DNA from: Chloroflexi bacterium HGW-Chloroflexi-2
GTDB taxonomy: Bacteria > Chloroflexota > Anaerolineae > Anaerolineales > Anaerolineaceae
Length of the DNA stretch: 64,000 bases
Assembly (NCBI GenBank): GCA_002840735.1
Contig: PHBY01000003.1
Coordinates: forward strand, 62,001-126,000
Direction: 5' to 3'
A program made the translations under genes and the position numbers. Every line of letters begins with the position of its first letter. The stretch's first letter is position 1. The notes below the pieces were generated by a model. It made no database searches. It worked only from the letters and a program-made list of their open reading frames with translations, and had not been told where the DNA came from. Below, piece after piece: positions 1 to 64,000 of the stretch.

Positions 1-456
1 CAAGGTCGAACTGAATTAGATCCTACGCTTAACGAACCAGTATATGTAGTTCCTTCTGAACCTCAACGGCCAAGGCTAGTTTGTCAGAATGTCATTCAGG
101 ATGCCATTGTCCTCAGAATGGGTAATTTCCCATTATCTGGCGAAGAACCTACTCCCGCAGATCAAGTTGTCGTTCCCGAGGGAGAAGAGGCACAACCAGC
201 ACCTGAAATACCGGCTCCGGATATTGTTACGTTGGTTGTTTCACCACAGGACGCCGTAGTGTTGACTTACATGAAAAAAGCAAATATCATGCTCACACTG
301 GCACTTCGAAATCCAAATAACATACAGACCATTCTTACAGATGCTGTTACCCAACAATATTTGATGGATCAAAAGAATATACCACTCCCTGCAAAACTGC
401 CGTTTGCTCTTGAATCAAGACGAGGTGTGTATGCGCCATTAACAGAACAACCCTAA
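1..456 (+). CDS. cpaB: Flp pilus assembly protein CpaB/RcpC, C-terminal part
   Basis: The reading frame is open from base 1, so the N-terminus lies outside the window. About 151 residues remain. The visible part holds a Pro/Glu-rich linker, then a segment reading VTLVVSPQDAVVLTYMKKA and ending in LALRNPNN. That is the usual C-terminal pattern of CpaB/RcpC (SAF-domain) proteins of Tad pilus systems. These inner-membrane-anchored periplasmic proteins are thought to help assemble the pilus channel. The four genes that follow are cpaE-, cpaF-, tadB- and tadC-like with short gaps, which supports the call. The ATG at 118 is internal and not the real start. Confidence 0.82.
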   Translation, partial: QGRTELDPTLNEPVYVVPSEPQRPRLVCQNVIQDAIVLRMGNFPLSGEEPTPADQVVVPEGEEAQPAPEIPAPDIVTLVVSPQDAVVLTYMKKANIMLTLALRNPNNIQTILTDAVTQQYLMDQKNIPLPAKLPFALESRRGVYAPLTEQP

Positions 457-506
457 ATGGCAATTTTTGATCTAATAATCTTAAAAATGGAACAAAGAGG
501 ATAGAT

Positions 507-1712
507 ATGGCGAATCCAGAAAAAATTCGGGTAGTTATTGTTGATGACATTACGGAAACACGCGAAAATATTCGCAGAATGCTGCAATTCGACCCGAAAA
601 TTGAGATCATTGGAGAAGCCAGAACCGGGAAAGAAGCAATTGATCTTGCGTCTCAAAAATTGCCTGATGTAATTGTCATGGATATCAATATGCCGGATAT
701 GGATGGGCTGGTAGCCACTGAAAATATCCGGCGTAAACATCCTCATATCCAGATTATTATCCTTTCTGTTCAATACGACTCTGGATACATGCGCCGTGCA
801 ATGCTGGCTGGTGCAAGAGACTTCTTATCAAAACCTCCATTAATTGACGAACTAACAAATGCCATTCGTCAAGCGGGAAAACTGGCAATTGAAGAAAAAC
901 AAAAAGCCCAGTTGGTTATTGAGAGTAGTGAGACATCTGCTGCACGCACAGGGAGATTAGGGAAAATAATTGTAGTTTATAGCCCAAAAGGGGGGGTGGG
1001 ATGCACAACCATCGCCACAAACCTTGCTGTGGCTCTACATAGTGAAAGTTCCCCAACGGTTATTGTAGACGGGAACCTATTGTTTGGAGATGTTGCTGTC
1101 TTTTTGAATGAGCAAGGCAGAAATACGATACTCGATCTAGCTCCTCGCGCCGATGAGTTGGATCCTGATATTATCAACGAGGTCTTGATTACACATTCAT
1201 TATCAAATATAAGAGTATTAGCCTCGCCACCCAGACCAGAGTTTGCTGACCAGGTCTCCTCGGATCAATTTCAGAAAGTACTTCAATACCTGCAAAGGAT
1301 TTATGAATACATCATCGTCGATACCACCCCGTATCTCACTGATGTGGTGCAATCAGCGATGGACATTGCAAATTTAATTGTTTTAATAGCTACACAGGAC
1401 ATCCCTTCCATAAAAAGTACAAACTCTTTCCTCAGTCTCTCTGATCAATCTGGAATCAATCGAAAAAGAATATTGTTTGTTCTAAATCGTTTTGATAAAA
1501 GAATAGCCATTTCTCCGGAAAGAATTAGCGAAAGCTTGAAACAAATCATTGAAGGTGTAATTCCTTTAGAGGAAAGAATTGTCACCACCTCAATCAATAG
1601 AGGGGTACCTTTCATTATTGAAAACAAGACTACATTAATCGCAAAAAGCATTTATGCTATTAGCGAGAAAATAAAAGAAAAAATTGCAACGCACATTGAA
1701 GAATTAGTTTAA
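507..1712 (+). CDS. cpaE: Receiver domain-CpaE/TadZ ATPase fusion (pilus localisation)
   Basis: Protein of 401 residues with two domains. Residues 1-120 are a CheY-like receiver: acidic pair D13/D14, phospho-acceptor D59 in VIVMD, and K109 in LSKP. Residues 153-400 are a MinD/ParA-type ATPase with deviant Walker A KGGVGCTT at 161-168 and VDGNLLFGD as the switch region. TadZ/CpaE proteins place the Tad machine at a cell pole, often through an N-terminal receiver-like domain. Here the receiver keeps its acidic residues, so phosphorylation is possible but unproven. A purine-rich AGAGGA lies just upstream of the ATG. It sits between cpaB and cpaF in the operon. Confidence 0.9.
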   Translation: MANPEKIRVVIVDDITETRENIRRMLQFDPKIEIIGEARTGKEAIDLASQKLPDVIVMDINMPDMDGLVATENIRRKHPHIQIIILSVQYDSGYMRRAMLAGARDFLSKPPLIDELTNAIRQAGKLAIEEKQKAQLVIESSETSAARTGRLGKIIVVYSPKGGVGCTTIATNLAVALHSESSPTVIVDGNLLFGDVAVFLNEQGRNTILDLAPRADELDPDIINEVLITHSLSNIRVLASPPRPEFADQVSSDQFQKVLQYLQRIYEYIIVDTTPYLTDVVQSAMDIANLIVLIATQDIPSIKSTNSFLSLSDQSGINRKRILFVLNRFDKRIAISPERISESLKQIIEGVIPLEERIVTTSINRGVPFIIENKTTLIAKSIYAISEKIKEKIATHIEELV

Positions 1713-1734
1713 ATCTTAGTATTAAGGAAATATT

Positions 1735-3132
1735 ATGTCGATATTACGACGAATCCAAAATGAGAATTCAAACAACCCTCCACAAAAACCAGGTGGATCG
1801 GAACCATTGAGAAATCCTGTTCTTCAATCAAGACGTGTATCTGCCCCATCCCCTACGACGACAAGTGATACTTATCAGGATTTAAAAAATCGTGTTCAGA
1901 CAAAATTAATCAGTACACTTGATCCAAGTATGGATGTAAGTCAGACTGCAGAAGTAAAAAAGACAATTCAGGAACTTTTTGAACAGATACTTAACGAAGA
2001 AAACATTATTCTATCAAGACCAGAACGCTCAAGAATGTTTGAGCAAATAACGGCAGAGATACTCGGTTTTGGACCTTTGCAACGGCTTCTTGAAGATGAG
2101 ACGATTACTGAAATCATGGTCAACGGAGCAAAAAATATATACATTGAAAGATTTGGAAAGATCATTCGTGAACCAATGGCTTTCGAAAATAACGAACACG
2201 TTATGCGAATAATCGAAAGGATCGTATCCCCACTTGGCAGACGTATTGATGAATCAAGCCCATATGTTGATGCACGTTTACCCGATGGATCTCGTGTCAA
2301 TGCTATTATTCCACCTCTTTCGTTGGTTGGTCCGGTTTTAACCATCCGAAAATTTGCCAAAACACCGATTACTGTTGAGAACCTGATTGATTTTGGTTCA
2401 ATCACACCTGAAGGTATTCAATTCTTGGATGCTTGTGTAAGATCAAGGATTAACATTGTAATTTCTGGTGGAACCGGTTCTGGTAAAACGACGCTGTTGA
2501 ATGTATTGTCAGGATTTATCCCAGCGGATGAACGCATCATCACTGTTGAGAATGCAGCCGAGCTTCAATTGCGCCAGGAACATGTTGTAACCCTTGAATC
2601 GCGGCCAGAAAACATTGAAGGCAAAGGTGAAGTCACAATTCGACAATTGGTCATCAATACATTACGTATGCGACCAGACCGTATCATCGTAGGTGAAATT
2701 CGAGATGAGGCCGCCCTGGATATGTTGCAGGCAATGAATACTGGTCATGATGGATCAATGACCACCTTGCATTCAAATAGTCCCAGAGATACCTTAGCAC
2801 GTCTGGAAACTATGACTCTTATGGCTGGGATGGACCTTCCAGTTCGTGCCATCCGTGAACAGGTAGCTTCTGCTATTGATCTGGTGGTCCATCAATCTCG
2901 TATGCGTGATGGATCCAGAAAAGTAACCCAAATCACCGAAGTATCTGGCATGGAAGGCGAAATTATCACTATGACTGATATTTTTTCCTTCGAACAGGCT
3001 GGTTATGAAAATGGAAAAGTTGTTGGTCGATTAAGGCCAACAGGACTTCGCCCCAAATTTATTGACAAGATTGAACAATCAAGCATTCATCTTACACCAT
3101 CCATTTTTGGTATTGGTGAAAGACGCAGATAA
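1735..3132 (+). CDS. cpaF: Tad pilus assembly ATPase CpaF/TadA
   Basis: A 465-residue hexameric secretion ATPase of the type II/IV (GspE/VirB11) superfamily that powers Flp pilus extension. The N-terminal 60 residues are Ser/Pro-rich and likely disordered. The N-domain follows ([23 protein letters not shown]). The ATPase core has Walker [10 protein letters not shown] near residues 245-253, an Asp box region with [19 protein letters not shown] near 318-336, and the His box [15 protein letters not shown]. All catalytic motifs are intact. Length is typical for CpaF. The gap to cpaE is 22 nt and to tadB 21 nt, so one transcript is likely. Confidence 0.95.
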
Positions 3133-3153
3133 GTTTTTTGAAAGCAGGTATCG

Positions 3154-4143
3154 ATGGATATCGCCCAATTATTAACACAAATCAATCCAATATTAATTTT
3201 ATCAGTCGTTGGCGGCCTTGCTGTGATTCTTCTAATTATCGGCGTGGTGGTTTCTATAACCGTTGACCGTCGTGCTGCTGAAATGAACCGATTAGGAAAA
3301 TATATTGAGGATGAAGAACTTTTATCAGAGCGGGATAGAGCCAGACCGTTAGTCGATTGGCTGAATAACAGGGTTGAAAGATCCTCCTTAGGGGATAGGA
3401 TTTCTAATAGTCTTTCACGAGCTGATTTGAAATTCAAACCCGGTGAATTTATTTTTTTTACAGTTATCAGTGCGGCCCTTGTAGGATTTGTACTCTGGTA
3501 TGTTGGTGGAAAAAATATTGTAGTCCTTCTAATTGGTGCAGCGGTCGGTTTATACCTGCCCAATATGTATTTGAAATCCCAGCAAAACAAACGCTTGATC
3601 AAATTTGATCAACAACTCCCTGATATGTTAAATCTAATGGTCAACGGTTTACGAGCTGGTTTTTCCACCATGCAGGCGATGGAAGCGGTCTCAAAAGAAT
3701 TACCTCCTCCAATCTCTGATGAATTTCGACGTGTAATCCAGGAAATGCAATTGGGTGTTTCAATGGAAAAAGCACTTGAAAACTTATTAATAAGAATACC
3801 AAGTGATGACCTCGATTTAACCATCACTGCGATTAATGTTCAACGTGAAGTTGGTGGTAATCTGGCTGAAATCCTGGACTCGATCTCCTACACAATTCGA
3901 GAACGTATCAGAATTAAAGGCGAAATCAGAGTATTAACGACTCAGGTTATGTATTCTGGCCGGTTCCTATCAATGTTACCCTTGTTTGTAATAGGCATTC
4001 TCTATTTATTAAATCGAGAATATATCATGGAATTTTTTGAACCAGAAAGTGGTATTTGTGGAATTATTGCACTGGTCGTAGCAGGATTGCTGATTATCGC
4101 TGGTTACTTTGCAATGAATAAGTTAGGTGATATTGAAGTCTAA
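3154..4143 (+). CDS. tadB: Tad pilus inner-membrane platform protein TadB
   Basis: A 329-residue type II secretion F-domain protein. A first membrane segment lies at about residues 13-38. A second hydrophobic pair follows at about 100-130. The cytoplasmic F domain comes next (FDQQLPDMLNLMVNGLRAG, a hallmark of TadB/TadC), and C-terminal membrane segments end the protein. TadB and TadC form the membrane platform that couples the CpaF ATPase to pilin polymerisation. Its position directly before the paralogous tadC is the standard tad order. Confidence 0.92.
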   Translation: MDIAQLLTQINPILILSVVGGLAVILLIIGVVVSITVDRRAAEMNRLGKYIEDEELLSERDRARPLVDWLNNRVERSSLGDRISNSLSRADLKFKPGEFIFFTVISAALVGFVLWYVGGKNIVVLLIGAAVGLYLPNMYLKSQQNKRLIKFDQQLPDMLNLMVNGLRAGFSTMQAMEAVSKELPPPISDEFRRVIQEMQLGVSMEKALENLLIRIPSDDLDLTITAINVQREVGGNLAEILDSISYTIRERIRIKGEIRVLTTQVMYSGRFLSMLPLFVIGILYLLNREYIMEFFEPESGICGIIALVVAGLLIIAGYFAMNKLGDIEV

Positions 4144-4164
4144 GAAAGTCCTGGAGGTTTGATT

Positions 4165-5115
4165 ATGGTTATATTAATTATAGTATTGGTCACAGTCATC
4201 GTAATCGCCATCATTCTCACCGTGATTGGTCTGCGAAGCCCAGAATTTGATGAAAATCGGGTTCTCAATGAAAGATTAGATGAAATAAACCTTAATGATG
4301 GTCCATTGGAATTGAGGAAGTTAGAACTTTCTCTGCCATTTCAAGAAAGAGTCATTTATCCGATTGCAAGAAAATTAGGTGAACTGGCAATTCGATTTAC
4401 TCCTCAAAACGCTATGCAATCCATTGAGAGAAAATTAGAATTAGCAGGAGTATCCTCGGCTGTCGATCCAACCATCATTCTCGCTACCCAATTTATTGGT
4501 TTGGTTTTCTTTGGCGGTATCATATTATTTGTGCTTTCCATTGGATCAACAGGTTGGCCTTTAGGAAGAAAATTATTATTGTCCTTACTTTTTGGTCTTA
4601 TAGGTTTTTATTTTCCCAGTATGATTTTGTCTTCAAGAATTTCGAGACGACAAAAAGAAATACGAAAAGCCATGCCAGATGCATTGGATTTATTAACAAT
4701 TTGCGTTGAGGCTGGTTTAGGTTTTGATGCAGCCATGCATAAGGTCAGTGAAAAATGGGAAAGCCAGTTATCGATGGCATTTGCCAGAGTAATACAGGAA
4801 ATTCAACTTGGAAAAATTCGAAGAGAAGCATTAAGGGATATGTCAAACCGCATTGGTCTTCCGGAAATGACAAGTTTTGTCGCTGCAGTCATACAAAGTG
4901 AACAATTAGGTGTATCTTTATCCAGGGTTCTTCGAATTCAGGCAGATCAGATGCGAATTCGTAGAAGACAGATGGCAGAAGAAGAAGCTCATAAAGCCCC
5001 CATCAAAATGCTTATCCCAATGGGATTATTAATATTCCCATCATTAATGATCGTACTATTAACACCAGCCGCCATCAGATTAATGCAATCTGCTCTCGGT
5101 GGTATGTTCCAGTAA
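4165..5115 (+). CDS. tadC: Tad pilus inner-membrane platform protein TadC
   Basis: A 316-residue paralogue of TadB with the same F domain (KAMPDALDLLTICVEAGLGFDAAM). It has N-terminal and central hydrophobic segments and a C-terminal membrane anchor near PMGLLIFPSLMIVLLTPAA. I chose the ATG at 4165 because GGAGG at 4153-4157 sits 7 nt before it. The TTG at 4159 would leave only 1 nt after the Shine-Dalgarno. It is the last visible gene of the tad operon; no prepilin or prepilin peptidase gene is seen in the window. Confidence 0.92.
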   Translation: MVILIIVLVTVIVIAIILTVIGLRSPEFDENRVLNERLDEINLNDGPLELRKLELSLPFQERVIYPIARKLGELAIRFTPQNAMQSIERKLELAGVSSAVDPTIILATQFIGLVFFGGIILFVLSIGSTGWPLGRKLLLSLLFGLIGFYFPSMILSSRISRRQKEIRKAMPDALDLLTICVEAGLGFDAAMHKVSEKWESQLSMAFARVIQEIQLGKIRREALRDMSNRIGLPEMTSFVAAVIQSEQLGVSLSRVLRIQADQMRIRRRQMAEEEAHKAPIKMLIPMGLLIFPSLMIVLLTPAAIRLMQSALGGMFQ

Positions 5116-5130
5116 ATTATAAGGAGTCCA

Positions 5131-5916
5131 ATGTCTTTCTGGGTAGAATACCCATTTCTTAGCATACCTCTTTATAGATCAATATGGAAATTCATTGACT
5201 TTTTATTTCCACCTCATTGTGCTGGTTGTGGGTTGGTTGGGGAAAGGTTTTGTCCTGATTGTTCCCATCAGGTCCGATTATTGGAAGGGCAAATTTGTGA
5301 AAAATGTGGTGAACCACTTACTTTTTTACAACACAATATCCAGGAGTGTAATGATCATTTAAAAAGCCTGAAAATGATCAGGTCTTTTTCATTCTACCAA
5401 CCCCCACTTTCATTAGCCATTCAAAAATTGAAATATCATCGCGATATTGGTATAGCAGAAGTGCTGGCAATTTATCTCGTGGAATTGTACAATAAAAATA
5501 AAATGGATATTGATATGGTAATACCAGTACCATTAAGCAAAAAAAGGTTACATGATCGTGGTTACAATCAGTCTTTTTTGCTTGCATTACCATTTTCTAT
5601 GATGATCAATAAACCAATAAAAAAGCAGTCGCTGCGTCGATTTAAAGACACCAGTTCTCAAGTTGGTCTGGATCGACACGAGCGTTTAATAAATGTATCC
5701 GAAGCTTTTATCGCGGATTCCGATGAGGTAAATGGAAAAAACATTCTTTTAATTGACGATGTTTCAACTACCGGATCAACATTGGAAGCTTGTGCAAAAG
5801 CGTTGAAAAATGCTGGGGCAAAAGATATAGTTGGATTAACATTGGCTCGTGCTGTTCATACCCGTAATGGTTTTAGTGATCAACTTAACGATGTCGTAAC
5901 TGCACAAAATTTTTGA
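5131..5916 (+). CDS. comF: ComF family amidophosphoribosyltransferase-like protein
   Basis: A 261-residue protein with an N-terminal zinc-ribbon region (Cys pairs at 30/33, 41/44 and 56/59) and a C-terminal type I phosphoribosyltransferase fold. The PRPP loop LLIDDVSTTGST lies near residues 207-218. ComF proteins are linked to DNA uptake in competent bacteria, although their exact reaction is not settled. It starts 15 nt after tadC, so it may be co-transcribed with the pilus genes. That pairing fits a role in transformation, but this is inference. Length is ordinary for the family. Confidence 0.9.
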   Translation: MSFWVEYPFLSIPLYRSIWKFIDFLFPPHCAGCGLVGERFCPDCSHQVRLLEGQICEKCGEPLTFLQHNIQECNDHLKSLKMIRSFSFYQPPLSLAIQKLKYHRDIGIAEVLAIYLVELYNKNKMDIDMVIPVPLSKKRLHDRGYNQSFLLALPFSMMINKPIKKQSLRRFKDTSSQVGLDRHERLINVSEAFIADSDEVNGKNILLIDDVSTTGSTLEACAKALKNAGAKDIVGLTLARAVHTRNGFSDQLNDVVTAQNF

Positions 5917-5931
5917 TCCAGGAGGAATAAA

Positions 5932-6495
5932 ATGGCAACAAAGGTCGATATCTTTACCAAAAATCTTAAAATGAATGAAAGATTAGAAGAGTATGTGAAC
6001 AAAAAAATCACAAAACTTTATCGATATTTGAATGACATTGATGAAACCAGAGTTGACCTCTCATATATTAAATCTGCCAGAAACGCTTCCGATCGTCAGG
6101 TAGCTCAAATTACCATTCGTGGAAAGGGATACATCCTTCGTACTGAAGAACGAGCCGATGATATATTTGCGGCGATTGACGAATCTGTGGAAAAAATGCA
6201 AAGACAAATCGCCCGCCTTAAAGGGAAACGACAGCGGGGACGCGGTGACGGTACGCCACTTTCAGAACTGGCTTCAGAACTTCCAGAATATGAAGAGAAA
6301 GAGGAAGTTCCTGAAATTACCCGCAGGAAAACATTTTCTTTGATCCCTATGGATGAATTGGAAGCAATAGAACAAATGAAAATGTTGGGTCATGAAAATT
6401 TCTTTGTATTTTTCAACATGAATACCGAAAGTATCAACATTCTGTATCACCGAAGGGATGGTGGTTACGGAATAATCGAACCTAAATTAAGATAA
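5932..6495 (+). CDS. hpf: Long-form ribosome hibernation promoting factor
   Basis: A 187-residue protein. Residues 1-105 form the S30AE/YfiA domain that binds the 30S decoding centre. Residues 130-187 form the C-terminal dimerisation domain (LIPMDELEAIEQMKMLGHENFFVFFN) that joins two 70S ribosomes into 100S particles. The linker is charged. The start has AGGAGG about 6 nt upstream. It is the last gene before a strong terminator at 6511-6537, so it closes the tad-comF-hpf transcript. Confidence 0.95.
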   Translation: MATKVDIFTKNLKMNERLEEYVNKKITKLYRYLNDIDETRVDLSYIKSARNASDRQVAQITIRGKGYILRTEERADDIFAAIDESVEKMQRQIARLKGKRQRGRGDGTPLSELASELPEYEEKEEVPEITRRKTFSLIPMDELEAIEQMKMLGHENFFVFFNMNTESINILYHRRDGGYGIIEPKLR

Positions 6496-6510
6496 ATTAC
6501 CTAAATTCCC

Positions 6511-6537
6511 TGGGGCTGCAAACGCAGCCCCATTTTT
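6511..6537 (+). terminator. Rho-independent terminator after hpf
   Basis: Perfect 9-bp GC-rich stem TGGGGCTGC (6511-6519) / GCAGCCCCA (6524-6532), AAAC loop, then five T residues. It lies 15 nt after the hpf stop codon. Confidence 0.93.
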
Positions 6538-6611
6538 ATTAAATCTTTTATTACGAATTTGTACATTTATTCCCTTATCTCCTTTTACCCAGCGTGCACA
6601 AATATCCAACC

Positions 6612-6640
6612 TTGTCACCCATTAGCGCGTGGACTATAAT
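6612..6640 (+). promoter_or_regulatory. Sigma-70-type promoter of efp
   Basis: TTGTCA at 6612-6617 and a perfect TATAAT at 6635-6640 with a 17-nt spacer. The expected transcript start is near 6647, giving a leader of about 28 nt before the efp ATG at 6675. Confidence 0.8.
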
Positions 6641-6674
6641 CTAGCTAATTATTTTAGATTTAGAAGGTGTTTTT

Positions 6675-7238
6675 ATGATCGATGTCAATGAACTTCGCAA
6701 AGGTGTAACTTTTGAATTAGATGGAAATCTTTACAAAGTGCTGGATTATGGGCACAATAAGTCTGGTCGCGGATCAGCTACCATCAGAATCAAAGCCAGA
6801 AATATGATTACTGGCTCAACGATTGAAAAGACATTCAATTCCGGGCAACAAGTCCAGGATGTACGTCTTGACTATCATAACGCCCAATACTTATACAATG
6901 ATGGTGAATTTTATTATTTTATGGATAATGATACATTTGATCAATATCCATTACAATCTGAAATTCTTGTTGATTCAACAGACTTTCTCAAAGAAAACAT
7001 GGAAGTGAAGATCACTTTTTATAATGGAAAAGCAATTGATATTGAATTACCCATCTCTGTAGACCTTGAAGTAACTTATGCTGAAATTGCCGTTAAAGGC
7101 GATACTGCAACCGGTCAAACAAAAAAGGTCGAAGTCGAAACTGGAGCAACTGTTTACACGCCTTACTTTATTTCAACCGGGGATGTGATCAGAATCGACA
7201 CTAGAACTGGTGAATATATCACCCGTGTAACCCAATAG
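6675..7238 (+). CDS. efp: Translation elongation factor P
   Basis: A 187-residue three-domain EF-P (KOW-like N-domain, then two OB domains) that relieves ribosome stalling at polyproline. Length and the C-terminal signature (TRTGEYITRV) are standard. The domain I tip loop reads NKSGRGSA, so the residue equivalent to the modified Lys34 of E. coli is Arg32. Arg-tip EF-Ps of some Gammaproteobacteria are rhamnosylated by EarP; no earP-like gene is visible here. An AAGGTG Shine-Dalgarno precedes the ATG. The small cysteine-rich gene starts 2 nt after the stop, so they are co-transcribed. Confidence 0.96.
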   Translation: MIDVNELRKGVTFELDGNLYKVLDYGHNKSGRGSATIRIKARNMITGSTIEKTFNSGQQVQDVRLDYHNAQYLYNDGEFYYFMDNDTFDQYPLQSEILVDSTDFLKENMEVKITFYNGKAIDIELPISVDLEVTYAEIAVKGDTATGQTKKVEVETGATVYTPYFISTGDVIRIDTRTGEYITRVTQ

Positions 7239-7240
7239 AT

Positions 7241-7567
7241 ATGCGAACTCCTTACGGTCAGGAATGTCGCTTCTTTTTTGGTGACTATTTCCGAGGACGA
7301 AACTTTGAAGAATGTCGTTTAATCACCGATTCAAATTCCAAACTGAATTGGTCAACAAAAATTTGTAAGTCTTGTCCAGTTCCCGATATATTACTGGCAA
7401 ATGCCTGTCAACATATGCAATTATCAGGTGTGATTAAGAAAGACTTCGGTTTTATCAAACGCATGAATGTTTCCGCTTATTGTGAAAAAAGTAAAACAAA
7501 AGTTAAAGAACCACATATTGGTTGTGGACAATGTCATCCATTACCAGATATTTTTCTTGAGGGATAA
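7241..7567 (+). CDS. Small eight-cysteine protein of unknown function
   Basis: I do not recognise the family. The 108-residue protein has eight Cys (9, 25, 42, 45, 56, 81, 95, 98). It contains two similar motifs: CKSCPVPDILL at 42-52 and CGQCHPLPDIFL at 95-106. This looks like an internal duplication and suggests two zinc or Fe-S sites. It has no signal peptide or membrane segment. It follows efp by 2 nt and precedes the HAD-DinB gene by 3 nt, so translation is probably coupled. A translation-linked or metal-dependent role is possible but unproven. Confidence 0.75.
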   Translation: MRTPYGQECRFFFGDYFRGRNFEECRLITDSNSKLNWSTKICKSCPVPDILLANACQHMQLSGVIKKDFGFIKRMNVSAYCEKSKTKVKEPHIGCGQCHPLPDIFLEG

Positions 7568-7570
7568 TAA

Positions 7571-8779
7571 TTGATTATTTTATTTGATCTGGACGATACA
7601 CTCCTTGGAAATCCAATGGAGACATTCTTACCCGCCTACCTTCATCGCCTTGGGCAATATTTATCTGAATATTATTCTCCTAAAGAACTTCCTGCTGCTA
7701 TATTAAATGGGACTGAGAAAATGATCAATAATGTTGATCCATCCAGAACCCTGGAGGAATGTTTTGATGATTATTTTTATCCCTTAATTGGCGCCGACAA
7801 GGAAATCCTTGAACTTAGAATTTTTAATTTTTATCAAAGTGAGTTTCCAAAATTAGCACCATTAACAAACGAGATTGCACATGCAGCCTCCCTTATTAAG
7901 CATTTATCAGAAAAAGAAGACAAATTAGTAATAGCGACCAATCCTCTTTTTCCAAAAATCGCGATTGATCATCGAATAAATTGGGCAAATTTAGGTATCG
8001 ATATTAACCAGTTTGAATATGTGACAAATTTTGAAGAATTTCATTTTACAAAACCACGGCCTGAGTTTGTTGCTGAAATCCTGGGAAAAATTGGTTGGCC
8101 AGATGAACCCGTCGTCATGATTGGTAATGAATGGGATATGGATATTTTACCTGCAGAAATTTTAGGAATTCCAACCTATTACATAGGCAATCCACCTGAT
8201 CAGTCCAAATTAACATTAAATCCTCTGAGTTCTTCAGGAACATTGGAAAATGTACTGGATTGGATCAATCATTTACATTCGAATAACCATGAATTTGAAT
8301 TGAATAATTCTAAAGCAGCATTAATAGCAATTTTACGAGCTACTGCCGCTAATATGGATTCTTTTTTAAGAATGCAAATCTCCCCATCTCTTTTCTCACA
8401 ACGACCAAAAGCAGATGAATGGGCATTAATTGAAATTATTTCGCATATGGCTGATGTCGATCAAGAAGTAAATATTCCTCGTATTAAATTGATAACGTAT
8501 GAAAGTAATTCATTCATCGAAGCTGCACTTACAGATCAATGGGCAGATGAAAGAGAATATATTTTAAATGATCCTGAGAAAGAATTATTGAGATTTATCC
8601 ATAACAGAGTATCTTTAATTGGAGTGATCGAGAGTTTAACACCACAGCAATGGAATAAATCAATCAACCATGCAATTTTTGGACCTACTCCAACCTCAGA
8701 ATTAATTAAGTTTATTGCCCAACATGATCGTATTCACATAAATCAAATGGTAAAGACCCTGGAAATCATATCTCAATGA
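7571..8779 (+). CDS. HAD-family hydrolase fused to a DinB-like domain
   Basis: A 402-residue protein. Residues 1-240 are a HAD hydrolase: motif I FDLDDT with D6 and D8, the conserved Lys in FTKPRPEF, and motif IV MIGNEWDMDILPAE. Residues 250-402 look like a DinB/YfiT four-helix bundle. They carry His residues in IISHMADVDQEV and QHDRIHINQM that match the usual metal-binding positions. HAD enzymes are mostly phosphatases; DinB-like proteins include thiol S-transferases. The start is TTG at 7571, 3 nt after the previous stop codon. The substrate is unknown. Confidence 0.85.
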   Translation: MIILFDLDDTLLGNPMETFLPAYLHRLGQYLSEYYSPKELPAAILNGTEKMINNVDPSRTLEECFDDYFYPLIGADKEILELRIFNFYQSEFPKLAPLTNEIAHAASLIKHLSEKEDKLVIATNPLFPKIAIDHRINWANLGIDINQFEYVTNFEEFHFTKPRPEFVAEILGKIGWPDEPVVMIGNEWDMDILPAEILGIPTYYIGNPPDQSKLTLNPLSSSGTLENVLDWINHLHSNNHEFELNNSKAALIAILRATAANMDSFLRMQISPSLFSQRPKADEWALIEIISHMADVDQEVNIPRIKLITYESNSFIEAALTDQWADEREYILNDPEKELLRFIHNRVSLIGVIESLTPQQWNKSINHAIFGPTPTSELIKFIAQHDRIHINQMVKTLEIISQ

Positions 8780-8912
8780 AATTTGATCCAGTTATTTACA
8801 TCGAAATCTTAACAAACCAGAACAATTAAATCTTTGAAAAATTAACTTTTGACGAAAGATGTAGAGTTTTTATTAGAAATTCATAAGATATACCAAAAAC
8901 ATTATCAAAAAA

Positions 8913-8941
8913 TAGCCAATATATAGGTAGATTGGTATAAT
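8913..8941 (+). promoter_or_regulatory. Putative ftsH promoter
   Basis: Perfect TATAAT at 8936-8941 with TAGCCA (4 of 6 matches to TTGACA) at 8913-8918 and a 17-nt spacer. It lies 38 nt before the ftsH start. The rest of the gap after the HAD-DinB gene shows no terminator. Confidence 0.6.
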
Positions 8942-8979
8942 CTTTTAAAAGAAAAAAGACTTTCCTTGTGGGAGGCATA

Positions 8980-10839
8980 GTGAATTCAAGAAATCAATCG
9001 TATATAATCTACTTGCTGCTATTTATTGCCATCATTGTTATGGCATTCTATAGTTTCAGTCAGCGTAGTAGTGTAGAAACTTTAACCATCAATCAGATTG
9101 CAGCAGATATTCGAGCTGGAAAAATTTCTGAGGTTGAAGAAAGCGAAAATCGTTTAAGAGTGAAATATCTGGAAGATGCGCGTGAGGGTTTGTCAACCAA
9201 AGAATCTACAGCGACATTGGTAGAACAATTATTAAATCTTGGGGTAACCCAGGAAGATTTGAATCCTGATAAAATCCGCATCGTCATCAAAGCGCCTAGT
9301 GCATGGGTTGGTGTACTGACCGCCTTGGGGTATATTCTACCTTTCTTAATTTTAGGTGGCGCATTCTTTTTCATTTTCCGGCAAGCGCAAGGCAGTAATA
9401 ATGCTGCCATGTCATTTGGAAAATCGAAAGCCAGAATGTTCACCGGTGATCATCCTACTGTAACTTTTGTAGATGTGGCCGGTGTGGAAGAGGCAAAGGA
9501 AGAATTGAAAGAGGTTGTCGAGTTTTTACGCGAACCTCAAAAATTTATTTCTTTAGGAGCACGTATACCGAAAGGTGTTTTATTAGTTGGTCCTCCAGGA
9601 ACAGGTAAAACATTGTTAGCCAAAGCAGTCTCAGGCGAAGCAGGTGTTCCATTCTTTTCTATCTCAGGTTCAGAGTTCGTTGAAATGTTTGTCGGTGTAG
9701 GCGCCAGTCGCGTTCGCGATTTATTTGATCAAGCCAAACGACATTCACCCTGTATCGTCTTTGTAGATGAAATTGATGCAGTAGGACGTCAACGCGGTGC
9801 TGGTTTAGGCGGGAGCCATGACGAACGTGAACAAACATTAAATCAGATGTTAGTGGAAATGGATGGTTTTGACACCGATACGAACATTATCATCATGGCA
9901 GCTACCAACAGGCCCGATATTCTTGATCCTGCCTTGCTACGACCCGGCCGTTTTGATCGCCGTGTCGTACTTGACAGACCCGATGTACGTGGAAGAGAAG
10001 CTATTCTCAAAGTACACGTGCGAGGAAAACCTCTGGAAGACAACATCGATTTAAGTGTAATCGCCCGTTCAACCCCAGGCTTTGTAGGTGCAGATCTCGA
10101 AAACCTGGTTAATGAAGCCGCAATTTTGGCTGCCAGACGAAATAAGACTCTGATTGGACAAAGTGAATTTGAAGAATCTATTGAGCGAGTGATCGCCGGA
10201 CCTGAGAGAAAAAGTCGTTTGATCAGTCAGGAAGAAAAGCGGATTGTTGCGTACCATGAAGCCGGACATGCCGTAGTCATGCATGTTTTACCAAATGGTG
10301 ACCCGGTTCAAAAAGTATCGATTATTTCACGCGGAATGGCTGCAGGATATACTCTCGCGTTACCTCAGGAAGACCGATTATTGATGGCAAAGAAGAAAAT
10401 GTTTGCAGATATGGTAGGGCTCCTTGGCGGAAGAGCAGCAGAAGAATTAGTGTTTGATGATATTACATCAGGTGCTTCCAATGATATTGAACGGGTCAGC
10501 AAATTAGCCAGGACAATGGTCATGCGAATGGGCATGAGTGAAGACCTGGGACCAATGGTTTATGGTCAAAAAGAAGAATTAATTTTCTTAGGTCGCGAAA
10601 TTTCCGAACAACGTGATTACTCAGAGAATGTTGCTGAAAAAATTGATAAGGAAGTTCGCTCCATCGTGAATGATGCCTATCGAGAAGCGAAGCAAATTCT
10701 GACAGATTACCGTGAAAAATTGGACGATGTAGCTACAAAATTATTAGAAGTTGAAACTTTATCAAAAGAAGAATTTGAAAAAATCTTCCCATCACCCTCC
10801 CCTAAGAAGAGTGGTGTGCCGGAATTACTAAAAGCATAA
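8980..10839 (+). CDS. ftsH: ATP-dependent zinc metalloprotease FtsH
   Basis: A 619-residue membrane protease that degrades misfolded membrane proteins and regulators. Two membrane segments flank a periplasmic domain ([16 protein letters not shown] near the start and [17 protein letters not shown] near residue 120). The AAA domain has Walker A GPPGTGKT, Walker [11 protein letters not shown] and the second region of homology. The zinc site HEAGH lies near residue 425. I chose GTG at 8980 because GGAGG at 8971-8975 precedes it; GTG at 8968 would lie upstream of that Shine-Dalgarno. The gene has its own promoter and terminator. Confidence 0.96.
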
Positions 10840-10846
10840 TTCAGAT

Positions 10847-10877
10847 AAAAGCACTGGTTCACACCAGTGCTTTTTTT
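10847..10877. terminator. Bidirectional terminator between ftsH and miaA
   Basis: Perfect 12-bp stem AAAAGCACTGGT (10847-10858) / ACCAGTGCTTTT (10863-10874) with a TCAC loop and a T run to 10877. The A run on the left arm lets it also serve the convergent miaA transcript, whose stop codon is at 10876. Confidence 0.92.
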
Positions 10878-11823
10878 ATTCCGGTTTTATCCACCCCCCT
10901 TCAGATTTTATATAATCAACGACTATTCTGTAATCTAATCCATCACTCTCAAACCACTTAATATTGGGATCATTGTCTTTAAACCAATTTGACTGGCGAC
11001 GAACATACGTACGCGAATTTCGTTTCATTAAAATAATAGCTTCTTCAAGTGAATTCTCACCTTGGATATATCCCGCAAGTTCCCGATATCCAATGGCAGA
11101 CATGGATGGTAATTTCGAAGAATAACCCAAATCAATCAATCTTCTCACTTCTTCTATGAATCCATTTTCTATCATCTTTTCAATTCGACCATCAATTCGT
11201 TGGTATAAAACGGATCGATCCCATCGGATTCCAATAATCTTTTGGCTATAACAGGATGCTTGCTGTTTACGTTGCTCTGAAAAGCGGTATCCAGTTTTCA
11301 ACATTACCTCAATCGCACGAACCGTTCTGCGTAAATTTCTAAAATCGATGATTTTCGCAGCCTCGGGGTCAACCTTCTGAAGAAATTCATATAACTTTAA
11401 TTTTCCAAAGCGTTCTGCGTAATTTTCAAGAAGTTCTCGCAACTCATGATCCGACTCTAATTCAGGCATTTCCCAATTATGTAAAATTGCATGAATGTAT
11501 TGCCCGGTTCCTCCAACGACAATTGGAATTTTTGACTCCTGATGCATTTTCGCAATAATCTCAGTAACTTGTTCTTTAAAAACAGCCACGCTGATTGTCT
11601 CATCCGGATCTGCGATATTAATCATATGATGTTTAATATTTCCCATCTCATTTTCATCAGGCTTAGCAGTCCCAATATCCATCATTCGATAGAAATATCT
11701 TGAGTCCGCAGATATGACCTCGGTATTCAATATGGTAGCTAATTGGATAGAGAGTGTTGTCTTTCCAGATGCGGTTGGTCCAACAATGAAAATTACTGGT
11801 TTTTCTAAATTACGCTTCCACAT
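10876..11823 (-). CDS. miaA: tRNA dimethylallyltransferase
   Basis: A 315-residue MiaA, which transfers dimethylallyl to N6 of A37 in tRNAs reading UNN codons. P-loop GPTASGKTT lies at residues 15-23, followed by VISADSRYFYRMMDIGTAKP. The middle has VVGGTGQYIHAIL, and the C-terminal part has RTYVRRQSNWFK. All are family signatures. The start overlaps the end of yraN by 14 nt, so translation is probably coupled. Confidence 0.96.
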   Translation of the reverse strand: MWKRNLEKPVIFIVGPTASGKTTLSIQLATILNTEVISADSRYFYRMMDIGTAKPDENEMGNIKHHMINIADPDETISVAVFKEQVTEIIAKMHQESKIPIVVGGTGQYIHAILHNWEMPELESDHELRELLENYAERFGKLKLYEFLQKVDPEAAKIIDFRNLRRTVRAIEVMLKTGYRFSEQRKQQASCYSQKIIGIRWDRSVLYQRIDGRIEKMIENGFIEEVRRLIDLGYSSKLPSMSAIGYRELAGYIQGENSLEEAIILMKRNSRTYVRRQSNWFKDNDPNIKWFESDGLDYRIVVDYIKSEGGWIKPE

Positions 11824-12169
11824 TTTTAAACCACATGATTTGAAATTTCTGGGTGTGTGGGCTTCGAATGATCGCGATTGTATCTATCCGCCAGTTTAGA
11901 TTATTTGCAGAAAGATGATCCAAATATTCATTGGCTACCATTTCAATTTTTTCAATTTTTTTTGTATTAACAGCTTCTTCAGGATACCCAAATTTTATGG
12001 AAGATCGGGTTTTTACTTCAAAAAAAACCAAATCATCATTTTCAAACCCAATTAAATCGATCTCCCCGGATGGGGTTCGATAATTTTTTTCAACGATTCG
12101 AATACCTCTAGCTTTAAGATATTTTTGTGCTGTTTCTTCACCCCAATGGGCTAATTCCTGTTTATCCAT
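11810..12169 (-). CDS. yraN: YraN/UPF0102 family endonuclease-like protein
   Basis: A 119-residue protein of the restriction-endonuclease-like fold. The core reads GEIDLIGFENDDLVFFEVKTR and carries the D...ExK catalytic pattern. The N-terminus GEETAQKYLKARGIRIVEKNYR is typical of UPF0102. The biological role of this widespread family is not settled. It forms a two-gene minus-strand unit with miaA. Confidence 0.93.
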   Translation of the reverse strand: MDKQELAHWGEETAQKYLKARGIRIVEKNYRTPSGEIDLIGFENDDLVFFEVKTRSSIKFGYPEEAVNTKKIEKIEMVANEYLDHLSANNLNWRIDTIAIIRSPHTQKFQIMWFKNVEA

Positions 12170-12288
12170 AATTGATTAAAAATTCTATCATGCTTGAAGA
12201 GATTCGAATTTAAATTCGTGCTAAACTTGACTATAACTGGTTAATTGCTTGCACAATTATTATCTTGGATGTCATATTTGGAGGGATT

Positions 12289-13443
12289 TTGCCGTCAGCC
12301 GAAATTATTACGATCGGGACAGAGCTTTTATTAGGGGAAATTCAGGATACAAACACACGATATATAGCCCGCTTCTTGCGCAATGAAGGTATAGACCTAT
12401 ATCGTACAACCATGATTGGCGATAATGAAAATCGAATAACATCTACCGTAATGGAGTCATTATCGCGATCAGATATTGTCATAACAACCGGAGGTCTGGG
12501 TCCAACGGTTGATGATCCCACCAGAAATGCAATTGCCAGAGCAATTGGCACTGAATTAGAGTTTCTGCCAGAACTCTGGGAACAAATTAAACAACGGTTT
12601 GAGCGGTTTGGCAGAAGACCTACGGAAAATAACAAAAAACAAGCCTATATTCCTATGGGAGCTATCGCAATTGAAAATGCTGTGGGAACCGCACCAGCTT
12701 TTTATTGTCTAATTGAAAATGGATTGATCATCTCATTACCTGGTGTACCAAAAGAATTGGAATACTTGTTAGAAAATCAAGTGAAAGGTATTCTTCGCGC
12801 TCAGTTTAACAATAAATATGTAATACAAACCTTCGTAATTCATACATCCGGAATTGGGGAATCAGTCATTGATGAAAAAATCGCTGATTTAGAAACGCTT
12901 TCCAACCCAACTGTTGGTATCGTTGCATATCCAGGTCAAACCGACATTAGAATCACAGCCAAGGCTATTAATAAAACAAAGGCAGAAAAAATGATCTCAA
13001 ACATTATGGACATAATCACACAAAGATTGGGTGGTTTTATTTTTGGATTTAATGAAGATACTCTTGACGAAGTCATTGCCAGGATATTGCTCAATTTGAA
13101 TATGAAAGTATGTTTGATTGAAAAAGGAACCGATCAACTGGTTACACAATTATTACAAAAATATAATATTCTGATTTCAGATTCGGCAAATTATAACCTT
13201 GAGAATGCAGACAGTCTTGAAAAAAGCCTGGAAAACCTTTACGAACAGATCAATCCAAATATACTCTTAGTAGCAGAACTCTCAAAAACAAATGAAAAAA
13301 GTGCAATGCTATCTATCAACTATATTCATGCCGACCAAAGAATTAATAAATCCTTTCAATTTGGTGGGCATGATAATCTCGCATTAACCTGGGCGGCAAA
13401 TACAATCATGCACTTTTTAAGGTCTCAACTCACACTAACCTGA
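12289..13443 (+). CDS. cinA: CinA-like protein with degenerate C-terminal domain
   Basis: About 384 residues. The N-terminal 170 residues are a MoaB/Mog-like domain (AEIITIGTELLLGEIQDTNT; GGLGPTVDDPTRNA), as in CinA ADP-ribose pyrophosphatases of pyridine-nucleotide salvage. A middle KOW-like region follows. The last 120 residues occupy the place of the PncC NMN deamidase domain, but the catalytic AESCTGG motif is missing; VCLIEKGTDQLV stands there. I prefer the TTG start at 12289, just after GGAGGG at 12280-12285; an in-frame TTG at 12265 lies before that Shine-Dalgarno. The next gene follows 12 nt later. Confidence 0.88.
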   Translation: MPSAEIITIGTELLLGEIQDTNTRYIARFLRNEGIDLYRTTMIGDNENRITSTVMESLSRSDIVITTGGLGPTVDDPTRNAIARAIGTELEFLPELWEQIKQRFERFGRRPTENNKKQAYIPMGAIAIENAVGTAPAFYCLIENGLIISLPGVPKELEYLLENQVKGILRAQFNNKYVIQTFVIHTSGIGESVIDEKIADLETLSNPTVGIVAYPGQTDIRITAKAINKTKAEKMISNIMDIITQRLGGFIFGFNEDTLDEVIARILLNLNMKVCLIEKGTDQLVTQLLQKYNILISDSANYNLENADSLEKSLENLYEQINPNILLVAELSKTNEKSAMLSINYIHADQRINKSFQFGGHDNLALTWAANTIMHFLRSQLTLT

Positions 13444-13455
13444 TCGGAGGAACGA

Positions 13456-15423
13456 ATGGAAAAAGTATCATTGATAATTAAAAACGCAAATGTATTGACG
13501 ATTGATGAAGAATTCAACCAATATTGTCCCGGGGCCGTGGTAATTGAAAATGATGTCATTAAAGCAGTTGGACTCGAATCTGAGATATTGGAAACATATA
13601 CAGCTGGTGAAATAATAGACGCCAACGGCAAAATATTAATGCCAGGATTGATTAATGCCCACACACATGTCCCCATGACGCTTTTGCGTGGATTGGCAGA
13701 TGATTTGCGATTGGACGTATGGTTGTTAGGCTACATGATGCCAGTCGAAAGAGAATATGTCACTCCGGAATTTGTTCAATTAGGTACTAAATTAGCCTGC
13801 GCAGAAATGATCCGATCCGGCATCACATGTTTTGCTGATATGTATTATTTTGAGGATGACGTGGCTGAAGCGACTGCTGAAGTGGGTTTACGTGCGGTTT
13901 GTTCAGAAAGTATTCTCAAATTTCCTACACCGGACGCTCAATCTTATGAAGAATCCTTAGCTTACTCTATAAAATTCATAGAGAAATGGAAAAACCATCC
14001 ACTTATTGTTCCTGCAATCGCTCCCCATGCCCCCTATACGTGTACACCAGAAATCATTGAAAAATCAAAAGAGATTGCCGTAAAATATGATATCCCGTTG
14101 CATATCCATCTGGCTGAAACCCAAAGCGAAGTCGAGAATGTGGTCGCTGAACATGGAATGCCTGTAATTCCTTACATGGATCACTTGAAATTGTTTGAAG
14201 CGAAAGTTATCGCCGCTCATTGTGTTCATATTGATCCAGGTGAAGTTCGAATGCTCAAAGCCAAAAATGCAGGTGTGGCGCATAATCCTTCCTCAAACTT
14301 GAAATTAGCCTCCGGGATCTCCCCCGTTAAACAAATGATGGACATAGGAATTAACGTTGGGATTGGAACGGACGGTCCTGCTTCGAATAATGACCTGGAT
14401 ATGTTTGAGGAAATTCGATTAACGACGTTCCTTGCGAAAGGATCTTCTGGAGATCCCACTGCGCTCCCTGCTAAAACCACCATTGCTATGGCTACCCGGA
14501 TTGGTGCTAAAGCTTTGCACATGGAAGATATTACCGGTTCCATAACGCCTGGAAAACGTGCAGATCTAATACTGATTGACATAAAGAAAATTCATAATTC
14601 TCCCTGGTTCAGGCATCTTCAGGATAGCCTTTATAGCCAGGTTGTCTATGCTGCGAAAGCCAATGATGTCTCTGATCTGATGGTAAATGGTAAATGGCTG
14701 ATGAAAGACCATCAACTATTAACCATCGAAGAAGAATCTTTGATGAAACAGGGGCAGGATTATGCCCAAAAAATTGATACTTTTTTGTTCCAGCGTGAAT
14801 CTTCTATTCTCTCAAAACTTGTCGCTATTGGTGGAACAATGGAGGGGGAAAGCTTCGAAGTCCAAATTAAAGTTTGTATTGATGACCCTGCTGAAATAAC
14901 AAATTCAATACTGAATAGTGGATTGAGTATTCAACGGAAACGTCATTACCACGAATATGACACTTACTTCTTTTTTGATGATCCTAAACAGGGTCGCTTA
15001 AGATATAGAGAAGACCATTTCATATCAGAAAAGAATGAAGTCATTAATGTTCGCTCTCGGCTCACGCTGATTGGAGAAAGTAGTGAAAAATATTTACCTC
15101 AGGAAGTGATGCTATCCAGATCCAGGTTTTATGCACCGGCAATGCAAAGTTTGAGGTTTTATAAAGAATATTTTAATCCTGCAAGCACAATCGAAGTGGA
15201 GAAAGATAGGAAACGATTTCTGGTAAGCTATAAAGATACTGAAATCTTTATTAATGTCGACACTTTCATTGTTCCAAATTTAGGTGCATATTTGGAAATC
15301 AAGAGTAGAACCTGGTCCAGGTTAGACGCAGAAATTAAATCCAAATTAGTTATTGAATTGATTGAGTTATTAGGTTTACAGAATAAATCCACAATTTCTA
15401 AAGACTATATAGAATTAGTTTAA
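13456..15423 (+). CDS. MTA/SAH deaminase-family amidohydrolase fused to a CYTH domain
   Basis: A 655-residue fusion. Residues 1-435 are an amidohydrolase close to methylthioadenosine/S-adenosylhomocysteine deaminase (mtaD): metal site HTH at 69-71, HLAETQSEV, IAAHCVHID and GIGTDGPASNNDLDMFEE. Residues 455-640 resemble a CYTH (class IV adenylate cyclase/triphosphatase) domain: charged strands with KVCID, RKRHYHEYDTYFFF, LRYRED, VRSRLTL, VEKDRKRF and LEIKSR. GGAGG precedes the ATG. The deaminase part has the full metal-site pattern. The CYTH call is from pattern only, and the canonical N-terminal ExExK motif is weak (EVQIKV). Confidence 0.85.
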   Translation: MEKVSLIIKNANVLTIDEEFNQYCPGAVVIENDVIKAVGLESEILETYTAGEIIDANGKILMPGLINAHTHVPMTLLRGLADDLRLDVWLLGYMMPVEREYVTPEFVQLGTKLACAEMIRSGITCFADMYYFEDDVAEATAEVGLRAVCSESILKFPTPDAQSYEESLAYSIKFIEKWKNHPLIVPAIAPHAPYTCTPEIIEKSKEIAVKYDIPLHIHLAETQSEVENVVAEHGMPVIPYMDHLKLFEAKVIAAHCVHIDPGEVRMLKAKNAGVAHNPSSNLKLASGISPVKQMMDIGINVGIGTDGPASNNDLDMFEEIRLTTFLAKGSSGDPTALPAKTTIAMATRIGAKALHMEDITGSITPGKRADLILIDIKKIHNSPWFRHLQDSLYSQVVYAAKANDVSDLMVNGKWLMKDHQLLTIEEESLMKQGQDYAQKIDTFLFQRESSILSKLVAIGGTMEGESFEVQIKVCIDDPAEITNSILNSGLSIQRKRHYHEYDTYFFFDDPKQGRLRYREDHFISEKNEVINVRSRLTLIGESSEKYLPQEVMLSRSRFYAPAMQSLRFYKEYFNPASTIEVEKDRKRFLVSYKDTEIFINVDTFIVPNLGAYLEIKSRTWSRLDAEIKSKLVIELIELLGLQNKSTISKDYIELV

Positions 15424-15451
15424 GTTTGTATGGAATTTCCGGGAGAGTTAT

Positions 15452-16924
15452 GTGAAAAAAAATCGTCCAATTAATATTTTGTTTATCGCATCAGAGGCAG
15501 CTCCGTTAATTAAAGTGGGAGGATTAGGCGATGTAGCTGGCTCATTACCCAAGGCGTTAAAAAATTTACTCCCCAATCAATTATCTGGAAATGAATTGGA
15601 TATACGACTGGTGATTCCATTCCATTCGATGATTAATCAAAAACTGGAAAATGTTCAATTAGTGTCTTCTTTTATGGTCAAACACAGTCATGGAAATATT
15701 CCTGCAAGGGTGTTTCTAACCAGTGTTGAAGGTGTCCCTGTTTATTTAATCGAGGGTGGTTCCATTCTTTCCGATCAAAATGTATATTCTTCAAATCCCG
15801 AGTATGATGCCAAAAAATACGTCTTTTTTTCTATCGCAGCGCTGGAAATGGTGAAGAACATAAATTGGCATGTAGATATTATCCATGCCAACGATTGGCA
15901 TACTGCCATTACCTGCTATGACTTAAAACTAAGGAAAGTTAACGACCCATTTTTTAGAAATACAAAGTCCGTTTTGTCCATGCACAATTTGCCTTATATG
16001 GGCGCTGGATCTGAAAGAATTTTAAATGAATTTGGATTGCCAAATTGTTCCTGTTCTGACCTGCCCGAATGGGCACGATCCATTCCGCTTCCGATTGGAA
16101 TGTATGCTGCAGATTTTTTATTGACCGTTTCTCCAAATTATGCGAACGAAATATTGACTCCAGATTACGGTTGTGGTTTACAGGATTTTTTGAATAAACG
16201 GAAAGATACCCTCGCAGGAATTCTTAACGGTTTGGATGAATCAAAATGGGACCCGATTACAGATAACAATTTACACTTCAATTATGACTCGACACAATTA
16301 GATAAACGATTAAAAAATAAATTAGCTCTTCAAACAGAATTTGGTCTTGAAAAAGACGATAAAATTCCACTTTTTATCATGGTCACAAGGATGGACCAGC
16401 AAAAAGGAGTCGATTTAGCCATCAGTGCATTAAGAATGGTTGCTGATTCTTCCTGGCAGGCAATCTTACTTGGAACCGGTGATCCTGTTATTGAATCAGC
16501 CTGCAGAAGCTTGGAAGTTGAAATGCCTTCAAAAGTCAGATCTGTCATACGATTCGATTTAAATTTATCAAAACGTATGTATGCAGGTGGAGATATTATT
16601 TTGATTCCATCCAGGTATGAACCCTGTGGACTGACTCAAATGATTGCGATGCGCTATGGTTGTGTGCCTCTGGCTAGATCAACAGGAGGTTTAAGCGACA
16701 CGATCATTGATGAAAATAATTCACAAAAAAATAATGGCTATTTATTCTCAGAACCAATCCCTGAAATTATGGCACAAACTTTAGTAAGAGCTATATCAGA
16801 TTATAAAGATCGACAAAAATGGCAAATCATTCAGTCCAATGGATTACAAACTGATTTTTCTTGGGAAAAATCAGCTATTGAGTATGCGAGTATTTACATT
16901 AAGCTGATTGAAGGAGAGAAATGA
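15452..16924 (+). CDS. glgA: Glycogen synthase (ADP-glucose type)
   Basis: A 490-residue GT5 glycosyltransferase that extends alpha-1,4-glucan from ADP-glucose. The substrate loop KVGGLGDV lies at residues 21-28. HANDWHTA and LSMHNLPYMGA mark the N-domain. The C-domain has VTRMDQQKGVDL and the E-x7-E region SRYEPCGLTQMIAMRYG. The start is GTG at 15452, 7 nt after GGGAGAG. glgC begins inside its stop codon (4-nt ATGA overlap), giving a coupled synthase-pyrophosphorylase pair. Confidence 0.95.
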   Translation: MKKNRPINILFIASEAAPLIKVGGLGDVAGSLPKALKNLLPNQLSGNELDIRLVIPFHSMINQKLENVQLVSSFMVKHSHGNIPARVFLTSVEGVPVYLIEGGSILSDQNVYSSNPEYDAKKYVFFSIAALEMVKNINWHVDIIHANDWHTAITCYDLKLRKVNDPFFRNTKSVLSMHNLPYMGAGSERILNEFGLPNCSCSDLPEWARSIPLPIGMYAADFLLTVSPNYANEILTPDYGCGLQDFLNKRKDTLAGILNGLDESKWDPITDNNLHFNYDSTQLDKRLKNKLALQTEFGLEKDDKIPLFIMVTRMDQQKGVDLAISALRMVADSSWQAILLGTGDPVIESACRSLEVEMPSKVRSVIRFDLNLSKRMYAGGDIILIPSRYEPCGLTQMIAMRYGCVPLARSTGGLSDTIIDENNSQKNNGYLFSEPIPEIMAQTLVRAISDYKDRQKWQIIQSNGLQTDFSWEKSAIEYASIYIKLIEGEK

Positions 16925-18174
16925 AAATAAGAGCTGTGATTCTGGCGGGTGGAGAAGGTACCAGACTGAAAGTTCTAACTTCAAAACGAGCAAAACCAGC
17001 AGTTTTTTTCGCCGGTAAATATCGAATTATTGATTTTCCCTTATCAAACTGTGTCAACTCCCAAATCAACGATGTGATGGTGCTCGCGCAATATCGACCG
17101 CAATCATTGATAGAACATATAGGGTCTGGCGCACCTTGGGATTTAAATCGAGATATTTCCGGTGGTATCCGAATCCTTACTCCATACAAAGCTCAGGCAT
17201 CAGATTGGTTTATTGGCACAGCGGATGCAGTTCAGCAAAATTTCACCTTCATTAAACGTGGGGATCCTGATCATATTTTAGTATTATCAGGTGACCATAT
17301 TTATGAAATGGATTATAGAAAAATGATCGACTTTCATCTTTCCAATGATGCAGATCTAACCATTTCTACCATCACGGTTCCTTATGAAGAAGCGTCACGG
17401 TATGGAATCATGCACTATGATGACAATTTCCGTGTGTTTGAATTTCTTGAAAAACCAGAAAATCCACCCGCAAACACAATCAATATGGGCATTTATTTAT
17501 TCAAACAGGAAATACTCAATCAGGAATTATGGAATGATCATATTCGTTCCGGATCTTTTCATGACTTCGGCAAGGATATTATTCCCAACATGATTAAAAA
17601 TAATGCCAGAGTGTTCGCCTTTCCTTATAGTGGATATTGGGTCGATGTTGGTACGATGGAAGCTTATTGGCAGGCGAATATGGACCTCTTATCAGACGAT
17701 ACAGCCTTTCAGGTATACAACCCCAAATGGATTATTCACACCAGAACTGAAGAACGCCCACCAGCGCTTATTAAAAAAGGTGCAATTGTAGAAAACAGTA
17801 TGATCTCTGATGGATGTGTAATTGAATCCGGTGCGATCGTCAGGAATTGTGTTTTCTCACCAGGTGTACACATTATGAATGATGTCGAAATCGATCAATC
17901 TATTTTATTCACAGATTGCCTGGTTGAAAAGAATTCAATAATCAACTGTAGTGTTCTGGATAAAAGAGTAAAAGTTGGTGAAAATTGTTTGATTGGTGAA
18001 AATAACTCAGATTTCCAAATAACTGTGATTGGAAAAGATTCTATCGTTCCATCCGGATGGACAGTTCAATCAAATGCAATTATTGGACCGGATGTAATCC
18101 CTGACGACTATAATACAAATCTGGTAAAATCGGGTGAATTTGTTCAAACAAGGAGATTACCATATGAAATCTAA
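16921..18174 (+). CDS. glgC: Glucose-1-phosphate adenylyltransferase
   Basis: A 417-residue ADP-glucose pyrophosphorylase, the committed step of bacterial glycogen synthesis. N-terminal nucleotidyltransferase signature LAGGEGTRL and RAKPAVFFAGKYRIIDF; SGDHIYEMDY marks the metal site; FLEKPENP binds sugar phosphate. A left-handed beta-helix of hexapeptide repeats follows (about 280-390). The family usually reads GGGxGTRL, so AGGEGTRL is a minor variant. ATGA overlap with glgA; malQ starts 11 nt before its stop. Confidence 0.95.
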   Translation: MKIRAVILAGGEGTRLKVLTSKRAKPAVFFAGKYRIIDFPLSNCVNSQINDVMVLAQYRPQSLIEHIGSGAPWDLNRDISGGIRILTPYKAQASDWFIGTADAVQQNFTFIKRGDPDHILVLSGDHIYEMDYRKMIDFHLSNDADLTISTITVPYEEASRYGIMHYDDNFRVFEFLEKPENPPANTINMGIYLFKQEILNQELWNDHIRSGSFHDFGKDIIPNMIKNNARVFAFPYSGYWVDVGTMEAYWQANMDLLSDDTAFQVYNPKWIIHTRTEERPPALIKKGAIVENSMISDGCVIESGAIVRNCVFSPGVHIMNDVEIDQSILFTDCLVEKNSIINCSVLDKRVKVGENCLIGENNSDFQITVIGKDSIVPSGWTVQSNAIIGPDVIPDDYNTNLVKSGEFVQTRRLPYEI

Positions 18175-19657
18175 TCGAATGTCAGGAATATTATTACACC
18201 CCAGTAGCTTACCAGGTCCGGATGGTATTGGTGATATTGGCCCTGAAGCCTATGAATGGGTGAATTTTCTTGTTCAATCAGGCTGCAATTTATGGCAATT
18301 ACTTCCCCTGGGTCCAACTGGTTATGGCGATTCTCCTTATCAATGTTTTTCTGCGTTTGCCGGAAATCCATTTCTGATCAGTTCAACCTTGTTAATTGAT
18401 GAAGGATTGCTTTTATTAGAAGATTTGCAAGATCGACCTGATTTTTCTACAGAATCCGTTGATTTTGGACCTGTCATCCAGTGGAAATTGAAACTTCTTG
18501 ATCGTGCTTATAACAATTTTGTCCAAAAACAACCCGAGGAAATAACTGAAAAGTTTCAGCAATTTATCAATCAGGAACAGGATTGGTTATTCGATTTTGC
18601 ATTATTTATGGCAATCAAAGAAGTGAACGGTGGGTTGAGTTGGGATTATTGGGACGATGGTTTACGTAAAAGAGATAGGAAAGCTCTTAAAAACTTTCAA
18701 GATGAAAACAAAACATTAATTGAATCTCACATGTTCAAACAATTCTTGTTTTTCACACAATGGACCGGATTGAAAAATTATGCAAATGATCAGGGAATTA
18801 AAATCATTGGCGATATTCCCATCTTTATTTCCTTTGATTCCTCAGATGCATGGTCTAATCCAGAGTTATTTTATTTTGATGAAGATTTTAAACCCACGGT
18901 TGTTGCCGGAGTTCCACCAGATTATTTTTCAGCTACCGGGCAATTATGGGGAAACCCTCTCTACCGATGGGAGGTTCATAAACAGGATCGATACAAGTGG
19001 TGGTTAAAAAGGATCAATTCTACCTTAAAATTATTTGATTTTATTCGGCTTGATCATTTTCGCGGTTTTGTAAATTATTGGGAAGTACCGGCAGGTAATG
19101 AAACAGCCGAGATTGGACAATGGTTACCTGGACCTGGAGCTGATTTCTTCGAAGTAATGCAATATGAACTAGGTGTTTTACCAATCATTGCCGAAGATTT
19201 AGGAGAAATTTCCACAGATGTGTATAAATTAAGAGATCAATTTGACCTTCCAGGGATGAAAATCCTTCAATTCGCGTTCTCCAGTGATCCTGAAGATCCA
19301 TTTTTACCTCATAACTACCCTGTAAATTGTGTTGCTTACACTGGAACGCACGATAATGACACTGTTTTAGGTTGGTATCAATCTGCCCCCGTAGAAGAAA
19401 AGGATTTCTGCAGAAGATACTTAGCCAGATCTGGAGAAAACATATCCTGGGATTTGATCAGGGCGGTCTGGTCATCAGTTGCAAAAATTACCATCGCACC
19501 TTTACAAGACTTTCTTGGTTTGGGCACAGAAGCAAGAATGAATTATCCAGGACGACCAAGTGGAAATTGGAGTTGGAGAGTACTCCCCCATCAAATAAAT
19601 TCTGAACTGGCACAGAGAATCAATGAAATAAATTTCCTTTACAGTCGTTCAAAGTAA
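18164..19657 (+). CDS. malQ: 4-alpha-glucanotransferase (amylomaltase)
   Basis: A 497-residue GH77 enzyme that transfers maltodextrin units and frees glucose. Signatures: SGILLHPSSLPG, the substrate-pocket PLGPTGYGDSPYQ, IRLDHFRGF (nucleophile Asp), IIAEDLGEI (acid/base region) and TGTHDNDT. I chose ATG 18164: AAGGAG at 18150-18155 lies 8 nt upstream. An in-frame start 30 nt earlier lies before that Shine-Dalgarno. It overlaps the end of glgC by 11 nt. With glgA and glgC it forms a glycogen/maltodextrin operon. Confidence 0.95.
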   Translation: MKSNRMSGILLHPSSLPGPDGIGDIGPEAYEWVNFLVQSGCNLWQLLPLGPTGYGDSPYQCFSAFAGNPFLISSTLLIDEGLLLLEDLQDRPDFSTESVDFGPVIQWKLKLLDRAYNNFVQKQPEEITEKFQQFINQEQDWLFDFALFMAIKEVNGGLSWDYWDDGLRKRDRKALKNFQDENKTLIESHMFKQFLFFTQWTGLKNYANDQGIKIIGDIPIFISFDSSDAWSNPELFYFDEDFKPTVVAGVPPDYFSATGQLWGNPLYRWEVHKQDRYKWWLKRINSTLKLFDFIRLDHFRGFVNYWEVPAGNETAEIGQWLPGPGADFFEVMQYELGVLPIIAEDLGEISTDVYKLRDQFDLPGMKILQFAFSSDPEDPFLPHNYPVNCVAYTGTHDNDTVLGWYQSAPVEEKDFCRRYLARSGENISWDLIRAVWSSVAKITIAPLQDFLGLGTEARMNYPGRPSGNWSWRVLPHQINSELAQRINEINFLYSRSK

Positions 19658-19666
19658 AGGAAATTT
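19630..19666. repeat. 13-bp inverted repeat at the 3' end of malQ
   Basis: Perfect arms AAATTTCCTTTAC (19630-19642) and GTAAAGGAAATTT (19654-19666) with an 11-nt loop. They straddle the malQ stop codon. There is no T run, so it may be an mRNA 3'-end stabilising stem placed just before the terminator. Confidence 0.75.
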
Positions 19667-19681
19667 GAGAATAAAAAAATT

Positions 19682-19708
19682 AAAGACCTGGAAATCTCAG
19701 GTCTTTTT
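19682..19708. terminator. Terminator after malQ
   Basis: Stem AAAGACCTG (19682-19690) / CAGGTCTTT (19697-19705), then further T residues. The right arm contains the stop codon of the convergent transporter gene, so the hairpin may serve both strands. Confidence 0.88.
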
Positions 19709-20629
19709 TGATGTGAGAAATGAGACCAGAAAGATCCCAATCAGGATCAATAAACCCCCGAGGTATTCCAGATTATTGGGTGTTTCTTTTAAAAATAAGA
19801 AAGCAAGCAGAATCGTACCAATAGGCTCACCAATTAAAGCAATCGAAACAAATGCCACAGGTAGATGACCTAATGCCCAGTTGAAAACGGAATGCCCGAA
19901 TAACTGGGGAATTAATCCTAATAGCAGCATCCATAAATAGGCTTGATTCGAATATCCCACAAGAGTCTCACCTGAGATTATCACAAATAATAATAAGAAA
20001 ATTGCAGAAAACAGATACACGAAGAAAATGTATTTGATGAGGGGTAATGTGGATCGTACTTTTCTTCCTACCATCATATAACCGGCTGCCATCCATGCGC
20101 CCAATAAAGCTAAAAAGTTCCCTGACAAATTATTCCTATCAAAACTAAGGCCAACACTTTCACACTGTATGAGATTCCCCAGGGAAAAGGAACATTGGTT
20201 ACTGAGAGCGACCAGGCTGCTGCCAAGCAAAGCCAAAATGAGACCAATCCAAATAGTAGTATTATTTTTTTCTTTCAAAAAAATGGGCGATAAAAGCGCA
20301 ACCCAAAGGGGTGTCGTGGTGACAAGAACCACTGAACTAGCTATACTTGTGAACTCCAACGAAGTAATCCAGGCAGTAAAATGGATCGAAAGGAATAATC
20401 CTGATAATATCAAAAAAAACAACTCCCTTTTGGTAATTTTAAATAATTGCTGTCTGTAATGAATTAAAGCGATTGGGGTTAATAATAAAGATGCGGTTGA
20501 CAAGCGAATAGCTGCAATGACAATAGAAGGAGCTCCACTTTGTGCAAATCGAATAAAAATTGACGCTGTGGATACCGCAAGAATTCCAAAGAATAATACG
20601 ATGACGGGATAAAGTTTTTCTTTACTCAT
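19697..20629 (-). CDS. EamA/DMT-superfamily transporter
   Basis: A 310-residue integral membrane protein with about ten hydrophobic segments arranged as two EamA repeats of five. The first runs from FFGILAVSTASIFIRFAQSGAPS; the second ends with GEPIGTILLAFLFLKE. This is the standard architecture of drug/metabolite exporters and permeases. The substrate cannot be told. It is transcribed towards malQ and away from the ferredoxin gene. Confidence 0.9.
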   Translation of the reverse strand: MSKEKLYPVIVLFFGILAVSTASIFIRFAQSGAPSIVIAAIRLSTASLLLTPIALIHYRQQLFKITKRELFFLILSGLFLSIHFTAWITSLEFTSIASSVVLVTTTPLWVALLSPIFLKEKNNTTIWIGLILALLGSSLVALSNQCSFSLGNLIQCESVGLSFDRNNLSGNFLALLGAWMAAGYMMVGRKVRSTLPLIKYIFFVYLFSAIFLLLFVIISGETLVGYSNQAYLWMLLLGLIPQLFGHSVFNWALGHLPVAFVSIALIGEPIGTILLAFLFLKETPNNLEYLGGLLILIGIFLVSFLTSKKT

Positions 20630-20649
20630 AATTTAATGGGGTTCTTTAC

Positions 20650-20677
20650 TTGACAAAAAAAAGTTGCTTGATAAAAT
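20650..20677 (+). promoter_or_regulatory. Promoter of the ferredoxin gene
   Basis: Perfect TTGACA at 20650-20655, TAAAAT at 20672-20677, spacer 16 nt. The leader would be about 100 nt and is very AT-rich, with no clear structure. Confidence 0.7.
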
Positions 20678-20783
20678 CAATTTGAAGTTGATTTGCCAAA
20701 TTTTATCATCTTTATCAAAATGAAGTTACTATTCTCATCACATAAAAATTTTTCAAGATTTAGAGTTTAATTAGGAGGAAAAA

Positions 20784-21194
20784 ATGACCCATGTAATAAC
20801 AAGTTTATGTCTGCGTGATGGTGGTTGCGCAACAGTTTGTCCGGTAGAATGTATCGTCCCTGGCAAACCCGAAGATCAATATCCATTGTATTACATCGAT
20901 CCGGATACTTGCATTGATTGTGGTGCATGTGTTCCTGAGTGTCCTTGGGAAGCAATCTTCCCAGAAGATGAAATCCCAGCGCCATACGTAGCTAAAGGTG
21001 GAGAAAGGCTCTCCATGCCTGTAGGTACGCCTGGATTTACAGAAGTTTATGATGGAACCAACCATGAAGGTGAAGATGTACACCTGGAAGGTACCAAAAC
21101 CCTGGAAGCGGGAGAAGAAGTCGATTTAACTCCAGATACTGAAGTAAATGCCAAATACTTTAGTGATGGTCCAGGTTATAGCACTGCTGGATAA
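20784..21194 (+). CDS. Two-cluster ferredoxin with acidic C-terminal extension
   Basis: A 136-residue protein. Eight Cys at 9, 15, 19, 23, 43, 46, 49 and 53 form a bacterial ferredoxin core: a first C-x5-C-x3-CP-x2-C group, then CIDCGACVPECP. The layout fits a 7Fe or 8Fe dicluster ferredoxin carrying low-potential electrons. Residues 60-136 lack Cys and are rich in Glu/Asp/Gly, which is longer than usual. GGAGG lies 7 nt before the ATG. It has its own promoter and terminator, so it is probably monocistronic and well expressed. Confidence 0.93.
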   Translation: MTHVITSLCLRDGGCATVCPVECIVPGKPEDQYPLYYIDPDTCIDCGACVPECPWEAIFPEDEIPAPYVAKGGERLSMPVGTPGFTEVYDGTNHEGEDVHLEGTKTLEAGEEVDLTPDTEVNAKYFSDGPGYSTAG

Positions 21195-21215
21195 TTTAAA
21201 AATATTGGTTATGAT

Positions 21216-21245
21216 AGAGGAAGTCAACTGACTTCCTCTTTTTAT
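21216..21245 (+). terminator. Terminator after the ferredoxin gene
   Basis: Perfect 10-bp stem AGAGGAAGTC (21216-21225) / GACTTCCTCT (21230-21239), AACT loop, followed by T residues. Confidence 0.93.
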
Positions 21246-21272
21246 TTAATTCTGTTAGAAAAGGAAATTTCC

Positions 21273-22706
21273 ATGCAAGAATATCGAATAGAAAAAGACT
21301 CATTAGGGGCATTAGAAGTACCGAAAACTGCTTATTTTGGTGTACAGACCCAGAGAGCAGTGCTGAACTTTCCCATATCAGGCATGAAACCTTATCCAGC
21401 TTTCATCTGGTCAATGGCCGCCATTAAAACCTCAGCTGCGAAAGTTCACAAAGACCTGGGATTATTACAGGATGATTTTGCAGATGTGATAATCCAGGCT
21501 GGAATGGAATTGATGAAAGGCTCATGGAATGAGCAATTTGTAGTTGATCCTTTTCAGGCAGGTGCCGGCACCAGCCACAATATGAATACAAATGAGGTTA
21601 TGGCGAATCGGGCAACCGAACTTCTGGGAGGTCAATTAGGAGAGTATCGCATAAATCCGAACGATCATGTCAACATGGGACAATCAACCAACGATACGAT
21701 CCCAACTGCAATAAGATTAGGTTGTTTATGGAGGTTGGATGAACTGCTATTGACAATTCATCAATTAGCAGCAGCATTAAGAGGTAAAGCCAATGAATTT
21801 GATCACATTGTCAAATCCGGGAGAACCCATTTGCAGGATGCCGTTCCTGTACGACTTGGTCAGGAATTTAACGCCTATGCAAGAGCAGTGGAACGGGATG
21901 CAGATAGAATTCGAAGGTCTTCGGAAGGGCTTCGTAGACTGGGTATAGGCGGAACAGCTACAGGTTCAGGACTAAATGCACACAATGAGTATCATCCCCG
22001 CATGGTTGAGGAACTAAAGAGAATAACCGGATTGGAGTTGTACACCTCCGATGATCTGTTCGAATCGATGCAATCCATGGCTGACATGGTTGATTTTTCA
22101 TCATCACTGCGAATTTTAGCAGTGACGTTAACAAGAATCGCCAATGATTTCCGATTATTATCTTCCGGTCCAGCAACAGGATTGGATGAAATCAGATTAC
22201 CTCCTGTTCAACCGGGTTCAAGTATTATGCCAGGAAAAGTAAATCCTGTACTGGCTGAGATGCTCAATATGGCAATGTATCACATTCTGGGGAACGACAC
22301 CACAGTCAGTCTGGCAGCACAAGCAGGTCAACTCGAATTGAATGTGATGATGCCAATTATCGCGCATAATTTATTTGAAATGATGCATATAATGATTGGC
22401 AGCATTGATGCATTTACAAATAAATGTGTCATAGGTATTACTGCAAATGTGGAAAAAGCGGAGGGTTGGTTAGAGAAGAATTCAATTTTGGTAACCGCAC
22501 TTAACCCACACATTGGTTATCAGGTTGGAGCGGGTTTGGTCAAAGAATCGATCGCTCTAAATATGACCATCCGCGAACTTGCCCTTGAAAAAGTTAAAAA
22601 TGGATTGTTGATTAACAAGAACACCCAACAACCTCTTCAGGAGTCGGACATCCTGAATATTTTTAGTGATCTCAGAAAATTCACTGAAGGAGGAATATTA
22701 TCCTGA
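21273..22706 (+). CDS. aspA: Aspartate ammonia-lyase / class II fumarase family
   Basis: A 477-residue member of the aspartase-fumarase superfamily. Signatures: GAGTSHNMNTNEV, NPNDHVNMGQSTND, SGRTHLQDAVPVRLGQEF and the mobile catalytic loop GSSIMPGKVNP. The NMNTNE motif and the RIEKDSLG start favour aspartase, which releases ammonia and fumarate from aspartate. Fumarase C usually reads NMNxNE with other residues in this motif. I am sure of the superfamily and only moderately sure of aspartase. It overlaps the convergent glucokinase gene by 9 nt at the 3' end. Confidence 0.85.
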   Translation: MQEYRIEKDSLGALEVPKTAYFGVQTQRAVLNFPISGMKPYPAFIWSMAAIKTSAAKVHKDLGLLQDDFADVIIQAGMELMKGSWNEQFVVDPFQAGAGTSHNMNTNEVMANRATELLGGQLGEYRINPNDHVNMGQSTNDTIPTAIRLGCLWRLDELLLTIHQLAAALRGKANEFDHIVKSGRTHLQDAVPVRLGQEFNAYARAVERDADRIRRSSEGLRRLGIGGTATGSGLNAHNEYHPRMVEELKRITGLELYTSDDLFESMQSMADMVDFSSSLRILAVTLTRIANDFRLLSSGPATGLDEIRLPPVQPGSSIMPGKVNPVLAEMLNMAMYHILGNDTTVSLAAQAGQLELNVMMPIIAHNLFEMMHIMIGSIDAFTNKCVIGITANVEKAEGWLEKNSILVTALNPHIGYQVGAGLVKESIALNMTIRELALEKVKNGLLINKNTQQPLQESDILNIFSDLRKFTEGGILS

Positions 22707-23450
22707 TAGCTCTGATTGTTCTTTTGCATACATAGCAGCCCCAACAATGCCAGCTTGGTTTAATAACAGAGCTGGCATTGTTTTTGTCTGGACTGTAAAA
22801 TACTTCGCATACTTTTCAAATTTTTTGCTGATTCCACCACCTATGACAAATAGATCTGGTGAAAACAAATTTTCCAATGTTACAAGAATTTCATTTAACC
22901 GCTCACCCCATTTTTTCCAGGATAAATCATTTTCCTGACGAACAGCATCTGAAGCGCGATCTTCAGCGTCCTTTCCTCTAATTTTCATATGTCCAAATTC
23001 AGTGTTGGGTACGAGCACATTATCTGAGAAAATGGCAGAGCCAATACCAGTTCCAATGGTTAAAAGTATCACCACACCTTTGAGATATTCCTGTCCCACC
23101 CCTAACTTCATTTCAGCAATTCCAGCAGCATCTGCATCATTCAGACTGAATATCTGATTTCCAGTTTCCTGAGAAAGCAATACATTTAAATTTTGACCAA
23201 TCCAATTTTTGGAAACGTTTGCCGCAGATAGAACTATTCCATGTTGAACAATAGCCGGAAATCCGACACCCACTGGACCAGAATAATGAAAATATTGGCA
23301 TATTTGATGAACTGTCTTAGCCACATCTGATGGTTCAGCACCTTCAGGTGTATCAATCCGATACCGATCGGTCAATAATTTACCTGATACTGTATCAACC
23401 ATTGCCCCTTTAATTCCTGAACCACCAATGTCAAGACCTAAAATTTCCAT
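22698..23450 (-). CDS. ppgK: ROK-family polyphosphate glucokinase-like protein
   Basis: A 250-residue sugar kinase. Phosphate-1 motif LGLDIGGSGIKGAMVD, phosphate-2 TIGTGIGSAIF, NDADAAGIAEMKLG and NTEFGH. These, with the short length and SGIKGA, match the polyphosphate/ATP glucokinase group rather than larger ROK repressors. It would phosphorylate glucose, for example glucose released by MalQ. The stop codon overlaps that of the aspartase gene. The start lies 9 nt after the mltG stop codon, so it may be the last gene of the minus-strand run from 26552. Confidence 0.85.
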   Translation of the reverse strand: MEILGLDIGGSGIKGAMVDTVSGKLLTDRYRIDTPEGAEPSDVAKTVHQICQYFHYSGPVGVGFPAIVQHGIVLSAANVSKNWIGQNLNVLLSQETGNQIFSLNDADAAGIAEMKLGVGQEYLKGVVILLTIGTGIGSAIFSDNVLVPNTEFGHMKIRGKDAEDRASDAVRQENDLSWKKWGERLNEILVTLENLFSPDLFVIGGGISKKFEKYAKYFTVQTKTMPALLLNQAGIVGAAMYAKEQSELSG

Positions 23451-23459
23451 TTTCTCTCC

Positions 23460-24602
23460 TCAAGGACAACCATTTCCTAAATGTTCTTCATATGATTCTG
23501 CAAAATTATGATAACCGGAACCATCACATTTCGCCCGAAAATAATAATAAGGTGATTCAGAGGCAAATGCAACAGCTTTGATAGCATTCAAACTCGGATT
23601 ACAAATTGCATGCGGAGGTAAGCCGTTATACAAATAGGTATTGAATGGTGAATCAAATTGAAGGTCATTCAATGACAATGGATTGGTCCACCATGTTGCT
23701 TGATTTATGTTATATCCAACAGCATATTGAACAGTAGGATCACTATCAAATTTCATGCCGATTAAAAATCTATTCAGAAATACTGATGCGATCAAAGGCA
23801 TCTCTTCGGAGATAACAGCTTCTCTTTCAACCATTGAAGCAATGATAATCGCCTGATTGAGCGTTAATCCTTTTTCCTTGATAGCGTTCAGATATTCATC
23901 GCTTAAATTCTCTAAAAATGCATTCAAAAATAATTGTATAAAATCAATGGTTTTTATATTTCTATCCACCAGGTATTCACCTGGAAATAAGTAACCTTCC
24001 AAGGAAGTTACTCCCTGTAAACCGGCAGGTAACCAATCAGATGATGGGTTTCTAACTAACTGTAAAAATTCTTCTGGATTTATCTCCAAACCTGAATTAG
24101 GCAAAATACCACCGATTTCTTCCACGCGCCAACCTGGCAGGATGATAAAACGAACTTTATCAGGGATGGGATTCGTAATTTTTTCAGCAATTTCAATCCC
24201 ATTCATCTCTGGTTTGATGAGGAAAAATCCTGATTGCACTTTACGATCATAACCTTTGTAAATCAAAAAAATATTAAAGGTTTCCGAATCCTGAATAAGC
24301 CCATTCATTTTTAACCGATAGGCAATTTGGCCAACCGTTTCTCCAGGAAGAATTTCAAAATAAAAATCTTCACTTTGTTTGTTCTGGTCAACCAACAAAT
24401 TCTCTTCAGAAAAATAAAGTCTGGTTGTATACACGAAATTTTTATAAAATCCTAGAGATGGATCCGACTCTCCATAGATTGATTTCACATCATGTGAAAC
24501 GACAGTATACATCCAGGCAAATCCCCCCAATAACCCGAAAATACTGATAATAAAAAGGATTAATAAACAACTTTGAAGTCGATTCTTCTTTTGTTTAGCC
24601 AT
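23460..24602 (-). CDS. mltG: Endolytic murein transglycosylase MltG
   Basis: A 380-residue YceG-family enzyme that cleaves nascent peptidoglycan strands. N-terminal membrane anchor at residues 11-34, LysM-like segment EILPGETVGQIAYRLK, and catalytic core with SMVEREAV, where E259 is the likely catalytic Glu. YNGLPPHAICNPSLNAIKA and FRAKCDGSGYHNFAESYEEH close the fold. Its start codon shares 1 nt with the ruvX stop (TGATG), so translation is coupled. ruvX-mltG pairing is common in bacteria. Confidence 0.95.
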   Translation of the reverse strand: MAKQKKNRLQSCLLILFIISIFGLLGGFAWMYTVVSHDVKSIYGESDPSLGFYKNFVYTTRLYFSEENLLVDQNKQSEDFYFEILPGETVGQIAYRLKMNGLIQDSETFNIFLIYKGYDRKVQSGFFLIKPEMNGIEIAEKITNPIPDKVRFIILPGWRVEEIGGILPNSGLEINPEEFLQLVRNPSSDWLPAGLQGVTSLEGYLFPGEYLVDRNIKTIDFIQLFLNAFLENLSDEYLNAIKEKGLTLNQAIIIASMVEREAVISEEMPLIASVFLNRFLIGMKFDSDPTVQYAVGYNINQATWWTNPLSLNDLQFDSPFNTYLYNGLPPHAICNPSLNAIKAVAFASESPYYYFRAKCDGSGYHNFAESYEEHLGNGCP

Positions 24603-25060
24603 CAGGACTCCAGAGAATGATCGGAATAATTGGAATGATTTGGGAGTGAATCCAGGTAAGTTTGTAAAATAATTGTGGCAGCCAGGTCATCCAAATGTGA
24701 ATTTTGTTTCTTCTTAACGCCCATTTCCCTACGAGCTTTTCTGGCTAGTTGTGTACTTTCATGTTCATCCCATAAAATGACTGGTATGTCTGTGATTTGC
24801 ATGATTGCCTCCGCGAGTCGAGCGGATTTTCTACCGGAAGGATTAGGTTCACCATTCGAATAAAAGGCTTGACCAATTACGATTAATTTTACAGATTTTT
24901 CTAGTGCAATCGTAACAATCCGTTCTGCGTCCTTATTCCTCTGCACATGTTTGATGACAGTAAGCGGATTAGCTATGGTTGCTGTTAAATCACTGATTGC
25001 AACTCCTATTCTTTCAGCACCGGGATCGATTGCCATAATTTTCTTTAATTCATTTTCCAT
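24602..25060 (-). CDS. ruvX: Holliday junction resolvase-like protein RuvX (YqgF)
   Basis: A 152-residue RNase H-fold protein. AIDPGAERIGVAISD gives the first catalytic Asp, VIGQAFYSNGEP and LWDEHESTQLARKA follow, and HLDDLAATIILQ closes the active site. YqgF proteins act in pre-16S rRNA maturation and were proposed as junction resolvases. I prefer the ATG at 25060; a TTG lies one codon upstream. It overlaps the preceding gene by 11 nt. Confidence 0.93.
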   Translation of the reverse strand: MENELKKIMAIDPGAERIGVAISDLTATIANPLTVIKHVQRNKDAERIVTIALEKSVKLIVIGQAFYSNGEPNPSGRKSARLAEAIMQITDIPVILWDEHESTQLARKARREMGVKKKQNSHLDDLAATIILQTYLDSLPNHSNYSDHSLES

Positions 25061-26552
25061 CAATCACCATGTTAATTCTAAACGGGAGAAATGGCAAATA
25101 TTTCCAAAATGATGGCGAAACTATAATTATCGGGGCATCACTCATGTTAATTTCATTTTTGAGGATTGATTTTGCGGTTTCAATCTTTAAACCAAGGATA
25201 CTCTGAATGATAAAGTTTTCATCAATAAATGGGGAAATTTCTCGTTTCGCTTTGACATTCCATTGGAGTTGGTTTCCATCAAAAGTTACAGAATCATCAA
25301 TAATTTCAATATCCATATCTCCTTCAATTGCATGGAATTGATTATTTAAATCCGCATTCATAGCCAAAGCAACCGTTTTTCCAATGTCTTCATCCGTAAA
25401 AATCCAGCCTGATACGTTTGCTCTTATTCTCAAAACGTGTCTCTCTGCTGGATGTCCGACCTCAGGGATTCTTTCTTCGGCGATAATTTCTTCGATTTTA
25501 ATTGTTTTTTCGGGTATCAATATTGCTTGCGGATATGTTTCTCTGATTTCCTCAATCGAATTCATTATCAAAAGATCAATCAACTCAATTTTCAATTTTT
25601 CGTAATCATTTTCTGTGGGTGAAAATGTTTTTATATCAACACCGCCATAGGTTGCATCGGTATTAACCACAACAATATTTCCACCCAGATCATTTTCTAT
25701 GGATGTGATACTTCCAATTGGCACATTACCTGCTGTGCCACCTGACAAACTGAGAATAGGTACTTCAATTTGTGATTCAATTCCTGATTTTAAAATCGCT
25801 TCCATTGTCGTTTCAAAACGAATTAATGGATCCCCACCTGTACGTACGATCGTTCCCTCAGGAATAAAAATTTCTCTGTCGGATAAATTTCTGAAAGTCA
25901 CTTTACCGGCTGCTTTTTTATCTGGAATACGGATGATACCAGTGCTTTCCCCCTCCAATTGACTTTCCATTTCAATATCAATCCTGCGAAAAGGAATTGC
26001 ACCCGTCACATTGATATCTTTAATGCTAGGATCAGATCGAAAATTCATCAGGATTTCCTGTTCCTCAAGCTTGGGGTATAGGGTAATTTGCGCAGAAGGA
26101 ATGAAAATAAAAATGATGAGTATCGTGGACAGCAATCCAACAGCGAATACGAGCCATCGGATATGAATAGATAATTCCTTATTTTGGTGTTGACTTTTTC
26201 TTTCGAATTTAACCTGGTTCCAATTTCTATCTGAATTTATGGATAGTAGTGATCGATTTCTAATTTTTGGTTTTCTCCAGGGTTTCTTCTGCGCTTCTGG
26301 AATGCTCGAGAATATGGATACTCCCAGTTCTTTTAATTGATTGATGATCACCGGTTCATCAGTAACGACCGAAATTTGGGCTCCCAGACTCTCAGCAGAT
26401 CTCAAAATCAAAATAATTTCCATGGGATCTAATTTAATTTTTCCCTTATTCGGCCAAACCAATAATATTCTCTGAGTTTTACTCCAGACAATTTTCTCTC
26501 GGATGGAAATAATATTGTCAAACGGATCAAGTTGTATAATAGCTGTTTTCAT
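25050..26552 (-). CDS. Single-span membrane protein with baseplate J-like region
   Basis: A 500-residue protein. Residues 1-90 form a small alpha/beta region (ILLVWPNKGKIKLDPMEIILILRSAESLGAQISVV). One membrane helix lies at 132-153. The large outside part has a central segment IFIPEGTIVRTGG...LSLSGGTAGNVPIGSI that resembles the baseplate J/gp47 fold of contractile injection systems. No other baseplate genes are near, so a phage-like particle is not implied. It is the first gene of the ruvX-mltG operon, which hints at an envelope role. Function unknown. Confidence 0.75.
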   Translation of the reverse strand: MKTAIIQLDPFDNIISIREKIVWSKTQRILLVWPNKGKIKLDPMEIILILRSAESLGAQISVVTDEPVIINQLKELGVSIFSSIPEAQKKPWRKPKIRNRSLLSINSDRNWNQVKFERKSQHQNKELSIHIRWLVFAVGLLSTILIIFIFIPSAQITLYPKLEEQEILMNFRSDPSIKDINVTGAIPFRRIDIEMESQLEGESTGIIRIPDKKAAGKVTFRNLSDREIFIPEGTIVRTGGDPLIRFETTMEAILKSGIESQIEVPILSLSGGTAGNVPIGSITSIENDLGGNIVVVNTDATYGGVDIKTFSPTENDYEKLKIELIDLLIMNSIEEIRETYPQAILIPEKTIKIEEIIAEERIPEVGHPAERHVLRIRANVSGWIFTDEDIGKTVALAMNADLNNQFHAIEGDMDIEIIDDSVTFDGNQLQWNVKAKREISPFIDENFIIQSILGLKIETAKSILKNEINMSDAPIIIVSPSFWKYLPFLPFRINMVIDGK

Positions 26553-26656
26553 AATTATGGTTGATTATAAGGTATCACCATGGCTGAAAGAAGGCTGATT
26601 GTTTATCGAATCTATCGAATTGGGATTATTATACATAAAGCATTTTGTGAAGAATA

Positions 26657-26668
26657 GTGGACTATAAT
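26657..26668 (+). promoter_or_regulatory. Possible promoter of the lipoprotein gene
   Basis: TATAAT at 26663-26668 inside GTGGACTATAAT, the same 12 bases that carry the efp -10 box. No good -35 is visible. It lies 31 nt before the ATG. Confidence 0.35.
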
Positions 26669-26699
26669 TAAGCCAAGGTTCGGAGCCTCGGAGTTATTT

Positions 26700-27554
26700 A
26701 TGTTGAAACAAACTATATTTTTCTTGTCTTTGATGATAATTGTTAGTGTGACTGGTTGTAATCTCCCGAATTCACCAGAAATCAGTCCGGATTTTATCGC
26801 GTCTCAAGTCTCAAATCTCCTGACTACGACACCAGCTGTAAATGAGCCAATCGAAATTCCTACTGAAGTTCCGACAATTACCGTTCAATTCACTCCAGAA
26901 ACAATTATACCCTCAGAAACTTTAACTCCTACTCAGGAACCTTCTCTGACCCCAACAATCCTACCCCAGGGTATTCCCACGGGTTCTCCTACCTGGATAG
27001 ATACATTTGTCGATGGAACACGTTTTGGTTTGAATGCTGAAGGATACGATGATGGTCAAACAAAAATTATTGTCTCAGATGGGTCACTTACGATGACCAG
27101 CATTTCGGCAATCGGCTGGAGAGGTTGGCGTTTAACCAGTCAGAAACCTGCAAATTACTATTTACAGGCAAATTTTCAAACGAACGAATGTGCAGGCAGT
27201 GATCAATACGGATTGGTTGTTCAATCCCCTGATTTTGATAGTGGATTTGGCTATTATTTTGGATTAACCTGTGATGGCAGATATGCATTTCAAAAGTGGG
27301 AGGATAGTGGATTATCCAACTTACAGGGATGGACGAATGATCAAAATATCGTTGCAGGCGCGAATCAGAACAATACGATTGGAATTTTAAAGTCAGGAAA
27401 TCAATACAATCTTTACATCAATAATATTTCAATTGGGAAGATTGATGATGAAAAATTTTCATCCCCCGGATATTTTGGTCCTTACATCGCAGGTGTAAAT
27501 ACACCTAATTTTTCATTTCAACTAAATGAAATATCTTACTGGGATCTTCCATAA
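26700..27554 (+). CDS. Secreted lipoprotein with laminin-G/jelly-roll-like domain
   Basis: A 284-residue predicted lipoprotein. Type II signal peptide at residues 1-19 with lipobox VTGC (Cys20). A Thr/Pro/Glu-rich linker spans about 40-95, as is common in this phylum. The C-terminal 190 residues look like a beta-sandwich of the concanavalin A/LamG type: WIDTFVDG, DGSLTMTS, DQYGLVVQSPD, GYYFGLTCDGRYAFQKW and YNLYINNISIGKI. Such domains often bind carbohydrate. No catalytic residues can be named. Probably expressed alone or with the downstream exonuclease gene, 15 nt away. Confidence 0.75.
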   Translation: MLKQTIFFLSLMIIVSVTGCNLPNSPEISPDFIASQVSNLLTTTPAVNEPIEIPTEVPTITVQFTPETIIPSETLTPTQEPSLTPTILPQGIPTGSPTWIDTFVDGTRFGLNAEGYDDGQTKIIVSDGSLTMTSISAIGWRGWRLTSQKPANYYLQANFQTNECAGSDQYGLVVQSPDFDSGFGYYFGLTCDGRYAFQKWEDSGLSNLQGWTNDQNIVAGANQNNTIGILKSGNQYNLYINNISIGKIDDEKFSSPGYFGPYIAGVNTPNFSFQLNEISYWDLP

Positions 27555-27569
27555 TATGGCAGGTTATTA

Positions 27570-28139
27570 ATGAATCCCTCCTTTTCTAACCGCCAATTTG
27601 TAACCAGACAACAGGTTGTTGAATTCGCAAAGAAAAAAATTAAAAGTGATCCGGTCTATCTCGATACTGAAACGACCGGGCTTGAAAGCACGGATGAGAT
27701 TATTGAAATTGCCATTGTCAATTCATCCGGAAAAGTAATCTTTGAATCCTTTGTAAGACCTCAAAAACCCATTCCAGCTTCCGCTACCGCAATTAATAAC
27801 ATAACGAATGCAATGGTTGCAAATTCGCCCTCCTGGGCAGATATTTGGCCTACGGTTCGAAATCTTTTGCTGGGACATCCCATTGGCATGTATAATGCGG
27901 AATTTGATATTCGGATGATCCTTCAATCTTTAGAAATTAATAATATTCCAAACACAACCAAATTAAACGCCTTCGATATTATGAAAGTTTATTCCGATTA
28001 CATGCGCTCAGATCGCAGGTTTCGTTTAGAACAAGCCGGAAGAAATCTGGGCATTCCTATTCCAAATTCACATCGAGCTGCAGATGACACACTCTTAACA
28101 CGCGCAATCTTCCATTCGATTGCAGGGGTGCCTTATTAG
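27570..28139 (+). CDS. DEDDh 3'-5' exonuclease (DnaQ-like)
   Basis: A 189-residue exonuclease domain. Motif I YLDTETTGL gives D32 and E34, motif II YNAEFDIRM gives the second Asp, and motif III HRAADD gives His and the last Asp. This is the stand-alone form related to the epsilon subunit of DNA polymerase III. Substrate could be DNA or RNA. It is followed 8 nt later by the MsrQ-like gene. Confidence 0.9.
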   Translation: MNPSFSNRQFVTRQQVVEFAKKKIKSDPVYLDTETTGLESTDEIIEIAIVNSSGKVIFESFVRPQKPIPASATAINNITNAMVANSPSWADIWPTVRNLLLGHPIGMYNAEFDIRMILQSLEINNIPNTTKLNAFDIMKVYSDYMRSDRRFRLEQAGRNLGIPIPNSHRAADDTLLTRAIFHSIAGVPY

Positions 28140-28147
28140 AATTTTTA

Positions 28148-28849
28148 TTGATAAAAACTTTGATGCCAAAATTTAAATTCAATCGATTACAGTGGTTTGT
28201 TCATATCGGATCCATCATCCCTTTCCTGGTAATGCTATGGGATGCTTTTTCAAACAATTTAACCGTTAATCCAATCCAGGAAATCACGCAAAGAACAGGT
28301 CGGACGGCTATTATCTGGTTGGTTTTTTCACTGGCTTGTACACCGTTCAATGTTATTTTTGGCCTGCGTCCTTTTAATCAAGTCCGCCGTCCACTTGGTT
28401 TATATTCTGCTTTTTACGCAACATTGCATGTCATTACCTTTTTTGTCCTGGATTATGGTCTTAATTTGAAACTGATATGGCAAACGATTATTGAGAAGCC
28501 ATACATTCTTTTAGGTGTAACTGGATTCGTGATTCTATGTATATTGACATTTACTTCCACAAAAAAATCGATGCAAAAACTAGGTAAAAAATGGCATCAA
28601 CTACATCGCCTTGTTTATTTGGCTGCAATTATTCTATTGTTGCATTTCTTTATGGCCTTAAAATTCATTAATGCCCTTGCAATTACAATTGCGATTATTC
28701 TCGTTATCCTTCTTCTCATTCGAATCCCTATCATTCGCAAGTTTTTCATCAAAAGACAACCTGCCTGGTCAAGAACCGTTAACAATTATCTTACCGGAAG
28801 AAAAAAGAAAACAATCAATTCAAAAATAGACAATCCTGCGTTCAAATAA
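28148..28849 (+). CDS. msrQ: MsrQ-like haem-binding membrane protein
   Basis: A 233-residue protein with about six membrane helices in the ferric-reductase-like fold. Signature elements are TGRTAIIWLVFSLACTPF, RRPLGLYSAFYATLHV and KKWHQLHRLVYLAAIILLLHF, with His residues positioned to hold haem. MsrQ passes electrons to the periplasmic methionine sulfoxide reductase MsrP, but no msrP gene is adjacent. The start is TTG at 28148; ATG at 28163 is an alternative. No Shine-Dalgarno is obvious for either. Confidence 0.85.
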   Translation: MIKTLMPKFKFNRLQWFVHIGSIIPFLVMLWDAFSNNLTVNPIQEITQRTGRTAIIWLVFSLACTPFNVIFGLRPFNQVRRPLGLYSAFYATLHVITFFVLDYGLNLKLIWQTIIEKPYILLGVTGFVILCILTFTSTKKSMQKLGKKWHQLHRLVYLAAIILLLHFFMALKFINALAITIAIILVILLLIRIPIIRKFFIKRQPAWSRTVNNYLTGRKKKTINSKIDNPAFK

Positions 28850-28946
28850 AATATTTTTAGTAATCGGATTCAATTTATCTTTCGAAATTGTTATAAAATC
28901 ACTGTAACACCTAATTGTAATCCGCGCAGGAAACCGGGATATTCAC

Positions 28947-31049
28947 ATGCTTTTTACAGACAATCAGGAACAAATTGCGAAACGAGCGCTTGAAAAAAGC
29001 GTATTCCTCACAGGATTTGCAGGCAGCGGAAAGACAACCATTGGAAAGATTTTTCTGAAATATCTATTGGAACAGGATATCCCCGGCAATAAGATCCTTG
29101 TTTTGGTGCCACAAAAATCATTGGGGATTACCTATTCAGAATTTTTGGAAAGTATAGAAAATTACAATGGTAACTTACCTGTTATCCAGACGATCAGTGG
29201 AATCAGTCAGAAAATTATTCGATTGTTTTGGCCAATCATTGCGCCACAATTTAATTTTATTAATCCTAATCACTACCCCACTTTTTTAAATATTGAATCT
29301 GCACAATATTTTATGGCGAAGGTATGTGAACCTTTTTTTGAAAAGAATTTTTTTTCATCCATAAAGTCTGAAAAACCAAGAATTCTCTCACAAATCCTGG
29401 ATAATCTCAACAAATCAGCGCTTGTTGGCTTTCCTCATGAAGAAATTGCAGAGCGATTAAAATCTGCATGGAGTAAGGAAAGTACTCACATATTAGCTTA
29501 CGATGAGGCGCAGGAATGCGCAAACGCGTTCAGAGATTACTGTCTGGAATTCAACCTCATTGACTTCTCGCTTCAATATGAAATTTTTACTCAAGTCATT
29601 CATAAATCGTTCTTAATTCAACAATATTTATTTAATAGTTATGAATATTTGATTTATGACAATTGTGAAGAAGATACGCCAGCAGCTCATGACCTCATCC
29701 TGAAATGGCTATCCGGGTTTAAAAGCGCGCTGGTAATCCAGGATGAAAATGCAGGATTTCGGTCTTTTTTGGGAGCAGATCCCACCAGTGCTGCCAGGTT
29801 ATCTAAAAGCTGTCAGGAAATCATTGAAGTTAATGATTCGTTTACATCAGATCCACCCATTCAGGAAATTATTTCGATTTATGCAAAAGCATTATCACAT
29901 CAGCCAATTGGTGGAATTTCAGAACCTGGATTTAAGAGATTCTCATTTCACCACCATAAATTTTTTCCGGATATGATCGACCAGGTCGTGCAACAAATTG
30001 ATGATTTCATCAAACAGGGAATCAACCCTGGAAAAATAGCAATTTTGGCACCATTTGTCAGTAATGCTCTTCGCTTTCAAATCCAACAAAGGATGAATCA
30101 AAAAAATATTAAATTGGTTACGCATCGCCCTTCTCGAAGTTTACGAGAGGAATCAATTACGCATGGCTTGATTTCGTGGACAAAACTGGCTTACCCGGAG
30201 TGGGGTCTATCACCTTCCATCTATCAATTCCGAACGGCGATTACACAAGCGATCGGGAATATGGATCCCGTTCGTGCTGATTTATTATCGCGTATTGTTT
30301 TATCCAAAAATACTACTTTTGCGCTGCGTCCAATGGATGAGGTCCGTCCTGAAATGTTGGAAAGAATCACAATCCAGGCAGTATTTCAATACCAGAAAAT
30401 ATATTCATGGTTAATGAATTATCAGAATAACAAATCTGAAGTCGATGTTTTTCTGGCGAGCTTCTTTGGAGAAATTTTATCTCAACCTGGATTTGGTTTT
30501 CACGAGAATTATGATGGCGCGGAAATTACTGGTAGATTGATTGAGTCCATGCAAAATTTTAGAAAGAATACTTTTTCACATTTTCAAAAAACCGGGGGAA
30601 ATTGGGCTCTGGATTACATCACCATGCTGGAAAATGGTCTCATTTCTGCTTTATATTTACAAACCTGGGACTTACCACCACAGGATGCTGTATATCTTGC
30701 GCCAGCCCATACTTTTTTAATGCAAAATAGACCTGTCGAAATGCAAATATGGTTGGATATTGGTAATATGGGTTGGTGGCAAAGGTTAATGCAACCACTT
30801 ACCCAACCCTATGTTTTATCAAGAAATTGGATAGATGGAATGAAATGGACTGATATCCATGAGTATGAAAATAATCAGAAAAATTTGGAGAAATTGATCA
30901 GTGGCTTATTACGTCGCTGTTCAGGCAATCTCATTCTTCATACAACCGGTTACAACGAAAATGGTGATGAACAAACTGGTCCCCTCCTGAAAGCTACGCA
31001 AAGAATACTGCGGACATATCATCGCCAGATTGGGCATCAAAATGTTTAG
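28947..31049 (+). CDS. AddB/AdnA-like helicase subunit with degenerate Walker B
   Basis: A 700-residue UvrD-superfamily protein. Walker A FAGSGKTT is intact near residues 25-32. The Walker B equivalent reads YLIYDNCEEDTPAAHDLI, so the usual DE-x-QD is broken. Motif III is altered to QDENAGFRSFLGADP. A second RecA-like half follows with KIAILAPFVSNALRFQIQQRM. I see no nuclease motif. This resembles the helicase-dead partner in AddAB/AdnAB pairs. Its end overlaps the active helicase gene by 8 nt, and the nuclease and recJ follow. First gene of the operon. Confidence 0.78.
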   Translation: MLFTDNQEQIAKRALEKSVFLTGFAGSGKTTIGKIFLKYLLEQDIPGNKILVLVPQKSLGITYSEFLESIENYNGNLPVIQTISGISQKIIRLFWPIIAPQFNFINPNHYPTFLNIESAQYFMAKVCEPFFEKNFFSSIKSEKPRILSQILDNLNKSALVGFPHEEIAERLKSAWSKESTHILAYDEAQECANAFRDYCLEFNLIDFSLQYEIFTQVIHKSFLIQQYLFNSYEYLIYDNCEEDTPAAHDLILKWLSGFKSALVIQDENAGFRSFLGADPTSAARLSKSCQEIIEVNDSFTSDPPIQEIISIYAKALSHQPIGGISEPGFKRFSFHHHKFFPDMIDQVVQQIDDFIKQGINPGKIAILAPFVSNALRFQIQQRMNQKNIKLVTHRPSRSLREESITHGLISWTKLAYPEWGLSPSIYQFRTAITQAIGNMDPVRADLLSRIVLSKNTTFALRPMDEVRPEMLERITIQAVFQYQKIYSWLMNYQNNKSEVDVFLASFFGEILSQPGFGFHENYDGAEITGRLIESMQNFRKNTFSHFQKTGGNWALDYITMLENGLISALYLQTWDLPPQDAVYLAPAHTFLMQNRPVEMQIWLDIGNMGWWQRLMQPLTQPYVLSRNWIDGMKWTDIHEYENNQKNLEKLISGLLRRCSGNLILHTTGYNENGDEQTGPLLKATQRILRTYHRQIGHQNV

Positions 31050-33291
31050 ACCAAGGCCAAAACAACTGGAGATTCTGAAATATACCAGTGGGAAAATGGG
31101 TATTTCTGCAGTTCCTGGGAGTGGAAAAACGCAGACCTTATCCTATCTGGCTGCCAATTTACTGTTTGAAGGCAGAATTGAAGATGACCAGGAAATCCTG
31201 GTCGTGACATTGGTAAATTCTGCAGTGAATAATTTTTCTACTCGAATCTCCGGTTTTATGGAATCTTTCGGATTGCTTCCCGGGGTCGGATACCGCGTCA
31301 GAACATTACATGGCTTGGCGCATGATATCGTTAGAGAACGACCTGATCTTGTTGGTTTAGGAAACGAATTTGAAATTATTGATGAACGTGAGACAAACCA
31401 AATCCTGGATACTTCCGTCGAAAGCTGGTTGAAACGAAATCCAAATTTTATCGATCGTTGGGGTAAACCGGATTATACAAATAATTTAAGTCGAAATCAG
31501 AAATCAGATTGGCAATCTGCTGTTTCATCAGTCTGTACAAATTTCATTCGCACAGCAAAAGATCTTCAATTATCCCCCCAGGAAATTTATTCAAGATTGT
31601 CTGACCTAAAAATTGATGACTCTTTACTGAATCTGGGTGCAGATATTTATGAAGACTATCAAAGAGCATTAAATTACCGATCCGCTGTTGATTTTGATGA
31701 TTTAATTCGCCTGGCTCTTATGTCCTTACAAATTGATCCCGATTATTTAAACCGTTTGAGATATCAATGGCCTTATATCCTTGAAGATGAAGCTCAGGAT
31801 AGCAGTCGCTTACAGGAAGTGATTTTACAAACACTTGTTGGAGAAAACGGTAATTGGGTGCGTGTTGGTGATCCAAACCAGGCAATATTTGAATCATTCA
31901 CCACTGCAAGTCCTGAATATTTAAAAAAATTCCTAGCCCATCCTGAGGTAAGCTCTAAAACGTTGCCGAATTCAGGTCGATCTACACAATCCATCATCAA
32001 TCTTGCCAATGAATTAATTCGTTGGACAAATCAAGAACACCCCAACCGTGCATTACGAAATTCATTAACAAAGCCATTCATTGAACCCACACCTAAATAT
32101 GACCCTCAACCCAACCCGGAAGACCGCCCGGAGAGGATATATTTTTTTGAAAAGGAACAATCATCTGAACAGGAAATTAAGAGTGTGGTGGGCTCTTTGG
32201 GTAAGTGGTTACCTGTAAATCCTGATAATACAGTGGCTGTCCTGGTTCCACGAAATTTCAGAGGTGGAAAAATTGTCGAGGCCCTCCAGAAAGAAAAAAT
32301 ACCTTATGTTGAAATTTTACAGACCAGCCAATCAACCAGAAATACTGCTGCCATTCTGGCTTCCATCCTGAATTTTGTAGAAAGCCCAAATCAGACCACG
32401 CGACTCTTAAAAATATTTGACTTCCTGTCACGAATCAAATTTTCAGTGTCCAAACAGACCAGGGAAGAAATCGTCAAGCTTATTCGAACTTGTAATTACC
32501 TGGAAGAATTCTTATTCCCCGTACCGGATCATGATTGGATTCAGCATTTATTAGAACAAGAAAAACCACCTGAAAATGAAATAATTCAGATTTTGCTTGA
32601 ACTCAGGACCCAATTATCTAGATGGTTAAAAGCAGCCGATTTACCAATACACCAAATCATAATCACCATCAGTCAGGAAATATTTGAAAAACCAGCCGAA
32701 TTAGCCCTGGCACACAAATTGGCACTCATTCTCGAACAATATGCCAAAAACCATCCTGATTGGTTGCTACCTCAGTTTGCTGAAGAATTAACATTAATTG
32801 CCGAAAATCGTAGAAAACTGCAGGGATTTTCCGACGAGGAATCAGGCTTTAATCCTGAAATGCATAAAGGAAAGGTCGTCGTCACAACCTACCACAAAGC
32901 CAAAGGGCTTGAGTGGGATCGGGTTTATTTGATGTCAGTAAACGATTATGATTTTCCTTCGGCATCGATAGGTGATCATTTTATATCAGAAAAACATATC
33001 TACAAAAATGAAATTAACCTGGAAGCAGAAATAAATCAAAAACTTAAGGCATTGGCAGAAAGCAATCTTGAAAACCTATACCTGGAATATGGGCTCGCAA
33101 CCGAACAAGCCAGATTAGAGTATGCAGCAGAAAGAATTCGCTTGTTTTTTGTTGGAATAACAAGAGCAAAAAAGGAATTGATCATTACCTGGAATACGGG
33201 TGACACGCATCATAAAAACACGAAAAAAGCTAATCCTTCTATACCATTCTTAGCCTTATCAGCTTTTTGGGAGAAACAAAATGAAATTTGA
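31042..33291 (+). CDS. UvrD/AddA-type SF1A DNA helicase
   Basis: A 749-residue superfamily 1A helicase with all motifs intact: Walker A VPGSGKTQT, motif Ic region RTLHGLAHDIV, Walker B LEDEAQD, motif III VRVGDPNQAIFESF, motif V VVTTYHKAKGLEWDRVYL and motif VI RLFFVGITRAKKEL. Unlike AddA it ends right after motif VI and lacks a fused nuclease. I chose ATG 31042, which overlaps the previous gene by 8 nt; a TTG at 31030 is also in frame. The nuclease gene starts 11 nt before its stop. Likely the motor of a multi-subunit end-resection enzyme. Confidence 0.92.
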   Translation: MFRPRPKQLEILKYTSGKMGISAVPGSGKTQTLSYLAANLLFEGRIEDDQEILVVTLVNSAVNNFSTRISGFMESFGLLPGVGYRVRTLHGLAHDIVRERPDLVGLGNEFEIIDERETNQILDTSVESWLKRNPNFIDRWGKPDYTNNLSRNQKSDWQSAVSSVCTNFIRTAKDLQLSPQEIYSRLSDLKIDDSLLNLGADIYEDYQRALNYRSAVDFDDLIRLALMSLQIDPDYLNRLRYQWPYILEDEAQDSSRLQEVILQTLVGENGNWVRVGDPNQAIFESFTTASPEYLKKFLAHPEVSSKTLPNSGRSTQSIINLANELIRWTNQEHPNRALRNSLTKPFIEPTPKYDPQPNPEDRPERIYFFEKEQSSEQEIKSVVGSLGKWLPVNPDNTVAVLVPRNFRGGKIVEALQKEKIPYVEILQTSQSTRNTAAILASILNFVESPNQTTRLLKIFDFLSRIKFSVSKQTREEIVKLIRTCNYLEEFLFPVPDHDWIQHLLEQEKPPENEIIQILLELRTQLSRWLKAADLPIHQIIITISQEIFEKPAELALAHKLALILEQYAKNHPDWLLPQFAEELTLIAENRRKLQGFSDEESGFNPEMHKGKVVVTTYHKAKGLEWDRVYLMSVNDYDFPSASIGDHFISEKHIYKNEINLEAEINQKLKALAESNLENLYLEYGLATEQARLEYAAERIRLFFVGITRAKKELIITWNTGDTHHKNTKKANPSIPFLALSAFWEKQNEI

Positions 33292-34102
33292 TTATTCTCA
33301 GAACAAGCTTCATGATTACCTGGAATGTCCCCGCAGATTTGAATTACGGTATCTTTTACAAAGAATTTGGCCGGCAGTACATACAGAACCGGTTCTGGAG
33401 TTGGAAGAGCAAATCAATAATGGAAAAATCTTTCACCTTATGGCTCAACAATATTTCAGTGGCATAAATCCGGATGTCATCTTATTGCAGGTTGAAAATG
33501 TAAAAATTTCCACCTGGTGGAAAGCATTTCTCACCTTTGCAGAATCATACAATAATTTACCTCATCAATCCGAGGTAATGATTTCTTCAAAAATTAATAA
33601 TAAAAGCTTTATGGGTGTTTTTGATTTACTGGTTTACTCACCAGGAGAGAAAATTACCATCATTGATTGGAAAACAAATCACAACAGACCTTCCAGGAAA
33701 AATTTGGAACAACACATACAAACACGCCTTTATCCATTGTTATTAATTTCCGGCGGAAAACAATGGAACAATAACAATAAAATTAAACCCGACCAGATTG
33801 AGATGATTTATTGGTTTGCCAACTATCCAGATGAACCGCAATCATTTTTATATTCTGAACAACAATTTCAAACAGATCTAATTTTTATTCAGGATTTGAT
33901 TAACCAAATTGAAACTACTAAATCAGGAGAATTTCCATTAACCACTAATCAAAAAAGATGTGATTTTTGCAATTATCGTTCTCTATGTGGTCGAGGATCA
34001 AAACCTGGCTCAACATTGGAACTGGATAACTTGGATTTAGAATATCTCTACGAAGAAATAGAAGAGATCGACATGAACCAGATTGGAGATATTGCTTTTT
34101 AA
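33281..34102 (+). CDS. PD-(D/E)XK nuclease with Fe-S cluster motif
   Basis: A 273-residue RecB/Cas4-type nuclease. C16 in YLECPRRF and the trio C227, C230, C236 (CDFCNYRSLC) match the four-Cys cluster site of AddB, AdnA and Cas4. The active site has H52 (GKIFHLM), D115 (GVFDLL), D129 and K131 (IIDWKT), then QTRLYP with Gln and Tyr. All residues needed for cleavage seem present. GGGAG lies before the ATG. It overlaps the helicase gene by 11 nt, and recJ starts 3 nt after it. It probably supplies the nuclease that the two helicase-like subunits lack. Confidence 0.9.
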   Translation: MKFDYSQNKLHDYLECPRRFELRYLLQRIWPAVHTEPVLELEEQINNGKIFHLMAQQYFSGINPDVILLQVENVKISTWWKAFLTFAESYNNLPHQSEVMISSKINNKSFMGVFDLLVYSPGEKITIIDWKTNHNRPSRKNLEQHIQTRLYPLLLISGGKQWNNNNKIKPDQIEMIYWFANYPDEPQSFLYSEQQFQTDLIFIQDLINQIETTKSGEFPLTTNQKRCDFCNYRSLCGRGSKPGSTLELDNLDLEYLYEEIEEIDMNQIGDIAF

Positions 34103-34104
34103 TC

Positions 34105-36420
34105 ATGGCTACTGATCAATGGGTTGAAAAGAAAAAAATTCCAATTCCGAAGGAAATTCAGGAAAATTTTCCCAATCCATGGGTCCAACAGATATTAGTC
34201 CGCAATAATGTCTTCGATCTTGAAGCTGCACAAAGGTTTGTTAACCCATCACTTTATATTCCTACTCCTTCATCAGAATTACCGGATCTCGATGGTGCTG
34301 CCCAACGATTATTGGAAGCCATAGCGAACCAGGAATTAATTGGAATTTGGGGCGATTTTGACGTAGATGGTCAGACAGCTACCACTGTACTCTATGAAGG
34401 TCTGTTAAATCTGGGGGCAAATGTTATTTACTACATTCCCGTTCGCTCAAAAGAATCTCATGGGATTAAGTTGAGTTCTTTAAAAGAATTTCTCAAAAAA
34501 GGAATTTCTATCCTTTTGACTTGTGATACAGGAATCAGTGAGCATGAATCAATTGAATATGCCAACCACCAGGGTGTCGATGTTCTGATCACAGATCACC
34601 ATAGCTTGCCAGAAATTCTCCCAGATGCCATGGCAAAAGTCAACCCGCAGCGATTACCAGAAGCACATCCTTTGAGAACCCTTTCCGGTGTTGGTGTAAC
34701 GTACAAACTCATTGAAAGGTTATATCAATTTTCAGGTAAAAATGACGATTGCGTTGCTTCCTTAGATCTGGTTGCATTGGGTACCGTTGCTGATGTGGCA
34801 ATTTTGACTGGAGAAAATCGTTATCTTGTCCAAATGGGGTTGCAACTTTTACAAAATCCGGCGAGAATTGGCTTACAGGAAATTTACAAAAACCGAAAAC
34901 TCCAGAATGGTCAGATTACAGAAACCCATATTGGTTTTTATCTCGCACCACTTCTGAACGCTCTTGGTCGATTGTCCGACGCCAATCCGGTTGTTGAATT
35001 CCTGACAACCAACGATCTGCAAATAGCGAAAGTTTTTGCCGCACAATTAGAAAATATTAACGAACGACGAAAATTAATTACAGAACAGATCACCGAATCA
35101 ATTCTTTCGAAATTTGAACAAAATAAAGAATTACAGAATGAACCAGCCATCATCATGCATCATCCTGATTGGGAAGCAGGTGTACTTGGTATTGTAGCCA
35201 ATCGCCTGGTTGAGATTTATCAGAAACCCACAATTTTATTAACGGGGAATGATGATACTGGCTATTTCGGCTCGGCACGTTCAATCGAGAATTTAAATAT
35301 CATTCAGGCAATCCAGGAAAATGCAGTCTTCCTTAAGCACTTTGGAGGACATGCAATGGCTGCAGGTCTCTCCCTGGAGCCGGATAAATTAGCATCATTC
35401 CAGGCTGGTTTTAACAAAACAGTCCTGAATACAGTGGGTGAAACCATTTTTCAAAAAGAGTTACAAATTGATGGATTTATCAATTTTGATTTGATTACAA
35501 TGGATTTTGTAAGAGAATTGGAAAAATTGGCTCCTTTTGGTCCCGGTAACCCGGCACCATTATTTGCCAGCAAAGATGTAATCCTTGAGAAAATCCGGAA
35601 AATGGGCAGAAAATCGGAACATTTAAAGATCACAGCTGTAGATGCACTCGAAAATATTCAGGAATTAATTTGGTGGCGTGCCAGTCAGGAGGATCTTCCT
35701 GACGAAAAAATGGATATTGCCTATCATTTACATAGTTCGAACTATCAGGGCAAACCGAGTGTTCAGGTTGAAATATTAGCCATTAAACCCACTGAAACAA
35801 CTTTGGCTGAAATTTACACAAAAAATGAAGCGCTTGAAGTCATTGATTATCGAAACGATTCGCCTGGTAATCAAGAATGGCTGGAAAAATACAACGATAT
35901 CCTCTGGTATCAGGAAGGACTGAAGAAGGATTTTTCACCGGCTCACAACCGTCTCAATTTACACCCAGCCAATACATTAATCATTTTTACTATTCCGCCA
36001 AACTTAACAGAATTACAGAAAGTGTATATAACAGTTCGCCCAAAGCACCTGGTTCTTTTTGGACATCCACCACTTGAAAAATCTTTAAACCTGTTGATTA
36101 AAACGATAGCTGGGATGTTAAATCACGTTATCAAAAATCGAAACGGATTATTCCAACCATTTGAAATAGCCGTTGCAATTGGACAGCGAAAAACAACGGT
36201 GGAAACTGTCTGCAGATACTTACGTGCAATCGGTCAAATAACTTTACTGGAACATCCTGATACACAATGGTTGGTCAAACACGGAGGGGAAAAAGATGCA
36301 ATCAAAGCAGAGTTGTATCAACAAAATATTGATTTTTTATACAGGGAAACACATGCTTTTTATAATTGGTTTAAAGAGGTAGATCTGGATAAATTACAAA
36401 AATCCATGTTTGATTTTTAA
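34105..36420 (+). CDS. recJ: Single-stranded-DNA exonuclease RecJ
   Basis: A 771-residue DHH-family 5'-3' exonuclease used in recombination and mismatch repair. DFDVDGQT at about 84-91, LLTCDTGISEHE, the DHH motif ITDHH near 163, LVALGTVADVA, and the DHHA1 signature HFGGHAMAAGLSL. An OB domain follows. About 200 extra C-terminal residues form a long-RecJ extension, including a winged-helix-like stretch GLFQPFEIAVAIGQRKTTV. It is the last gene of the helicase-nuclease operon. Confidence 0.95.
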   Translation: MATDQWVEKKKIPIPKEIQENFPNPWVQQILVRNNVFDLEAAQRFVNPSLYIPTPSSELPDLDGAAQRLLEAIANQELIGIWGDFDVDGQTATTVLYEGLLNLGANVIYYIPVRSKESHGIKLSSLKEFLKKGISILLTCDTGISEHESIEYANHQGVDVLITDHHSLPEILPDAMAKVNPQRLPEAHPLRTLSGVGVTYKLIERLYQFSGKNDDCVASLDLVALGTVADVAILTGENRYLVQMGLQLLQNPARIGLQEIYKNRKLQNGQITETHIGFYLAPLLNALGRLSDANPVVEFLTTNDLQIAKVFAAQLENINERRKLITEQITESILSKFEQNKELQNEPAIIMHHPDWEAGVLGIVANRLVEIYQKPTILLTGNDDTGYFGSARSIENLNIIQAIQENAVFLKHFGGHAMAAGLSLEPDKLASFQAGFNKTVLNTVGETIFQKELQIDGFINFDLITMDFVRELEKLAPFGPGNPAPLFASKDVILEKIRKMGRKSEHLKITAVDALENIQELIWWRASQEDLPDEKMDIAYHLHSSNYQGKPSVQVEILAIKPTETTLAEIYTKNEALEVIDYRNDSPGNQEWLEKYNDILWYQEGLKKDFSPAHNRLNLHPANTLIIFTIPPNLTELQKVYITVRPKHLVLFGHPPLEKSLNLLIKTIAGMLNHVIKNRNGLFQPFEIAVAIGQRKTTVETVCRYLRAIGQITLLEHPDTQWLVKHGGEKDAIKAELYQQNIDFLYRETHAFYNWFKEVDLDKLQKSMFDF

Positions 36421-36496
36421 TTCAGCGATGATCTCGTACTGCCATTTTTACTCTCCCTGTTTATCGTAAAATGTGATAGACTTGTGGTCAATATGG

Positions 36497-36523
36497 GCGG
36501 CAACGATGTTGTCACCTTTCCGC
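36497..36523 (+). promoter_or_regulatory. Possible S6/S18-responsive leader hairpin
   Basis: In the leader of rpsF: GCGG (36497-36500) pairs with CCGC (36520-36523), enclosing a CAAC/GTTG hairpin (36501-36504/36508-36511) and a bulge on the 3' side. A CCG near a stem recalls the known bacterial S6:S18 autoregulatory element. The match is by eye only. Confidence 0.32.
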
Positions 36524-36582
36524 TTCTGATCCGTTATTAATTGAGATACAGCAGCAAACCCGAGGAAAGGAGGAAGTTTTAA

Positions 36583-36867
36583 ATGCGAAATTATGAGTTA
36601 ATGGTTTTACTTCAACCAGATCTGGATGAAACTGCTTTTGGTGATGTTACATCAAAAATTACTGGTTGGGTAACTGATAACGGTGGAACAGTTGAAAAAA
36701 CTGTTGATTGGGGAAATCGCCGATTGGCATATCAAATTCGAAAGCAACGCGAGAGTCATTATGTGCTTTTCCAGATCGCCCTCGATCCATCAGCTACCAA
36801 AGAGTTAGAACGCAATATCCGGTTTTTAGAACCAGTAATGCGTCACATGCTTTCAGTTGCTGAGTAG
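36583..36867 (+). CDS. rpsF: 30S ribosomal protein S6
   Basis: A 94-residue S6 with the family start MRNYELMVLLQPDLDE, the NRRLAYQIRKQRESHYVLF core and FLEPVMRHMLSV. It binds S18 in the small-subunit platform. A strong AGGAGG precedes the ATG. It starts the usual rpsF-ssb-rpsR operon. No rplI follows here. Confidence 0.97.
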   Translation: MRNYELMVLLQPDLDETAFGDVTSKITGWVTDNGGTVEKTVDWGNRRLAYQIRKQRESHYVLFQIALDPSATKELERNIRFLEPVMRHMLSVAE

Positions 36868-36923
36868 CATATGTTGTTTTGATGTGGGAAGTTCTGGTTG
36901 ATCGAACACAATCGGAGTTGTTG

Positions 36924-37319
36924 ATGAGTAGAGGCTTGAATAAAGTCATGATAATTGGATATCTGGGACGCGATCCTGAGATGCGGGTAACACCCTCAGG
37001 GCGAGCTGTGACAACATTTGTTATTGCTTGTAATCGATCCTGGAATTCTTCTGATGGTGAACGTCATCTTGAAACCGAATGGTTCAATGTTGTGACCTGG
37101 GGAAATCTTGCTGAGATTTGTAAACAATATCTGTTCAAGGGTTTACAGGTTTACATCGAAGGACGGCTTCAATCCAGACGCTGGGAGGATACAGAAGGTT
37201 GTAAACATACCAGTGTGGAAATTGTTGCCTCTGAGATGATGATCCTGGGAGACCGAAAAGAGATCAACACTCAAACTCCTCCATCTACGCTTGAAGTAAA
37301 CGATAATTATTCCGTATAG
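36924..37319 (+). CDS. ssb: Single-stranded DNA-binding protein lacking the acidic tip
   Basis: A 131-residue OB-fold SSB ([59 protein letters not shown]). The C-terminus ends in LEVNDNYSV and lacks the acidic DDDIPF-type tip that recruits repair enzymes in most bacterial SSBs. The ATG at 36924 has CGGAG 6 nt upstream, and the S-x-G-L-N-K start is normal. Upstream in-frame TTG/ATG codons would add a foreign-looking leader. It sits between rpsF and rpsR as in many bacteria. Confidence 0.94.
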
Positions 37320-37330
37320 GAGAGAACGAA

Positions 37331-37603
37331 ATGACAAACGAAAATGGTCAATTTCGAAGGGGTCCTGGAAATCGCCGTGGTTTTACTCCCCGTCCAAAAA
37401 TTTGCCAGTTTTGCTCTGACAAAGAAGCAAAAATTAATTACAAAGACGTAGATTTATTGCGTCGCTATGTAATGGAAGATGGGAAAATCCGACCACGCCG
37501 GCAAACAGGCACATGTGCCAAACATCAAAGAGAAATCGCAGCTGCTGTGAAAAAAGCTCGCTTTGTGGCACTTTTACCTTTCGTAGCATCTATGGAAGAT
37601 TAA
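37331..37603 (+). CDS. rpsR: 30S ribosomal protein S18
   Basis: A 90-residue S18. After a basic N-terminal extension of about 22 residues, it carries ICQFCSDK and TGTCAKHQR. Together these give a CxxC plus CxxH set typical of zinc-containing (C+) S18 paralogues. The [14 protein letters not shown] and [11 protein letters not shown] segments are diagnostic. GGAG lies upstream of the ATG. It ends the rpsF operon, and a dispersed repeat starts 5 nt after its stop. Confidence 0.97.
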
Positions 37604-37607
37604 TTAT

Positions 37608-37677
37608 GTCCTTTCAATAATGAGCGGTCAGGGTGTTTTTGACGGGCTTGCGCTTGCCAAAAACACCTAATTACCCC
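37608..37677 (+). repeat. Dispersed palindromic repeat, copy 1
   Basis: Begins GTCCTTTCAATAAT, then AGCGGTCAGGGTGTTTTTG. An inverted repeat follows, with arms GGTGTTTTTG (37632-37641) and CAAAAACACC (37658-37667). A near-identical element occurs on the minus strand at 57732-57663: 33 of the first 34 bases and the 12-base GCCAAAAACACC agree, while the loop differs. It sits 5 nt after rpsR. It behaves like a REP-type element. Confidence 0.82.
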
Positions 37678-37726
37678 GAATTATTAAAATTATTCGATTA
37701 AATCTTCTATCAAAAAAATACTAATG

Positions 37727-37764
37727 AAAGGGTATGGTGTGGTTTTACCTCCTGTGCCCTTTTT
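37727..37764 (+). terminator. Possible terminator before the foldase gene
   Basis: AAAGGG (37727-37732) pairs with CCCTTT (37757-37762), followed by further T. The inner part is imperfect. It would end the rpsF-ssb-rpsR transcript just upstream of the parvulin gene. Confidence 0.4.
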
Positions 37765-37783
37765 AAAAATCGAGGTTTAAAAC

Positions 37784-39100
37784 ATGGCACGTTCGCCAGA
37801 GAAAAAATTAGTATCCAAAAAACATAAAGCACGTTTACAACAAGAGCAACAACATCGCAAGATGCTGATCATTGCCTCCATCATTATTGTTGCAATTGTC
37901 CTGATTGTGCTTGCTTATGGGATTTTGGACCAAACGATCCTAAAAAATCAGAAACCTGTTGCTAAAGTTGGCAACACAGTCATCCGATCTGAAGAATTTA
38001 TCAAAATGGTTAAACTCGAACGGCAACAAATGAATGGTCAGGCTTACCAATATGAAACATATAAACAATTTTTTGGTTTTGATGAACAAAATACAGCTTA
38101 CTTTGACAGCCTGATCCAACAAATACAGGCGCAAATGGCTGTTCCTGAAACCGTGGGTGCAACTGTTTTAACAAACATGATTGATTCAAAAGTGATTGGA
38201 TTTTATGCAGCAGAAAACGGAATTGAAGTCACAGAACAGGAAATTGAGGATGCGATTCAAAGAGATTTTGGATATTTTCCCAATGGTACCCCAACACCTG
38301 AAAACACTGTGGTTCCTTATGCTACATCAACCATGAGTCCAACACAATACGCTTTAGTAACTGCAACCCCTACAGTAACACCCATTGAAGAAGTTGATGA
38401 GAACGACGAAGAATCTTCAACGGAGGAAGAAGTCATTGAAACCGAAGTTGTAACTGCAGAATCAGAAGATGAATCTTCCGTTACTGCAACGGTAGTACCA
38501 TCCCCAACAGCTTACACTGAGGATTTATTCCAGGAAAATTACAATTCCTTCGTCGAGAATTTTGGCAAAATTGGCCTGAATGAGAAAGATATTTTGGAAC
38601 TCTATAGGGTTCAATTAATCAGTCAGAAAGTATATGAACTGATCACTGCCGATATTCCTACCGAAGAAGAACAACTTTGGGCACGTCACATTTTGGTAGC
38701 AACATTGGAAGAAGCTGAAGCTGTTCTGGCTCGTTTAAATAACGGTGAAGACTGGTCAGTAATTGCCGCAGAAGTTTCTACCGATACCAGCAATAAAGAC
38801 AGAGGTGGTGATTTAGGGTGGTTCGGGAAGAATGCAATGGTAACAGAATTCGAATCCGCTGCCTTCAAATTGGAAATTGGTGAAATCAGCAATCCAGTCG
38901 AGACTAGATTTGGTTTCCACATTATCCAGCTCCTGGGTAAAGAAGTTCGACCCATTGAAAGCAGTCAATTAGACCAGAATAAACAAACTTTCTTCAATGA
39001 ATGGCTTTCCAATGAGAAAGCAAAGTACACCATTGAACAATACGATGATGTCTGGACAAATATTGTACCGAACACTCCCGCATTTGGTGATTTTCAGTAG
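37784..39100 (+). CDS. Membrane-anchored parvulin peptidyl-prolyl isomerase
   Basis: A 438-residue PrsA/SurA-like foldase. Lys/Arg-rich N-terminus, then a signal anchor at about 28-50 (MLIIASIIIVAIVLIVLAYGI). A SurA_N-like chaperone part is interrupted by a Thr/Pro/Glu-rich insert near 170-245. The parvulin domain spans about 300-395 (WARHILVATLEEAEAV, DRGGDLGWFGK, FGFHIIQLLG). It probably folds secreted proteins outside the membrane. It has its own terminator at 39121-39150. Confidence 0.92.
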   Translation: MARSPEKKLVSKKHKARLQQEQQHRKMLIIASIIIVAIVLIVLAYGILDQTILKNQKPVAKVGNTVIRSEEFIKMVKLERQQMNGQAYQYETYKQFFGFDEQNTAYFDSLIQQIQAQMAVPETVGATVLTNMIDSKVIGFYAAENGIEVTEQEIEDAIQRDFGYFPNGTPTPENTVVPYATSTMSPTQYALVTATPTVTPIEEVDENDEESSTEEEVIETEVVTAESEDESSVTATVVPSPTAYTEDLFQENYNSFVENFGKIGLNEKDILELYRVQLISQKVYELITADIPTEEEQLWARHILVATLEEAEAVLARLNNGEDWSVIAAEVSTDTSNKDRGGDLGWFGKNAMVTEFESAAFKLEIGEISNPVETRFGFHIIQLLGKEVRPIESSQLDQNKQTFFNEWLSNEKAKYTIEQYDDVWTNIVPNTPAFGDFQ

Positions 39101-39120
39101 AATTAGCAAATTCTGAATTT

Positions 39121-39150
39121 AAAAAATCGGGTTATTCGCCCGATTTTTTT
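39121..39150. terminator. Bidirectional terminator between foldase and smc
   Basis: AAAAAATCGGG (39121-39131) pairs with CCCGATTTTTT (39139-39149), with T runs on both strands. The smc stop codon at 39149 lies at its edge. Confidence 0.9.
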
Positions 39151-42100
39151 ATTTAACCAAATCGTCACTCACTTCATCTAATCTCAATGAAATCATCTGG
39201 CTGGACGAATCTCTTCCCATGGTTATTCCATAAATTACATCCGCTGCCTGAACAGTATTTCTGTTGTGTGTGATGACTATAAATTGAATTGTTTTTCCTA
39301 ATTCACTTAATAAATCACAGAACCTGCCCACATTCGCTTCATCTAAAGCCGCATCTACTTCATCTAACACACAGAATGGAGGTGGAGACACCCGTAATAA
39401 TGAAAAGATTAATGCAACCGCAGTGAGACTTCTTTCACCACCGGATAGTAAAGACAAACCTTGTTCACGTCTGCCGGGTAATCTGGCTTCTATTTCAATT
39501 CCGGTATTATTAAAATTGTCTTCATCGGTGAGGTACAATTTTGCAGATCCCCCACCAAATAATCTTGAAAATAAATCCTTAAATTCCAAAGCAACCGCGT
39601 CGAATGTCTTCCTGAACTCACGTTGCATGAGTTCATCTAACTCAGCTATTACTTGTCGAAGATCCTGATCAGCCTTTTTAAGATCCTCAACCTGAACAGA
39701 TAAAAATTCAAATCGTTCTTTAACCGAGCGATATTCATCTTCAGCTTCAGGATTAATCGGACCAATTCTTCGCATTTGTGCTCGTTGGCGATTTATATTT
39801 TCTTCCAGATTTGGTTCAATTTCAGTTACGATAGGTAATTGTTCAACAAGTCCATCAAATGGTAAAGGATTGGGTCCAGTAATAGATGAAGAATACTCAA
39901 AAGATACCAATCCAAAATCCTCTTCAATGCGTCTGCGTAGGTTTTCCAATACATCCTTATTTCGTGAATAATCCAGCTGTCCTTGTGTCACATATCTTTC
40001 ACCAATGGTGACAGTTTGTTGCGCATTACTGATTTCTTCCTGTAATTTATCAAAAGTTTTTTCAAGTACTTTCAATTCATTTTCTGTAGGTATGATGTTC
40101 TGTCGGATTTTTTCAATTTCATCTTTTAATTCAGCTTCTTTGGTTTTTTTAATGGCTCTCTCATCATCAATTTCGAGCAATGCAATTTTAAAATCCTCTA
40201 ATCTGCGATTGATTGATCTAAACCTCTGGCGATTCTGATCAATGTTGGTTCTGTTTTCTTGTAATCTTTTTTGAGCTTCATTGGTAGCCCGTTCGACGAC
40301 AGCCAGATTTGTTTTCCAATGTCCAACATTGGATTGAAAATCATCAAGAGGTATTTCATTTAATTTCTCTCGCAGACCATCACTTTCTTTTCTTTGAGTT
40401 TCAATTTTATTGACAATTTCCTGCAACAAATTCTTCGTTGTTGTTTCTGATTCAAAACTTTGAGCGAGTTGTTGTTCCATTGTCTTAATTTGATTTTCTA
40501 CCCAATGTTTTCTTTGTCTTAATTTTTCATAGTCCAGATTACACTGGTTCACAAGTTTCTGGTTTTGTTGCAATTCCTGATTGCCTTTTTGTTCATCCTG
40601 TGTAATTTTATTGTGATTCTGGTTTAACGTATGTAATTCACCCTCAAGATCTGCCATTTCTACTTCCAGCATTGTGAATCTTTCCTGGGTTTCTTCGATT
40701 ACCTTTTCCAATTCTTGTTTCTGTCTGGGTCGAGCAATGATTGATGATCTGGTTTCTTTTCCTGCAAAAACAATTCCATTTCCTTGAAAAACTTCCCCAT
40801 TAAGAGTAACAAACCTCGCAAAAGAAGGTAGAGTTCCTAATGCCTTTGTTGCATTCTCATGAGTATCTACAATGATTGTATTCCCCAACAAACTTTGCAC
40901 GACGGGTTGATAATGCGGATCAAATTTAACTAGTTCACTTGCTCGCCCTATCAAACCATTCATAGAAGGCAATTTCTGTTCTTTATCATTTTTTAGCCAT
41001 TGCAGCGGAAGAAGAATAGCACGGCCTTGATCTCCTTTTGCTAAGTATTGAATGGCATATGAGGGGTCTGATTCATCCATCAGAACAATGGAATCTAGAT
41101 ATTCGCCTAATGCGCCGGCTATGGCAACCTCCAACTCACCTGGAACATTAAGAATCTCACTCAGTGGTTTGTATTGTCCTGCAAATTTTCCAGTTCTATG
41201 GGCATTCATCAGGTTTTTAGCGCCATCATTGATGCCACTTAAAGTCTTTTCCGCCTGGATTAATGCTTCAAATTGAGCATTTAGCTTTATAACTTCAGAC
41301 TGTAACTTATTAAGAATATTTCTTTTCTCCTGGAGTTTTATTTCTAGATCTCGTTTTTTGGTCGAAGATTCCAGTGCTTTTTTCTTGATGATTTCTATTG
41401 ATTTCTCAACCTCAATAAACGCTTTTTTAGATTTTTCAAGTTCATTTTCTTTCCCTGAAAATTCTTTTTGAATTTCCTGTTCTTCCAGCCGTAATTTTTC
41501 CAGTGAGGATTTCAGGTTATTAATTCTTTCAGTCAATTCATTTAGTTTTGCTTTTGCTTCGACTGACCTCGTTTCATTTTCAACCAGTGTTCTTCTGATT
41601 ATTTGAAGTTCACTTTCAACTTGCCCCCTGATATTAAGCCTTTCGTTTAATGCTTTTTGCGCTTCATCCAGGTTAGTTCTAGCTTCATTTACCTCCTGGG
41701 TTAACTTTTGATATTCTGCTTCTAAATTTTCAAGAAATGTTTCTTTCGATTTGATCTCTTCTTCTAATCGAACCAAATCATAATTTTGATTGTATTCCTG
41801 GTCATTTAATGATCGTTGGCGTTCCTCAAGTACAGCTAGTTCTCTGATGATTTTTTCAAGATCCAGATGTTGCTTTGACGACTGTGAATGGAGCTCATTC
41901 AGCACACTGCGCTTGGAAGAAATTTGGTTTCGAATATCAGAAAATTGTTTTTCAATTTTTTCGTAATTATTTTTAACATTGTTTAAGTGGATTTCTCTCT
42001 CCTGAAGCACATGCCTTGATTGAGACAAATCTTTTTGAGCATTATTCCAGTGATATCCGTACCAGATTCGCAATAAGACCTGAAGATCAGCCTGTAATGT

Positions 42101-42754
42101 TGTATATTCCCGGAATCTTCTTGTTTGTCGGTCCAAACTCCGCAGCCGAGGTTCTAATTCGCTCAGGATATCTGTAACTCTTTCTAAATTATGACGAGTC
42201 TGTTCAAGGCGATTTAAGGAATCTTCTCTTCTCGATCTATACAGACCAATTCCAGCCGCTTCTTCAAAGAATTTCCTTCTTTCATCAGGTCGAATAGATA
42301 ATGCAGAATCTACCAATCCTTGACCAATTAAAGTGTAAGTCCGTTCAGACAGACCTGATTGACCAAGCAGCTCCTGAATATCTCTTAACCGGATTCTCTG
42401 CCCATTTAATAAATATTCATTCTGTCCATCTCGATATGCCCGCCTGGTTACAGATACTTCCGAAAAATCAATTGGAAGCCATCCATCTTCATTGTTGAAT
42501 GTTATGGTGGAAGAAGCCATTCCAGCTCTGGAACGACCTTCACTTCCAGCAAAAATCATGTCTTCAGTTTTTCGTCCACGTAATAACCGGTAAGATTGTT
42601 CTCCTAAAACCCACCGAATTGAATCAGCAATATTTGATTTCCCCGATCCATTTGGGCCTACAATAGCGGTAATTTTTCCCGGAAATTCTAAATTTGTTTT
42701 ACTGGCGAAAGTTTTATAACCTTGAAGTTCTAATGACTTTAAGCGAGAAATCAT
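39149..42754 (-). CDS. smc: Chromosome partition protein Smc
   Basis: A 1201-residue SMC ATPase of full length. Head: LQGYKTFASKTNLEFPG, Walker A GPNGSGKSN near residues 33-41, and near the C-terminus the signature LSGGERSLTAVALIF and Walker B FCVLDEVDAALDEAN. Two long coiled coils (about 165-500 and 670-1010) flank a hinge at about 510-650 (GQYKPLSEILNVPGE...). It partners with the kleisin ScpA, encoded nearby at 44941. It lies 19 nt downstream of rnc on the minus strand, probably in one operon. Confidence 0.97.
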   Translation of the reverse strand: MISRLKSLELQGYKTFASKTNLEFPGKITAIVGPNGSGKSNIADSIRWVLGEQSYRLLRGRKTEDMIFAGSEGRSRAGMASSTITFNNEDGWLPIDFSEVSVTRRAYRDGQNEYLLNGQRIRLRDIQELLGQSGLSERTYTLIGQGLVDSALSIRPDERRKFFEEAAGIGLYRSRREDSLNRLEQTRHNLERVTDILSELEPRLRSLDRQTRRFREYTTLQADLQVLLRIWYGYHWNNAQKDLSQSRHVLQEREIHLNNVKNNYEKIEKQFSDIRNQISSKRSVLNELHSQSSKQHLDLEKIIRELAVLEERQRSLNDQEYNQNYDLVRLEEEIKSKETFLENLEAEYQKLTQEVNEARTNLDEAQKALNERLNIRGQVESELQIIRRTLVENETRSVEAKAKLNELTERINNLKSSLEKLRLEEQEIQKEFSGKENELEKSKKAFIEVEKSIEIIKKKALESSTKKRDLEIKLQEKRNILNKLQSEVIKLNAQFEALIQAEKTLSGINDGAKNLMNAHRTGKFAGQYKPLSEILNVPGELEVAIAGALGEYLDSIVLMDESDPSYAIQYLAKGDQGRAILLPLQWLKNDKEQKLPSMNGLIGRASELVKFDPHYQPVVQSLLGNTIIVDTHENATKALGTLPSFARFVTLNGEVFQGNGIVFAGKETRSSIIARPRQKQELEKVIEETQERFTMLEVEMADLEGELHTLNQNHNKITQDEQKGNQELQQNQKLVNQCNLDYEKLRQRKHWVENQIKTMEQQLAQSFESETTTKNLLQEIVNKIETQRKESDGLREKLNEIPLDDFQSNVGHWKTNLAVVERATNEAQKRLQENRTNIDQNRQRFRSINRRLEDFKIALLEIDDERAIKKTKEAELKDEIEKIRQNIIPTENELKVLEKTFDKLQEEISNAQQTVTIGERYVTQGQLDYSRNKDVLENLRRRIEEDFGLVSFEYSSSITGPNPLPFDGLVEQLPIVTEIEPNLEENINRQRAQMRRIGPINPEAEDEYRSVKERFEFLSVQVEDLKKADQDLRQVIAELDELMQREFRKTFDAVALEFKDLFSRLFGGGSAKLYLTDEDNFNNTGIEIEARLPGRREQGLSLLSGGERSLTAVALIFSLLRVSPPPFCVLDEVDAALDEANVGRFCDLLSELGKTIQFIVITHNRNTVQAADVIYGITMGRDSSSQMISLRLDEVSDDLVK

Positions 42755-42773
42755 TTATGTAAGGCTCCAAATG

Positions 42774-43514
42774 TTATTCATCATTATTTCTCTTTTTTTG
42801 TACGAGTCCTAAGCGGATCAATGCCTGCTGTGCAGCAATTTTCGCTGCTGCTTGTTTACTAGGGCCTTCGCCGCTTCCAAAAGGTTCTCCGTTTAACAAA
42901 ACTTCTACCTGGAATACTTTCGAGTGATCTGGTCCGAAGGAATTTCTCGTGACATATGAAGGGGCAAAATATCCCTGTGATTGCGCCCATTCTTGAAATA
43001 AGCTCTTTGGATCTTCATTTTTGTTATTTAACAAAATATCTTCCGATGCTTCTATCAGTAAAGTCTCCAAAAATTCATTGACGGCAGGTATACCCCCATC
43101 CAGATATATCGCACCGACCACTGCTTCAAATGTGTCACATAATAAAGCTGGACGGGTTCGTCCACCAGCCTGTGCTTCTCCACGTCCTAACCTCATTGCT
43201 TTTCCAAGTTCAATTTGTTCCGCAAAAACTGCCAATTGCTCAGTATGAACCAGAGCAGATCTCATTCTGGTTAGATCCCCTTCTGGCATTTCAGGAAAGT
43301 GGTGGTACAACCATGATCCAACAACAAAATCCAGCACAGCATCGCCAAGAAATTCTAAGCGCTCATTGTCTTCTAACGCTTCTGGGTGTTCATTTAAAAA
43401 CGAGCGATGTGTTAATGCTCTGCTGAGTAACAACCAATCCGTTATTCGTAACCCCAACCTTTTTGCTAATTCCTGAGGGCTCTCCAACTTAGGAGTGTGA
43501 TTATCACCTTTCAT
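42774..43514 (-). CDS. rnc: Ribonuclease III
   Basis: A 246-residue double-strand-specific RNase. The catalytic domain has the signature NERLEFLGDAVLDFVVG and a second acidic site near DTFEAVVGAIYLD. The dsRNA-binding domain runs from DPKSLFQEWAQSQG to AAQQALIRLG. I chose the ATG at 43514: AGGAGG lies 4 nt upstream, while an in-frame start 39 nt earlier lies before that site. rnc-smc is a common gene order. Confidence 0.96.
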   Translation of the reverse strand: MKGDNHTPKLESPQELAKRLGLRITDWLLLSRALTHRSFLNEHPEALEDNERLEFLGDAVLDFVVGSWLYHHFPEMPEGDLTRMRSALVHTEQLAVFAEQIELGKAMRLGRGEAQAGGRTRPALLCDTFEAVVGAIYLDGGIPAVNEFLETLLIEASEDILLNNKNEDPKSLFQEWAQSQGYFAPSYVTRNSFGPDHSKVFQVEVLLNGEPFGSGEGPSKQAAAKIAAQQALIRLGLVQKKRNNDE

Positions 43515-43647
43515 TCTTCCTCCTAAGAACTTGCGATGCGGAAGCCACCTCACTTGTAAAAATCAAGTAGCTTACGCACCAAAAGTTCATCTTCAATTTA
43601 TCAACAATTATATTGCTCATTGATGTTTGTATCAATGGTGCAATAAT

Positions 43648-44385
43648 TTAATCCCCTTTTCCTGGCATGTAATCTCCTTCAATCCAGGTTTCACCATCTG
43701 GACTGATTTCTTTTTTCCAAATCGGGACGATTTCTTTTACACGATCAATCCCATACCTTGCAGCCTCAAATACCCCGGTATGACGATGGGCAGCAGAACA
43801 GAGAACCACAACAGTTGGCGTTCCTGCATCCATGTAGCCAATTCGCTGGATAATGACTATTTTTTGTACAGTTGGCCATTTATCGCGAATTTCTTGGGCA
43901 ACCTGAACCATTTTTGCTTCTGCCATTGGGATATAGGCTTCATACTCCAATCCACTGGTTAATGGATGATCAGAATTATTGGTTTCTCCCCGAATGACAC
44001 CTGTGAACATCACAACAGCACCAGTACTATTTTGAATAGATTGTGTAATCAAAGAATTGAAATTAAATTCATTTGTAGAAACTTCAATTATTATGTCATT
44101 ATCCATTTGACCTCCACTGACAGGGGGAAAGCATGCTACTTCGGCGTTTTCAGGAATTACATCGGTATTGAACGCAAAATTCTGGTTGATGGAAATCAAC
44201 ATAATGGGTAAATAGTCTTGCAGTTGTGGATATTCTTTTATAAGTCGGTTCTTCAGGTCCTGGATGGTTGATCCTCTTTCAATATCAAATTTTATCTGAG
44301 AGGCGCCAATAAGTTCTTTCAACTTCGCAAAAAATAAAATTTTTAGATGAATGTGTTCGTGATTGGATGGATTATCGTTAATCAT
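43648..44385 (-). CDS. moaDE: MoaD-MoaE fusion, molybdopterin synthase
   Basis: About 245 residues. Residues 12-92 are MoaD (ubiquitin-like; ends FPPVSGG at 86-92). Residues 93-245 are MoaE, with VMFTGVIRGE, RIGYMDAGTPTVVV, SAAHRHTGVFEAARYGID and the catalytic Lys region VPIWKKE. MoaD needs a free C-terminal Gly-Gly to carry thiocarboxylate, so this fusion probably has to be cut after GG. I prefer the ATG at 44385, which gives GGAG an 8-nt spacing; the ATG at 44394 abuts it. It overlaps moaC by 8 nt. Confidence 0.92.
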   Translation of the reverse strand: MINDNPSNHEHIHLKILFFAKLKELIGASQIKFDIERGSTIQDLKNRLIKEYPQLQDYLPIMLISINQNFAFNTDVIPENAEVACFPPVSGGQMDNDIIIEVSTNEFNFNSLITQSIQNSTGAVVMFTGVIRGETNNSDHPLTSGLEYEAYIPMAEAKMVQVAQEIRDKWPTVQKIVIIQRIGYMDAGTPTVVVLCSAAHRHTGVFEAARYGIDRVKEIVPIWKKEISPDGETWIEGDYMPGKGD

Positions 44386-44860
44386 TAAAAACATCTCCGC
44401 TCATTCCACCTCTTTTTTCAACAAGGCGAATATTTTCAATTCTGCCAGATTTTTCTACAGCTTTGATCATGTCATAAACCGTCAAACCAGCTACGGACAC
44501 CGCTGTCAGGGCTTCCATTTCCACGCCGGTTTTTCCATCTGTTATGACAGTTGCTTCGATCTGGACACCTGGTAAAGATTCATCGATTTGAATTTCAAGA
44601 TCAATTTTATTGATGATCAGTGGGTGACACAAAGGAATTAGTTCGGATGTTTTTTTTGCAGCCTGGATACCGGCAATTTTTGCTACGGTCAAAACATCTC
44701 CCTTTTTTAGCAAGCCTTTCTTAATCATCTCAACAGTGGTCGGTAAAAGCACCACCTGCCCTTTTGCTCTCGCAATACGATGACTGACCGGTTTCTCTCC
44801 AACATCAACCATATTTGCATTTCCGTTCGAATCTATGTGGGTTAGTTTATTATTTTTCAT
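44378..44860 (-). CDS. moaC: Cyclic pyranopterin monophosphate synthase
   Basis: A 160-residue MoaC acting after MoaA in molybdenum cofactor synthesis. AKIAGIQAAKKTSELIPLCHPL is the family signature, followed by GVEMEALTAVSVAGLTVYDM and KRGGMSGD. The N-terminus LTHIDSNGNANMVDVGEK is also typical. It forms a coupled pair with the moaDE fusion; no moaA or other cofactor gene is in the window. Confidence 0.96.
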   Translation of the reverse strand: MKNNKLTHIDSNGNANMVDVGEKPVSHRIARAKGQVVLLPTTVEMIKKGLLKKGDVLTVAKIAGIQAAKKTSELIPLCHPLIINKIDLEIQIDESLPGVQIEATVITDGKTGVEMEALTAVSVAGLTVYDMIKAVEKSGRIENIRLVEKRGGMSGDVFND

Positions 44861-44924
44861 TTTCGTTTTATCGTTTGCTTTCAGAGTAGAATTTTTAATA
44901 AGTAATCAAAATTGCAGATGCTTC

Positions 44925-44933
44925 TGCTATAAT
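44925..44933 (+). promoter_or_regulatory. Extended -10 promoter giving a leaderless scpA mRNA
   Basis: TGCTATAAT (44925-44933) is a perfect extended -10. The GTG start of scpA at 44941 lies only 7 nt further, where transcription should begin. No Shine-Dalgarno fits in that space and no clear -35 is seen. Confidence 0.6.
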
Positions 44934-44940
44934 TGCTCAC

Positions 44941-45732
44941 GTGGCGCATAAGATAGGTAATTATTATAACCAAGATTATCGAGTTGATACGGATCTTTAT
45001 CAAGGTCCTCTCGATTTATTATTAGAATTAATCGAAAGTGCTGAACTGGATATTACCAAACTTACGCTTGCTAAAGTCACAGATCAATATTTGGAATACC
45101 TGAAGAAAATTAAAATTGAGAATCCATCAGAGGTCTCATCTTTTTTGGTAATTGCTTCCAGATTATTACAAATTAAATCTCAAGCGTTACTCCCAAAACA
45201 ATCTTTGGAAATCTTTGGTGAAGAGGAAGAAGATCTCGGAGAAGCATTAGCGCAACAACTTATCGTTTATAAACGGTTTAAAGAAATTTCCAAATGGCTA
45301 CTGGAACGTGAAGAAGAAGGATTACGAACTTATTTACGAATAGCACCGCCACCAAAAATTAATTTCCAGCCAAAATTAGACCTTACCGGGATAACATTGG
45401 ATGATCTGGTACAGGTAGCGCGAGAAATTTTTATCAATGGCATGCCGCTTCAGAAATTGGATACGGTGATTAATTTTCCACGCATTACGATTAAAGAACG
45501 CATAACAACCATATTGGATCATTTACGAATATTCCGAAATACCACATTTATGAGTTTGTTAACCCAAAAGAATTCCCGGGTTGAGTTGGTGGTGACTTTT
45601 CTGGCATTGTTGGAATTGGTTAAAAGACATATTATTGAAGCCAATCAAAACGAGCTTTTTGGGGAAATCCAATTGAATTCCGAAAAGCTCGTAGATGAAA
45701 ATTTGGAACTGGATATTGAATTTAACGAATAA
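44941..45732 (+). CDS. scpA: Segregation and condensation protein A
   Basis: A 263-residue kleisin that bridges Smc heads. YQGPLDLLLELIESAELDI, VTDQYLEYL and SFLVIASRLLQIKSQALLP are the N-terminal Smc-binding hallmarks. The C-terminal winged helix has VTFLALLELVKRHIIE. It starts with GTG at 44941 directly at the likely transcript start. scpB, which usually follows, is absent: the next gene is on the opposite strand 3 nt away. Confidence 0.95.
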   Translation: MAHKIGNYYNQDYRVDTDLYQGPLDLLLELIESAELDITKLTLAKVTDQYLEYLKKIKIENPSEVSSFLVIASRLLQIKSQALLPKQSLEIFGEEEEDLGEALAQQLIVYKRFKEISKWLLEREEEGLRTYLRIAPPPKINFQPKLDLTGITLDDLVQVAREIFINGMPLQKLDTVINFPRITIKERITTILDHLRIFRNTTFMSLLTQKNSRVELVVTFLALLELVKRHIIEANQNELFGEIQLNSEKLVDENLELDIEFNE

Positions 45733-45734
45733 GG

Positions 45735-46283
45735 TTAATTTTCCGTTTCTTGCTGGAACAAGCCTTCAATCATTTCATATGGTAGTCGATTGCTGAGCCA
45801 TACCACCATCAAACTGAGATCATCATCACTGAGTGGATAGTCCGGGTATTTTTCCCTGAAAGAATCGATCAGGATTTCAAACGAGTCTTCTTTTGGCCAC
45901 TCAAGCATAAATCCTGGTAATAAACTCCTATCTGCTTCTATTGGTAATAATTTCCAGGATCTTTCTTCCAGATAGCCAAAAATCGTCTTTTTCGTCTCAG
46001 AATTGATCTCGGACCACGCACCCAGGATTTGAGCCACAAATTCAGGAGATTTTTTATATGTATCAATACAACCGTTGATTTTTAAGGGTAATGGCGCTAC
46101 TGTGCTATTTCTGAAACCTTGTACCCGTACATGATTTTTAATGAGTGAATTTATTTTTCGTTGTCTTTCCTCCGAAAGCTTATTGAAATTCCCTAAAACT
46201 GATTGGATAACCAACTGTCGGTAATCGTCTAACATGTATTCATTAATTGCATGAAACGGTAAGAATCTAGCTTTTTTTTCCAT
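45735..46283 (-). CDS. Conserved-looking protein of unknown function
   Basis: I do not recognise this family. The 182-residue protein appears soluble, mostly helical and acidic towards the C-terminus (PLSDDDLSLMVVWLSNRLPYEMIEGLF). It has no signal peptide, membrane helix, metal cluster or nucleotide motif. It is convergent with scpA (stops 3 nt apart) and divergent from mutS. The location suggests nothing certain about its role. Confidence 0.65.
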   Translation of the reverse strand: MEKKARFLPFHAINEYMLDDYRQLVIQSVLGNFNKLSEERQRKINSLIKNHVRVQGFRNSTVAPLPLKINGCIDTYKKSPEFVAQILGAWSEINSETKKTIFGYLEERSWKLLPIEADRSLLPGFMLEWPKEDSFEILIDSFREKYPDYPLSDDDLSLMVVWLSNRLPYEMIEGLFQQETEN

Positions 46284-46410
46284 CTTTTTTATGTATACCT
46301 TCCTCGTCTTTTTCTAGAGAGAGTAATTTTACTTGATTAATAACCTTTTTTAAAAAACATAAATTTTTCCTCAATGGTTTGAATTGATTTGAACTTGCAG
46401 AAAAGCAAAT

Positions 46411-49002
46411 GTGAACTTAGAATCAATTTCTATGAGTGAAAACGATGTCACCCCAATTCGCAGACAATACTTAAATATCAAAAAAAACTATCCTGATGCA
46501 ATCGTTTTTTTCAGGTTAGGTGATTTTTATGAAACCTTCGATAATGATGCAGAAATAACCTCCAGAGAACTGGATATTGTGCTGACATCCAGAAACGTAG
46601 CCAAAGGAATTCGGATTCCGATGGCAGGTATTCCCTATCACGCCGTCGATAATTATCTCTCCAGATTGATAAACAAAGGCTATCACGTCGCCATCGCTGA
46701 ACAATTAAGTGAACCAGATGGACGTGGAATTGTTGACCGCGATGTCGTCCGGGTTGTTACACCAGGTACCGTAATAGAACCAAATCTGCTTAAAAAGGAT
46801 CAAAATAATTATCTCACCAGTGCAATTATCGATGAAAATCGTATTGGTGTCGCTTATGTAGACATTACCACCGGGGAATTCAAAGCAACAGAATTGGTTT
46901 CTTCTGAGCCAATGGATGAATTAAGATCTGAACTGCTGCGCTTAAACCCGGCTGAAATATTATTACCAGAATCAATAAAAATTCAAAATGAACTTCCCGG
47001 GCACATCACTCATTATCCGAATTGGCATTTTGAACCTATCCGTTGTGAAGAAAAACTCAAATCCCATTTTAAAGTCAGTACCCTGGATGCATTTGGGATC
47101 AAGGGACAAACGCTTGCCTTGCAGGCTTCAGGGGCAATCATTGACTATCTCAATGATACACAACCATCTGCCTTAAAAATATTGAGTAATATATCCAACT
47201 ACTCAACCTCAACTTTTATGACCCTGGATGCAGCAACCCGTAGAAATTTAGAATTAACGGAAACACTACGGAAAAATGAAGTCAAAGGTTCGTTATTGCA
47301 CATTCTGGATTATGCCATTACCGCAATGGGGAAGCGCTTATTACGTCAATGGGTTTCACAACCATTATTAGATGTAGAGGAAATTAAGATTCGACAGGAA
47401 AGTGTTGGTTATCTAAAAAATAATGGTGTACTGCGGGCTGAGTTATTTGTTCAACTAAAAAAAATAAATGATATAGAAAGGTTGACCAGTCGAGTTATAT
47501 CCGGGCATGCAATCCCGCGTGATTTGGTAGCCATTCGTTCCACGCTCCAAAATCTACCAGAGTTGTTGCAGATATTGTCCTCAATGGATTGTCCATCTTT
47601 GAAAAAACTGACAGAAAAAATTCATGTTTGCAACCAGGAACTTGAACTTTTGGAGTCATCCATTGACGAAGAACCTCCTGCTACGCTACAAACAACCGGG
47701 ATTATTCGTCCTGGGTATTCATCTGAATTGGATCAGATCATCGAAGCATCACAACACGCCCGCGATTGGATCAACTCACTGGAAAACATCGAAAGAGAAA
47801 GAACGGGTATAAAAACACTCAAAGTTGGCTATAACAAAGTGTTTGGTTATTATATAGAGGTCACCCGAGCCAATAGCACATCAGTGCCTTCCGAATATAT
47901 TAGAAAACAAACTTTGGTAAATGCGGAACGTTTCATTACTCCAGAGTTAAAAGAATATGAAACCCTTGTGCTCAATGCAGAAGATCGCATCAAGGAAATT
48001 GAGCAAAGATTATTCAAACAAATTTGCGAACAATTAACTTCCTCCAGCAAAAGATTATTAGAGACATCGGCGGGGATTGCGGAAATCGATGTTCTGGCTT
48101 CATTCGCTGAAGCTGCCTCGTTAGGCAACTATTGCCAACCAGAATTACAGGATTCCCAAATCCTTCATATCTTGGATGGACGCCATCCCGTGGTTGAAAA
48201 ATCCTTGCAGGGGAAGCGATTTGTTCCGAATGATTCAGTGTTTGAAGAAGGTGAGATGATCCGCATTATCACCGGTCCAAATATGAGTGGTAAAAGCACC
48301 TTCTTGCGTCAGGTGGCATTAATAGTTCTGATGGCGCAAATTGGCAGCTTTGTGCCTGCCAGCGAAGCAATTATTGGGATAACAGATCGAATTTTTACCA
48401 GAATTGGCGCTCAGGATGAAATTCATGCCGGGCAATCCACGTTTATGGTTGAGATGATTGAAACAGCCAACATTTTGAATCACGCCACACCTAAGAGCCT
48501 TTTGATCCTGGATGAAATCGGACGTGGAACTTCTACCTATGATGGTTTATCGATCGCCTGGGCAGTCATTGAACATATCCACAATCATCCAGCCATACGT
48601 GCAAGAACCTTATTTGCCACCCATTATCATGAATTGACTCAGCTAAGTGACTTGCTGCCTGGGGTACGAAATTATAATGTTGCTGTTTCAGAAGCGGATA
48701 ACAATGTTGTGTTTTTACACAAAATAATTCCCGGTGGAGCGGATCGATCCTATGGAATTCATGTAGGTCAACTGGCTGGATTGCCAAGACCAGTTATTCA
48801 AAGATCTGCTGAGATTCTCCGTCAATTGGAAATAAGCTCGGGCAAAGCAATCACTATTCAACCAGATCTTCCGCAACAATTAACACTCTTTCCTGAGAAT
48901 AACCCGATGATCAGTGCGCTTAAAGAATTAGATATCAATTCATTATCACCTATTGAAGCTTTGAATAAACTTTATGAGTGGAAGAAAAAATTTACCGGAT
49001 AA
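46411..49002 (+). CDS. mutS: DNA mismatch repair protein MutS
   Basis: An 863-residue MutS1. The mismatch-binding motif is FYETF in FFRLGDFYETFDNDA. Connector, core and clamp domains follow. The ATPase has TGPNMSGKSTFLRQVALI, LLILDEIGRGTSTYDGLSIAW and FATHYHEL. The start may be GTG 46411 or ATG 46432 (MSENDVTP); neither has a good Shine-Dalgarno. No mutL is adjacent. Confidence 0.97.
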   Translation: MNLESISMSENDVTPIRRQYLNIKKNYPDAIVFFRLGDFYETFDNDAEITSRELDIVLTSRNVAKGIRIPMAGIPYHAVDNYLSRLINKGYHVAIAEQLSEPDGRGIVDRDVVRVVTPGTVIEPNLLKKDQNNYLTSAIIDENRIGVAYVDITTGEFKATELVSSEPMDELRSELLRLNPAEILLPESIKIQNELPGHITHYPNWHFEPIRCEEKLKSHFKVSTLDAFGIKGQTLALQASGAIIDYLNDTQPSALKILSNISNYSTSTFMTLDAATRRNLELTETLRKNEVKGSLLHILDYAITAMGKRLLRQWVSQPLLDVEEIKIRQESVGYLKNNGVLRAELFVQLKKINDIERLTSRVISGHAIPRDLVAIRSTLQNLPELLQILSSMDCPSLKKLTEKIHVCNQELELLESSIDEEPPATLQTTGIIRPGYSSELDQIIEASQHARDWINSLENIERERTGIKTLKVGYNKVFGYYIEVTRANSTSVPSEYIRKQTLVNAERFITPELKEYETLVLNAEDRIKEIEQRLFKQICEQLTSSSKRLLETSAGIAEIDVLASFAEAASLGNYCQPELQDSQILHILDGRHPVVEKSLQGKRFVPNDSVFEEGEMIRIITGPNMSGKSTFLRQVALIVLMAQIGSFVPASEAIIGITDRIFTRIGAQDEIHAGQSTFMVEMIETANILNHATPKSLLILDEIGRGTSTYDGLSIAWAVIEHIHNHPAIRARTLFATHYHELTQLSDLLPGVRNYNVAVSEADNNVVFLHKIIPGGADRSYGIHVGQLAGLPRPVIQRSAEILRQLEISSGKAITIQPDLPQQLTLFPENNPMISALKELDINSLSPIEALNKLYEWKKKFTG

Positions 49003-49010
49003 TTGCCGGA

Positions 49011-50426
49011 TTAAGTATCCTGAACCATAATACTGCTGCGTTCGAAAAACCTGCGGAAAACATCTTCTCCATTTAAATTATTATTATGCGAATGAACATC
49101 TCTCAATAGAGGAAGCAGTTCTGGTAAGTAATCTTTACCACTAACTTGCTGTGTCCAGTAGATCGCTTGCGCAGCATATGCAATCACATTTTGAGGTTCA
49201 ATGCGATCAAAATCTTCAAAAAACCATCCGCAAGATGTGTACATTCTCTGACGTTCATACTGAGCAGATAATAAATTATCTAACTTCAATTCATCAACAC
49301 CGTCAAGCTCTGCATCAATCACCTCGCGAATATATGTCACTTTTGGCTTTCTATCTAAAATCACATCAATAAACCGGTGTCTTAATTCCCAGATATCTGC
49401 CGTGTATCTCGACATTTCCGTTTGATACACTTCATTGACAATTTCACTTACCCTGTCAATAAATTTTCTTAAGGAATTTTTCCATTCACTATGAGGAGTA
49501 CAATCACAACCAGTTGACCATCTGCTAACACCATGGTGACAACTCCAGGATGTTTTTTCTTTAATTTTTATATATTCTTTTGGAGGATTTTCTTTTAGCC
49601 ACAATCCTGGAAAAATTTGAGAAATATTTTTATTTGACAATGAGCCATTCATGAGGTGTGCCAAAAATTTGTCGCGGAATGGTTGATGATGTCCATATAA
49701 TTCACCATCGGATGCTAAAAGCAAGTATTTTGGTCTCTTCGGATCACCAATGTGGATCAGGTTTGGCAAAACAAAATTATTAGCAAAAATGTCTGCATTG
49801 ATAGTAGTCATCGGATTAAAACTAATTTGTGTGCTCAACTCTTGATGATAAAAGAATACAGCAATCCGTTTGTGGTCTGATAGTTTTACCCAATATGGCT
49901 GTGTAATATCCAGTTTTTCTACATCAGCTTGCCAGGGCGCAAGTATTGTGAATTCAATACCAAAATCAAACAGGAGTTCAAGTGTTTCTGTATCCACAGC
50001 TGTTTCCGGTAACCAGACTCCAGCTGGTTGATGTCCAAATCGATGTTTATAATCTTCGATCCCCCATCGAATTTGAGTAATCTTATCTTCCCTATTGGCT
50101 AAGGGCAAAATTGTATGGTGATAAGGTTGGGCAAGTGCGTTTCCGACGCCGTATTTTTCATAATTTTCACGATCCTGAGTAATAATTCTCCAATAAATTT
50201 CAGGATATTTCTTCCCCATCCAATTTAACAATGTTGGCCCAAAATTGAAGCTGATTTTCTTGAAATTATCCAACTCTGTATTGGGCAAATAACAGTGACT
50301 GAAGATCAATTCATTCCAATTTTTATACGGGAACGCTCCCCGTTCTTCTGGAATTTCACCAGTTATCGGATCTTCACGTGAAGGTTGATAAAAATGGCCA
50401 TGAACACAAAATCCTAAATCACTCAT
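49011..50426 (-). CDS. Glycoside hydrolase family 57 protein
   Basis: About 471 residues. The N-terminus FCVHGHFYQPSREDP is a hallmark of GH57 enzymes, and GVWLPETAVD and LLLASDGELYGHHQPF contain the likely catalytic Glu and Asp regions. GH57 members act on alpha-glucans, but the substrate here cannot be told. I start at ATG 50426, preceded by AAGGAA. The frame stays open further upstream into the epimerase gene, but that part does not look like coding sequence of this protein. The neighbour upstream is the SDR gene, 17 nt away. Confidence 0.85.
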   Translation of the reverse strand: MSDLGFCVHGHFYQPSREDPITGEIPEERGAFPYKNWNELIFSHCYLPNTELDNFKKISFNFGPTLLNWMGKKYPEIYWRIITQDRENYEKYGVGNALAQPYHHTILPLANREDKITQIRWGIEDYKHRFGHQPAGVWLPETAVDTETLELLFDFGIEFTILAPWQADVEKLDITQPYWVKLSDHKRIAVFFYHQELSTQISFNPMTTINADIFANNFVLPNLIHIGDPKRPKYLLLASDGELYGHHQPFRDKFLAHLMNGSLSNKNISQIFPGLWLKENPPKEYIKIKEKTSWSCHHGVSRWSTGCDCTPHSEWKNSLRKFIDRVSEIVNEVYQTEMSRYTADIWELRHRFIDVILDRKPKVTYIREVIDAELDGVDELKLDNLLSAQYERQRMYTSCGWFFEDFDRIEPQNVIAYAAQAIYWTQQVSGKDYLPELLPLLRDVHSHNNNLNGEDVFRRFFERSSIMVQDT

Positions 50427-50443
50427 ATTTTTTCCTTGTTGTA

Positions 50444-51334
50444 TCAAGTTGTTAGAAAATCCAATGATTGGGTAAACCTGGCTGGCAAAATGCCAAATTG
50501 TCTGGGTAAAATATCCAGTGCTGTTGTTCGATCCTCTGCAAGACTGTCTAGCCAATACAATGAAATTGGGAATTTTGGTATTATTTGATCGATATAAATC
50601 ACAAACATTCTAAGATATGCAGGAGAAATATTGATCATGTACCGGCGAATGTTTATTTTGTTCATGATGATTTCAATAATCTCGCGGAAAGTGAACACTT
50701 CTGCCCCACCTAGTTCAATATTTTTATTCATCAATTCGGAATTCATAATGGAAAGGTTAAGGCAAGCAACAAGATCATATACGCTTAATGGTTGTAGTGC
50801 GCTATCCCCTTTTCCAGGCACGAGAAAAAAACCGGGCGATAAGCGTATTAATTTCGCAAATGCTTCTACAAATTGATCGCCTTTTCCAAAAGTGTGTGAG
50901 GTCCGAAAAATCGTGTAAGGCACACCACTATTCATAATTTCTTTTTCTGCCAATGCTTTTGCTTTTAATACAGGAAATGCTGAATTCTGATCAGCACCAA
51001 GATGACTCAGGTAGATAAGTTGGGATATTTTACTTTTCCTGGCTGCCTGTAAAAGATTCTTTGTACCATTCACATCGACTTCCATCAGGTCAGACCTTGA
51101 AGATAATCTTTCGGATCCGGCTAAATGAAAAACAACGTCGATACCTTTTAATGCTGCCCTTAATCCCCTCTCATCGTTCAAACTACAAACGACAGCTTCT
51201 ACCGGGAAACCTTTGGGAAGATCTGGGTTTTTTTGAGATGGTTTTAGTAAAGTGCGGACTTCAAAACCATTTTCAATTAATAATTTAACCAAATTTCTTC
51301 CAACAAATCCGGTTCCACCAGCTACTAAGATCAT
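50444..51334 (-). CDS. NAD(P)-dependent atypical SDR / epimerase-like protein
   Basis: A 296-residue extended SDR of the NmrA/NDUFA9-like type. Dinucleotide motif VAGGTGFVGRNLV at residues 4-16, then DVVFHLAG and NGTKNLLQAARKSKI. The usual catalytic YxxxK is replaced by FPVLKAKALAEKE, which lacks Tyr, so it may bind nucleotide without being a classical reductase. The C-terminal half resembles sugar- or quinone-binding SDRs. It is just upstream of the GH57 gene. Confidence 0.85.
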   Translation of the reverse strand: MILVAGGTGFVGRNLVKLLIENGFEVRTLLKPSQKNPDLPKGFPVEAVVCSLNDERGLRAALKGIDVVFHLAGSERLSSRSDLMEVDVNGTKNLLQAARKSKISQLIYLSHLGADQNSAFPVLKAKALAEKEIMNSGVPYTIFRTSHTFGKGDQFVEAFAKLIRLSPGFFLVPGKGDSALQPLSVYDLVACLNLSIMNSELMNKNIELGGAEVFTFREIIEIIMNKINIRRYMINISPAYLRMFVIYIDQIIPKFPISLYWLDSLAEDRTTALDILPRQFGILPARFTQSLDFLTT

Positions 51335-51467
51335 ATGTCCGAATTATATCAGAGCTTGACTATCATAAAGGCATTTTGTAATTAATTTCTGTATCGCGTT
51401 TATTTACAAATTTTGGCATAAGACTTGCTACATTAAGTTCAAATCCAATATTAATTAAGAGGATTCA

Positions 51468-52805
51468 ATGGAAAAAGCTCAGGATATGCCAGTCAACAAT
51501 CAATTCGGAATTCACTATTTTTTGGATACACTTCATTACAGGCAAGAAGATTTAAAAATCTGGTTGCCTGTATTAAAAGATTTACGAATCGGATGGATTG
51601 TTCTCAAATCAGAAAAAAATCGCGCAATTCCAGAAGATTTCTTAAAATCATTACTCAAGGAAGGCATAACCCCCATCATTGAGTTCAATTTGCCGCTAAG
51701 ATCGAATATTGGCACACGAGATTTAAAGATCTTATTACAGGTTTATGCGAAGTGGGGTGTTAAGTATTGTGTCTTTTTTGATCGTCCCAATCAAAAAGAT
51801 TCATGGACTGATAATAATTGGGCACAAAATGATCTGGTTGATCGATTTTTGGATCAATACATACCTTTAGCAAAGTTCGCGTTGGATGAAGGATTACTTC
51901 CTGTTTTTCCCCCGCTCGAGCCCGGTGGAAATTATTGGGATACAGCGTTTTTAAGATCCTGCATCAAAAGCCTGGTCAGGAGAGAACAAAATCAAATTTT
52001 AGAAGATCTGGTTCTGTCGGCATACGCTTATACCCACCGCCATGATTTGAATTGGGGAAAAGGTGGGCCTGAATTATGGCCGCAATCAAAACCTTACATC
52101 ACCCCGCAAGGATCTCAGGATCAAAAAGGTTTCAGGATATTTGATTGGTATGAAGCGATTAGCAATGCTTTACTGCAGAAAGAAGTTCCGATTATTTTAT
52201 TCGCTTCAGGGTTAGCAAACAACCCTGATCAAACAAAAACGACAAATGAAGAAATTAAGAAGAATTGGTTTAACCAAAAATTAATTTCTTTACTCATTCA
52301 TACCCAACAAAGTATCGATTTAGAAAATGAAGTTTCAATCGATCCGGTCCCACCAACCGTGCTTGCCTGTAACTTCTGGTTATTAGCATCTGAAAAAGGT
52401 CAATCAGAAGCACAGCATGCCTGGTATGTGGGAACAACTCATCAAAATCCATACATCAAAGAGATGATCGAGACGCTCAAACAAGAACAAAAACAAGTTC
52501 AGACTGCATTCGAGAAACAAAATAAATCCCGCCGATCGGATCCAAAACAATGCCTGATCAAGCATTATGTGCTGTTACCAGATCAGGAATATGGCATTTC
52601 AGATTGGGATTTTGACCAGATCAAACCATTGATCAATAAATCCAGAGTTACGGTGGGTTTCTCCATCGATGAAGCAATTCTCTCAAAAAAAGTAACGCTT
52701 TTGTCCGATCAAAATTACTATTCGAACGAAACAATAAGAATTCTTAAAAAATTTGGTTGCGAAATTGAACAACTTCAAAAAGATGGCACAAGTATTGCAA
52801 CATAG
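51468..52805 (+). CDS. Unrecognised TIM-barrel-like protein upstream of ftsZ
   Basis: A 445-residue protein that I do not recognise. It starts with FGIHYFLDTLHYRQEDLKIWLPVLKDL and has strand-helix units (RIGWIVLK, GITPIIEFNLPL, WGVKYCVFFDRPN, LLPVFPPLEPGG, VPIILFASGLA) that look like a (beta/alpha)8 barrel of the glycoside hydrolase type. No signal peptide is seen. The C-terminal 110 residues are charged. An AGAGGA sits before the ATG. It ends 18 nt before ftsZ, so co-transcription is likely. Confidence 0.7.
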   Translation: MEKAQDMPVNNQFGIHYFLDTLHYRQEDLKIWLPVLKDLRIGWIVLKSEKNRAIPEDFLKSLLKEGITPIIEFNLPLRSNIGTRDLKILLQVYAKWGVKYCVFFDRPNQKDSWTDNNWAQNDLVDRFLDQYIPLAKFALDEGLLPVFPPLEPGGNYWDTAFLRSCIKSLVRREQNQILEDLVLSAYAYTHRHDLNWGKGGPELWPQSKPYITPQGSQDQKGFRIFDWYEAISNALLQKEVPIILFASGLANNPDQTKTTNEEIKKNWFNQKLISLLIHTQQSIDLENEVSIDPVPPTVLACNFWLLASEKGQSEAQHAWYVGTTHQNPYIKEMIETLKQEQKQVQTAFEKQNKSRRSDPKQCLIKHYVLLPDQEYGISDWDFDQIKPLINKSRVTVGFSIDEAILSKKVTLLSDQNYYSNETIRILKKFGCEIEQLQKDGTSIAT

Positions 52806-52823
52806 AATCTCAAGAGGTGACCC

Positions 52824-53975
52824 ATGAACAATGTTTATTCAAAACCCATTTCTAGAAATTCAGAATTTTCTGCCATGAAACCCGTGTTGAAAGTCGTTGG
52901 TATGGGTGGTGGTGGATCGAATGCGATTAATCGCATGATCGAATTAGGCCTGAAAGGTGTCGACTTTATTGCGGTGAACACGGATGCGCAGGCATTGCAA
53001 TCGAATCTGGCACCCACGAAAATCCAGATTGGACCATTGATTACACGTGGTCTGGGTGCTGGAGGAAACCCCCAGGTTGGGTTTGAAGCTGCTAAAGAAA
53101 GTATTGAAGATCTGTCCTATGCGTTACAGGGAGCAGATATGGTGTTCCTGACCGCTGGAATGGGCGGTGGTACTGGAACTGGTTCAATCGCCATTGCAGC
53201 GCAAGCAGCCAGAAACGTTGGAGCTGTCACAGTTGCAATTGTCACCACACCTTTCAGTTTTGAAATGGGTAGAAGGCAAAGAAATGCTCAGGAAGGTTTG
53301 TCAAGATTACGTCAACATGTCGATACATTGATCACCATCCCGAATGATCGATTATTGAAAATCGCACCTCGCAATCTACCCCTTGATATGGCATTCAGAT
53401 TAGCAGACGATGTTCTCAGGCAAGGTATTCAGGGTATATCAGAATTAATAAATCAGACGGGATATATCAACGTAGATTTTTCTCACATTCGGCAATTAAT
53501 GAAAGCGGGTGGTGGTTCATTATTATCCATCGGAATTGGCAAAGGCAAAGACAAAGCCAAACAAGCGATCCACAACGCGCTCAATCATCCCTTACTCGAG
53601 GCGGTCAATATTCAGAATGCAAGTGGGATCATCGCCAATTTCACTGCGGGAGAAGATCTTTCATTCTTTGAAGTTACTGAGGCTTTAACTCATTTAGGTG
53701 AACAAACAAATTCCAATGCCGACATAATTCCTGGTTTAATCATGGATCCCAAATTAAATGACCGTTGTGAAGTGATCCTTGTCATTACAGGTTTAGGAGC
53801 AACCCCTCTGGATACAAGCATGAATCAGGTAACCAAACCTGAACAACGAGAGCAATTTTCGATCCGCACCTCGCAGAAAGTTGTACAAAATCAATTCAGA
53901 GAACCTGCTGAAGCATTGGTTTCCGATGAGAACCTTGATATTCCAGCGTTCTTAAGACGTCGAAGATTTCAATAA
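52824..53975 (+). CDS. ftsZ: Cell division protein FtsZ
   Basis: A 383-residue tubulin-like GTPase forming the division ring. [13 protein letters not shown] at the N-terminus, NTDAQAL, the tubulin signature [10 protein letters not shown] and the T7 synergy-loop region [11 protein letters not shown]. The C-terminal peptide [11 protein letters not shown] resembles the conserved FtsZ tail that binds partners. It is not in a dcw cluster here. It is followed by two small genes in the same direction. Confidence 0.96.
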
Positions 53976-53986
53976 GAGAGGGTACT

Positions 53987-54190
53987 TTGGACGAAATTTA
54001 TCATAAGGTCTATCAGAAATTTCCTGAAGTCGCCGGAAAAAAACCTGTTCGCCACAGCCAGCCAGATGGAAAAACTTTGTTGGTGTTCAAAGGTGAAGGG
54101 AAATCATCCAATGGAATCAAGATCCCACGCGTTGTCAGAGTCTTGATCGATCAAAATGGCAAAATCCTGAAAATGACCACATCCAGATAA
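53987..54190 (+). CDS. Small basic protein of unknown function
   Basis: A 67-residue protein starting with TTG at 53987 behind GAGAGGG. It is Lys/Gly-rich (KTLLVFKGEGKSSNGIKIPRVVRVLIDQNGKI) and has no membrane segment. I do not recognise it. It begins 11 nt after ftsZ and ends 14 nt before the next small gene's ATG, so it is in the ftsZ operon. Confidence 0.65.
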   Translation: MDEIYHKVYQKFPEVAGKKPVRHSQPDGKTLLVFKGEGKSSNGIKIPRVVRVLIDQNGKILKMTTSR

Positions 54191-54204
54191 TTGGTGGAGT
54201 GACA

Positions 54205-54420
54205 ATGAAAGAATTAATACTAACGACAGAATTACTTTTTTGGGATACACTGATCCCCCTCATGAAACAATCAAAATTGATCCAATGGACAATCCGGGTT
54301 GCTTATCCATTTGTCGAAGGATTAAATTTTTCGAAAATTATCAAAACCTTGACAATCACATGTGTTAGCGGATTTCTGTTAGGTTGGTTAGCCTTTTATA
54401 CATATTATTTAACCAAATAA
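54205..54420 (+). CDS. Small membrane protein of unknown function
   Basis: A 71-residue protein with one C-terminal membrane helix (about 47-67: LTITCVSGFLLGWLAFYTYYL). GGAG at 54196-54199 favours ATG 54205 over GTG 54199. It is the last gene before the terminator at 54448. A link to cell division is suggested only by its position after ftsZ. Confidence 0.6.
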   Translation: MKELILTTELLFWDTLIPLMKQSKLIQWTIRVAYPFVEGLNFSKIIKTLTITCVSGFLLGWLAFYTYYLTK

Positions 54421-54447
54421 ATTTTATATATTTCATCAGTCAACTTG

Positions 54448-54478
54448 ATCCCACTTAATTTTCGAGTGGGATTTTTTT
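54448..54478 (+). terminator. Terminator of the ftsZ operon
   Basis: Stem ATCCCACT (54448-54455) / AGTGGGAT (54465-54472), 9-nt loop, followed by T residues to 54478. Confidence 0.88.
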
Positions 54479-54549
54479 GATTTAAGGCGACTGCGGGATT
54501 CTTTCCATGCTAAAATAATTTAATACATGAAAAATTGCCCAGACCAACT

Positions 54550-55206
54550 ATGCAGAAATTTCTAAGAATCCTCATCATCATTTTTTTGTTTATGATGTGC
54601 CTGCTCATCGGTGCAAAATTAGCCAATGTGTCCCTGTCTGGTGATGAATACATTGTCATCAATAATAATACCCAGGATCAGAACCAATTACGTTTTTTAG
54701 TATTAATTGTTGATGAGTTAAACATTAAAAATCCTGAATTAAAATCTGTTTGGTCAGTAATTATTTATGATCAGGATTCAAGTGGATTTATGTTTATCCC
54801 TTTGACAGATGTAAACGTAGATGGGTTTAAAGATATAAAACGATCATTCATATTGACAACCATAAAAGATCCTCATGAGAAAACAATAAAATTCTTCAAC
54901 ACAAAATTCAAGACCAAATGGGACGCTTACATCCTTCTTGATCGTTATGCAGTTGAATATTTAGTAAAATGGATAACGCAGGATTCACTTGATGTTAATT
55001 CCATGGTGGAAGTATCGAAGCCAGTTTTAATTCAGAATATGTGTGCATTAATCACCTCCAGAGAATTAAATCCAATCGAAACAATAGAGTGGACCTTGAT
55101 TAATCCTGACCATTTTAAGACCAATTTGCCATTTGAAAGAATCGTTGGTCGATGGCAAAATTTGAGCAATTCCAATGCGATTCTTTGTGAAATAATTTCT
55201 GATTAA
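54550..55206 (+). CDS. Membrane-anchored protein, possibly LCP-like
   Basis: About 218 residues. A signal anchor occupies residues 2-24 (QKFLRILIIIFLFMMCLLIG). The outside part has LRFLVLIVDEL...VWSVIIYDQDSSGFMFIPL, which recalls the first strands of LytR-CpsA-Psr domains, but the catalytic Arg/Asp set is not evident and the protein is shorter. ATG 54550 is preferred; TTG 54535 is in frame. An extended -10 TGCTAAAAT lies at 54508-54516. The function is uncertain. Confidence 0.6.
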   Translation: MQKFLRILIIIFLFMMCLLIGAKLANVSLSGDEYIVINNNTQDQNQLRFLVLIVDELNIKNPELKSVWSVIIYDQDSSGFMFIPLTDVNVDGFKDIKRSFILTTIKDPHEKTIKFFNTKFKTKWDAYILLDRYAVEYLVKWITQDSLDVNSMVEVSKPVLIQNMCALITSRELNPIETIEWTLINPDHFKTNLPFERIVGRWQNLSNSNAILCEIISD

Positions 55207-55266
55207 TTGAATTTTTATAGTTTATCAGATAAATATTTTAAATTCCTCATTTTCCGATTGTCTGCA

Positions 55267-55275
55267 TGATATAAT
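55267..55275 (+). promoter_or_regulatory. Extended -10 promoter of slyD
   Basis: TGATATAAT at 55267-55275, about 46 nt before the slyD ATG. No clear -35 box. Confidence 0.45.
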
Positions 55276-55320
55276 TTGATCACCTGGTTTACAGGTAAAT
55301 TTATATTTTTATGGAGTGTC

Positions 55321-55902
55321 ATGGATACCGAAAACAAACCATTTGTGGTTGAAGATAATGTTGTAGTAACGATGAATTATTCACTTAGTATTGACGGTGA
55401 GGTTGTAGATTCATCTGAAGGTGAAGATAATGACCCAATTATTTTCTTACAGGGTGCGGGACAAATCATCTCTGGTTTAGAAAGATCCATTTATGGGTTG
55501 AAAGTAGGTGACAAAAAATCTGTTACTGTTGATCCCAAAGATGGTTATGGGGAAGTTGACCCAGAATCGATCGTAGAAGTGCCAAAGGACGAATTCCCAG
55601 AAGATTTTCCTCTTGAATTAGGTATTGAGATTACAGTCAACGCTGATGATGAGGATGAAGAGGGTGATGAGGAAATGGAAGCAACCATTATTGCCGTCAA
55701 TGAATCAACTGTTACGCTTGATTTCAACCATCCTTTGGCTGGAAAGACATTGAATTTTGACGTTCATATCATTGATATCCGCGAAGCAACAACAGAAGAA
55801 ACAGAACATGGTCATGTGCATGGCGATGATTCCGAATTCTATTTTGAAGATGAAGATTTCGACGAATTAGACGAGGAAGACGAAACCAATCACCACCACT
55901 AA
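55321..55902 (+). CDS. slyD: FKBP-type peptidyl-prolyl isomerase SlyD
   Basis: A 193-residue FKBP with an inserted flap domain, as in SlyD. DNVVVTMNYSLSIDGEVVDSS, ISGLERSIYGLKVGDK, the YGEVDPESIVEVPKDEFP region, NHPLAGKTLNFDVHIIDIREAT, then the tail HGHVHG and a very acidic end finishing in HHH. The tail suits nickel or zinc binding. GGAG before ATG 55321 sets the start; an in-frame TTG at 55276 overlaps the promoter. It has its own terminator. Confidence 0.95.
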   Translation: MDTENKPFVVEDNVVVTMNYSLSIDGEVVDSSEGEDNDPIIFLQGAGQIISGLERSIYGLKVGDKKSVTVDPKDGYGEVDPESIVEVPKDEFPEDFPLELGIEITVNADDEDEEGDEEMEATIIAVNESTVTLDFNHPLAGKTLNFDVHIIDIREATTEETEHGHVHGDDSEFYFEDEDFDELDEEDETNHHH

Positions 55903-55910
55903 AAAAACAT

Positions 55911-55932
55911 AACCCTCTCCGGAGGGTTTTTT
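55911..55932 (+). terminator. Terminator after slyD
   Basis: Stem AACCCTC (55911-55917) / GAGGGTT (55922-55928) with TCCG loop and a T run. Confidence 0.88.
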
Positions 55933-56121
55933 ATTATTTTGTTTCCATTAAGTGTTGCAGGTAAACCAAATCCAATTGTTTCATTTGCAATACGAAATTT
56001 TGTCGGGAGCCTTTATATAACTCTATAAAATTTCTGAACGACTGTCTCTTTCTCACGTATAATATTGAGGAAAATTGTTCTCTGGTAAAGGTTACTAAAT
56101 TCCAAACGTAGAAAAATTATA

Positions 56122-57639
56122 ATGAAGAATTATCAAACAAAAATCTTCACATTTCTTTCAATGGTTGTTTTGTTAACATTTGTAATCGTTGCTTGTTCAC
56201 AAAAAGAAAATCCGGAAACTCAGGTGGTTGAAACACCTATTCAAGAATTGAATATGCCTACTCCTGAATTGAACAACATTATTCAGGAAAGCGTAATAGA
56301 TATTGAGACACTAACGCCAGAACCTGAAGAAATAAATAACGATCCTGTGTTACCTGAATATTCGCTAAAGGTTGAATTTGATTATTCAAATCAATCAGCC
56401 AGGGTAAATCAAACCATATTATTTGTTAACAATTCAAAGCAGAATTTGAGTGATATACGGTTAGCTACTGACACTTTGCGCTATCCAGGATCATTTTCCC
56501 TCGAGAAAGTATTTGTCAATTCGAATGAAGAAAAATTGGAACAGGGGAAACATTTTTTTACACTCCTGCTCAATGAAGGGCTCGCACCTGGTGAGGAAGT
56601 AGAAATTCAAATTGATTATCTTCTTTCGATCCCACCTTTGCCACCACCAGCGGATGACCTCAAACCAGGCATATTTGGTTATTCAACAGTTCAAACCAAC
56701 CTGGTAGATTGGTATCCTTTCATTCCACCTTTATCTGAAAATGGGGAATGGTTACTTCATGATCCCTGGTTTTATGGGGAGTACCTGGTGTATGATCTGG
56801 CAAATTTCTACGTGGAAATTGAGCTCATCAATGTACCACCGAACACAACCATTGCCGCTTCATCCATACCAACATCTCAAGTTGAAAATTTTTATGCGTA
56901 TTCATTATTCGGAGCTAGAAATTTTGTCTGGTCATTAAGTCCATCCTATGTGATCGAGACAAAAGAATTAAATGGAATCACAATTTCCACACATACTTTT
57001 CCTTTTCACCAACAAGCTGGCTCTCATGTTCTGGGGGAAGCAACAAAAGCTATTGAACTTTATTCAAGCTTATTTTCTCCTTACCCAAGAGAAAATTTGA
57101 CCATAGTGGAAGCGGATTTCCTGGATGGAATGGAGTATGATGGACTCTTTTTTCTCAGCCGCGGTTTTTACAATATTTTTGATTTCACACCACAAAATTA
57201 CCTGACAGCCATTGCGGTACACGAGACAGCCCACCAGTGGTGGTATGCATCTATAGCAAATGACCAGGCGCTTGAGCCCTGGTTGGATGAAGCATTGTGT
57301 ACCTACAGTGAAATACTATTCTACGAAGAATACTATCCAGAGCTCGTTGATTGGTGGTGGGAGTATCGCATTAACTATTATCAACCCCAGGGATTCATCA
57401 ATAAATCCATCTATGAGTATCAGGGATTCGTTCCATACAGAAATGCAACTTATCTTCAAGGAGCAAAATTTTTACAATCCTTACGTGATGAGCTTGGAGA
57501 CAAGGTTTTTTTTGATTTTCTAAAAGAATATGCTGCCAGTCAAAAAGACAATGTTTCCTCTCAAACGTATTTTTTTGAATTGCTAAAAAATTATTCTGAA
57601 ATTGATTTCTACAATTCATCATATTATTTTTATAAATAA
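56122..57639 (+). CDS. M1-family zinc aminopeptidase-like lipoprotein
   Basis: A 505-residue secreted lipoprotein. Signal peptide with lipobox IVAC near residue 25, then a Glu/Pro/Thr linker. The M1 catalytic domain has substrate motif DGMEYDGLFF, zinc site HETAH at 367-371 and the third ligand E390 in WLDEALCTYSE (HExxH-x18-E). The protein lacks the large C-terminal domain of aminopeptidase N. It probably trims peptides outside the cell. A TATAAT at 56058 may be its -10. A repeat element follows the stop. Confidence 0.9.
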   Translation: MKNYQTKIFTFLSMVVLLTFVIVACSQKENPETQVVETPIQELNMPTPELNNIIQESVIDIETLTPEPEEINNDPVLPEYSLKVEFDYSNQSARVNQTILFVNNSKQNLSDIRLATDTLRYPGSFSLEKVFVNSNEEKLEQGKHFFTLLLNEGLAPGEEVEIQIDYLLSIPPLPPPADDLKPGIFGYSTVQTNLVDWYPFIPPLSENGEWLLHDPWFYGEYLVYDLANFYVEIELINVPPNTTIAASSIPTSQVENFYAYSLFGARNFVWSLSPSYVIETKELNGITISTHTFPFHQQAGSHVLGEATKAIELYSSLFSPYPRENLTIVEADFLDGMEYDGLFFLSRGFYNIFDFTPQNYLTAIAVHETAHQWWYASIANDQALEPWLDEALCTYSEILFYEEYYPELVDWWWEYRINYYQPQGFINKSIYEYQGFVPYRNATYLQGAKFLQSLRDELGDKVFFDFLKEYAASQKDNVSSQTYFFELLKNYSEIDFYNSSYYFYK

Positions 57640-57662
57640 AAAAGGTAACATCACAATAAAAC

Positions 57663-57732
57663 GGGGCAAGCGGGTGTTTTTGGCGTGCGTCCCCATGCCA
57701 AAAACACCCTGACCGCTAATTATTGAAAGGAC
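57663..57732 (-). repeat. Dispersed palindromic repeat, copy 2
   Basis: Inverted copy of the element at 37608. On the minus strand it begins GTCCTTTCAATAAT at 57732. Arms GGGTGTTTTTGGC (57672-57684) and GCCAAAAACACCC (57697-57709) pair perfectly over 13 bp with a 12-nt loop. It sits 24 nt after the M1 peptidase stop. Confidence 0.85.
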
Positions 57733-57840
57733 TCTAAAAAAGCATAGAAAAATTAAATATATTGGATTTCTTTTTTTGAAGTTGGTATATAATAATTTTG
57801 TATACTGTGTTGAGACAATACAAATAGATTGGGAGGTCTA

Positions 57841-58245
57841 ATGGCGAAAATATCAGATATTGAAGGTATCGGTCCTAAATACGCAGAGTTACTTGCAAAA
57901 GAAGGAATCAAAACAGTAGAAGGTTTACTGAAAGTTGCAGCAAAATCTAAAGATAGAAAGAAATTATCGGAGGTGTCCCAGATATCCGAGAAATTGATTT
58001 TGGAATGGGTCAACCTGGCAGATTTGTTCCGCATCAAAGGCATTGGAGAAGAGTATTCTGATTTGCTTGAAGAAGCTGGTGTTGACACTGTGCCAGAATT
58101 AGCTCAACGGAAACCAGAAAATCTTCTTCTAAAATTAGTTGAAATCAATGAAGAAAAAAATTTGGTTCGCAGATTACCGGTTTTATCACAGGTAGAAGAC
58201 TGGGTAAAGCAAGCAAAAGATTTACCAAGAATTGTTGAATATTAG
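57841..58245 (+). CDS. DUF4332-type helix-hairpin-helix protein
   Basis: A 134-residue soluble protein made of two HhH units: ISDIEGIGPKYAELLAKEGIKTVEGLL near the start and LFRIKGIGEEYSDLLEEAGVDTVPELA in the middle. This is the DUF4332 pattern. HhH modules often bind DNA without sequence preference. GGGAGG at 57831-57836 sets ATG 57841. It is followed by a 12-bp stem and a second HhH gene. Confidence 0.88.
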   Translation: MAKISDIEGIGPKYAELLAKEGIKTVEGLLKVAAKSKDRKKLSEVSQISEKLILEWVNLADLFRIKGIGEEYSDLLEEAGVDTVPELAQRKPENLLLKLVEINEEKNLVRRLPVLSQVEDWVKQAKDLPRIVEY

Positions 58246-58253
58246 AAACTGAG

Positions 58254-58282
58254 GAAACCGTGACTTTTGGAGTCACGGTTTC
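58254..58282 (+). terminator. Strong hairpin between the two HhH genes
   Basis: Perfect 12-bp stem GAAACCGTGACT (58254-58265) / AGTCACGGTTTC (58271-58282) with TTTGG loop. The T tract is poor, so it may be a weak terminator or an mRNA-stabilising stem; the next gene begins 14 nt later. Confidence 0.65.
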
Positions 58283-58295
58283 AATTTAAAGGTTA

Positions 58296-58712
58296 ATGAT
58301 GAATAACCAAAAGAATTCCAAATTTTTTTTGTGGTTTGGCATATTAATTGGGGTAAGCAGCACCATTTTTTTATTCCTCTATCAACTAGCCAAAAAAAAT
58401 AAAAATAGCTTTTCAAACATTGTTGATAGATACATAAATATTTCCTCAGATGATAAATCAACAGAGTTGGTGACAGTTGAAAACGAGGAAACCAAATCGG
58501 AAATCGTAAAAGACAACCTTAAAGTAATTAAAGGAATTGGACCAGCAATTGAAACTTTATTAAATAACAATAACATTTTTACATTTTCAGATTTGGGTTC
58601 TAAAAGTGTCGAGGATTTGGAAAATATTCTGAATAAAAAAAATCTACGATTGGCTGACCCGCAAACCTGGCCTGTCCAGGCTCAACAGGCTGCAAAAAAC
58701 AAAATAAATTAG
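58296..58712 (+). CDS. Membrane-anchored helix-hairpin-helix protein
   Basis: A 138-residue protein. One N-terminal membrane helix (about 10-30, FFLWFGILIGVSSTIFLFLYQ), a charged linker, then a C-terminal HhH unit LKVIKGIGPAIETLLNNN with the usual ending LADPQTWPVQAQQAA. It is a membrane-tethered relative of the gene before it. The pair might bring DNA to the membrane, which is inference only. ATG 58296 or 58299; no strong Shine-Dalgarno. Confidence 0.82.
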   Translation: MMNNQKNSKFFLWFGILIGVSSTIFLFLYQLAKKNKNSFSNIVDRYINISSDDKSTELVTVENEETKSEIVKDNLKVIKGIGPAIETLLNNNNIFTFSDLGSKSVEDLENILNKKNLRLADPQTWPVQAQQAAKNKIN

Positions 58713-58779
58713 TATTTACAAAAATCATCTAAAAAAATCCTGATTCAAAAACTCGAATCTTAAAATTTTTCCTGGTATA

Positions 58780-58808
58780 TTGACTTGTCTATACAAAACC
58801 TCTATAAT
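58780..58808 (+). promoter_or_regulatory. Strong promoter of the structured RNA
   Basis: TTGACT at 58780-58785, perfect TATAAT at 58803-58808, spacer exactly 17 nt. It is the best-scoring promoter seen in the window by eye, yet no plus-strand gene follows. Expected start near 58815. Confidence 0.82.
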
Positions 58809-58814
58809 GGAATT

Positions 58815-59030
58815 GCAGGGAGCTCTGAGAAATTGAATTAGCCCCTTTACCTTAAAAACTAAATCATAAGTTTGTAGTACCGTGAGAGAAATTCTCCGAA
58901 AAGGTGAAACGAACGATTTAGGAAAAGTTTCTAAGTGGTAGGACATAAGTCTTTCAAGAAAGTGGAGAAAGCAGTTTACTTAGAAAAGGGCAAAGGAAAG
59001 TTAAAATTAGGTTACTTAGAGCCCCTGTTT
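58815..59030 (+). ncRNA. Structured non-coding RNA candidate, about 216 nt
   Basis: No open frame fits the plus strand here, but helices nest cleanly. Closing stem: CAGGG 58816-58820 with 59023-59027, and GCTCTGAG 58822-58829 with 59015-59022. Arm 1: CTAAATC 58859-58865 with 58915-58921, then GTTTGT 58870-58875 with 58909-58914, ACC 58879-58881 with GGT 58903-58905, and a GAGA/TCTC tip. Arm 2: TTTCTAAGT 58928-58936 with ACTTAGAAA 58978-58986, enclosing two small hairpins. The promoter start coincides with the closing stem. Size fits 6S-like RNAs, but I do not recognise the family. The 3' end overlaps the end of hpt on the other strand. Confidence 0.65.
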
Positions 59031-59612
59031 CAATTTAATCGAGTTACCAACTGGCTGTTGAAATATTTCAGCTTTTAATATACCCACATATGGAATATTC
59101 CGATATTGCTCGTTGTAATCCAGACCATAACCAATAACAAATTTATCCGGAAGATCAAATCCTTTGTAAAGGATCGGTAATTCAATTAATCGGCGTGTAG
59201 GTTTGTCAAATAGCGTACAAACTTCAAGACTGGCTGGTGACCGTTCCTGCAAATTTCGCAGTATGTAATTCAGTGTCAACCCCGTATCTATCACATCTTC
59301 AATGAACAACACATGTCTACCTTCAATTGGGATATCCAGGTCTTTAACCAACCTGACCACTCCTCGTTTTCTGGCACCATTGCTGTAATTACTGATAGCC
59401 AGGAAATCAACCTCACACTCAATATCAATTTTTCGTAATAAATCAGCCATAAAAATGAACACACCTTTGAGTACCCCAACAAATATTGGATACTTGTGCT
59501 TGTAATCCTCGTTGATTGTTTCCGCTAATTCAAATATCCGATTTTTAATTTGATCTTCTGTAAACAAAATATGACTGATTGCATCGTGTAATTTAATTTC
59601 TGATTTATCCAC
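59016..59612 (-). CDS. hpt: Hypoxanthine phosphoribosyltransferase
   Basis: A 198-residue purine-salvage enzyme making IMP and GMP from bases and PRPP. VGVLKGVFIFMADLLRKID binds pyrophosphate, the PRPP loop is VLFIEDVIDTGLTLNYIL, and PDKFVIGYGLDYNEQYRNIPYVG binds the base. All catalytic motifs are present. It overlaps the previous gene by 8 nt. Its last codons lie under the 3' arm of the structured RNA on the other strand. Confidence 0.95.
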   Translation of the reverse strand: MDKSEIKLHDAISHILFTEDQIKNRIFELAETINEDYKHKYPIFVGVLKGVFIFMADLLRKIDIECEVDFLAISNYSNGARKRGVVRLVKDLDIPIEGRHVLFIEDVIDTGLTLNYILRNLQERSPASLEVCTLFDKPTRRLIELPILYKGFDLPDKFVIGYGLDYNEQYRNIPYVGILKAEIFQQPVGNSIKLKQGL

Positions 59613-59994
59613 TCTTCACCTCTTGCGCATCCGTACCATGGAAATTCTGTGCTTCTTCGTACAGCCCATATTTTATTAACATATCCCGGATATCGCGTCT
59701 TTTCATCAATTTGATTTTTACATCAGGATAAAGCTCATTCATCAGTCGTAATTTCTTGTTTTTAATGGTCGCCAATTGAGGTCTTAGCGTTGTTAACTCA
59801 ATGTAGAGATCTTGATCCGGTAAATAAAAATCTGGAGCAAAGGCTAATTTAACTTTTCCTTTTTCGTTCCATTCTAAATCAAACGTTTTTGGTTCATATT
59901 GCCACACAACCCCATAAAAATCCAGAATCCGGGCAAACATTTCTTCTGCAATGTGAGAAAAACTCACCGATTTTATTTCTTCCTCAGCTGACAT
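59605..59994 (-). CDS. Small protein with a nuclease-like core, unknown
   Basis: A 129-residue protein. The core FAPDFYLPDQDLYIELTTLRPQLATIKNKKLRLMNELYP has the PDF-x(n)-E-x-x shape of PD-(D/E)XK nucleases, but Thr stands where the catalytic Lys should be (IELT). It may be an inactive or variant fold member. It is translationally coupled to hpt (8-nt overlap) and follows the kinase-like gene by 7 nt. Function unknown. Confidence 0.65.
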   Translation of the reverse strand: MSAEEEIKSVSFSHIAEEMFARILDFYGVVWQYEPKTFDLEWNEKGKVKLAFAPDFYLPDQDLYIELTTLRPQLATIKNKKLRLMNELYPDVKIKLMKRRDIRDMLIKYGLYEEAQNFHGTDAQEVKSG

Positions 59995-60001
59995 ATAAAT
60001 C

Positions 60002-60550
60002 CTATAATTTAATAATCCAATTCGCGATAGAATCCAAATCGAGATGATCGGTATTAATTGTTAAATCATACAAAGATGGATCGTTCCAATCTTCCTGGTA
60101 AAATTTTTTAATGAAGGTCTGGCGGTTTTGGTCAATTTTTTCAATTTGAGCTATAGCTGCTTTTTCATTTACATTTTTGGATAATTGAATATTTTTAATC
60201 CTGGTGTCCATTCCCGCGATAATCTTAAGATGTAAACAATTCGGAAATCCTTTTAAGATTAATTGGCTGGCTCGCCCAACAATCACCACGTTTCCTTTCT
60301 GGGCAATTTCTGTCACAACCTGACTGATTGCTTCACGGAATTTTAAGCAGGTCTCGTCATCAGGGCAAATACCCAATAACCCTAGATCGTCAATGACCGC
60401 TAATGCCATGTCAGGAGCACCGATTTTAATAGCAGATTGATTGACGACCTCCCGCCAAACTAATTGATATCCGCTAATTTCCGCGAGTTTGATGGCTAGC
60501 TTACTTCCCCCGCTACCATATTGTCTCGAAATGGTGTAAACGGAAAACAT
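60002..60550 (-). CDS. Cytidylate kinase-like family protein
   Basis: A 182-residue P-loop protein. The N-terminus VYTISRQYGSGGSKLAIKLAE is the signature of the cytidylate-kinase-like family, and GNVVIVGRASQLIL and LHLKIIAGMDTRI follow. It is distinct from classical Cmk, and its substrate is not established. It heads a minus-strand operon with the nuclease-like gene and hpt. Confidence 0.88.
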   Translation of the reverse strand: MFSVYTISRQYGSGGSKLAIKLAEISGYQLVWREVVNQSAIKIGAPDMALAVIDDLGLLGICPDDETCLKFREAISQVVTEIAQKGNVVIVGRASQLILKGFPNCLHLKIIAGMDTRIKNIQLSKNVNEKAAIAQIEKIDQNRQTFIKKFYQEDWNDPSLYDLTINTDHLDLDSIANWIIKL

Positions 60551-60609
60551 GCGTCCTCCTTATCTTCAGACTAATTTATTATAGCATTCACAGACACATG
60601 GGGGGAAAA

Positions 60610-60638
60610 TTGAATTTTCTTTATATTCTTAATATGAT
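60610..60638 (+). promoter_or_regulatory. Promoter of the PFK-like gene
   Basis: TTGAAT at 60610-60615 and TATGAT at 60633-60638, spacer 17 nt. The leader would be about 93 nt. Confidence 0.6.
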
Positions 60639-60737
60639 AAATGATATAGTTAAGTTGCCAGATGAAAAAATTATAAAAACATATCAACGTCTACGCGATA
60701 CAGTATTAATCTTTCAATCCTAAAAATGGAGAATATT

Positions 60738-61850
60738 ATGGCAGGAAAAATCGGAATTTTAACAGCGGGCAATGATGTGCCGGGGCTAAATTCAGCCATT
60801 CGTGCAATTGGTAAATCTGCTCAAAGTATTTATAAAATGGAAATTGTTGGATTTCTTGATGGCTTCAAAGGATTGATTCAAAATAACCATATATCACTAA
60901 AAGGTTCGGAGTTTTCAGGGATTCTGACTACCGGTGGAACTATTTTGGGAACCAGTCAGGAACTTCCCGGTCAATCCTTCGAGAATTCTGATATGTTGGA
61001 TCAGGCTATCTCAACTTATAAACATCATCAATTAGATGCTCTTGTTTGTTTAGGAGGGGCGGAAATGCAGGTCGGAAGTCTGACATTATCCAATGCTGGT
61101 TTGAATGTCATTGGTATCCCTAAATCGATTGATAATGATGTCTTTGGTACCGACTATGCAATTGGTTTTGATACTGCCTTATCTGTTGCTACAGAAGCAA
61201 TTGATCGTCTTCACAGTACAGCTCATAGTCATCATCGTATTATCGTTGTTGAAATATTAGGGAAACAAACGGGTTGGTTGACATTAGGCGCTGGAATGGC
61301 AGGTGGAGCGGATGTTATTCTACTTCCAGAAATTCCCTACAATCTCCATAAGATTTCTCAGGCAATCATAGAAAGAAATAAAGCCGGTAAACGCTTCAGT
61401 ATCATTGCTGTGTCCGATGGAGCATTGACCCAGGAAAGTGTAGAGTTTTTCAAAAGAAATCGCGAATTCAACATCCGGCTCCGAAATGGTGAGGAAAGAA
61501 AAGAAATCGAAGATAGATTAGATGCAATTGAAAATGAATATGCTGACAATACCAATCTTCTTTCACATTTCCTCCATCAAAAAACAGGCCTCGAAACAAG
61601 AATAACGATCTTAGGCTTTCTCTTAAGGGGCGGGGTTCCATCATCTATAGATCGTATGCGTGCTGCTCAATTAGGCACCAGTTGTGTGCGAACGATACAT
61701 CAAGGTCAATTTGGGGTTTTATTAGGAATTAATAATTACCAGATTGAGCCCGTCCCATTGATAGATGTCGCCGGAAAACACAAGACGATACCGCTTGATC
61801 ATGAATGGCTACAAGCAGCGCGAGATGTTGGAACTTGCTTCGGAGATTGA
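60738..61850 (+). CDS. Divergent 6-phosphofructokinase family protein
   Basis: A 370-residue member of the PFK superfamily by overall pattern: VPGLNSAIRAI, GGTILGTS, GIPKSIDNDVFGTDYAIGFDTAL and LLRGGVPSSIDRMRAAQLG. Key positions differ. The ATP/metal motif GGDGS is GGAEM (106-110), the N-terminal GGD is GND (11-13), the GSAR Arg is Gln74, and MGRHAG is LGKQTG (174-179). The base Asp in IDND is kept. It may use another phosphate donor or substrate, or be regulatory. GGAG at 60728-60731 sets ATG 60738. Confidence 0.85.
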   Translation: MAGKIGILTAGNDVPGLNSAIRAIGKSAQSIYKMEIVGFLDGFKGLIQNNHISLKGSEFSGILTTGGTILGTSQELPGQSFENSDMLDQAISTYKHHQLDALVCLGGAEMQVGSLTLSNAGLNVIGIPKSIDNDVFGTDYAIGFDTALSVATEAIDRLHSTAHSHHRIIVVEILGKQTGWLTLGAGMAGGADVILLPEIPYNLHKISQAIIERNKAGKRFSIIAVSDGALTQESVEFFKRNREFNIRLRNGEERKEIEDRLDAIENEYADNTNLLSHFLHQKTGLETRITILGFLLRGGVPSSIDRMRAAQLGTSCVRTIHQGQFGVLLGINNYQIEPVPLIDVAGKHKTIPLDHEWLQAARDVGTCFGD

Positions 61851-61877
61851 TCTAAAACCTGATAAAATTACTACCTT

Positions 61878-63572
61878 ATGTTTATACCAACAACCACAGA
61901 AGAAGCGCAAAAATTAGGCTGGCATAATTTCGATATCATCCTTGTGTCCGGGGATAGTTATATTGATAGTCCCTACATGGGTGTTGCTGTTATTGGACAC
62001 ATTCTGATGGATGCTGGATATAAAGTAGGCATCATCGCCCAACCAGACATTTCCACGGGTGATGATATAACCCGATTGGGTGAACCCAATCTATTTTGGG
62101 GTGTTTCCGCTGGCAGTATTGATTCCATGGTGTCAAATTACACAGCATCGTTGAAGAAACGCAAAAGTGACGATTACACACCTGGAGGTCTGAATAATAG
62201 AAGACCAGATCGGGCTACCATTGTATACACAAACTTGATCAGGAAATTTTTCAAACAGACCAAACCAATTGTTTTGGGCGGTATGGAGGCCAGTCTTAGA
62301 CGAATTGCCCATTATGACTACTGGAGCAATAAGATCAGGCGATCCATTCTTTTTGATGCAAAAGCGGATTATCTGCTTTATGGAATGGCAGATCGATCCA
62401 TTATCGAATTTGCGGGTGCAATCCTTCATGGGAATGATCCAAAATCGATACGAGGATTGTGTTACATCAATAAAGAACCTATTCAGGATTATTATCCATT
62501 AGCTTCTTACGAAGAAGTCAGTGCAAATAAAATTGCATATATAGACAGTTTCGATACATTTTATAAAAATAATGATCCAATTAACGCAAAGGGACTCGTT
62601 CAGGCGCACGGAGATCGCTATCTTGTTCAAAACCCACCCGCCTTCTCGTTAAATCAGGAAGAGTTGGATAGGATCTATGCTTTACCTTATGAGCGAGCAC
62701 AACATCCCTATTATGAGAAAAATGGGAAAGTAAAAGCGTTGGAGACGATCCGGTTCTCGATCAGCACCCATCGTGGTTGTTATGGTGAATGTAATTTCTG
62801 TGCAATCGCTGTCCATGAAGGTCGAACGATCCAATGGCGCAGTAAAGAATCCATCCTGAATGAAGTGGAAGAGTTATCAAATATTCCCAAATTCAAAGGG
62901 ATTATCCAGGACATGGGTGGGCCAACCGCAAACATGTATGGTTTTGAGTGTAGAAAAAAAACAACTCGTGGAGCCTGTCAGGATAAAAGATGTATATCAC
63001 CTGAAGTCTGTACCGCCTTACGCCCCAATCACCGTCCCCAGATCGATTTATTGCAATCAGTTCGTGAACTTCCCCAGGTTCGTAAAGTCTTTGTTGCTTC
63101 CGGGTTACGCTATGACCTAATAATCGACGATAAGCAATATGGCAATAAATACCTGGAAGAGATATTAGCCCATCACGTTTCCGGTCAATTGAAAATTGCT
63201 CCTGAACATACTGAAAATAAAATTCTCAAATTAATGGGAAAGCCTGACTCAGAAAAACTCCTGGCGTTCAAGAATCGGGTTGATAATATCAATAAAAAAT
63301 TAAACAAGAATCAATTCTTAACTTATTATTTCATCGCTGCTTATCCAGGATGTTCTGATAAAGAAATGCAGCAACTCAAAAATTTTACCTCTGAAAAACT
63401 CAAAATAAATCCGGAACAGGTTCAAATTTTTACGCCCACACCATCGACATATGCCAGCGTAATGTACTACACTGAGATGAATCCATTCACAAAAGAACCA
63501 ATTTTTGTAGAAAAATCAATCACAAATAAAAACAGACAAAAAGAAATCCTGGTAAAAAAACCTTATGTATAA
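61878..63572 (+). CDS. ygiQ: YgiQ/UPF0313-type radical SAM protein
   Basis: A 564-residue protein. N-terminal cobalamin-binding-like region with DIILVSGDSYIDSPYMGVAVIG. The radical SAM site is C-x3-C-x2-C in RGCYGECNFC, followed by QDMGGPTANMYG and further Cys in the region after it (CRKKTTRGACQDKRC). This matches YgiQ, whose reaction is unknown. It follows the PFK-like gene by 27 nt. The next gene overlaps its end by 8 nt. Confidence 0.93.
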   Translation: MFIPTTTEEAQKLGWHNFDIILVSGDSYIDSPYMGVAVIGHILMDAGYKVGIIAQPDISTGDDITRLGEPNLFWGVSAGSIDSMVSNYTASLKKRKSDDYTPGGLNNRRPDRATIVYTNLIRKFFKQTKPIVLGGMEASLRRIAHYDYWSNKIRRSILFDAKADYLLYGMADRSIIEFAGAILHGNDPKSIRGLCYINKEPIQDYYPLASYEEVSANKIAYIDSFDTFYKNNDPINAKGLVQAHGDRYLVQNPPAFSLNQEELDRIYALPYERAQHPYYEKNGKVKALETIRFSISTHRGCYGECNFCAIAVHEGRTIQWRSKESILNEVEELSNIPKFKGIIQDMGGPTANMYGFECRKKTTRGACQDKRCISPEVCTALRPNHRPQIDLLQSVRELPQVRKVFVASGLRYDLIIDDKQYGNKYLEEILAHHVSGQLKIAPEHTENKILKLMGKPDSEKLLAFKNRVDNINKKLNKNQFLTYYFIAAYPGCSDKEMQQLKNFTSEKLKINPEQVQIFTPTPSTYASVMYYTEMNPFTKEPIFVEKSITNKNRQKEILVKKPYV

Positions 63573-64000
63573 AATCTTTCTGGTAGTTCCTCCCGGTTTG
63601 GAACAAATAGCAAAAAAAGAAGTAGCGGAACTATTTCCACCGTTGCGAACATCTTCCACCACAAATGAATTGGAATATGAATGCGATTTGCAAACGATTT
63701 ATAAGCTCAATTTATTATTAAAGGTTCCGAACCGCGTGCTTGTTCGATTCGGAGAATTTGAAGCAACCAGTTTTCAGGAACTGTTCACAAAAACAGTTCG
63801 TCTTCCCTGGAAACTATTCTTTAAAAAAGATGTCAGCGTTAAAATTCGTACAACCTGTCACAAATCAAAGCTATATCATAGTGACGCAGTCACTGAGCGA
63901 ATCCATCAAGCAATTGAATCTAATCTGGCAAAAAAAGTACCCTTACTAAAAGGAGATTCCGAAGAGTCGCATGGAAAACAACAACTGATCATTGTTAGAT
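63565..64000 (+). CDS. rlmL: THUMP-domain rRNA methyltransferase, N-terminal part
   Basis: The frame opens at ATG 63565, overlaps the ygiQ stop by 8 nt and runs off the window; 145 residues are visible. They read FLVVPPGLEQIAKKEV at the start, LKVPNRVLVRFGEF in the middle and TTCHKSKLYHSDAVTERIHQAI in the THUMP region. This is the pattern of RlmL/RlmK-type 23S rRNA guanine-N2 methyltransferases. The catalytic domain is outside the window, so the exact enzyme is unconfirmed. Confidence 0.82.
   Translation, partial: MYKIFLVVPPGLEQIAKKEVAELFPPLRTSSTTNELEYECDLQTIYKLNLLLKVPNRVLVRFGEFEATSFQELFTKTVRLPWKLFFKKDVSVKIRTTCHKSKLYHSDAVTERIHQAIESNLAKKVPLLKGDSEESHGKQQLIIVR

Follow-up and report, generated by a model that had tools for sequence, protein, structure and literature searches.

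The 64,000-nucleotide window from Chloroflexi bacterium HGW-Chloroflexi-2 contains four closely packed genes, of which the first three (P1, P2 and P3) constitute a real module and the fourth encodes a second, distinct RecJ. The chances are judged about even that the four products together act as one DNA-end-processing module, similar to AddAB or AdnAB, made of separate chains and cutting the 5'-ended strand only. The genes and the features within them (window positions) are:

28947..31049, + strand, P1, helicase-fold subunit with a degenerate motor (700 aa, ORF)
29013..29039, + strand, P1 Walker A (GFAGSGKTT), Lys in 71 of 72 readable rows and Thr in one (profile alignment A4)
29658..29675, + strand, P1 altered motif II (DNCEED; alignment of 75 rows)
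31030..33291, + strand, P2, intact UvrD/PcrA-type SF1A helicase (753 aa from TTG 31030)
33281..34102, + strand, P3, RecB/AddB/AdnA-type nuclease (273 aa, ORF)
33326..33328, + strand, P3 first Cys (C16) of the presumed Fe-S motif, invariant in 21/21 rows
33665..33673, + strand, P3 catalytic D-W-K (D129, W130, K131; alignment of 21 rows)
33959..33988, + strand, P3 C-x2-C-x5-C (C227, C230, C236), invariant in 21/21 rows
34055..34099, + strand, P3 SSB-tip-like C-terminal tip EIEEIDMNQIGDIAF, behind an acidic, low-confidence linker
34105..36420, + strand, operonic long RecJ, second RecJ of the genome (771 aa, ORF)
35776..36417, + strand, C-terminal extension beyond the RecJ core (TIGR00644 match stops at residue 557)

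The initial annotation described four genes that overlap or nearly touch, and the ORF coordinates (28947-36420) bear this out: the P1/P2 and P2/P3 reading frames overlap and the gap between P3 and the RecJ gene is 2 bases. An in-frame ATG of P2 lies at 31042, downstream of the TTG start. A scan for promoters and terminators gave no more sites than were found in shuffled sequences. The same gene order, surveyed in relatives, is repeated in named Chloroflexota loci and on a Salinibacter plasmid, so the arrangement is not due to chance. The types of part that had been proposed, a degenerate P1, an intact P2, a four-Cys nuclease and a long RecJ, are also those indicated by Pfam and by motif conservation.

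P1 matches the Pfam UvrD-helicase model with 28.2 bits (cut-off 23). Its motif II reads D-N-x-E-E-D, with the position of the catalytic Glu occupied by Asn in 74 of the 75 aligned rows and by Gln in the other, while E241 and E242 are invariant and the Gln of motif III is replaced by Ala or Gly in every row, so that the original description of an intact Walker A beside a broken Walker B holds across the alignment. The fold predicted by AlphaFold2 (mean pLDDT 90.0) resembles the motor half of AdnB/AddB: the model can be superposed on five AdnB chains (587-618 residues at 4.3-4.8 Å, Z 23.2-25.7), and its residues 17-692 on residues 2-696 of AddB at about 6 Å (Z about 22). The top eight rows by Z (25.9-28.9, with rmsd of 4.8-10.7) are chains of UvrD, PcrA and Rep; one AddA chain (Z 21.6, 5.1 Å) and RecB chains (Z 17.1-20.1) align too, making the assignment of P1 to AddB unspecific. 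In profile comparisons P1 matches AddB with an E of 5.3e-5 and P2 with 4.5e-6; by sequence it is no closer to the former than to the latter.

P2 scores 151 bits against UvrD-helicase and 91 bits against UvrD_C in Pfam, and its motor motifs G-x-GKT, DEAQD, GDxNQ and TRA are retained in all 28 aligned rows. No nuclease domain is found by Pfam: PDDEXK is absent and the chain has little beyond motif VI, in agreement with its first description as an intact UvrD-type helicase without a nuclease. The highest model scores are those of PcrA/Rep rather than AddA; the match to TIGR02785 reaches 66 bits against a cut-off of 707.65, which the fused AddA of the same genome also fails to reach (317). The nearness of P2 to PcrA/Rep, and the UvrD/PcrA/Rep structures at the head of the P1 list, favour a reading in which P2, P3 and RecJ cooperate loosely at single-strand gaps or stalled forks as UvrD-, Cas4- and RecJ-type enzymes, while P1 binds DNA as a regulator and no AddAB-like complex is formed. 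An unfused operon of UvrD and a Cas4-like (pfam12705) gene, mostly from Clostridiales, for which other processes such as DNA repair have been suggested (PMC5704561, in the available part of the text), points the same way. This reading seems rather improbable, since P1 spans a complete helicase fold whose altered active site is conserved, which would be expected of a subunit.

P3 was predicted to be a separate RecB/Cas4-type nuclease with four Cys, and it matches Pfam PDDEXK_1 with 98 bits; all four Cys are retained in 21 of 21 rows, as are W130 and K131, with D129 in at least 90% of them. It is presumably an Fe-S nuclease, the cluster being presumed from the four Cys. The P3 model has a mean pLDDT of 85.4, with residues 253-273 below 50, and finds its best structural match in the nuclease domain of AdnA (Z 18.8, rmsd 2.8, 216 residues aligned), which speaks against loose cooperation at gaps and forks. 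The AddB nuclease follows with Z 14.1, and the P3 profile matches the AddB C-terminus with an E of 1.3e-8. Identity with the CRISPR protein Cas4 was rejected (TIGR00372 24.1 bits, cut-off 65). The terminal pattern [DE][IVTL]x[FYIL] is present in 47 of 57 P3 proteins, compared with 2 of 806 flanking ORFs and none of the 197 P1, P2 and RecJ ORFs; it is absent from the other 10 P3 proteins, and the Pro of true SSB tips is missing in nearly all. Judged from this pattern, the SSB-like terminal peptide could dock RecJ.

The operonic RecJ contains the Pfam domains DHH, DHHA1 and RecJ_OB and its core is recognised by TIGR00644 with 516 bits (cut-off 396.9). The other RecJ of the genome (G000:C7) has 560 aa in an open frame of 565 aa. 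RecJ open frames of at least 700 aa occur in 24 of 31 P1-positive genomes and 1 of 29 P1-negative ones. A quick tree, built from 27 of 45 operonic RecJ (those of the window and Salinibacter kept, 25 taken at random) and 30 further RecJ, placed the operonic proteins in a separate clade with support 100. The operonic side includes the RecJ of the Salinibacter plasmid and the unlinked long RecJ of one genome, G027 (leaf L200, labelled housekeeping by the script). These results support the operonic RecJ as part of the set, a second and distinct clade accompanying the trio.

Among 199 genomes of the class, P1 is present in 109, P2 in 104 and P3 in 101; 92 have all three, 21 have one or two, and 113 have any. 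The two-by-two tables are 101/8/3/87 for P1 with P2 and 97/12/4/86 for P1 with P3; since the genomes are related, p-values for these associations overstate the evidence. P2 was counted at an E of 1e-80 or better, and the counts leave out P1 matches in G014 (E 2.1e-4) and G072 (1.4e-4) and P3 matches in G104, G119, G135 and G178 (E 7.9e-9 to 1.1e-4). Each of the 18 genomes sampled from two families (f36 and f39) carries the three genes, which are not adjacent there: the listed positions are on separate contigs or separated by roughly 20 kb or more. The trio is thus kept nearly all-or-none, also where its genes are unlinked, and this too argues against loose cooperation at gaps and forks. A search aimed at the other classes of the phylum gave full-length P1 matches (E < 1e-100) in 25 of 251 genomes, every one of them in the same class or closer; the remaining matches are weak (1.7e-9 or worse) and short.

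A split end-resection machine had been proposed in the expectation that no complete addAB would be found elsewhere in the genome. The distribution of the parts over three proteins, the co-occurrence of the trio and the inclusion of RecJ in the set all stand, but the trio is not the AddAB of this genome: a pair of fused proteins, one AddA-like (1087 aa) and one AddB-like (1015 aa), is encoded at G000:C37, ruling out the trio as the only such system and making it an additional one here. Nor is a split of AddAB by descent shown, P1 being no closer to AddB and P2 matching PcrA/Rep best in sequence comparison. The fused pair would fit a decayed or redundant AddAB copy with no distinct role, which is highly improbable given that the P2 motor and P3 nuclease residues are conserved and that the set is retained across the class and is present as a unit on the plasmid of another phylum. 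Nine other genomes of at least 95% completeness carry the trio; no AddB match and no PDDEXK_1 protein besides P3 was found in them, so the trio may stand alone there. Replacement of AddAB by the trio was rejected, the presence of P1 and AddB looking independent (table 40/69/22/68, p 0.067), with neither in 68 of 199 genomes. AddB was counted in 62 genomes, leaving out a match in G192 (9.2e-4); an AddB profile search that matched 164 of the 199, mostly in short stretches of UvrD-type frames, was not used for the counts.

The complete four-gene cassette, in the same order, lies on plasmid pSR56 of Salinibacter ruber, in a second phylum. An XRE/M78 regulator gene directly precedes it, and a gene for a DpdF-like helicase lies a few kilobases away. 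That the set is maintained across the class and recurs on the plasmid of an unrelated organism suggests a functional module. Apart from Salinibacter, a plasmid search with P1 yielded a single UvrD-domain protein, from Ilyobacter (34-61% coverage, 19-26% identity). Of 517 relatives, 80 were kept, so P1 may occur in further phyla as well. The plasmid setting favours the view that the cassette chiefly serves to restrict foreign DNA, be it plasmid, transforming or phage DNA: its enzymes for processing ends or gaps would attack mobile DNA as it replicates or enters instead of taking part in break repair. A parallel comes from Synechococcus elongatus, where transposon insertions in genes for the same set of parts (Cas4-like, uvrD as a pcrA paralogue, recJcy as a recJ paralogue, and PD-(D/E)XK) increase RSF1010 transfer or maintenance and favour natural transformation (PMC10653904). 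Phage-type integrases, 2 of the 66 flanking proteins scanned, add to this. Such a role is nonetheless considered unlikely, given the recurring housekeeping neighbourhood, with a dnaQ-like gene nearby in 25 and rpsF in 10 of the 80 named loci, and the few PADLOC matches among the 66 flanking proteins (mad2 in 4, other families in 1 each, among the 25 of 39 families listed and with no background set). These proteins came from 17 of 40 loci chosen by context, with 359 candidates of at least 180 aa, and a defence-island reading of the chromosomal loci is unsupported by them. P1 was not found in 50,697 phage records, and a pattern scan of viral contigs returned 41 stretches, none a relative, which also weighs against restriction. 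P2 had no phage match at 1e-20 either, leaving a phage origin unsupported.

For the preferred end-processing module, the activities, the assembly into a complex, the strand polarity, the docking and the role, be it repair or plasmid restriction, are inferred as follows. P2 would be the ATP-driven 3'-5' motor, and P1 would fill the place of the AddB/RecC-type non-motor subunit as a DNA clamp or regulator. P3, the counterpart of the iron-sulfur nuclease fused to AddB or AdnA in AddAB and AdnAB, would cut the 5'-ended strand; the target of the AddB nuclease is the 5'-terminated strand, and AddB has its equivalent in AdnA (PMC4824097). The AddA-side nuclease, cutter of the 3'-ended strand, is missing from the module, so that only the 5'-ended strand would be degraded, a 3' overhang left and no Chi-type switch needed. 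The long RecJ, a 5'-3' ssDNA exonuclease, would act on the same strand as P3, whose SSB-like C-terminal peptide may dock it. The plasmid cassette and the parallel with the Synechococcus screen (PMC10653904) connect end resection with the restriction of foreign DNA. If the proposal is true, motor, dead motor and 5'-strand nuclease are separable, so that each activity could be added or omitted in vitro, and a natural version without the 3'-strand nuclease would reveal the purpose of the Chi switch. It would also hint at the way broken ends are processed in some Anaerolineae that lack AddAB.

RecBCD, AddAB and AdnAB are large machines in which motors and nucleases are fused, and the control of the nuclease by Chi is a classic problem. 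In AddB, Walker A is kept and other helicase motifs are lost, a pattern also seen in the 75 rows of P1. Like AddAB, the trio combines one live SF1A motor, one helicase-like subunit of this kind and one predicted Fe-S RecB-family nuclease, P3 having the four Cys and the match to the AddB C-terminus. It differs in that the nuclease is a separate protein, there is no AddA-side nuclease and a dedicated RecJ is in the operon: P2 does not share the fused motor and C-terminal nuclease of AddA, and P1 covers only residues 2-696 of AddB, its C-terminal Fe-S nuclease being represented by P3. AdnAB has a motor and a nuclease in both subunits, which the trio does not; P3 is structurally nearest to the AdnA nuclease domain and P1 superposes on the AdnB motor (587-618 residues), but motor and nuclease are unfused and there is one nuclease, not two. 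Gabija places GajA, an ATPase with TOPRIM, beside GajB. GajB models match P1 and P2, as such models fit any UvrD-type helicase, and Gabija was rejected, no TOPRIM or GajA being among the matches listed for the four genes (for P2, 25 of 47 families).

In the Clostridiales operon a UvrD-type helicase likewise adjoins a separate pfam12705 nuclease outside defence contexts, but neither P1 nor RecJ is mentioned in the available part of the source, and the comparison is by description only (PMC5704561). The S. elongatus genes encode the same kinds of enzyme, including a second RecJ, and their mutants share a plasmid-maintenance phenotype; they are likened by description only and, in the accessible text, are not described as an operon or complex (PMC10653904). 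No account of the four-gene system was found in the titles and abstract openings of the open-access PMC papers that the searches listed. Tentatively, and with some doubt, the system may represent a further architecture among bacterial end-resection machines, a fourth class after RecBCD, AddAB and AdnAB: three chains and a dedicated RecJ, with a 5'-strand nuclease only and hence no need of Chi, in which the SSB-mimicking tail of P3 would hand the 5' strand to RecJ. Such a cassette would move between phyla on plasmids and could supply a cell with its sole RecB-type enzyme, and the S. elongatus UvrD, PD-(D/E)XK and RecJcy genes could be its counterpart.

The four genes at 28947-36420, as called from open reading frames in the window, run in one direction and overlap or almost touch:

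28947-31049 (+), P1, 700 aa, weak UvrD-helicase match (Pfam, 28.2 bits)
31030-33291 (+), P2, 753 aa, strong UvrD-helicase and UvrD_C matches, nuclease domain absent (Pfam)
33281-34102 (+), P3, 273 aa, PDDEXK_1 match (Pfam, 98 bits)
34105-36420 (+), long RecJ (Pfam and model matches)

The initial annotation described these genes correctly, including the broken Walker B of P1: across the 75 rows of the P1 alignment the catalytic glutamate of motif II is replaced in every one, by asparagine in 74 and glutamine in 1. The motif III glutamine is alanine or glycine in all 75, while the Walker A lysine is retained in 71 of the 72 rows readable at that position. In the P1 homologue of locus L020 (927-3047) this lysine is replaced by threonine, a sign that P1 may not have to bind ATP in every case. 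The motor motifs of P2 are retained in 28/28 aligned rows, and Cys16, Cys227, Cys230, Cys236, Asp115 and the catalytic W-K of P3 are invariant in 21/21. Among the matches listed, the closest named relatives are Chloroflexi/Anaerolineaceae genomes (P1 identity 91-92%). Upstream, P1 is separated from a dnaQ-like exonuclease gene by a gene for a ferric-reductase-like membrane protein (28148-28849), which is similarly placed in five named loci, though not in most of those bearing the dnaQ-like gene. Downstream, the SSB of the rpsF-ssb-rpsR cluster (36879-37319) has lost the usual -PF tip and ends NDNYSV; the tip is also lost in two close relatives (L043 and L047), and the SSB of nine other loci ends in -PF or -PY.

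The AlphaFold2 model of P1, built from the 75-row alignment (mean pLDDT 90.0), is a complete SF1A helicase. In a structure search the eight top Z scores went to UvrD/PcrA/Rep chains (Z 25.9-28.9, rmsd 4.8-10.7, 503-565 residues), whereas five AdnB chains aligned over more residues with lower rmsd (587-618 residues, 4.3-4.8 Å, Z 23.2-25.7). The model also aligns with the helicase-like half of AddB (residues 2-696, Z about 22, about 6 Å), with an AddA chain (Z 21.6) and with RecB chains. The P3 model (pLDDT 85.4) comes nearest to the nuclease domain of AdnA (216 residues at 2.8 Å, Z 18.8), followed by the Argonaute-associated Cas4-like ACE1 (Z 15.3), the AddB nuclease (14.1), RecE (12.9) and Cas4 (12.5), and its sequence profile matches the AddB C-terminus (E 1.3e-8). 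The profile of P1 is no closer to AddB (E 5.3e-5) than to P2 (E 4.5e-6), and its alignment with one AddA sequence is confined to the Walker A region. The proposal of a split AddAB-like enzyme thus stands in part: on its predicted structure and aligned motifs P1 is AddB-like in fold and active-site state, and P3 lies near the AdnA/AddB nuclease, but descent of P1 from AddB is not demonstrated.

A complete addAB or recBCD set elsewhere in the genome had been named as what would refute the proposal for the trio of P1, P2 and P3. In the source genome (4.1 Mb, 99.87% complete) PDDEXK_1 is found at three places, one being P3 while the other two adjoin on contig 37. For the 1087 aa protein of this pair the best model is AddA (317 bits), for its 1015 aa neighbour AddB (153 bits), each under its model's cut-off. 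The organism thus has a fused AddAB-type pair, to which the trio comes as an additional system, and the trio is not supported as the AddAB of this genome. Over 199 genomes of the class AddB was detected in 62; 40 had both P1 and AddB, 69 P1 only, 22 AddB only and 68 neither (p 0.067, the genomes being related and p-values hence not independent evidence), so that the presence of the two looks independent. In nine trio-bearing genomes at least 95% complete AddB was not found and P3 is the sole PDDEXK_1 match; in these the module may be the sole enzyme of RecB type, as far as the PDDEXK_1 model is sensitive enough to tell; that model detected the source genome's AddA at 1.5e-6.

In the same survey, which includes many draft assemblies, P1 was found in 109 genomes, P2 (at E 1e-80) in 104 and P3 in 101, with all three in 92 and one or two in 21. 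Of 251 genomes drawn from the phylum 25 had full-length P1, all from the same class or closer, and none of the about 220 from other classes did. In two families (f36 and f39) all three genes are present in 18/18 sampled genomes, yet they lie on separate contigs or at distances of about 20 kb or more, non-linkage being uncertain for a few, such as G133, with two genes at contig edges. The clearest cases are genome G067, of three contigs, with P2 near 0.20, P3 near 1.03 and P1 near 2.22 Mb of one contig, and genome G027, of a single contig (P1 near 3.468, P2 near 3.480, P3 near 3.598, long RecJ near 2.723 Mb). The persistence of all three genes where they are not neighbours speaks for a shared function. 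Elsewhere gene order in relatives agrees with the window. In the 53 of 80 named loci with at least 6.5 kb 3′ of P1, P2, P3 and RecJ all occur in 39, P2 and P3 in 7, P2 alone in 3 and none in 4; the P1-P2 gap is at most 25 bases in 35/49 and the P3-RecJ gap at most 57 bases in 31/39, the remaining gaps carrying insertions. All 257 copies found, counting the window together with the 80 loci, share the strand of P1.

The source genome has a second RecJ elsewhere, of ordinary length. Of the 60 genomes compared, 24/31 with P1 have an open RecJ frame of at least 700 aa, versus 1/29 without P1; the seven P1-positive exceptions include two with RecJ cut by a contig edge (G005, G028) and one with RecJ adjoining P3 (G022). 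A quick tree contains a fully supported split that sets the operonic RecJ proteins, the Salinibacter plasmid RecJ and the G027 long RecJ apart from the other 29 RecJ proteins. Judged from these sequence comparisons the long RecJ belongs to the module, as had been proposed.

At the C-terminus of P3 an acidic linker of low model confidence leads to a conserved tip, whose last residues often read LDFxQIxEIxF. A C-terminal [DE][IVTL]x[FYIL] is found in 47/57 P3 proteins versus 2/806 flanking ORFs and 0/197 P1/P2/RecJ ORFs, the rows being related, so that these counts show conservation and not independent gains. The P3 of locus L061 ends AEIPF and the source genome's SSB on contig 40 ends DDEIPF. 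The SSB tip is described as recruiting many partner proteins. In E. coli these include RecJ, and the P3 tip may likewise let P3 dock RecJ.

A second phylum also has the cassette of trio and RecJ: on plasmid pSR56 of Salinibacter ruber M8 all four genes follow the window's order, their annotations being hypothetical protein, ATP-dependent helicase, PD-(D/E)XK nuclease and RecJ. Its P1 (35% identity, 98% query coverage) retains Walker A and D-N-x-E-E, though Pfam detects no helicase. Immediately upstream (L173, the pSR56 locus, 8059-9925) are an XRE regulator with Peptidase_M78 and a protein of 202 aa that Pfam does not match, together resembling a regulator pair or a toxin-antitoxin pair; about 3.6 kb downstream (21452-25390) is a DEAD-box helicase of 1312 aa, whose core is DpdF-like and which matches DUF559 weakly. 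The only further plasmid match to P1 came from Ilyobacter, a UvrD-domain protein with 34-61% coverage and 19-26% identity; pSR56 P2 (at 1e-40) and P3 (at 1e-5) matched no plasmid proteins beyond themselves, and P1 was absent from all phage records searched. This complete plasmid copy, with the plasmid-maintenance and transformation phenotype described as shared by Synechococcus elongatus Cas4-like, uvrD, recJcy and PD-(D/E)XK mutants (PMC10653904), makes restriction of foreign DNA the main rival to a role in processing DNA ends. Against it, a housekeeping neighbourhood recurs (dnaQ-like gene in 25/80 loci, rpsF in 10/80), and the 66 flanking proteins taken from other loci gave few defence matches, a count with no background set for comparison.

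In AddAB the AddB nuclease is described as degrading the 5′-terminated strand, Chi keeping the 3′-terminated strand from the AddA nuclease, and AdnA is given as the counterpart of AddB (PMC4824097). By this analogy a trio-based end-processing machine would be expected to be Chi-independent and to yield 3′ overhangs. No description of the four-gene system was found in the open-access PMC literature, as judged by titles and abstract beginnings. Two recJ genes are reported in many cyanobacteria (PMC5101192), and the nearest published parallel found is an operon, mostly of Clostridiales, of unfused UvrD and Cas4-like proteins (PMC5704561).
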